DNA of 23,534 nucleotides from Scytonema sp. UIC 10036 (GTDB taxonomy: Bacteria; Cyanobacteriota; Cyanobacteriia; Cyanobacteriales; Nostocaceae). Below the pieces are notes generated by a model. It did not search any database, was not told the DNA's origin, and saw nothing but the letters and a program-made list of their open reading frames with translations. Numbering within the stretch: the stretch's first letter is position 1; each line of letters begins with the position of its first letter. Shown one piece after another: positions 1 to 23,534 of the stretch. The translations under genes and the position numbers were made by a program. The DNA lies in assembly GCF_009725235.1 (NCBI RefSeq), contig NZ_WJFC01000208.1:1-23534 (forward strand). Reading direction: 5' to 3'.

Positions 1-189
1 GGAGTATATGTGCTTATCCTGCAAGAATCGCTTGTATGGAGTTGTAGATAGAAATAACTGCTCCCTATGATTGGCTCGGCGCAATCCCTCGGAAATTTCC
101 CGTACCTCTTCATCGAGCCGTAACCTTGAGCTGCTTGCAGGATTGGCTGTCAGAATCAAAATGGTTTTGACACCGATTGTGTCGTTCAT
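1..189 (-). CDS. CHAT-type protein, N-terminal fragment (runs off window)
   Basis: Reading the minus strand from the ATG at 187-189 gives a short open frame to the window edge. Its first 46 residues (KTILILTANP, then SRLRLDEEVREI, then EGLRRANHREQ) match the N-terminus I know from cyanobacterial CHAT-domain (caspase-like) and related signalling proteins. In that family the next stretch normally runs into an AVRPxDLRRA-type motif. Here it instead reads LFLSTTPYKRF, and the motif is not in either other frame. The gene may therefore be broken near position 50, or be a divergent member. No clear ribosome binding site precedes the ATG. Function cannot be assigned from 63 residues; family membership of the N-terminus is fairly convincing, intactness is not. 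Confidence 0.5.
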   Translation of the reverse strand, partial: MNDTIGVKTILILTANPASSSRLRLDEEVREISEGLRRANHREQLFLSTTPYKRFLQDKHIYS

Positions 190-471
190 AAAAAAGCAAT
201 CGAGATGGTGGTACGGGCTTACGCTTTGATCAAGTCAATAAAATATCATCGCAGAAAAAACTTGAACATTAGCAAAGCTTTTACTTTTTTTATAGATAAA
301 ACTTCATCAACTTATGCAGCAGTTTCAGGCGCTCGATACTTTTATCTTTGAATTGGGTAAGCAATCGACTCTCGATGACCAACACTAACCCCAATAACTG
401 TGTTTACTCTCCCAATTTCTGAAAAATTTGAGAGAGTAACTGTAATTTGTGCGCTCAACAAGTTGCACAAT
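190..471. other. Non-coding stretch with a small inverted repeat
   Basis: No convincing gene is seen on either strand. The only structure noted is an 8-bp inverted repeat, TTACTCTC at 404-411 and GAGAGTAA at 432-439, with AATTT and AAATT inside it. It has no T-run and its role is unknown. Confidence 0.5.
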
Positions 472-501
472 AAAAAAGCCCGTAGTGTTAGCACCACCGG
501 C
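472..501 (-). terminator. Rho-independent terminator for leftward transcription
   Basis: On the minus strand GCCGGTGGTG and CACTACGGGC form a stem of 9 pairs in 10 (one G-G mismatch, one wobble) around a 4-nt loop, followed at once by TTTTTT. It lies about 190 nt past the stop codon of the telomere-resolvase-like gene and is the first good terminator for it. Confidence 0.65.
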
Positions 502-573
502 GGTAGCATTGTCATCAGTTGTTAGTTATTGGTTGTTGCCGTGTCATTGTCTTCATCTCCTTCATCGACTGCT

Positions 574-634
574 TAACTGGTTATAAATTAGCTATAACAA
601 GTTATGAATATTTCCGCTAATTCATAACTTGTTA
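574..634. repeat. Three TAACNNGTTA palindromes, two forming a long inverted repeat
   Basis: TAACTGGTTA (574-583), TAACAAGTTA (595-604) and TAACTTGTTA (625-634) lie just downstream of the telomere-resolvase-like gene. The last two sit in a perfect inverted repeat with 15-bp arms, 594-608 and 621-635, around a 12-bp centre that is only partly symmetric. The same 10-bp core occurs four more times upstream of the gene (2773-2846). Flanking of both gene ends suggests sites bound by the encoded protein; that is inference. Confidence 0.7.
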
Positions 635-691
635 TTGATTGGTTTTACCCAGATATTTTTGTAAGAACGAAGGAGAGAATCTATGAATCTG

Positions 692-2752
692 CTAAATCTT
701 TACTACTTCATTATTTTCATTAAGGTGATAGACCGCGACAACTTTACCCCGCTCCTTAGTAGCGACTGTCCAGCCGGGATTTTGCTTAAGAGCGTGCTCA
801 ATATCCATCAATGAGGCTTCCGTAGCTTTTAAAGTGATGGTTTTATCTTGAGGTGGCTGAGTAGCAGTGACAGGTTTTTCCTCTGACTTGCCTGATTTCA
901 TTGCTTGCCCGTCTAAGAACTTATCGCTGATTAGCTGGAGCAGTTCTGTAATCCGTTCGCTTCCATGCCGTTTGTTGTAGTAAGTCTCAATTTTGCCAGG
1001 GTCTTTCGAGTTGCCCATACCGTGCTTGGTATTATGAGACACAACCTCATCCGCGTGAGCTTTTATCCAATCGCCAACAACCATGCCGTTCGCTCCCGAT
1101 AGTTCCCGAAGTGCTTGATTAGTAACAGCTAGGCGGTCGTTGTCTCCAGTTGCCATCGTATCATTGTAAGTTGCGATCGCGAGAAACGACCGTCGAACTT
1201 TTTCTTCAGCGCTCCCTTTAGCCTTGCTCTCCCAAAGCTCTTTGTCGCTGAAGTCTTCCCAATTGGTAATGGACTTTGCTTGCTCCGCTGGCTCTGTGGT
1301 TTTTATCTGTGGTATGGATGTGGGTGTAGGTGTGGTATTGACTTGCATTCCTTGCAATTCTTCTCTAATTATTGCTTGAATCATTTCTCTTAAATCTTGA
1401 TTGGTTGCTTGTGGCTGTGGCTGTGGCTGTGGCTGTGGCTCTGGTTGTAGTTCTGGTTGTAATTGCATAGCAGATATTTCCTCTTTTAGCTTGATAATTT
1501 GGTCGTTAGCTTGATTTAAACGGCTAGAAGCAACAGCCAGTTCTTCTTTGAGGCGATCGCATTGACTTTTTGCTTCCAGAACTTCCTTGGTTGCATTCTC
1601 GTAAAAGTTCAACAAGTGACTAACAACGGACTGCTGGTTGGTTAATCCCAACTTGGATTGCAAGTTTTTAATTAACTCAAAATCTCCCTCAGTAACTCTT
1701 ACCGAAACTGCTTTTTCCTTCTGCGGTGCGATCGGGTAAGGGACTGGCTTTGTAACGTAATAATCTGAATAGCCCAGAGTAGTAACGATGTGGTTCAAGT
1801 CTCTATCGGACGGCTTATCATTTGGTGCAATATGACCCAAAAAACGACCAAATGCCAGCATTTTAGAACCAATGGAACCAGGATAGTCACGTTCAACAAT
1901 CAAGGCAGCACAAGCAGCACGTAAAGCTTTGTTGTTGTTCTGGTCATCTCCTGAGCGCAGTTCTAGTGCTGGATTTTCGGCGTATTTATCTCCGAAATAT
2001 TCCTTGACAACACGTCTGAGCGATTGACCACGACGGTTGTCTATGGCTCTGTTTTGTGCTGCTAGGTCGTTCGGGAATTCGTTGGCGACTTCTTGAAGAA
2101 GTGATTTGGTGGAAGGCTCTTTACGTAAGCGATTTAGACATTTGATTATGTATTCTCCAGGGTAAAGCACACCAATTTCAAAGCTGGTATCTTGACCGCG
2201 CTTCTTGCCCTGACCGGAGAACATCACCTTATAAGCTTGCCCCTCAACTGGGAAAAATTTAGCACGAGCTAAAATTTCGTGTGGTCGTCTACCAGTTGCG
2301 GCAATTAACCCAACAGCTAATTCGTGAGGGTCTTCACTTTCTAGCAAGCGCCCGGTAACTTCCAGATATTTATCTGGATCGATTTCTTGTCCTTCGTTGG
2401 ATAGGCGGTCAGTTACTCGCGTGGTTTGGTTGCGATCGTTCCACTGCTCTTGAGTCAAGCCACAAAGCTCCAGGCACAAATGCTTGATTGTAGTACCCGT
2501 AACATTTCCGTTTTCGTCGTGCTTTGGCACAATAACAGCGTTTTGTCCAGGAACCAAGTTAGTAATTGACTTGAATTTTTTGTAGAACCCAGCACGACTC
2601 AGGACAGTACCTAGAGAGTCGCTGCTATAACTGGTTTGAGTGTTTAACCAGATGTTGAACTGTTCGCAATGTGGCTCGATCTCCTCACGGCTCATCAGGT
2701 CTTTTGTGGCTTCAAACAGTTCATTTACCTTGTCTTGCAGTACTTTAGACAT
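692..2752 (-). CDS. Telomere resolvase (protelomerase)-like tyrosine recombinase with C-terminal extension
   Basis: Telomere resolvases cut a palindromic DNA site through a catalytic tyrosine and rejoin it as covalently closed hairpin ends. Seen here (686 aa from the chosen start): TGRRPHE at about 153-159 carrying the first catalytic Arg, a candidate Lys at 183/184 in FSGQGKKR, LRAACAAL with Arg278, FGRFLGH with His307, and GYSDYYV with candidate Tyr328/331/332. This R-K-R-H-Y set and spacing fit the protelomerase family. A coiled coil (about 388-429), a Gln-Pro repeat (431-448) and a C-terminal domain of unknown role follow. The start is set at 2752, not the in-frame ATG at 2773, because GAGG lies 8 nt upstream of 2752 and a TAACNNGTTA site overlaps the other ATG. 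Cyanobacterial homologues also occur on replicons not known to be linear, so actual hairpin formation is unproven. A conventional recombinase is the alternative. Confidence 0.72.
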   Translation of the reverse strand: MSKVLQDKVNELFEATKDLMSREEIEPHCEQFNIWLNTQTSYSSDSLGTVLSRAGFYKKFKSITNLVPGQNAVIVPKHDENGNVTGTTIKHLCLELCGLTQEQWNDRNQTTRVTDRLSNEGQEIDPDKYLEVTGRLLESEDPHELAVGLIAATGRRPHEILARAKFFPVEGQAYKVMFSGQGKKRGQDTSFEIGVLYPGEYIIKCLNRLRKEPSTKSLLQEVANEFPNDLAAQNRAIDNRRGQSLRRVVKEYFGDKYAENPALELRSGDDQNNNKALRAACAALIVERDYPGSIGSKMLAFGRFLGHIAPNDKPSDRDLNHIVTTLGYSDYYVTKPVPYPIAPQKEKAVSVRVTEGDFELIKNLQSKLGLTNQQSVVSHLLNFYENATKEVLEAKSQCDRLKEELAVASSRLNQANDQIIKLKEEISAMQLQPELQPEPQPQPQPQPQATNQDLREMIQAIIREELQGMQVNTTPTPTSIPQIKTTEPAEQAKSITNWEDFSDKELWESKAKGSAEEKVRRSFLAIATYNDTMATGDNDRLAVTNQALRELSGANGMVVGDWIKAHADEVVSHNTKHGMGNSKDPGKIETYYNKRHGSERITELLQLISDKFLDGQAMKSGKSEEKPVTATQPPQDKTITLKATEASLMDIEHALKQNPGWTVATKERGKVVAVYHLNENNEVVKI

Positions 2753-2772
2753 ATAACATTCCTCTAATTTCA

Positions 2773-2846
2773 TAACTGGTTACATCCTAACTTAACCTGT
2801 TATAGATGTCAATAACCAGTTATGATTTTTATGACTTAACCAGTTA
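2773..2846. promoter_or_regulatory. Four phased TAACNNGTTA palindromes upstream of the recombinase gene
   Basis: Sites are TAACTGGTTA 2773-2782, TAACCTGTTA 2793-2802, TAACCAGTTA 2813-2822 and TAACCAGTTA 2837-2846. The first three are exactly 20 bp apart, about two helical turns, so they face the same side of the DNA. They cover the likely promoter and 5' leader of the telomere-resolvase-like gene, as expected for an autoregulatory or nucleoprotein-complex site. Confidence 0.7.
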
Positions 2847-2874
2847 AAGGGGATACAAGTAATTGCTTCCCCTT
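2847..2874 (-). terminator. Weak hairpin after the parR-like gene
   Basis: AAGGGGA (2847-2853) and TCCCCTT (2868-2874) form a 7-bp stem with a 14-nt loop a few bases past the parR-like stop codon. There is no T-run, so this may be an RNA-stabilising hairpin rather than a true terminator. Confidence 0.3.
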
Positions 2875-2880
2875 CTGTAA

Positions 2881-3156
2881 CTACTCAAATTCAGATAAAT
2901 CGACTGAAATTTCTGACTGGCTTAAAGGCTTCGTTTCTTCGGCTTTTTTCACTTCTGGCTGAGCTTTTGGTTGGGGGATAGCTGAGGGGATTACCTGTGC
3001 TTGTATTCCTTTTTGTTGTACTCGGTAGTTGTCGATTATCCAATACAGAGTACTTAAAAAACTTTTCTCCAGTCTTTCGCCTTCAGCCCTGATGTACTCT
3101 GCATACTCCGTGCGAATACGAACTTGTTCCGATCCATCTTTTCCCTTCGTCATCAT
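2881..3156 (-). CDS. ParR-like ribbon-helix-helix centromere-binding protein
   Basis: A 91-residue protein whose first half (about residues 10-45: EQVRIRTEYAEYI, then the helix around EKSFLSTLYWIIDN) fits a ribbon-helix-helix fold, with a strand followed by two amphipathic helices. The second half is Pro/Gln/Lys-rich and ends in the acidic DLSEFE. In actin-type plasmid partition the small protein next to parM binds parC repeats and couples them to the filament, often through a C-terminal tail. It lies 20 nt downstream of the ParM-like gene on the same strand, so the two are probably co-transcribed. The start has AGG six bases upstream; a second ATG follows immediately. The role is inferred from fold and position. 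Confidence 0.65.
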   Translation of the reverse strand: MMTKGKDGSEQVRIRTEYAEYIRAEGERLEKSFLSTLYWIIDNYRVQQKGIQAQVIPSAIPQPKAQPEVKKAEETKPLSQSEISVDLSEFE

Positions 3157-3164
3157 GATTACCT

Positions 3165-3182
3165 GCTTAGTATTTACTATTC
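3165..3182. repeat. parC-type iteron between the parM-like and parR-like genes
   Basis: GCTTAGTATTTACTAT at 3165-3180 repeats the palindromic core TAGTA-TT-TACTA found upstream of the parM-like gene (4145-4279). It overlaps the parM-like stop codon. A related inverted form lies just inside the parM-like 3' end. Confidence 0.6.
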
Positions 3183-4130
3183 GTTTACATAGTATCCACG
3201 CTTTTTGGCGGTAATCAAAGCCAGTTGGTAAAGACCTCTGGCATTAGCCATCTCTGGTCTGTCAGTAATAGGTTCAAACTTTTTACTGGTGAGAACATTG
3301 GCAAAACCTGGAAGTGCCACACCGCCACCAATGCAGATAATTCTGTAGCCGTCTTTATGTAGCTCAAATGCAATCTTCCCTAATTCGCTCAAACCTTCAT
3401 TCCACCAAAGTTTGAGGCAATCTTTGTAGATTGGCGCGATCGCAACGCCATCTACTTTCATTTCCCCTCGCTCCAGGGAACGCCGAATCATTTCTTCATC
3501 CCCTGGATACCCTCCATTTACTACCTTCATTTCTTGTGAGATGAGCTTGATTAGCTTCTGGACACCGTAATGCTTAGTAATTGACTCCCCTGGCTTACCT
3601 TTTTGGTATGGGGTCAAGATGGTCGTACCAGTCCCAAAATCAAGAGTCGCGCAATTGTCTGAGATGTTGTACACTGCCCCGAATCCTTCAGGTACGACCA
3701 TCAGCACTTCAGTTGTCAGTTTGAGTTTTTTACCAGCTAGCGTAAGTTCTCTGTCAAGCCCTAAGTTTTGCTTGATTTGGTCTTTGTGAGTAGCATAAGC
3801 GTGACTTGAAACTACTACACGGCTAATTAATTCTTTGGGTAAGTCGGTGTGATGGGCTAAAGCTCCTAAATATAAGGTTTCGATACTGTCAACCTTGGCA
3901 TTGCGATCGTCCACAGTTCTCCGAATGAACTTCTGGGACAATAGAGCAGATTTGCCAACTGTGTAGCTAGTCCCATCGAACAGAACTGAACCGAGAGCGT
4001 CAATCTGGTAATCATCTGTTCTGTACGAGGGAATGCGTTCGTCCAGCCCATCACCGGAGATTTTGATATTGCCGTTACCCACATCAAGCCCGAAGTAGAA
4101 ATTGGTTTTTGGTCGTCCTGGTTTGGTCAT
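3177..4130 (-). CDS. ParM-like actin-family plasmid segregation ATPase
   Basis: A 317-residue actin-fold protein. Visible motifs are the phosphate-1 loop LDVGNGNIKI (D16), the phosphate-2 loop TLDFGTGTTIL (D164) and the adenosine motif CIGGGVALPGF (268-270). The length is usual for ParM/Alp proteins. These form dynamic filaments that push plasmid copies apart through an adaptor bound at parC. Three palindromic iterons sit immediately upstream, one follows the gene, and a ribbon-helix-helix gene comes next, which is a complete par cassette. The ATG at 4130 has AGAGG about 8 nt upstream. Repression by the ParR-like protein at the iterons is likely but inferred. An MreB- or FtsA-type role is unlikely given the size and neighbours. 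Confidence 0.82.
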   Translation of the reverse strand: MTKPGRPKTNFYFGLDVGNGNIKISGDGLDERIPSYRTDDYQIDALGSVLFDGTSYTVGKSALLSQKFIRRTVDDRNAKVDSIETLYLGALAHHTDLPKELISRVVVSSHAYATHKDQIKQNLGLDRELTLAGKKLKLTTEVLMVVPEGFGAVYNISDNCATLDFGTGTTILTPYQKGKPGESITKHYGVQKLIKLISQEMKVVNGGYPGDEEMIRRSLERGEMKVDGVAIAPIYKDCLKLWWNEGLSELGKIAFELHKDGYRIICIGGGVALPGFANVLTSKKFEPITDRPEMANARGLYQLALITAKKRGYYVNE

Positions 4131-4144
4131 TGTTGTTGCCTCTT

Positions 4145-4279
4145 GTGCTTAGTATTTACTATGCAAACCTGTCTGTATTGTATTCACTCTCTATTTACTA
4201 TGCAATCACTATGCTATTTGAAAGGCTTATGGTGGTCTAAAATGCCAGAAGTTCAGCTTAGTGTTTACTATGCAAGTGC
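4145..4279. promoter_or_regulatory. parC-like iterons / par operator
   Basis: Three copies of a TTAGTATTTACTATGCAA-type repeat: GTGCTTAGTATTTACTATGC (4145-4164), CTATTTACTATGCAA (4191-4205) and GCTTAGTGTTTACTATGC (4256-4273), all in the same orientation. The core TAGTA-TT-TACTA is palindromic, as expected of a ribbon-helix-helix target. They cover the region upstream of the parM-like gene and probably act as both centromere and operator. Confidence 0.7.
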
Positions 4280-4511
4280 ATATTACGGTAAAAATGTTAA
4301 GAAGTGTCCACAGATTTTTTACTAACACTTTCATTTAACGAATTTCCTAACAGTAATCTAAAGTGCGTAATTCCTAACATAAACTTTTTGATAATTTACT
4401 ATTAACAAATATTTTTCTTTTTTAATAATAGTAATTGTTAGATATCTACAAGCCATGCTAGAGCCATTCTGATAATTAACTAACAAAAAATCCAGATTGA
4501 TTGCTTACCTC
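4280..4511. other. AT-rich non-coding spacer
   Basis: Strongly AT-rich sequence between the par iterons and the inverted-repeat cluster. No gene and no clear repeat seen. Confidence 0.5.
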
Positions 4512-4630
4512 TGTCCCAAATGTCACAGATGTCAGCCTACCCCCTATAGGAAAATGTCCGGGACGCGTCAACAACGGAAAATCAATACTTCTAGCCATTG
4601 TTGTGACTTGACTGTGACGCGTGTCCGGAC
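4512..4630. repeat. Cluster of nested inverted and direct repeats
   Basis: ACGCGTCA (4563-4570) is the exact inverse of TGACGCGT (4615-4622). Inside it GTCAACAACGG (4567-4577) nearly mirrors CCATTGTTGTGAC (4595-4607). TGTCCGG occurs directly repeated at 4555-4561 and 4622-4628, and TGTC words recur at 4512, 4521 and 4530. Such layered symmetry is typical of protein-DNA assembly sites (oriT, parS, origin or operator). Which one is not determinable here. Confidence 0.55.
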
Positions 4631-4642
4631 GCAGTAGTCACC

Positions 4643-4684
4643 CAGTAATTTAGCGTCTCATCTCCTATAAACGCTAAATTACTG
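4643..4684 (-). terminator. Perfect 14-bp inverted repeat at the 3' end of the ATPase operon
   Basis: CAGTAATTTAGCGT (4643-4656) and ACGCTAAATTACTG (4671-4684) are perfectly complementary with a 14-nt spacer. It begins 9 nt past the ATPase stop codon. It could stop transcription or protect the RNA end, but the stem is AT-rich and lacks a T-run. It may instead belong to the neighbouring repeat cluster. Confidence 0.45.
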
Positions 4685-4693
4685 TTAGTTAAT

Positions 4694-6970
4694 CTACTTT
4701 TTAGAATTTTTTAGCCAAGTCTTACCGCAAGATGGATTTTGGCATAGCCACCGCTCGCCCTTAGAGCGAAAGTCATCAGAACCGCAATGTGGACACTTTA
4801 TAACTGGCTTAACAATTTCCGTTGCAACCTCTTTTTCTACCTCATCCAAAATATTAGAAATTAAGCCCTTTTGAGTATTTGTACTCACTTTCGCCTCTTT
4901 TTCGCCCATCACTTCCCAGTAGTCGTAACTGTCAAAATCGGGTAACTGGATGAACTTAGGTTGACCTGATAGAGGTACTGCTAACGCAAATCTGTAAGCT
5001 GTCGGATCGGTGAAGATGTCCAATCCCAAGTCTTCATTCTTCTTGTCGCAGTACTCTTGAATCTTGGCGTTCTGCTCAAGTAGTTTGGTTTTCTGTTCGG
5101 CAGTAATGGTTGTCGCCTTATTTATCCACACGCCAGCATTTGCCCCGATGTGAAGCTGGACAGCACTATTCCAATCAGACCAACTCATTCCTGGTATGGT
5201 CGAAGCATCTGCGGACTGACCGATGTATATTGCCCCTATACTCTGGTGAGAAGCTTGCTTAAGAGAGTAAGTTACTTTGTCCTTGAAGTAGTAGTACCCA
5301 TTCTTCTCCCTCTCCTGTGCGATCGTAGAATCCACTTCGTCAAAAATATAAAGCACAAAGGGATGATTGCCTGGAGATTTAGTACGTTGGTCTAACTTAG
5401 AGCAAAGTTCAGCCATGCCCGTTACATTGTCCTCATGGCTAGTCCCTGCTTTTGGCATATCCCAATAATCTTTCTTTGACCCGTGTTGAGGGTCATACAA
5501 TTTAATTTCACCCTGACCGTTGCGGGACTTCATGATTGCTAATGCAAGGTTTTTGGCTGTGGGAGACTTGCCCCCGGTACTACCTGCTGTAATTCGTATG
5601 CGCTCCCAGTTCTTAACGTAGCTCTCAAAACGTTCCACTGGTACCCAGAGTTTATCTATATCATTTTTGGCGTGCTCCTTCTTAACTGGCTTGCGTAGGG
5701 TCACATCAAGCGTTACGGTTGAATGCTGATAATTGAAAGTGAACTTAGGCAATGTACCTTGTAGAGCATTAGTGAATGCTGCTAGTTGTTCCTGGGTGTT
5801 GTGAGGTAATAATTCCGTTTCTGTTAGTCCAGGATTTTTACGCGTTGCAAAGAGAATACTGTACCCTGTCTCATTTTCAATCCAATTAATCACATCGAGC
5901 TTATAGCCATAGTTTTCAAAGTAATAATTGGCAATTCTATTAGCAGCTAGCGCATAATCAGAAGCGCCTATTGCTAACAGGGGCTTTTGCAATTCCTTAT
6001 TTTCATTTTGCAAGTTCTCTACTTCTTTGGTTAAATCGTCAATCACCAAATTGCGCTTCTCCAATAAATCTAGTAGTTGCGCGTGGATAGAATTATTATG
6101 CAGCAGTAAGTTTTCATATTTCTCTGTGATTTGCGCGTCCACCTCATCTAATCCCTCTTTGTGTCGGGCAATAGCAATATCCAAAGGCATTGAGTTTTTC
6201 AGAGATTCTTTAAGCCCTTTATTCTCTTGCTGACTTGACTTAAGTAATGAATTTCTCCACCTAACCTTCATCCCCAGAAAACTGTTATCAAATTCAAAGA
6301 TAAAATCTAGAACCGTTTGAAAATCTTTGATGTCTAACTGTTTAATTTCCTCCATAGCTTGAAACATTTCATCTTTCAGTTCACGTACATCTTTGAGCCT
6401 TTGCTTTATAGCTGGACTATCAACCAGTTTCATGAGGTCTTTTTCAATTAATACAAGCTGGTTGTACCTCAGTAAGAAAAACTTTCTGGTGTGGTTTCTA
6501 GAATCTTCTAAAAACTCTTCAACTCGCTTGTCTCTTTCACTAACAATTCCCTGTAGCTCACCAATTCTTAAATCTTTTTCAGCAACAATTCTGAGAAACT
6601 GCTCTGACTTTTCATTGAGTTGAGACTTGAGATTGCTAATCTGTTCTGTGTACCTGCCTTCTTGAGTCTCAAGAACTTTGATACTGCTTTTCAGATTGTC
6701 GATAGATATTTTTAAATCTGTTAATTCTCTGTTTTTAGATTGCTCAATACCATAAATCTTGTCAGCAGTTTCTTTCTCTAATGATTGATGCTTTTCGCTG
6801 TAAGCAATTCCCAAGCCAGCACATACTAAAGCTGAAGTAGTGCCAGCCACACCAACAGTTAAAGCCAAGCTTTTGGTAAAACCTTCTGAGTTCCAAGCTT
6901 GAATTAAACCAGTAATACCGAGTAGGGTGCTTCCAACAAACACCCCATAATAGATATGATTAAATCTCAT
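4694..6970 (-). CDS. Membrane-anchored HerA/FtsK-like P-loop ATPase with coiled coil and zinc ribbon
   Basis: A 758-residue protein. In order: two predicted membrane helices (about 7-24 and 36-57), a long coiled-coil region (about 60-325), a linker domain, a P-loop ATPase core and a C-terminal zinc ribbon with CPHC (726-729), C743 and C748. The Walker A is AGSTGGKSPT (462-471) and the Walker B is VLYIFDEVD (539-547). LYDPQHGSK (491-499) sits where HerA/VirD4 proteins have a DP-x-G motif, and IGQSADAS (583-590) where they have a polar sensor. HerA/FtsK relatives pump DNA, often through membranes. It is the last gene of a leftward six-gene unit that also encodes DNA-binding proteins, so DNA translocation at the membrane is a reasonable inference. 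It resembles a coupling protein or conjugal pump, but no relaxase or pilus genes are visible. AGG lies 6 nt before the ATG. Confidence 0.68.
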   Translation of the reverse strand: MRFNHIYYGVFVGSTLLGITGLIQAWNSEGFTKSLALTVGVAGTTSALVCAGLGIAYSEKHQSLEKETADKIYGIEQSKNRELTDLKISIDNLKSSIKVLETQEGRYTEQISNLKSQLNEKSEQFLRIVAEKDLRIGELQGIVSERDKRVEEFLEDSRNHTRKFFLLRYNQLVLIEKDLMKLVDSPAIKQRLKDVRELKDEMFQAMEEIKQLDIKDFQTVLDFIFEFDNSFLGMKVRWRNSLLKSSQQENKGLKESLKNSMPLDIAIARHKEGLDEVDAQITEKYENLLLHNNSIHAQLLDLLEKRNLVIDDLTKEVENLQNENKELQKPLLAIGASDYALAANRIANYYFENYGYKLDVINWIENETGYSILFATRKNPGLTETELLPHNTQEQLAAFTNALQGTLPKFTFNYQHSTVTLDVTLRKPVKKEHAKNDIDKLWVPVERFESYVKNWERIRITAGSTGGKSPTAKNLALAIMKSRNGQGEIKLYDPQHGSKKDYWDMPKAGTSHEDNVTGMAELCSKLDQRTKSPGNHPFVLYIFDEVDSTIAQEREKNGYYYFKDKVTYSLKQASHQSIGAIYIGQSADASTIPGMSWSDWNSAVQLHIGANAGVWINKATTITAEQKTKLLEQNAKIQEYCDKKNEDLGLDIFTDPTAYRFALAVPLSGQPKFIQLPDFDSYDYWEVMGEKEAKVSTNTQKGLISNILDEVEKEVATEIVKPVIKCPHCGSDDFRSKGERWLCQNPSCGKTWLKNSKK

Positions 6971-6995
6971 GATGACCTACTTTTAATTACAAATT

Positions 6996-7016
6996 AGAGG
7001 GGAGTTTCACCCCTCT
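6996..7016. terminator. Hairpin between the coiled-coil and ATPase genes
   Basis: AGAGGGG (6996-7002) and CCCCTCT (7010-7016) form a 7-bp stem with a 7-nt loop. On the plus strand it is followed by TTTTT, a good rightward terminator. On the minus (operon) strand it lacks a T-run and more likely attenuates or stabilises the message. Confidence 0.45.
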
Positions 7017-7022
7017 TTTTAC

Positions 7023-7877
7023 TTAGAATCCAGCTGCAAATTTGGCTACAGCTTCTTGCTTAATCTTCTCTTTCTCATATGCGATATTTTGAATTTCGTA
7101 CTTAACTTTCTCGTTCTGTTCACGAAGCTTGTCAACCTTAAGTTGTTCTTGTTCTCGAATCAATTCTGTCTGGTTTTGAGTGCCTTCAGTACGAATATTC
7201 TGTTGAACCAAAAGTTCACGGTCTTGATTAAGCTTGCTGATTTCAGTGTCGCGAGAAACAATTGAACGGTGATATGTGATCGCTTTTTTCTCATTGTCGA
7301 TACGTGCTGTTTTGCCATCAATCAGCAATCCAATTAAGCGTTGTTGCTCAAGGTCGAGTGTCGCTAAATCCTGCTTAAGTTTGGTATTGTTAATCGCTAC
7401 GCCAACAAAATTTCTCTGTCGAGCGATCGTGATATTTCGCTTGATTGCTTCACCTGAATCTAGCTGAGGTACAGATTCATCTATTTCTGCATCTGCTTTA
7501 GAGAGAATGCCGGCTGTGTCAACAGAGCCATTACTTAGGCTCGAAGGATTGTAGTCAATGGACCCGTTAACTGTGGCTGTAACTTTGTTGGCAACACCTT
7601 GAGCAGCTGCACCAACAGCGCCCTTAACAGCCTCACCGACCGCACCCACCACAGGGGAAACGACCTGTCCGGCTTGTTGCAGTTTTTCTTTTAAGTTGTT
7701 TCTCGCGGCTTCATCAACAGATGCTACCTCAGGGCTAGATTCAAAAGCGGATGTTGCTTCTGGGGATTGTACGGCTTCTGTTTCAGTGACCAACCTTTTC
7801 GATCCGGTCAGTCCACCACGTACACCTCTTTTTGAATTTTCAAGATTTGCACCTGTGAGTGTTCCTTTTCTTGGCAT
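7023..7877 (-). CDS. Coiled-coil protein of unknown function (ATPase operon)
   Basis: From the ATG at 7877 the product is 284 residues. It has a basic N-terminus (MPRKGTLTGANLENSKRG), an Ala/Val/Gly-rich stretch (about 69-103) that is not clearly a membrane helix, and a long charged coiled coil (about 205-280) rich in Glu, Gln and Lys. An in-frame ATG at 8018 would add 47 residues of low-complexity character. The 7877 start is preferred because AAAGGA lies about 9 nt upstream. The 146-bp gap before it holds two short inverted repeats (AGTCGGG/CCCGACT at 7926-7956; CGATATC/GATATCG at 7971-7994). I do not recognise the family. The adjacent ATPase gene and matching coiled-coil character suggest a structural partner of the ATPase. 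Confidence 0.6.
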   Translation of the reverse strand: MPRKGTLTGANLENSKRGVRGGLTGSKRLVTETEAVQSPEATSAFESSPEVASVDEAARNNLKEKLQQAGQVVSPVVGAVGEAVKGAVGAAAQGVANKVTATVNGSIDYNPSSLSNGSVDTAGILSKADAEIDESVPQLDSGEAIKRNITIARQRNFVGVAINNTKLKQDLATLDLEQQRLIGLLIDGKTARIDNEKKAITYHRSIVSRDTEISKLNQDRELLVQQNIRTEGTQNQTELIREQEQLKVDKLREQNEKVKYEIQNIAYEKEKIKQEAVAKFAAGF

Positions 7878-8023
7878 AATATTCTCATCCTTTGTGTTAT
7901 CAGTCGTGTTTACAGAGGGTGTTGAAGTCGGGGAAATTTTGCGATTCTGCCCGACTCTCAACCTAGAACGCGATATCAAGTAGGTAAGATATCGTAAGTG
8001 TTGCGATCGAGAGAGCAAGGATT

Positions 8024-8476
8024 TTAAGGGGTAACATCAGGTTCCCGAAAAAATTGATTAACGAAATAGGTGACTGACCGTGCATAACCACAAAATTGTG
8101 TAAGCGCGTTGCCACAAGCGAAGGATACAGGGTAGGAGCTTACTACAATCAGCAGAATAAAAGCCAAAGACCCATTCAATATTTGGTTTATTTGTGCTGG
8201 CATGGTTAAGTTTAGTTTCGCCTCTTCAAGCTTGCGTAGTTCAGCGTCGTGTTTGATTTCTTCAAGTGTTTGAATAGCACCAGTAAGATTCAGAATTTTT
8301 TGCTGATTGGGATTAGACAAACGCACTTCACAATACAGATCGCGTTTTAACATTTTCAGCTTTTCTTCATCGCTAATCAAACCTAGCGCTGTACTTTCTT
8401 CATTCCAATCGCGATGTCTTACAATCATTGCATCGATTTTATTCAAAGCATCAGCAAAAATTTCGTTGATTCCCAT
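8024..8476 (-). CDS. Small membrane protein of unknown function (ATPase operon)
   Basis: A 150-residue protein with a charged, mostly helical N-terminal two thirds (about 1-92) and one strong hydrophobic segment at about 99-121 (SLAFILLIVVSSYPVSFACG), followed by a short tail. It looks like a bitopic membrane protein with a large cytoplasmic helical domain. It follows the 94-residue gene after 11 nt and precedes the coiled-coil gene, so it is very probably part of the same transcript. No family recognised. A role in anchoring or gating the ATPase complex at the membrane is inference from context only. Confidence 0.6.
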   Translation of the reverse strand: MGINEIFADALNKIDAMIVRHRDWNEESTALGLISDEEKLKMLKRDLYCEVRLSNPNQQKILNLTGAIQTLEEIKHDAELRKLEEAKLNLTMPAQINQILNGSLAFILLIVVSSYPVSFACGNALTQFCGYARSVTYFVNQFFREPDVTP

Positions 8477-8487
8477 GATTGTTTCTC

Positions 8488-8772
8488 CTATTTAACTTGA
8501 ACTTGATTTCTTACTTGAAAATACAAGCCATCTAGTAACTCAATGATGTTTTGAAGGCTTGCATCTTGCTCCACTGAGCTAACAGCTTCCCAATCTTCAG
8601 ATGAACGTACTTGTAGCAAATCGTCAACCAGAAGCACAAGTTTATGCACTACTTTATTTTTGCTTGAGCCGTTTGTAGTCGTTAAGGCGATTACATTTTG
8701 TTTTAGTTTTGCAGCACGTGTCATGGCTTTTACTGTGTTTCTTTGCTGTTGTATTCTTTCTAGTTCGTTCAT
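8488..8772 (-). CDS. Small helical protein of unknown function (ATPase operon)
   Basis: A 94-residue soluble protein predicted to be mostly helical: a basic N-terminal helix (ELERIQQQRNTVKAMTRAAK) and a C-terminal half with alternating hydrophobic and acidic residues (LVLLVDDLLQV, then NIIELLDGLYFQV). It has no Cys, no membrane segment and no motif I recognise. The gene sits 12 nt after the SAP-repeat gene and 11 nt before the membrane-protein gene, the spacing of a co-transcribed unit. It may be an adaptor within the complex. Function unknown. Confidence 0.58.
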   Translation of the reverse strand: MNELERIQQQRNTVKAMTRAAKLKQNVIALTTTNGSSKNKVVHKLVLLVDDLLQVRSSEDWEAVSSVEQDASLQNIIELLDGLYFQVRNQVQVK

Positions 8773-8784
8773 GAAACTATCTCC

Positions 8785-9366
8785 TTATGCTGCTTGCAAT
8801 TCTTGTTGACGTGGTTTGAATGTGACAACCTTATTTCGTTGTTCCTTGAGGTAAGAAATAGCATTCAGATAATTCTCCTGACCTTTGCGGCTTGATGTCA
8901 GCTTCCATTGAATGAGTGAAGCCGCCATTGCATACTTTGTACTTCCAGCAAAAGTACGCACTGATTTACAAAGCTGTTTAAGTTCCGCACCCTTCATTGA
9001 GTCAGCGAGCGCCTGGATGTCATCACCAGACATGTAGTCCTTAAGAATCTGTCTGACTCGTGCTGCATTCTTAAGTCGTTCAAGACACTTAGCCTTAGTA
9101 CCAGAGTAGGGAATACCCATGACCTGACATAGGGCTGAGAGATATTTGCCTGGAAGGATATTGAGTTGCGCGTCTGACCATTCCCAACTAGCTATACCAA
9201 GCATCTTTTTAAAAACCGATCCTGGATGCAAGTGTTTAACAGGGATGTCCCCAAACTTTTGAACTCTGGCATCTATGAGTGATTGCAACTCGGACTTCTT
9301 AAGACCCGATAACCGGATCAGCTTTAGGGATTTTGCTTGTTCGCGTAACTGGGTAAGGGTAGGCAT
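8785..9366 (-). CDS. SAP-repeat putative DNA-binding protein (ATPase operon)
   Basis: A 193-residue basic protein with up to three SAP/Rho-N-like helix-turn-helix units: about 3-32 (TLTQLREQAKSLKLIRLSGL), about 72-99 (PGKYLSALCQVMGIPYSGTK) and, less clearly, about 126-153. SAP units follow a 'L..LC...GI..SGTK..L..RL' pattern that fits the second unit well. They usually bind AT-rich DNA. The ATG overlaps the stop codon of the preceding 55-residue ribbon-helix-helix gene (TAATG), implying translational coupling. Two DNA-binding proteins at the head of an operon ending in a DNA-pump-like ATPase suggest they mark or load the DNA substrate. That is inference. Confidence 0.6.
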   Translation of the reverse strand: MPTLTQLREQAKSLKLIRLSGLKKSELQSLIDARVQKFGDIPVKHLHPGSVFKKMLGIASWEWSDAQLNILPGKYLSALCQVMGIPYSGTKAKCLERLKNAARVRQILKDYMSGDDIQALADSMKGAELKQLCKSVRTFAGSTKYAMAASLIQWKLTSSRKGQENYLNAISYLKEQRNKVVTFKPRQQELQAA

Positions 9367-9533
9367 TACTGGTCCCTCATCTGGTTGGAAACTTGCGTCT
9401 CGAAAACCAGCTTTTCCAAATAGCTCGCGATCGCATGAGTGCTGGCATCTGCAGGTAACGAGTACATTTGCTTAATTTTTTCCACAGCAGGATAGCTCAG
9501 ACTGAGTCTCAGCGATTTGTAGGATTTCGACAT
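9366..9533 (-). CDS. Small ribbon-helix-helix (CopG-like) protein heading the ATPase operon
   Basis: A 55-residue ORF starting at ATG 9531-9533 and ending in a TAA that overlaps the next ATG. The pattern KSLRLSLSYP (strand), AVEKIKQMYSL (helix 1), then ASTHAIASYLEKLVFE (helix 2) fits a CopG/Arc-type DNA-binding dimer. A good sigma70-like promoter lies 49 nt upstream. The overlap with the SAP gene argues that it is real and co-translated. Likely autoregulator of the six-gene unit or binder of a cis site; both are inferred. The ribosome binding site is weak. Confidence 0.6.
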   Translation of the reverse strand: MSKSYKSLRLSLSYPAVEKIKQMYSLPADASTHAIASYLEKLVFETQVSNQMRDQ

Positions 9534-9581
9534 ATTCGTAACTGGCTGAACGCTTGTTGGCGGTTTTTGGTTTATGGTGCT

Positions 9582-9611
9582 ATAGTAACAACTGGTGCGT
9601 CACCTTGTCAA
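9582..9611 (-). promoter_or_regulatory. Sigma70-like promoter for the six-gene ATPase operon
   Basis: On the minus strand TTGACA (complement of 9606-9611) is followed after 18 nt by TACTAT (complement of 9582-9587). It points at the 55-residue gene, giving a leader of about 40 nt. The 160-bp divergent region also serves the plus-strand gene starting at 9693. Confidence 0.55.
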
Positions 9612-9692
9612 CTAAGAGCAAGTAAATACCATTGAAAGCAAGAAAAAGCGATAATAACGTACAAGTGACATTTATATGAACACCTGTATGCT

Positions 9693-9863
9693 ATGCCATC
9701 TCAAAAACCCCGCATAACTTTGCGGTTAGACGAAACAGATATTAATAACCTAGAGGAGTGGTCTAAAGAAGAATTTTTAACTGTGCCTCAACTAGCAAGA
9801 GTGATTGTCAAAAAAGCCATAGCAGAATGGCAAGCAAACAAAAAGGAACTCAAAAATGACTAA
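9693..9863 (+). CDS. Small ribbon-helix-helix (CopG-like) protein heading the integrase operon
   Basis: A 56-residue ORF: MPSQKPRITLRLDETDINNL (strand plus start of helix 1), then EEWSKEEFLTVPQLARVIV and KKAIAEW. The RITLRLDE strand and two helices are a classic ribbon-helix-helix pattern seen in many small cyanobacterial proteins. Its stop codon overlaps the next gene by 8 nt (9856-9863), so the two are translationally coupled. Probably a DNA-binding regulator or accessory factor for the downstream coiled-coil protein and integrase. The first codon is chosen because no longer in-frame start is available. Confidence 0.65.
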   Translation: MPSQKPRITLRLDETDINNLEEWSKEEFLTVPQLARVIVKKAIAEWQANKKELKND

Positions 9864-10176
9864 CACCCCAGAACAACCCAGCAGGTTAGACCGGATTGAG
9901 GCGATTCTTGAGCGAGTAGCGAACCAGCAACAAACCAATACAGCAGCAATTGCTCAGTTGACGACCAAAGTTGAGCAAAACACCACTGCCATAGCAGAAC
10001 TCCGGAACGAACTGCAAGAGAGCATCAGCCATCTTGTAGGGGTGATTGGAGATTTTGTAGAAGAAGCTCACAACGACCGGGAGCAAGCTAAAACTGACCG
10101 CCAAGCGTGGCAAGCTGAGATTCAACGAATTTGGGAATACTTGCTGCGGCAGTCGGGGAACGGAAGGAACCCATAG
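9856..10176 (+). CDS. Coiled-coil protein of unknown function (integrase operon)
   Basis: A 106-residue hydrophilic protein that is almost all coiled coil: RLDRIEAILERVANQQQ, then heptad-like repeats of NTTAIAELRNELQE type, then a charged C-terminal helix. Similar short proteins are common in cyanobacteria and have no defined activity that I know. The start overlaps the end of the 56-residue ribbon-helix-helix gene; the integrase gene follows after about 53 nt. Likely co-transcribed with both. It may multimerise or bridge partners; function unknown. Confidence 0.65.
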   Translation: MTNTPEQPSRLDRIEAILERVANQQQTNTAAIAQLTTKVEQNTTAIAELRNELQESISHLVGVIGDFVEEAHNDREQAKTDRQAWQAEIQRIWEYLLRQSGNGRNP

Positions 10177-10229
10177 TTAGGGACGAAAGTTGACAGAAAA
10201 GCTTGAAAGCACGTTTGTGGTCTACCGAC

Positions 10230-10925
10230 ATGAAAATCAATCGACACGGGAGGGCTAAAGTTTTGACACAGGAAGAAATTCAGCTGCTTTTCAATTCGGG
10301 GCTTCAGTCTGACCGTGACCGAGCTTTATTCGGTGTCTGCCTGTATACTGCGTGTCGGATTGACGAAGCTTGCACCTTGAACACTGCCGATGTTTACGAT
10401 GGGAGAATGCGTGTACGTGGAGAAATCATCTTCCGCAGACACAACACTAAGGGAAAATTGGCTGCTAGGGCTATCCCAGTGATTGATGAGCTAAGGTCAC
10501 TGCTGCTTCAGTACAAACCTACTACTCGCCAAGGATTTCTCTTTCCCGGTCGTCACAACAGAGGGCATATCAACTCGGATTCGGCAGCCCGGATATTGAG
10601 AGAGGCGTGCTATAGCCTTGGCTTAGAAGGTGTTTCTACTCACAGTTTTCGCCGTAGCGCTTTAACCCAGATGAGCAATGCTGGCATCCCGTTGCGGGTC
10701 ATTCAGGAGATTTCGGGACACAGAAACTTGGAAGAACTACAGAAGTACTTAGAAGTTCGACCGGACCAGGTACGGGGTGCGGTTTCGGCTTTGTCTATGC
10801 TGTCTCATGTTGGGGATAGCTACGTCGTCAAATCAATCTTTGACGACGTAGACTCTACCCCCGATACAGAAACGATTTCCACCCAAGAAGCTAGCGCCGA
10901 TCCGCGCAAACATCAAAGGTCATAA
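10230..10925 (+). CDS. Compact tyrosine recombinase (integrase family, catalytic domain only)
   Basis: Tyrosine recombinases cut and rejoin DNA through a 3'-phosphotyrosine. All catalytic residues are visible (numbered from the TTG at 10203, nine codons upstream): R52 in TACRIDEA, K83 in HNTKGKLA, H147 and R150 in HSFRR, H173 in SGHRN and Y182 in KYLEVRPDQ. The ORF begins directly with the catalytic domain (AKVLTQEEIQLLF) and lacks the usual N-terminal core-binding domain, so it is short (231-240 aa against about 300-400). The ATG at 10230 is preferred to the TTG; neither has a clear ribosome binding site. It follows a ribbon-helix-helix gene and a coiled-coil gene. A role in resolving plasmid multimers or local inversion is plausible. 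No att site was identified. Confidence 0.8.
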   Translation: MKINRHGRAKVLTQEEIQLLFNSGLQSDRDRALFGVCLYTACRIDEACTLNTADVYDGRMRVRGEIIFRRHNTKGKLAARAIPVIDELRSLLLQYKPTTRQGFLFPGRHNRGHINSDSAARILREACYSLGLEGVSTHSFRRSALTQMSNAGIPLRVIQEISGHRNLEELQKYLEVRPDQVRGAVSALSMLSHVGDSYVVKSIFDDVDSTPDTETISTQEASADPRKHQRS

Positions 10926-11044
10926 GCCATGCTAAAAAAAGAATCACGGTTCAGGGTGCGATCGTATCCCCGATAATGCAACAAATTTTAATGACAATTC
11001 AACGGCTTTCAGCGATTTAACTTGCAGCAACAATGGGAGGGCAG

Positions 11045-11980
11045 ATGAAAGCGATCGCCTTAAAAAAGAATAATACTTCAATTCAATTGCAGGAAATAGA
11101 CCGAAAAATGCAAAAAGGTGCGTTTATAACAGAAATCGACAATCATCTATTCAATCACTGTGTAAACACTTCTTATGGCTCTGCACTAATAGCAAAGATT
11201 GTTCTCCCAATAGGTGAAGACTCAATAACATTTAAGTCACCCGCGCTGCGAAGCCAATTACAGTTACAGATATTGCGTCATCCAAAAAAAACGGTTCCTT
11301 TTTGGGCAATACAGCCTAGCAGATTAAATAGAATTCCAACAGAAGATGATTCAAGGGAACCGCTACGACTCATGCTTACCCCCTATACTCTTCTACCAAA
11401 GAAATTAAATAAATTTCAAGCACAGCAACTAAGTCAACTAGAATTTCTCTTAAAATACGCTGCCGCCTACATAATCAGAAAACGCTATAGAGAAAACTTC
11501 TGTTCATTGCCTACTGTTGATAACAGGTCAAAACCTTTTTGTGATGCTTGGGCAGACCGTTGGTATCGAATATTGAATCTTTGCTCATTGGGCATGGACT
11601 TCCTAAGCGATCGCGAACGAGAAAAAATTCCAAAATCCTGGAACTGGCTTGATATTCTTGTGCAAGAGCATCGCCGGACACAATTACTTGAACTTAGCGC
11701 AGATGAAAATCCGATAGTGCCGAAATACGAACAAGCCAATTATTGGGATACATATGCCGATTATTTAAGAAAACGCAAAGTCCCACCTAGTATTAACTCA
11801 AAAGAACACCCAAGTTTGTTTCGCTTACTGGATATCAGCACACAAACGATAGGAGAGGCTCTGACAGATTACATTGATTCGATAGAACGTTTCGCACAAC
11901 AAATCAGAGAAAATTCAATGGTAACTTCTGTTGGTTTTAGCAGCAAGGGGCTTATTCTTCGCGAACGGAGAGGAAAATGA
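11045..11980 (+). CDS. Hypothetical protein upstream of the rep region
   Basis: A 311-residue protein of unknown family. It is rich in aromatic and basic residues, with a helical middle part (about 125-200, including LLKYAAAYIIRKRYRENF and WADRWYRILNLCSLGMDFL) and a C-terminal basic end. No catalytic motif, membrane segment or signal peptide seen. The ATG at 11045 is chosen over the in-frame one at 11033 because GGGAGG lies just upstream of it. It stands alone between the integrase and the rep leader, with a good terminator at 12115-12141. Its position next to rep suggests a plasmid maintenance role, but nothing in the sequence proves it. Confidence 0.6.
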   Translation: MKAIALKKNNTSIQLQEIDRKMQKGAFITEIDNHLFNHCVNTSYGSALIAKIVLPIGEDSITFKSPALRSQLQLQILRHPKKTVPFWAIQPSRLNRIPTEDDSREPLRLMLTPYTLLPKKLNKFQAQQLSQLEFLLKYAAAYIIRKRYRENFCSLPTVDNRSKPFCDAWADRWYRILNLCSLGMDFLSDREREKIPKSWNWLDILVQEHRRTQLLELSADENPIVPKYEQANYWDTYADYLRKRKVPPSINSKEHPSLFRLLDISTQTIGEALTDYIDSIERFAQQIRENSMVTSVGFSSKGLILRERRGK

Positions 11981-12114
11981 AAAACTAAGATTTTTAAAGA
12001 GACACGTATAAAACGTGAGTATTCACGAGATTCCAAACAAAAATTGAGCTTATTTGACATTTGTTGACGGTTTGAAAGCCCCCCACTTGGACGCCTTGCC
12101 CTGCAAGGGCTACA

Positions 12115-12141
12115 GAGGTTTTTATCACAAACCTCGTTTTT
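12115..12141 (+). terminator. Rho-independent terminator before the rep leader
   Basis: GAGGTTT (12115-12121) and AAACCTC (12129-12135) form a perfect 7-bp stem with a 7-nt loop, followed by G and TTTTT. It ends transcription from the 311-residue gene. A short CCTTGC/GCAAGG hairpin lies just before it at 12094-12108. Confidence 0.65.
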
Positions 12142-12191
12142 AGGGGATGTAGGCTCATAAATGACAGTAAATTAGCAATAAAAACGGGCGC

Positions 12192-12284
12192 AGTCTTTAG
12201 CTTGGGCAGTAGCTCTGTTTACGAACCACCAAAGAATGGCTAAAACCATTCACCGCTGCGGTGACTGACACCCAGCAAAAGACT
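12192..12284 (+). ncRNA. Structured RNA element in the rep leader
   Basis: AGTCTTTAGCTTGGG (12192-12206) can pair with CCCAGCAAAAGACT (12271-12284), with one mismatch and one bulge, closing a domain. That domain holds two adjacent small hairpins, AATGG/CCATT (12235-12250) and CACCG/CGGTG (12251-12263). This makes a branched structure just upstream of the leader ORF and rep. It could be part of a copy-number control RNA or its target; no antisense promoter was established. Confidence 0.45.
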
Positions 12285-12508
12285 AATAAAATTTCACTTC
12301 TATCGTAAACGAGTTACGAAGTAAAACCAACTATAAAAGCTAAAAGCTGCCCCCAATAATTTGGAGGACAGCCGATGATTTTTTTAAATTTTTATGTTGA
12401 CGACATTTTACCAAAACTCGGTAGTTTAATCAAGGAAAAACACCTCACAGAAACGCTGGAAGCGCTCGAATGCCTTGGATACTACGGTGATAGCTCAGTA
12501 GCTCTGTT
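12207..12508 (+). repeat. 13-nt direct repeat shared by leader RNA and leader ORF
   Basis: CAGTAGCTCTGTT occurs exactly at 12207-12219, inside the branched leader structure, and again at 12496-12508, about 25 nt before the rep start codon. A single antisense sequence could pair with both copies, or the copies could compete for one partner. Confidence 0.6.
12346..12372 (+). promoter_or_regulatory. Hairpin that can mask the leader-ORF ribosome binding site
   Basis: GCTGCCCCCAA (12346-12356) can pair with TTGGAGGACAGC (12361-12372), burying GGAGGA, the ribosome binding site six bases before the leader-ORF ATG. Opening this hairpin would be required for leader translation and, through coupling, for rep translation. 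Confidence 0.55.
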
Positions 12509-12539
12509 AATTTACCTCCAACAGGAGGTCGGATTATGA
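12375..12539 (+). CDS. 54-residue leader ORF translationally coupled to rep
   Basis: A short ORF with a strong ribosome binding site (GGAGGA, 6-nt spacing). It starts MIFLNFYVDDILPKLGSLIK and ends QQEVGL, and its TGA overlaps the rep ATG as ATGA. The product is a mixed hydrophobic/acidic peptide with no family I recognise. ATGA overlap plus a structured leader is a known arrangement in plasmid rep control, where translating the leader opens or feeds the rep start. Rep also has its own AGGAGG at 12523-12528. A regulatory role for the act of translation is more likely than a peptide function, but this is inference. Confidence 0.62.
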   Translation: MIFLNFYVDDILPKLGSLIKEKHLTETLEALECLGYYGDSSVALLIYLQQEVGL

Positions 12540-15500
12540 GCTATGTTCCTACCCGGCACGGGAATCCATGCGTTCACTGTGGCGACATCGGGGGAAATTG
12601 TCGGACACACAGAAGCCGCGAGATGCATTTGTGTGTTTCCCTGGCTGGTTCCTTGAAAGGGGAGAAAAGCCAGGGATACGTAGTGATTGGGGATACAAGT
12701 GATGGCAGATGGGCGCAATTGCTACCCGATACCGAGGGTCTGTCCGAAGAAGCCAAGCGGGAAAATGAAACTAAGCGTCTACAAGAAAAGCAGTTGTGGC
12801 AAAAAACACAGCAGGTTGAACACAGAGAGCGCCAAGAGAAGGCACTGTCAGCTAGCGATCGGCACCAGTTTTACTCACAAATTCTCAGTCAGTTGACTTT
12901 TGACCATGCGACCTTAGCTGACCTGCGCCGTCGTGGTCTTTCTGAAGAAGAAATTTTAGGGAGTGACTTTAAGTCGGTTCACAAGTGGCAGGAGATAACC
13001 GGACCTTTTCCCCCCAACTTACCGGGCATTAGTAAAAATGGAAATGCTTTAATAGTCCCCGGTGATGGCTATCTACTCCCAGTTCGCAATGTGAATGGGG
13101 AGATTTGCGGTCTCCAGTTAAGACTGCATACCCCAATCGACAACAACCGCTATCGGTGGTTATCTTCAGCAGATTATCCGGTCAATACTCAAGAATTTGG
13201 TGAATTACCTTTGGCGGTTTATATCCCAAAGGAATTAAAAAATTTCAGCATCCAACTTGTCGAAGGGACAGGACTGAAACCATTCTTAGCAGCTGAGAGG
13301 ACAGGCATGGTAACCATTGGCGCTAGTGGTGGCAACCATACTAGCAGCCCAGAAACGCTTAAGAAAACAATCAACGAACTACAAGAGGCATTATGTCAAA
13401 TCGCTCAAGAAAATGGTATAGCCTTAGTCACGCCGAATCTACAAACAGGCGTCAAATTGAAGAAATCAAAAGAGCAATTATCAGCCAATGGGAAACAGTC
13501 GGAAGCGGAAGAAACCCAGACAAGGCACGTATCAGAATCCGTAAATATCCAAAATCATTACTTGCCATCGCGGCTAAGGAACTCGCTGGCGAACACCCAG
13601 AACTTAAAGACTATAACATCTACTTTCTGTAGCATCATTATCACTCCAGATGCGGGTTTTGCTCTTAACCCATCCGTCATCAAAACACTATTGAGAACGA
13701 TAAGTTGGCTGAAAGAGAATTTTAAAGAAAACCCAATTTATGTTCACGACTGGAATCAAATTCATAAGAGCCAAGGTGATATTGATGAGTTAAATGATTT
13801 CTCTATTGTTCGCTGTTTGAGGCTTGAATCTTTCCAGAAGAAATACAAAGAAGTCGTTGATTTTGAGAAAGGATTTGCTAACAAGCGCTATCAAGAATGG
13901 GCAGAGAGTAGAGTCAAGTTAACTGCTGATATTATTCAACATGAAAAGTGGCTTACCATTCCAGATGGCATACAAAATGACTGCGATATCTTGCTGATAA
14001 GAAAAGCTTTAGGTGGTGGGAAGACTCAAGCTTTAATCAACTTCTTAAAAGGAAAAGATATAGATTCATCGGGTGCTGTTGCTCTGCTTGTTGGGTATAG
14101 GAACACTCTTTTGAATAACACAATTGAAAGAGCTAATCAGCTTGGTCTACCAGCAATGCATATTAAGGATGCAAGAGAATTGGTAGACAAAACTGTTGTT
14201 AATTTCGCGGCTGATGATTCTATCAAGCTCTGGGGTGGATGCGCCGACAGTTTCTTTAAATTCGATGCAGTTATAAGCCACAATCCCAATTACTTTTTAA
14301 TCCACGATGAAATCTGCTCTGTCTTAGGACATTTGAAAGGGGGAGGAACTCTAAAAGGTCGCCAACAGCAAGCGATAAAATGGGATGTTGAGACAATTAG
14401 AAATTCTAAATTCTGCATCATGATGGATGCCAATCTTTCTGACAAAGAGGTAGATTTTATCCGACAAATATTTCCTGAGAAACGTATTAAAGTTCTTGAT
14501 AGCACTTCTCCTGCTACTCCCCGAAAATTCATCTTTTTAGAGACGGAAACAAGCCAAAAAGATTTCACGGTACTACCAAAATATCTGCCATCTCAACTGA
14601 TGGAAAAAGCCAAGGCAGCAAATCGGGTGCTTTGGCTTTCTGATTCTCAGAGAAGTTGCGAGATAGCTGATGAAATCCTCACTAAACATGGACACAAACA
14701 TTTCCGATTGGATGGAAAGACCAGCCATGATGAGATAGCAGCACAATTTCAAAAAGCTCCAGTACAATTTATTACGACTGAAAACCTTGATTCAGTTAGC
14801 ATTTCTCCCAGTGGGGAAAGCGGATTATCAATTGACCTCTACGATTATTTTGATATTGTTTGTCTTGACATTCGCGGGACAGTTAGCGTTAATACCTTAA
14901 CCCAGTTGTCAGCTCGATTAAGAGATACAAATGTACTAATTTATGTGGCTTGTCCCGAATTCGTGAACATGACTAGCGACCCTTGCCCCTACGCATCAAA
15001 GCGAGTAGCAGAAGTTCTTAACCAGCGACTTGATATGCTTCTGGCTAAAGCAATGGAAATTGATGAGGAGTTGGTAAACAGCCAATTTGTGGTGGATATG
15101 TTCAGTGAGATGGGCGAAAAGTTTTCCACCGACCCCTGGTTTACCGAGAGCCTAAAAGATGCTAAAGAATTGAAGTACGAGCACTCAAATCTGAAACTGA
15201 CACTCAAGACCGCGCTGTCCCAGGCAGGACACAGGGTAATTGACCTAGCAGAGGTAGCAAGTGAGGAACAGCACGAGGAGATACTAGAAACTAGGGAGCT
15301 CGTTAAGCGTCGGGAAGCGTCAAAGATTTTTAACTCCCAGGACATTGACTGGGAGCGAGCGCAGGAACTTTCCAAAAAAGATGTTGATTACGAGACAAAA
15401 TGTCAAATTCGCAAGGCACGTTTAAAACACCAGTTGCCTGGAATTGAGGAGACTCCAAGCTGGAGCGCCGACCTTGTATATACTCTGCTGCTTGACCAGC

Positions 15501-16414
15501 CAAAATTTTTGGACGAGCGATGGCGACTGAAACAACTTGAGGATGAAGAGCTATTTAAATCGATTTTCAAAGTTGAAAAGCAGTACAGTTTTGAAAATGG
15601 ATTTGCTCCCACAGATATTTGGAAGTCCACCAGCACAAAAATAGAGGCGCTCAAATTACTGGGAGTAGGGAAAATTATTGAGACTGGCTTGTTCTCCTCA
15701 CAAGATGACTGGTTACAGGAGATTATCAATCAATATTATGAGAACGACGACTGGTTCAACTTAATTGGCATACCCAAGGCGAAGCGATCTCTCAACGAGG
15801 ATGGCAGCTTTAAGAATTTGCAATATATCAAGAAAATGGTGGACAGGTTCCTAGAATATTTCGGGCTGGAGTGCAAGCAAAGTGCAAAAACTCGCAGTAG
15901 CCGCTCATACACCATAACAACGCCAGAAGCACTAGAAGATTACCTTCCAGATATTGACCAATGTCTCAATACCAGGGCTAAAGCAATTCTTGAGTCAGCT
16001 CAAAAGTTATCGCTTAGAGAAGCATCTGACAGAGCAGAGGAGAAGCAGAGGCAACAACAGGAGTGGGAGGAGAAACACCAAACTGAGCTTAACAAGCGGA
16101 TGCTAGAAAATCAGCTAAAGCGGAGTGACTCCGCCCGTGGCACTTCTCCCATTCTTTTATATAAACCAAAAGCGGAAGTGCCACACACCGAGGTATATAA
16201 TATGACTGATACTGAGATGGACGAGTGGAATCAGCCAGAAACCATTGCCGATGTCGTTCAATGGTTGGGAAGCTGTGAAAGTCCAGAAATGTTAGCCGAG
16301 TTGCGATCGTGTAATGTACCGCCTGAAATTTTGAAGCTAGCAAGTCGGCAACTCCCTAAAGAGAAGCGCGACCAGATACGAGAGTGGGTTCTATCAGCTC
16401 TGACCCCAGATTAG
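12536..16414 (+). CDS. CyRepA1-type plasmid replication initiator
   Basis: A 1292-residue protein. Seen in order: an N-terminal Cys/His cluster (C12, C15, C22, H31, C33) of zinc-binding type; a DUF3854/Toprim-like region with VEGTGLKP (E243), ITPDAG (D372) and DIDEL (415-419); a P-loop ALGGGKTQA (491-499); HDEI (590-593) as Walker B; and a C-terminal helicase lobe with LWLSDSQRS and the arginine-rich LTQLSARLRD, then a long charged tail. The Toprim-like plus SF1/SF2-like helicase layout is that of CyRepA1, the cyanobacterial plasmid initiator family. Between TLKKTI and IIITPDAG there is an insert of about 85 residues with unusual composition. AGGAGG lies 7 nt before the ATG, which overlaps the leader-ORF stop. 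Two further CyRepA-like features, primase-like chemistry and origin melting, are inferred from domain type. Confidence 0.85.
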   Translation: MSYVPTRHGNPCVHCGDIGGNCRTHRSREMHLCVSLAGSLKGEKSQGYVVIGDTSDGRWAQLLPDTEGLSEEAKRENETKRLQEKQLWQKTQQVEHRERQEKALSASDRHQFYSQILSQLTFDHATLADLRRRGLSEEEILGSDFKSVHKWQEITGPFPPNLPGISKNGNALIVPGDGYLLPVRNVNGEICGLQLRLHTPIDNNRYRWLSSADYPVNTQEFGELPLAVYIPKELKNFSIQLVEGTGLKPFLAAERTGMVTIGASGGNHTSSPETLKKTINELQEALCQIAQENGIALVTPNLQTGVKLKKSKEQLSANGKQSEAEETQTRHVSESVNIQNHYLPSRLRNSLANTQNLKTITSTFCSIIITPDAGFALNPSVIKTLLRTISWLKENFKENPIYVHDWNQIHKSQGDIDELNDFSIVRCLRLESFQKKYKEVVDFEKGFANKRYQEWAESRVKLTADIIQHEKWLTIPDGIQNDCDILLIRKALGGGKTQALINFLKGKDIDSSGAVALLVGYRNTLLNNTIERANQLGLPAMHIKDARELVDKTVVNFAADDSIKLWGGCADSFFKFDAVISHNPNYFLIHDEICSVLGHLKGGGTLKGRQQQAIKWDVETIRNSKFCIMMDANLSDKEVDFIRQIFPEKRIKVLDSTSPATPRKFIFLETETSQKDFTVLPKYLPSQLMEKAKAANRVLWLSDSQRSCEIADEILTKHGHKHFRLDGKTSHDEIAAQFQKAPVQFITTENLDSVSISPSGESGLSIDLYDYFDIVCLDIRGTVSVNTLTQLSARLRDTNVLIYVACPEFVNMTSDPCPYASKRVAEVLNQRLDMLLAKAMEIDEELVNSQFVVDMFSEMGEKFSTDPWFTESLKDAKELKYEHSNLKLTLKTALSQAGHRVIDLAEVASEEQHEEILETRELVKRREASKIFNSQDIDWERAQELSKKDVDYETKCQIRKARLKHQLPGIEETPSWSADLVYTLLLDQPKFLDERWRLKQLEDEELFKSIFKVEKQYSFENGFAPTDIWKSTSTKIEALKLLGVGKIIETGLFSSQDDWLQEIINQYYENDDWFNLIGIPKAKRSLNEDGSFKNLQYIKKMVDRFLEYFGLECKQSAKTRSSRSYTITTPEALEDYLPDIDQCLNTRAKAILESAQKLSLREASDRAEEKQRQQQEWEEKHQTELNKRMLENQLKRSDSARGTSPILLYKPKAEVPHTEVYNMTDTEMDEWNQPETIADVVQWLGSCESPEMLAELRSCNVPPEILKLASRQLPKEKRDQIREWVLSALTPD

Positions 16415-16478
16415 CCACGCGATCGCAACAAGATGGTCGCCGCCGTGAACACCCATTGAGGTTCGTAAAACTTTCTGA

Positions 16479-16496
16479 CGACAATCCTGCGACAAT
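16479..16496. repeat. CGACAAT boxes downstream of the HTH gene
   Basis: CGACAAT at 16479-16485 and 16490-16496, 11 bp apart. They are inverted copies of the ATTGTCG boxes on the other side of the HTH gene (17337-17363). Confidence 0.5.
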
Positions 16497-16557
16497 GAAG
16501 TAAAAAAAATTAAAAAACATGACCTCGACGCTAGCAAATGGCGGCAAATGTTAGCAT

Positions 16558-17328
16558 TCAACAATCGTAACCACGCGCTCGTAAAGCTGCCAGTGCTTTT
16601 TGGTAGGTTTGGTAATCTTCTATAAAATCCTCATCACATTGAAAAAAGTTGAGAAAATGTTCTAGATCGAAGTCGTCAGTTAACTCGTTTGGAAGGCGTT
16701 TGTAGTCCGCGAAATACTCACACACGTTATCGTTATAGTCGATAATTTTTTGTTTCGCTGCTTTTTGTTCTCTTTCTCGCTCTTCCTCTAATTTCTGTTG
16801 AGCAAGCACCACTTTCTGTGGTTTGACGGTTGCTGATGATTTTTCAAGATCTACAATTTGCAAATCCGCATCGCAAGACAAAGCGACCTGATAAAAAACT
16901 GACCGTCGTTCCTTATCGTCCAATCCAACCCACCGTGCGACCATCTCAGCGGCTTTTAATCTGTCAGTTGGTTTCACATCCACATTCGTCAAACACTCTT
17001 CTACTGTCGCGATCGCACTTTCAGTCAAATTCAATAAGCGAATCGCCAGTCGGCTGCTTAAACTGAGGTCTAGAGTTTGATTTGGTTCAATGTTTGCGAC
17101 TTTTTCCAAGACAGATATTGTTGGCGACACAGCAGCGACATTATTCGTCGTTTCCTCCTGAGAAGTTTCATTTTTTCCAATAATCACTATGCCTGTTTGC
17201 TCAAATTCGGAAAACCATCGCTGGACTGTTCTCCGGCTTACTCCGCATCGCCGTGCGACTTCATCGGTCAGCTTATTTTCCTGGTACAGCTTCAAGGCAA
17301 GCGCTTTAGCGTTCTTGTTACTTTTCAT
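16558..17328 (-). CDS. HTH-domain protein of unknown function
   Basis: A 256-residue protein. Residues about 8-42 (ALKLYQENKLTDEVARRCGV, then SRRTVQRWFSEF) form a homeodomain-like helix-turn-helix of the kind seen in transposases, terminase small subunits and regulators. The middle is helical (about 85-145). A charged Glu/Lys/Gln coiled coil spans about 175-200, and the acidic C-terminal part (DDFDLEHFLNFFQCDEDFIEDYQTY) may be a protein interaction region. There is no DDE or other nuclease motif, so it is not a complete transposase. It is transcribed alone, opposite to rep. TGTCG-type boxes flank both ends and a palindrome, TCTGTACAGA (17346-17355), sits upstream. Autoregulation or a transposon accessory role is possible. 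Confidence in the HTH is high, in function low. Confidence 0.65.
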   Translation of the reverse strand: MKSNKNAKALALKLYQENKLTDEVARRCGVSRRTVQRWFSEFEQTGIVIIGKNETSQEETTNNVAAVSPTISVLEKVANIEPNQTLDLSLSSRLAIRLLNLTESAIATVEECLTNVDVKPTDRLKAAEMVARWVGLDDKERRSVFYQVALSCDADLQIVDLEKSSATVKPQKVVLAQQKLEEEREREQKAAKQKIIDYNDNVCEYFADYKRLPNELTDDFDLEHFLNFFQCDEDFIEDYQTYQKALAALRARGYDC

Positions 17329-17336
17329 TCGTGGTT

Positions 17337-17405
17337 ATTGTCGTTCTGTACAGACTATTGTCGCAAATATCACCGCCGTGTCGTTTCTTTGTTGTTTCTT
17401 TGTCG
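17337..17405. repeat. Phased TGTCG array with TCTGTACAGA palindrome
   Basis: TGTCG begins at 17339, 17359 and 17379, then a degenerate TGTTG at 17390 and TGTCG at 17401: spacings of 20, 20, 11 and 11 bp. The first two are in the longer box ATTGTCG. TCTGTACAGA (17346-17355) lies between the first two. The array covers the HTH gene's promoter region. It also resembles a transposon end (TGTACA tip followed by transposase-binding repeats). Confidence 0.6.
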
Positions 17406-17482
17406 CTCAGTACCGAGTCTTGTGCTATAAGCGTAGTTTTTGTAGCAATTGGCAGACGTAGAATTCTGTCGGTTAACTAATT

Positions 17483-17596
17483 ATGTCTCAAAATTATTTT
17501 CATCCTTTACATGAAAAAACACCTGTGGGGCAAGATGTCGTCAAATATGAATATGACGACATTTACCGAGAGTGGGTTTTACTAAGAAATGATTAG
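17483..17596 (+). CDS. Possible 37-residue small protein
   Basis: A short ORF from ATG 17483 to TAG 17596, starting MSQNYFHPLHEKTPVGQD and ending YREWVLLRND. The composition is protein-like (aromatic and acidic residues, no low complexity), but there is no clear ribosome binding site and no family I recognise. A hairpin follows at 17604-17628 (GTACT/AGTAC with inner GGTT/ACCC pairing). It could be the tail of a decayed gene. Confidence 0.35.
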   Translation: MSQNYFHPLHEKTPVGQDVVKYEYDDIYREWVLLRND

Positions 17597-17869
17597 TTTA
17601 ACTGTACTCTTGGTTCAAAACCCAGTACCTGACAAAAATTTCTTGTAGTCCAAGTTCCACTGAAATGTGTTGACTTATGTAACAAAAGTTTCTGATATCT
17701 ATCTTGTGTCATAGTAGTTTATATTTCTTCGGAATAAAACAATATCAATCGTTTAGATGATGTACTAAAAAACAATGTCTGTCATTAAGGTGAGGTCGTT
17801 GAAAAATAATGAGGTTAGATTAGATTACAGAAAGGAAACAATTTTCATTTACATTTCCTTGAGGTAATT
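17597..17869. other. Non-coding spacer with small hairpins
   Basis: No gene seen. It contains the GTACT/AGTAC hairpin (17604-17628) and a 7-bp stem AAGGAAA/TTTCCTT (17832-17860) just before the GAGG of the next small ORF, which could affect its translation. Confidence 0.45.
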
Positions 17870-17983
17870 ATGGGAGCTATTGGTACAGCATTACATCTTT
17901 TTGGCTTATCTACTCCATTTGGTTGGGGTGTAGTAGGTGCAACCACAGTAGGATTAATTTTATATAGGTGTACTCGCAAATAG
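17870..17983 (+). CDS. 37-residue Gly-rich hydrophobic peptide (small membrane protein)
   Basis: ATG 17870 to TAG 17983 with GAGG five bases upstream. The peptide starts MGAIGTALHLFGLSTPFG, continues as one hydrophobic span WGVVGATTVGLILY and ends in basic RCTRK. This is the layout of a single-span membrane peptide with a positive cytoplasmic tail, as in type I toxins, small regulatory membrane proteins or leaderless bacteriocins. A strong terminator follows at 18012-18050, making a self-contained transcription unit. No antitoxin RNA or partner gene was established. Too short to assign to a family; reality is supported by ribosome binding site, composition and terminator. Confidence 0.5.
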   Translation: MGAIGTALHLFGLSTPFGWGVVGATTVGLILYRCTRK

Positions 17984-18011
17984 TAAATATTAAAAAATTT
18001 TTTTAGTTAAA

Positions 18012-18050
18012 TGACCTGTACTTGTAATTTTGATAGTACAGGTCACTTTG
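18012..18050 (+). terminator. Strong Rho-independent terminator after the small peptide gene
   Basis: TGACCTGTACT (18012-18022) and AGTACAGGTCA (18035-18045) are perfect 11-bp complements with a 12-nt loop, followed by CTTTGTTTT. It begins 28 nt past the 37-residue ORF. It may also insulate against transcription entering or leaving the insertion sequence. Confidence 0.7.
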
Positions 18051-18086
18051 TTTTATACCTTGTATGTCTCACTACAAGTTCATTTG

Positions 18087-19496
18087 TCACAAGTTAAGGC
18101 TACAAGGCAGTTGTCAAGGAGATTTTAGAAGATGCTTGAAAGAAAAACTCCTTGGAGCCTCGTTGTTGTTCTGGGAAAGGTGCGACAATTAACTTAACAT
18201 TTGGTTTTCGTTTTCGTTTAACAATACCTAAATCTTGATTTTCTGGAGCTGCAAAATATTCAACTGGGTCTGTTGCTTGCCCTTTTTGATGAGCAACATA
18301 AAAATGATAAAGACCGCGATAAATCATTTCTAAAGAAATGGAGTCAAAGGGTAACTCTAGCTCGTCAGCGACAGCATCGCCTAAATCTACCAACACAGCG
18401 TAAAACAACCAAGTCCCCCAAATCTGTAGTTGAATTCCATTAATAGAACCGGTCCATAGATAACTTAAATCCAAGAGTCTTTTGACAGTATTAAAAGCAT
18501 CTTCAATCCGCCACCGTCTTCGATATAAATCAGCTACAACGTAGGGAGGTAAAATAGTTGGGTCTAGTACGCTTGTTAAATATGAATGCCAAGTTTTTCC
18601 TGAATGAATTTCGATGAGACGTAAAGTGACAAATGGGGTCTTCTTCGTGCCAGATCCCAGTTTTATTAAACGGTCACGCAGAGAATAGCTGTCTGTAAAT
18701 ACCCGCTCAACCTTAATGGCAGCCCCTTTCTTAAGTCTAGTAATAAAATGAACTTCTTGTTCAATTAATTGAAGCCAGAAGCTAAAATGGTAAAATCCTC
18801 TATCCAGTAACAACAAAGTTTTGACTGGGACTAAATTTAAAATATTTTCTTCCAGTTTTGTATCAGAAGCTCTGGGATTTTCTTGAAACCAAATTTCTAC
18901 AGGTAATCTAGTCATTAAATCAATGACTGTTGCCATTTTCCCTGCTAATTGCCCAGTAGGGACATCTTCTAAGCTTTTGAGCTTACAAAACAACGCCTCT
19001 AAAGTTGAACTATCTATTATCCAAATTTGGGAAAATTTGGTTAAAGTAAACTGAATACTTTCAGGTATTGGTCGTTTATTTCTACTGTGCCAAGCCGTTA
19101 TCAAACTGGGTAATAAATTTTTAAAGACTTGCTCAAATAGTTCTGCAGGAAAACTTAAAAATCGTTGCGAGAGTGCTTGTTGAGTAACGATTGTGGGTTT
19201 GCACCATAAAAAACCTTCTCGTGCTAACATTCTTGTTAGCTCCGTGACTCCCGCCACATCTCGCCATAGTAAGGTTAACACTGCTGCAACCATTAATGGT
19301 AAGTTGAGAATTCTGCTTCTTAATCCCAGGTTACGGTAGTAGTTTTCTTGACTTGTGATTGCTGGTGTAAGTAATGCGGACAGTTGCTCTGCAATGACTT
19401 CGTCTTCTACCATCGGTCTCTGAGTCTTTTTGGCGTGGTCTCGGTTAGTTTTTCGGTTGCCGCTCATGGTAGCTCACACAATCCCTTAATTACTGA
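18087..19496 (-). mobile_element. IS4-family insertion sequence (ends tentative)
   Basis: The element carries one transposase gene (18100-19467). Candidate imperfect terminal inverted repeats are TCACAAGTTAAGG (18087-18099) and the complement of CCTTAATTACTGA (19484-19496), matching at 10 of 13 positions. That would give about 1.41 kb, usual for IS4-type elements. No target-site duplication was found at these ends, so the true boundaries may lie a little further out. Confidence 0.5.
18100..19467 (-). CDS. IS4-family DDE transposase
   Basis: A 455-residue transposase. The DDE triad is visible: D152 in WIIDSST, D222 in LLLLDRGF, and E322 inside the family signature Y315-xx-R318-xxx-E322-xxxxxx-K329 (LYRRRWRIEDAFNTVK), the 'YREK' motif of IS4-type enzymes. 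These use a cut-and-paste mechanism with hairpin intermediates in the characterised relatives. The frame is complete with no stop or frameshift, so the element may be active. The N-terminus is basic (MSGNRKTNRDHAKK) and the C-terminus ends SLTTAL. Codon use looks like that of the neighbours, so recent arrival from a distant host is not indicated. Confidence 0.9.
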   Translation of the reverse strand: MSGNRKTNRDHAKKTQRPMVEDEVIAEQLSALLTPAITSQENYYRNLGLRSRILNLPLMVAAVLTLLWRDVAGVTELTRMLAREGFLWCKPTIVTQQALSQRFLSFPAELFEQVFKNLLPSLITAWHSRNKRPIPESIQFTLTKFSQIWIIDSSTLEALFCKLKSLEDVPTGQLAGKMATVIDLMTRLPVEIWFQENPRASDTKLEENILNLVPVKTLLLLDRGFYHFSFWLQLIEQEVHFITRLKKGAAIKVERVFTDSYSLRDRLIKLGSGTKKTPFVTLRLIEIHSGKTWHSYLTSVLDPTILPPYVVADLYRRRWRIEDAFNTVKRLLDLSYLWTGSINGIQLQIWGTWLFYAVLVDLGDAVADELELPFDSISLEMIYRGLYHFYVAHQKGQATDPVEYFAAPENQDLGIVKRKRKPNVKLIVAPFPEQQRGSKEFFFQASSKISLTTAL

Positions 19497-19557
19497 TAAG
19501 CGTCTGAGTTTCACATGATTTCTCCTCAAGGCAAATATTACTTGAAAGCATATTAAT

Positions 19558-19634
19558 AATGATAATCGCAACAAGAGGTGGAGAGGCAGCCTGAGGCTGC
19601 CTCTCCACCTCCCTCCCCTTATTTGATTATCATT
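19558..19634. repeat. Nested palindromic element
   Basis: An outer inverted repeat, AATGATAATC (19558-19567) and GATTATCATT (19625-19634), encloses a perfect 17-bp stem, GAGGTGGAGAGGCAGCC (19575-19591) with its complement at 19595-19611 and a 3-nt TGA loop. This is far stronger than a normal terminator, and the tail is only weakly T-rich. It resembles a REP/MITE-like intergenic repeat or a folded att-type site. Confidence 0.65.
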
Positions 19635-19712
19635 CCTTTAAAAGAATTTTCTACATTTAGACGTATTGACAAAATACACTTGTTTTTAACTTGTTACCAA
19701 TGCCCAGCAAAC

Positions 19713-19988
19713 GTGTATAGTGAAGACTTTGAAGAGCTATCCGATTTTGAGATGGCTAGACAAATGTTACGCGATATGGCTCTCAGTTCTGGTGGTGGCA
19801 ATCCCGCAGTTACAAGAGCTGCTAGCTCTCTGCTAAAAATTGTTGAGATGGAGGCAGAACTACCGAAATCTCTACTTTCTGGGCAAAAAGAGGAATCGCT
19901 GGAAGTTGTCCGCAAAGAAGTAAGCCAGATGACTCCAGACGAACTTATGGCAGAGTACAAAAGTATTATTGCTGGTAATTACAAATAG
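19713..19988 (+). CDS. Small hypothetical protein, possibly truncated at its start
   Basis: From the GTG at 19713 the product is 91 residues: YSEDFEELSDFEMARQMLRD, then MALSSGGGNPAVTRAASSLL, then a charged helical part ending MAEYKSIIAGNYK. The protein-like part clearly starts about here. The same frame is open back to 19578, but that stretch runs through the big hairpin and is poor in protein character. An ATG at 19699 reads MPSKRV and then stops; two more bases would join it in frame as MPSKRVYSEDFEE, so a 2-nt loss in the GTGT run is possible. The helical Gly/Ala region recalls terminase small-subunit-like proteins, but I do not recognise the family firmly. Confidence 0.5.
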   Translation: MYSEDFEELSDFEMARQMLRDMALSSGGGNPAVTRAASSLLKIVEMEAELPKSLLSGQKEESLEVVRKEVSQMTPDELMAEYKSIIAGNYK

Positions 19989-20276
19989 CTCTGGCAAAAA
20001 AAACAGGGAATGAGGTAAAAAGACGACACCCAATCACGGCAAAGATGCAGTGTGTTGGGCGTTCTGTTGAATCAATGAATTAAGTTAGTTCACACGTGGA
20101 CACTCTTCAGAGTACAGGAACTTCAGTTCCATTTACCTACGCTGAAGGGTTTCAGTTTCGTGGAGTTGGAGATTTATCAAGTGACCAAAGTCATTTTAGG
20201 AGAGAATTGAGAAAACCTTAAGTCTTTTGAAAAAAAATCCTCCCTCTATTATGCAACGCCATATCACTATTTAGGA
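19989..20276. other. Non-coding spacer
   Basis: No gene seen. It contains a short perfect palindromic hairpin GGAACT/AGTTCC near 20117-20130 and a weak CCCAA/TTGGG pairing near 20026-20064. Confidence 0.4.
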
Positions 20277-20894
20277 ATGAAATCAACAGTCTTTGGTCTT
20301 GATATCACAGCACCAACTTGTATTCACAAAGAGCCAACAGATGGTACTCACATCTATGAGTTCATTATTCCGACTCTACCAGCCTTTGCAATCGAATATT
20401 ACACACTACAATATGGAGCCATGTCCTGCTTTCCAAGCAAGGCTGACTCAATTGAGAATGACAAACTAATTATTCATTTAGAATATAATCTATCCAACTT
20501 GGATAGTAAATTAGTCATTCATTATTACGGCATTCGTGACTATAAACTTCTTTTTCCCTTCATCAATAACATTTCTTTACAAGAACGGTTAGGTCATTTT
20601 TATCGTGAAGCAGAAATTACGTTTGAAAATGGTTCATGGCTGTCTTTCATGCTAATGTGTGGAGCGATATTCGAGGGTATTTTGTTCGCAAAGTTGAAGC
20701 AGAATAAGTCCTTTAAAGACCTAATTGATGCTGCAAGCCAGCAAGGTCTTATTGATACACAGACTAAAACTATAATGACTAAAGTTCGAGAATATCGAAA
20801 TCTAGTTCATGCAAATAGACATACTGAGACATACGTTTCTCAAATTGACGCAATGGATACCAGAGTCACGCTTGATAAACTTATAAAGGGGTAG
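20277..20894 (+). CDS. HEPN-like (DUF4145-like) protein
   Basis: A 205-residue protein. The C-terminal part (about 105-200) is helical and follows the HEPN pattern: LQERLGHFYREAEITFENGS, then SFMLMCGAIFEGILFAKL, then VREYRNLVHANRHTE carrying R171/R174-N175 and H178. In HEPN domains an Arg followed by a His a few residues later forms an RNA-cutting site, and many members belong to toxin-antitoxin or phage-defence systems. DUF4145-type members with this RN-xx-H motif are often of unknown activity. The N-terminal half (1-100) is a beta-rich domain I do not recognise. No nucleotidyltransferase (MNT) partner lies beside it. AGGA abuts the ATG, so the ribosome binding site is poor. Confidence 0.6.
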   Translation: MKSTVFGLDITAPTCIHKEPTDGTHIYEFIIPTLPAFAIEYYTLQYGAMSCFPSKADSIENDKLIIHLEYNLSNLDSKLVIHYYGIRDYKLLFPFINNISLQERLGHFYREAEITFENGSWLSFMLMCGAIFEGILFAKLKQNKSFKDLIDAASQQGLIDTQTKTIMTKVREYRNLVHANRHTETYVSQIDAMDTRVTLDKLIKG

Positions 20895-20923
20895 TATTAC
20901 GGAAGCTGCGAGCAAGCGCAGTC

Positions 20924-20952
20924 ATTCAACATTGGAATGGACAATGTTGAAT
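20924..20952 (+). repeat. Perfect 11-bp hairpin after the HEPN-like gene
   Basis: ATTCAACATTG (20924-20934) and CAATGTTGAAT (20942-20952) with a 7-nt loop, about 30 nt past the stop codon. There is no T-run, so it is either a weak terminator or an RNA-end stabiliser. Confidence 0.5.
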
Positions 20953-20980
20953 TAGTCACGAGTTAGGGTGCAAGCCACTG

Positions 20981-21195
20981 TTATAGACCTGCGTCACTTT
21001 TTCTAGCTTGTATTTCTTTGAGAGTTTGTTGCATCTCGTTTATAATTATCTGTTGCTGCTCTCATGCGTTGTAGGGCAGTTTGCAGGGCTGGTGGAATAT
21101 TTGTGTGGTGCAACGGTGGACGCGCCCAATTTGCGTTCAAGCACTCTCCCGTACCAAATAGAACACAATAAGACAGGGATAGTACGGGGAAAAAA
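20981..21195 (-). pseudogene. Frameshifted remnant of an unidentified gene
   Basis: On the minus strand one frame reads LNANWARPPLHHTNIPPALQ followed by TALQRM. It then loses sense, while another frame picks up at once as EQQQIIINEMQQTLKEIQAR and ends KSDAGL plus a stop (20981-20983). Joined across one shift near 21068 they make a smooth protein-like C-terminus. No start codon or 5' part was found. It looks like the decayed tail of an inserted gene; the parent family is not recognised. Confidence 0.4.
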
Positions 21196-21268
21196 GTGAG
21201 GGAAAGTGAGGCAGAAAAATCAATTGACAGTTTAGCCCTCTAAGTCAGTTGTGGTAAGTGGTCTAGCC

Positions 21269-21316
21269 CGTCCCGCACTCAAGATTATCCTTATATAAAA
21301 ATAAAAGTGCGGGACG
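21269..21316. repeat. Perfect 11-bp GC-rich inverted repeat
   Basis: CGTCCCGCACT (21269-21279) and AGTGCGGGACG (21306-21316) with a 26-nt AT-rich spacer. The GC-rich arms stand out in AT-rich surroundings. Possible roles are the trace of an inserted element, a binding site or a terminator; AAAA rather than TTTT follows on the plus strand. Confidence 0.5.
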
Positions 21317-21604
21317 AAAATATAAGCCAAGGCAAGTAGTGATTGTTATACACAGCCACGGTGGAGGGTAGGGATAGGGGACGGGTAGCCAGTCACATAA
21401 CAGTGACACAGGGAAGGGGACACGGTGAGATGGTAGGGAGTAGGAGTGCGTTCTCAATGTTATTGAGTAATAATGCTTACTTTAAATGATTTCCTATGGC
21501 AAAGCTTTTATTGGTCTGCGTATGTTAACTAAGGTTTCGCCTATAGGAATATAGAGGAGAATTCTCCCAACTGAAGCAAGATTGTTTTAGAAACTACTAC
21601 TTAC
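21317..21604. other. Non-coding, purine-rich spacer before the STAND gene
   Basis: No gene seen. The stretch 21350-21450 is G/A-rich with many GGGA and GGTA words and a small GTCAC/GTGAC pairing near 21392-21407. No promoter could be chosen with confidence. Confidence 0.4.
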
Positions 21605-23534
21605 ATGAGTATTAATAACCGACAACGCTCGATCACTGAAGGGAACCGCGCATTAGAGTTATTTACCAATCGTGAAGGATTAGTCCGTGTTTTTGCTACG
21701 TATATCAATGATGACCCATCTCCAGAAAAAATCTTGTTTTTTCACGGTGATGGTGGAAATGGGAAATCACTGCTATTGAAATTTTTACTAACAAAATGTT
21801 GTAAGCGTTTCCTCTGGCATATTTGGCAGGAAGAACTCAAACCCAAAACTGATGTTGAGCTAGTAGAATACATGACTCAAAAAGCTGAGGACGGGAACTT
21901 TACCAAAGTGCCAGCGGTATTACATGATTTTGGGTTAAGATTACCTGGTGAAGAGCAACCCCAAGACCTCTTTTACGGGTTACTGATGCTACGCCGTAAT
22001 ATCGCCTCTAAAGCTCAAGAATTGGGGTACCGTTTGCGCTTTCCCCTCTATGACTTTGCGTGTGTTTGGTATTTGAAACAAAAAGGTAAGCTTTCAGCAG
22101 AAAAGCTCAAAGAACTGTTTCCTCAAGAAGAAATCGACTTTTTAGTTGAAATTGTTAATGCTTTAAGTGAGACCTCTTGGGGTGCTATTGGTAAAGCAGT
22201 TTTAGGTCTTTTTTCTAAACATTTGGGAGAACAACTTCTCTTGTACTTACAACAGCGAGGGCTGGAGCAGGAAGATGTTCAAGAGATCCAGAAAATGGAT
22301 GTAGACAGGGAGTTGATTTTTGAATTGCCAAAACTGTTGGCACAAGGTTTAAATGCGGCGAAGTTTCAACCAAATGCACCAAAAAGGATAGTCCTTTTTT
22401 TTGATACTCATGAAGCATTTTGGAATGTGGAGGAACGAAGTGTTCTTCAAGGTGAGCGTTATTTTGCAGAAGATGAATGGTTCCGATATTTTCTGGCAGA
22501 ATTGGAACTCTCATCTGGCATAGTAACAGTTGTTGCTGGAAGAGAATTACCGAAATGGCATCAATCTCATAATTTTCCCATTCCTCAAGATTACCTTGAT
22601 ACTCATTCTGTTTATCATCTATCACTAACTGACGCTAATAAATATTTACAATTAGCAGCAATTAAGGATGTGACTCAAAGACAAAGTATTATTAATTACT
22701 CGCTGGTTGCTTCAGGTCAGGTACATCCTTTTTTATTGGCTTTATGTACCGATGTTGTACTGCTTTCTGTACCATCTCAAGTGCTTCCTAAGTTTAATTT
22801 AACAACCAGCTTTCAGGAGAAAGCGTTTCAACTCATTGACCGCTTGCTCAGTTATGTAGAGCGAAAAATTGCTTATGCCGTTCATGCTCTGAGTGCTTGT
22901 CGGGCATTTAATTTTTCAATTTATGAACACTTAGGTCAGAAATTACGTTTTGACACTACCAAGCCCGCTTTCGATATTCTGACAGAGTTCTCTTTTGTAT
23001 GGGAGGTACAGCAACGAGGTCAAAATTGGTATCGTATTCACGATTTGGTTCGACGTTTAGATTACGAATCAAATCGCGAAGACATTAAAGGAATTCATTG
23101 GGAAGCACATACGGAGTTAGAAACTTACTACCGTCAGATTGGAGAAGTGGCAGAAGCCATTTATCATGCTAATCGCTTAGATTGGCAACGGGGTGTGGAT
23201 GAGTGGGTAAAAACATTTAACGAAGCTTTGGAGCAGAGTCACTATGAGCAATGCCGCAGTTTATTAGAAGTTAGAAATGAGTTAATTGTTCAAAGCAATT
23301 TTCAGTTAGGAAGAGTTTCATGTGCTGAAGGTGACTACTTTGCTATATTGTCTCAACATGAGCAGGCAGAACAGGAATATTTGGAAGCGATCTTTGCTTA
23401 CGAGCAACAGCTGCACATCAGCCCCGATGATACTGACACTTATAACAACAAGGGGAATGCGCTACAAAGCTTAGCAGACCTACAGTCGAGCTTATCCCAG
23501 CACACCCAAGCACTCTCTAGCTACGAGCAAGCCA
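21605..23534 (+). CDS. STAND-type P-loop NTPase with TPR-like repeats (runs off window)
   Basis: From ATG 21605 the frame stays open for at least 643 residues to the window edge. Residues 47-55 (HGDGGNGKS) are a P-loop and IVLFFDTHE (262-270, D267/E270) is a Walker B. The central region (about 300-500) is helical with a winged-helix-like IHDLVRRLD. From about residue 560 the sequence turns into TPR-like helical pairs (EQAEQEYLEAIFAYEQQL, then DTYNNKGNALQSLADLQ). This is the STAND layout: sensor repeats release the NTPase, which then oligomerises to activate an effector. Such proteins serve signalling or phage defence in cyanobacteria. No effector domain lies at the N-terminus, so one may lie past the edge or act in trans. 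Stop codons in the upstream frame support this start, but there is no clear ribosome binding site. Confidence 0.75.
   Translation, partial: MSINNRQRSITEGNRALELFTNREGLVRVFATYINDDPSPEKILFFHGDGGNGKSLLLKFLLTKCCKRFLWHIWQEELKPKTDVELVEYMTQKAEDGNFTKVPAVLHDFGLRLPGEEQPQDLFYGLLMLRRNIASKAQELGYRLRFPLYDFACVWYLKQKGKLSAEKLKELFPQEEIDFLVEIVNALSETSWGAIGKAVLGLFSKHLGEQLLLYLQQRGLEQEDVQEIQKMDVDRELIFELPKLLAQGLNAAKFQPNAPKRIVLFFDTHEAFWNVEERSVLQGERYFAEDEWFRYFLAELELSSGIVTVVAGRELPKWHQSHNFPIPQDYLDTHSVYHLSLTDANKYLQLAAIKDVTQRQSIINYSLVASGQVHPFLLALCTDVVLLSVPSQVLPKFNLTTSFQEKAFQLIDRLLSYVERKIAYAVHALSACRAFNFSIYEHLGQKLRFDTTKPAFDILTEFSFVWEVQQRGQNWYRIHDLVRRLDYESNREDIKGIHWEAHTELETYYRQIGEVAEAIYHANRLDWQRGVDEWVKTFNEALEQSHYEQCRSLLEVRNELIVQSNFQLGRVSCAEGDYFAILSQHEQAEQEYLEAIFAYEQQLHISPDDTDTYNNKGNALQSLADLQSSLSQHTQALSSYEQA

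Follow-up and report, generated by a model that had tools for sequence, protein, structure and literature searches.

What does a cluster of six genes, joining small putative DNA-binding proteins to a membrane-anchored ATPase, do for a cyanobacterial plasmid that also encodes a telomere resolvase? The window, meaning the whole 23,534-nt stretch of Scytonema sp. UIC 10036 DNA analysed here (contig NZ_WJFC01000208.1), holds the cluster and its flanking signals as listed below. Locus counts refer to 37 loci selected for carrying the ATPase.

4643..4684, no strand: perfect 14-bp inverted repeat directly 3′ of the ATPase stop codon, without a T tract
4694..6970, reverse strand: membrane-anchored FtsK/TcpA-like ATPase, 758 aa, in all 37 loci by selection
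7023..7877, reverse strand: 284-aa coiled-coil protein, partner of the ATPase and its constant neighbour
8024..8476, reverse strand: 150-aa protein, a single hydrophobic segment at about 94-122; in 4 of 37 loci including the window
8488..8772, reverse strand: 94-aa protein, in 2 of 37 loci including the window
8785..9366, reverse strand: 193-aa SAP-domain protein, candidate DNA adaptor, in the window alone among the 37 loci
9366..9533, reverse strand: 55-aa RHH-like candidate, no Pfam match, in the window alone among the 37 loci
9582..9611, reverse strand: sigma-70-like promoter match, 10/12 consensus

The six genes of the initial annotation were recovered as same-strand open reading frames of 55, 193, 94, 150, 284 and 758 aa at 4694..9533; the 284-aa gene was started at the ATG at 7877, as in the database protein, and a mechanical TTG start at 8018 was set aside. 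The genes had been described as tightly spaced and served by a single promoter. Tight spacing holds for genes 1 to 4, the first two of which overlap (TAATG) and the next of which are separated by 12 and 11 bp, but 146 bp lie between gene 4 and the coiled-coil gene, and the 52 bp between the coiled-coil and ATPase genes contain a hairpin (6996-7016); because of the 146-bp gap and this hairpin, spacing is not tight throughout. The promoter-like site is indeed present at 9611-9582, but with 14 such sites where 10.4 (sd 3.3) would be expected, their number is near chance level, and the match is therefore no proof of a single operon.

The expectation that all six genes co-occur was not borne out. 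Across the 37 loci (36 distinct, L010 and L076 being the same plasmid and both counted), where neighbours were counted by jackhmmer over up to five rounds with drift possible, the coiled-coil and ATPase genes alone were constant; elsewhere different small proteins take the place of the upstream genes, and some of these match HTH models weakly. The coiled-coil gene was present in 36 of the 37 loci; L078, the one locus without it, has two ATPase copies whose upstream sides lie beyond the stretch read. The partner lies upstream of the ATPase, on the same strand and at most 800 bp away, in 48 of 51 loci; of the remaining three, one runs over the ends of its record, one carries an IS insertion and one is an inverted duplicate. 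A 52-locus comparison omitted L003, L076 and L154, whose contigs are the same as others, and the short L155-L157. Searches gave 127 proteins for the ATPase and 69 for the coiled-coil protein, the window's own counted in both, and many relatives of the latter have a basic N-terminal tail. Blastn of the operon against PLSDB gave no match, no related loci were found among viral contigs, and no description of the cassette was found by title or abstract start among the matches listed in searches of open-access journal papers.

Fold comparison supported the FtsK-like relationship that had been proposed for the ATPase. Its top solved matches were TcpA and FtsK, 3-4 Z units above RecA entries, and the motor alignment retains GK, DE and GQ in an FtsK-like arrangement. 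Of the FtsK/SpoIIIE-type features, the RecA-like fold of the motor, both Walker motifs (A and B) and a conserved Q are present. The Walker A sequence AGSTGGKS occurs in 103 of 120 proteins among the matches listed, the window protein included in the 103. The protein consists of a helical hairpin (3-27/31-about 55), a long coiled coil, a P-loop domain (445-690) and a C-terminal Zn-ribbon-like end. The hairpin supports the proposed membrane anchor and agrees with the two N-terminal membrane helices claimed for it, but a hydropathy scan by itself gives one TM segment. At the C-terminus, near-invariant Cys residues accompany short strands; the window protein has a sub-threshold match there to an IS1/IS1595 Zn model, and PF03811 is precomputed for several homologs. 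Pfam gave no match to the window ATPase at E≤0.1, FtsK_SpoIIIE included, and none to the KOPS-recognising FtsK gamma domain. Among 31 motor homologs, Pfam FtsK was matched weakly in five (best E 0.021) and other P-loop families did as well or better, namely AAA_22 in four (best 7e-5) and nSTAND_NTPase5 in five (best 0.002); Pox_A32 was matched in three (best E 5e-4). A PDB sequence search with the motor profile had G-protein alpha subunits at its top (E 0.004), ahead of FtsK (E 0.11), and was rejected as P-loop noise. PADLOC defence models gave nothing for the five window proteins scanned, and its matches in two relatives were judged coiled-coil or P-loop noise. That the closest fold belongs to a conjugation coupling protein is a counterpoint to any reading of this ATPase in terms of inheritance.

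The upstream genes were annotated with varying success. The SAP assignment of the 193-aa protein was confirmed by Pfam (residues 77-101, E 6e-6, above cut-off), and a sub-threshold Rho_N-like piece was seen at 3-27; its single-sequence AF2 model was poor (pLDDT 60). The ribbon-helix-helix assignment of the 55-aa protein keeps its pattern, recognised by eye, but found no Pfam match at E≤1. Overlapping hydrophobic windows at 94-122 of the 150-aa protein, read as one helix, agree with the bitopic topology suggested earlier.

The surroundings of the cluster include replication, partition and recombination genes as follows.

692..2773, reverse strand: telomere resolvase (protelomerase), 693 aa; Pfam ResT-TelK_cat E 6e-25
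2773..2846, no strand: cluster of TAACCRGTTA-type repeats upstream of the resolvase; second cluster at 574-634
2881..3156, reverse strand: 91-aa ParR candidate, from its position after parM alone; no Pfam match; in 5 of 37 loci
3177..4130, reverse strand: ParM-like actin ATPase; Pfam ALP_N E 3e-11; PHROG partition protein E 4e-23; in 14 of 37 loci
4147..4275, no strand: candidate parC, three 20-nt direct repeats upstream of parM
9693..9863, forward strand: small RHH_5-like protein, divergent, below the Pfam cut-off
10203..10925, forward strand: tyrosine recombinase; Pfam Phage_integrase E 1e-25; in 18 of 37 loci
12536..16414, forward strand: CyRepA1-related replication protein, 1292 aa; NCBIfam CyRepA1 E 3e-58, 198 bits against a cut-off of 200

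In many loci the cassette operon is divergent from the replication gene. The resolvase, whose linkage the initial annotation missed together with the adjoining ParM-like locus, scored 88 bits against a cut-off of 27 for the ResT/TelK catalytic domain and matches the protelomerases of phages N15 and VP882. TAACCRGTTA-type repeats number 17 on both strands of the window against 2.5 expected (0 of 100 shuffles reached 17). The published N6 end motif AAATTAACRGAC showed no enrichment in the window, which ends in open reading frames with no telomere seen.

Linkage between motor and resolvase extends well beyond this plasmid. A resolvase was present in 34 of the 37 motor loci; L004 and L068 have none in the stretch read, and L063 has none in the 40 kb read and one elsewhere in the same record. 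A Pfam-based scan of 388 genomes, independent of the risk of jackhmmer drift, found a resolvase match on 29 of 39 motor contigs; by genome, 25 of the 28 with a motor match had one, compared with 46 of the other 360. At most five candidates were scored per genome in the motor-only scan, which puts the motor in at least 28 of the 388 genomes, a draw centred on a genome (G002) itself found via the motor. It replaced a first order-wide scan (268 of 388 genomes, two candidates scored per genome) that had returned mostly Zn-ribbon matches to unrelated proteins. The presence of a resolvase does not imply a motor: 46 of 71 resolvase genomes had no motor match, the motor scan being a lower bound, and 20 motor-less resolvase contigs, many of them short, yielded three weak ATPase-profile matches and no more. 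In Nostoc N6 the motor is on all three linear plasmids and on none of the seven circular ones. The only two motor matches of genome G387 are on contigs of 65,222 and 56,077 bp, presumably, from their lengths, the two linear plasmids of Nostoc ATCC 53789. For the relatives pNPM8-10, the published description reports hairpin ends inferred from reads.

Motors, and likewise partners, are more alike within hosts than resolvases or replication proteins are. In shuffles that ignore host kinship, mean same-host identity was 54.5 for the coiled-coil protein (22 pairs; 13.2 shuffled; 0/2000 shuffles) and 48.7 for the ATPase (24 pairs; 19.4; 0/2000), compared with 24.2 for Tel (20 pairs; 16.3; 141/2000) and 23.6 for Rep (14 pairs; 15.9; 65/2000). 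Unrelated motors are found on some co-resident plasmids, L006/L060, L081/L083, L064/L147 and L073/L144 among others. When resolvases of same-host and different-host pairs were contrasted, the difference was weak (p 0.064) for pairs with ATPase identity ≥60%; at ≥75% it was clearer, with p 0.0017 from 7 versus 21 non-independent pairs. Recombination between co-resident plasmids could be the source of the host matching. Likeness of motors among co-resident plasmids whose Rep and resolvase are mostly unlike is a clue that would surprise most specialists.

It is nearly an even call whether the conserved unit, coiled-coil protein plus ATPase, serves telomere-resolvase plasmids as a membrane-tethered dsDNA translocase, its motor moving plasmid copies at the septum. 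In this tentative model the ATPase would be held in the membrane via its helical hairpin, with the FtsK/TcpA-type motor at the end of the long coiled coil and the coiled-coil protein as its working partner. Plasmid-specific small DNA-binding proteins encoded upstream (SAP and RHH-like in the window, HTH-like elsewhere) would serve as adaptors, marking the plasmid and passing its DNA to the motor. We infer that translocation takes place at the septum and serves inheritance: the host-matched motor would move plasmid copies as the septum closes, so that linear plasmids reach both daughters, and would act beside ordinary Par systems where these are present. Since a ParM-like locus is already present on the window plasmid, a partition role of the cassette could be redundant; of the three linear plasmids published for N6, pNPM9 and pNPM10 are reported to lack parAB and parM, their authors having found no partition gene on them. 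A more far-reaching version, possible but rather doubtful, is a transport system in which the motor is shared and the adaptors are private: several different hairpin-ended plasmids of one filamentous cyanobacterium would each bear a host-adapted, interchangeable copy of the same membrane dsDNA pump, together with DNA-tagging proteins, a Rep and a resolvase of their own, and whole plasmids would pass through septa to daughters or along the filament. A two-gene cassette with a Walker A motif makes the inheritance of hairpin-ended linear plasmids in filamentous cyanobacteria directly testable, and offers a way to tell transfer from segregation in a multicellular bacterium.

Transfer itself, in which the FtsK-like motor would pump plasmid dsDNA from one cell of the filament to the next with neither relaxase nor pilus, in the manner of TraB or TdtA, is a possible but somewhat unlikely function. 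The best fold match, to the coupling protein TcpA, is consistent with it, and TraB provides a precedent for single-motor transfer of dsDNA, being sufficient by itself for primary transfer, with plasmids down to 10 kbp, according to PMC5365140. The absence of relaxase and VirB-like genes noted earlier was also upheld: the window proteins scanned against Pfam gave no relaxase match, and, in tests covering relaxase family PF03432 and VirB4-like PF03135, the former was absent from 13 of 15 and the latter from all 15 complete relative plasmids (13 bearing the motor, L116 a divergent motor and L117 a truncated one). Because they are absent from complete plasmids, these genes do not simply lie outside the window. 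Fifteen of 16 motor plasmids were typed non-mobilizable; pLBY was so typed, yet has a relaxase. The complete relative plasmids largely refute membership of an ordinary conjugation system with its remaining genes outside the window, a reading that we consider scarcely credible: it has the TcpA-like fold and the relaxase in two of 15 relatives (one, of 325 kb, also with a T4SS coupling protein) in its favour, but the relaxase and VirB4-like genes are missing from almost every complete relative tested. The named genera bearing motor relatives, which we take to be filamentous, would also suit transfer, but this filamentous-only distribution rests on a word-limited search, the matches listed and genus names. 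Motor sequences that track the host rather than the plasmid, unlike those of a broad-range transfer system, argue against transfer, as does the failure to find a TRS-like repeat array in the window, whose repeat families lie near or in other genes or have two copies and form no clear array.

That the ATPase does not transport DNA over distance, and instead tethers the plasmid to the membrane or has a regulatory part in replication or telomere processing, is unlikely. Its long coiled coil, the operon's divergence from the replication gene and its travelling with resolvases would all fit such an anchor or regulator, but the motor residues are conserved in FtsK-like arrangement and characterised telomere resolvases are not known to act with such a partner. 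Still less probable, and very unlikely, is a role as packaging motor, with the plasmid being a degenerate phage or a phage satellite. Large-terminase-like genes do occur in 6 of the 37 loci and in L116, the fold resembles viral packaging ATPases (STIV2 B204) and viral FtsK-like proteins, including a 712-aa uncharacterised Nodularia phage protein ranked 10 by Foldseek (E 4.7e-6), and there are the Pox_A32 matches in 3 of 31 homologs. However, the terminases are separate genes, no capsid gene is annotated in the relatives examined, PHROGs gave at best E 0.086 with the window ATPase, in its coiled coil, and tblastn with three different queries found no credible motor match in 50,697 phage records. 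A match in a Variovorax phage record (47 residues near the C-terminus, E 0.06) was judged to be chance.

Compared with known systems, the putative translocase cassette is closest in fold to TcpA, the FtsK-type coupling protein of Clostridium plasmid pCW3, with about 12% identity. It differs in its long coiled coil and C-terminal Zn-ribbon-like end, and its plasmids have a telomere resolvase and, in all 15 relatives tested, no VirB4-like gene. The Zn-ribbon-like end stands where FtsK and SpoIIIE have the gamma domain, the anchor is a helical hairpin rather than the four helices of FtsK, and a significant Pfam FtsK match is lacking. The resolvase catalytic domain is shared with phage N15, Agrobacterium TelA and Borrelia replicons, none of which is known to encode such a motor cassette, and the motor has no credible match in the phage records searched. 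Like TraB of Streptomyces plasmids and TdtA of Thermus, as described in PMC5365140, the cassette has a single FtsK/HerA-like motor and does without the usual set of relaxase and pilus genes. Unlike theirs, its role in transfer is hypothetical; no clt-like repeats were found, and its DNA recognition probably relies on separate adaptor proteins. ParMRC, finally, is represented in the window by a separate ParM-like gene with upstream repeats, and ParM occurs in 14 of the 37 loci; the cassette would be a second machine beside it.

The coiled-coil gene and the FtsK/TcpA-like ATPase (motor) gene are the last two of six ORFs that share a strand with a ParM-like gene and a telomere resolvase:

9533-4694, minus strand: six ORFs of 55 (RHH-like), 193 (SAP), 94, 150 (membrane), 284 (coiled-coil) and 758 (ATPase) aa
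4130-3177, minus strand, downstream of the six: ParM-like gene
After the ParM-like gene, minus strand: 91-aa ORF
2773-692, minus strand: telomere resolvase (ResT-TelK_cat, E 6e-25), similar to the N15 and VP882 protelomerases
Among the divergent genes: tyrosine recombinase
Divergent: CyRepA1-related replication protein (Rep; E 3e-58, two bits below the cut-off)

Since the resolvase, ParM-like gene, recombinase and CyRepA1-related Rep adjoin, the window is a telomere-resolvase plasmid or a fragment of one. Both ends lie inside open frames (21605-23534, with weak AAA/TPR matches, and 1-189), so the window's own telomeres are not seen and the contig is probably incomplete. Three 20-nt repeats (4147-4275) lie 5′ of the ParM-like gene and, together with it and the 91-aa ORF that follows (2881-4130 region), likely form a ParMRC locus. 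TAACCRGTTA-like palindromic repeats, with 17 matches in the window against 2.5 expected, cluster on both sides of the resolvase (574-634 and 2773-2846) and are candidate operators or resolvase-binding sites.

The initial annotation had read the six genes as tightly spaced behind one promoter. A promoter-like site is present at 9611-9582, but the region holds 14 such sites against 10.4 expected, which is close to chance. Genes 1 and 2 overlap, and successive later gaps read from the sequence are 12, 11, 146 and 52 bp, so the spacing is not uniformly tight. A perfect 14-bp inverted repeat lies 3′ of the ATPase gene (4643-4684). A single transcript for all six genes is a plausible prediction, and the 146-bp gap fits a separable last cassette of coiled-coil and ATPase genes.

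Six-frame ORFs of 37 ATPase-bearing loci (36 distinct, L010 and L076 being one plasmid; counts include the window) were searched with fifteen window proteins. The coiled-coil gene was found in 36, the exception being L078, where the sequence upstream of each of the two ATPase copies lies outside the stretch read. The resolvase was found in 34/37, the recombinase in 18/37, ParM in 14/37 and Rep in 25/37 (clustering puts 28 together); a second Rep family of ~1200 aa occurs in 6 loci. The expected co-occurrence of all six genes was not borne out: the 150-aa membrane protein was present in 4/37 loci, the 94-aa protein in 2/37, and the SAP and RHH-like proteins in the window only (1/37 each). Other small genes occupy the promoter-proximal positions in the relatives. 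Upstream families include one of ~120 aa (12 members; weak HTH matches in two members scanned), one of ~205-245 aa (11 members; no Pfam match for the one member scanned) and one of ~100 aa that is RHH-like by eye, with no Pfam RHH match in five members scanned. An ORF with a hydrophobic segment lies upstream on the same strand in 12/36 loci. In a 52-locus set, both genes are present in 51 loci; in 48 of these the coiled-coil gene lies 5′ of the ATPase gene, on the same strand and no more than 800 bp away. The remaining three wrap the record start (L007), carry an IS insertion (L063) or have their best copies in an inverted duplication (L061). Since the small upstream families vary while coiled coil and motor stay, the layout that recurs is one in which putative DNA-binding proteins, exchanged between loci, are followed by the coiled coil and then the motor. 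The core of the earlier proposal, DNA-recognition parts joined to a membrane pump with no transfer apparatus, survives as a recurring arrangement rather than as the six-gene set.

Several variants of the cassette were observed. A GIY-YIG nuclease family lies near or inside it in 15/37 loci (e.g. L007:22195-22683, L008:9265-9768 and L060:15333-15848), in L008 between the two genes. Three ATPase relatives (P0073, P0081, P0093) have the usual membrane and coiled-coil part with a different P-loop domain (GHPGAGKT), and in two others (P0076, P0098) the same front part is joined to the motor type of another family clade; all five may be swapped motors. Inverted duplications in L061 and L078 carry ATPase and resolvase, that in L061 also the coiled-coil gene; they may represent linear plasmids dimerised head to head, or long inverted repeats at the ends of such plasmids.

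The tie of the cassette to telomere-resolvase plasmids is a new point. By tblastn, motor relatives were found in 16 PLSDB records, all from cyanobacterial genera, 15 of them typed non-mobilizable. The cleanest case is Nostoc N6, for which the genome report describes ten plasmids, seven circular and three linear, the linear ones having covalently closed hairpin ends deduced from reads and coverage (PMC5987646); a profile search placed the motor on 3/3 linear and 0/7 circular plasmids, and the resolvase on the identical three of ten. Another genome (G387) gave only two motor matches, on contigs of 65,222 and 56,077 bp, one gene having an in-frame TAG. Nostoc ATCC 53789 has 13 replicons, including two linear plasmids of 65,222 and 56,077 bp, according to its description (PMC7118181), and from these lengths we infer that G387 is this strain. 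Across 388 genomes of the order, the motor was found in at least 28 and the resolvase in 71, the latter in 25/28 motor genomes versus 46/360 others (Fisher p 1e-17, relatedness ignored); of the 39 motor contigs, 29 also carry a resolvase. The converse does not hold, since 46 resolvase genomes gave no motor match in a scan that sets a lower bound. Three complete resolvase plasmids had no blast-level motor. L116 encodes a divergent family member of 860 aa (profile search with the motor, E 1.8e-15), and the member in L117 is truncated; L118 has a relaxase, and its operon of similar layout (8810-12471) encodes another kind of two-helix P-loop protein, of 486 aa. Twenty resolvase contigs with no motor match, many of them short, gave only weak ATPase-profile matches, in three.

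The resolvase match is split between two neighbouring ORFs of ~290-400 aa in L008, L010, L067, L069, L070, L073, L074 and L077, which may reflect the separation of two domains or of two paralogs. Large-terminase-like genes occur in 6/37 loci and in L116 (L009:17061-18882, preceded by a small-terminase-like gene; L058:16872-18335; L116:2360-3826; L007:15611-17131; L002:19755-21227), with no annotated capsid set, and may be phage remnants or satellites. Compared with BFVD, the ATPase model matches an uncharacterised 712-aa protein from Nodularia phage vB_NspS-kac65v161 (Foldseek E 4.7e-6); tblastn of phage records with the motor found no relative.

A second new point is the host-wise likeness of the cassette. 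Same-host pairs across the 52 loci were compared with 2000 label shuffles. Mean identity was 54.5 versus 13.2 shuffled for the coiled coil (22 pairs) and 48.7 versus 19.4 for the ATPase (24 pairs), with 0/2000 shuffles as high for either; the signal was weak for the resolvase (24.2 versus 16.3, 20 pairs, 141/2000) and Rep (23.6 versus 15.9, 14 pairs, 65/2000). When pairs are limited to those with ATPase identity of 75% or more, the resolvases of the seven same-host pairs are 0-36% identical, against a median of 73% for 21 different-host pairs (p 0.0017); lowering the limit to 60% leaves no significant difference (p 0.064). Gene 1 or gene 2 proteins differ more than the motor in the seven pairs that allow the comparison, although small linker-rich proteins may evolve faster. 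In our reading, Rep and resolvase would mark plasmid identity while motor and partner would face the host. Several co-resident plasmid pairs have unrelated motors, which argues against host matching, and recombination between co-resident plasmids would offer an alternative source of the likeness.

The motor is predicted to be a membrane-tethered dsDNA pump, hexameric by analogy with its fold family, that would take plasmid DNA from plasmid-specific binding proteins. Among the open-access journal papers listed by the literature searches, none was seen from its title or the opening of its abstract to concern the cassette. As its purpose we tentatively favour inheritance at the septum, both because motor sequence follows host and because pNPM9 and pNPM10 are reported to lack parAB and parM (PMC5987646). 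TraB/TdtA-like transfer, which we consider somewhat less likely, runs against that host-wise pattern; the TcpA fold, the filamentous hosts and the absence of other transfer genes count in its favour. Fifteen complete plasmids were scanned for such genes: 13 bearing the motor, plus L116 with a divergent and L117 with a truncated motor. Relaxase PF03432 was found in two of them, pLBY and the Leptolyngbya NIES-3755 plasmid of 325 kb; T4SS-DNA_transf was found in the second of these only, and VirB4-like PF03135 in none of the 15. A single-motor transfer system has precedent, since TraB is described as sufficient for primary transfer, with plasmids as small as 10 kbp (PMC5365140).
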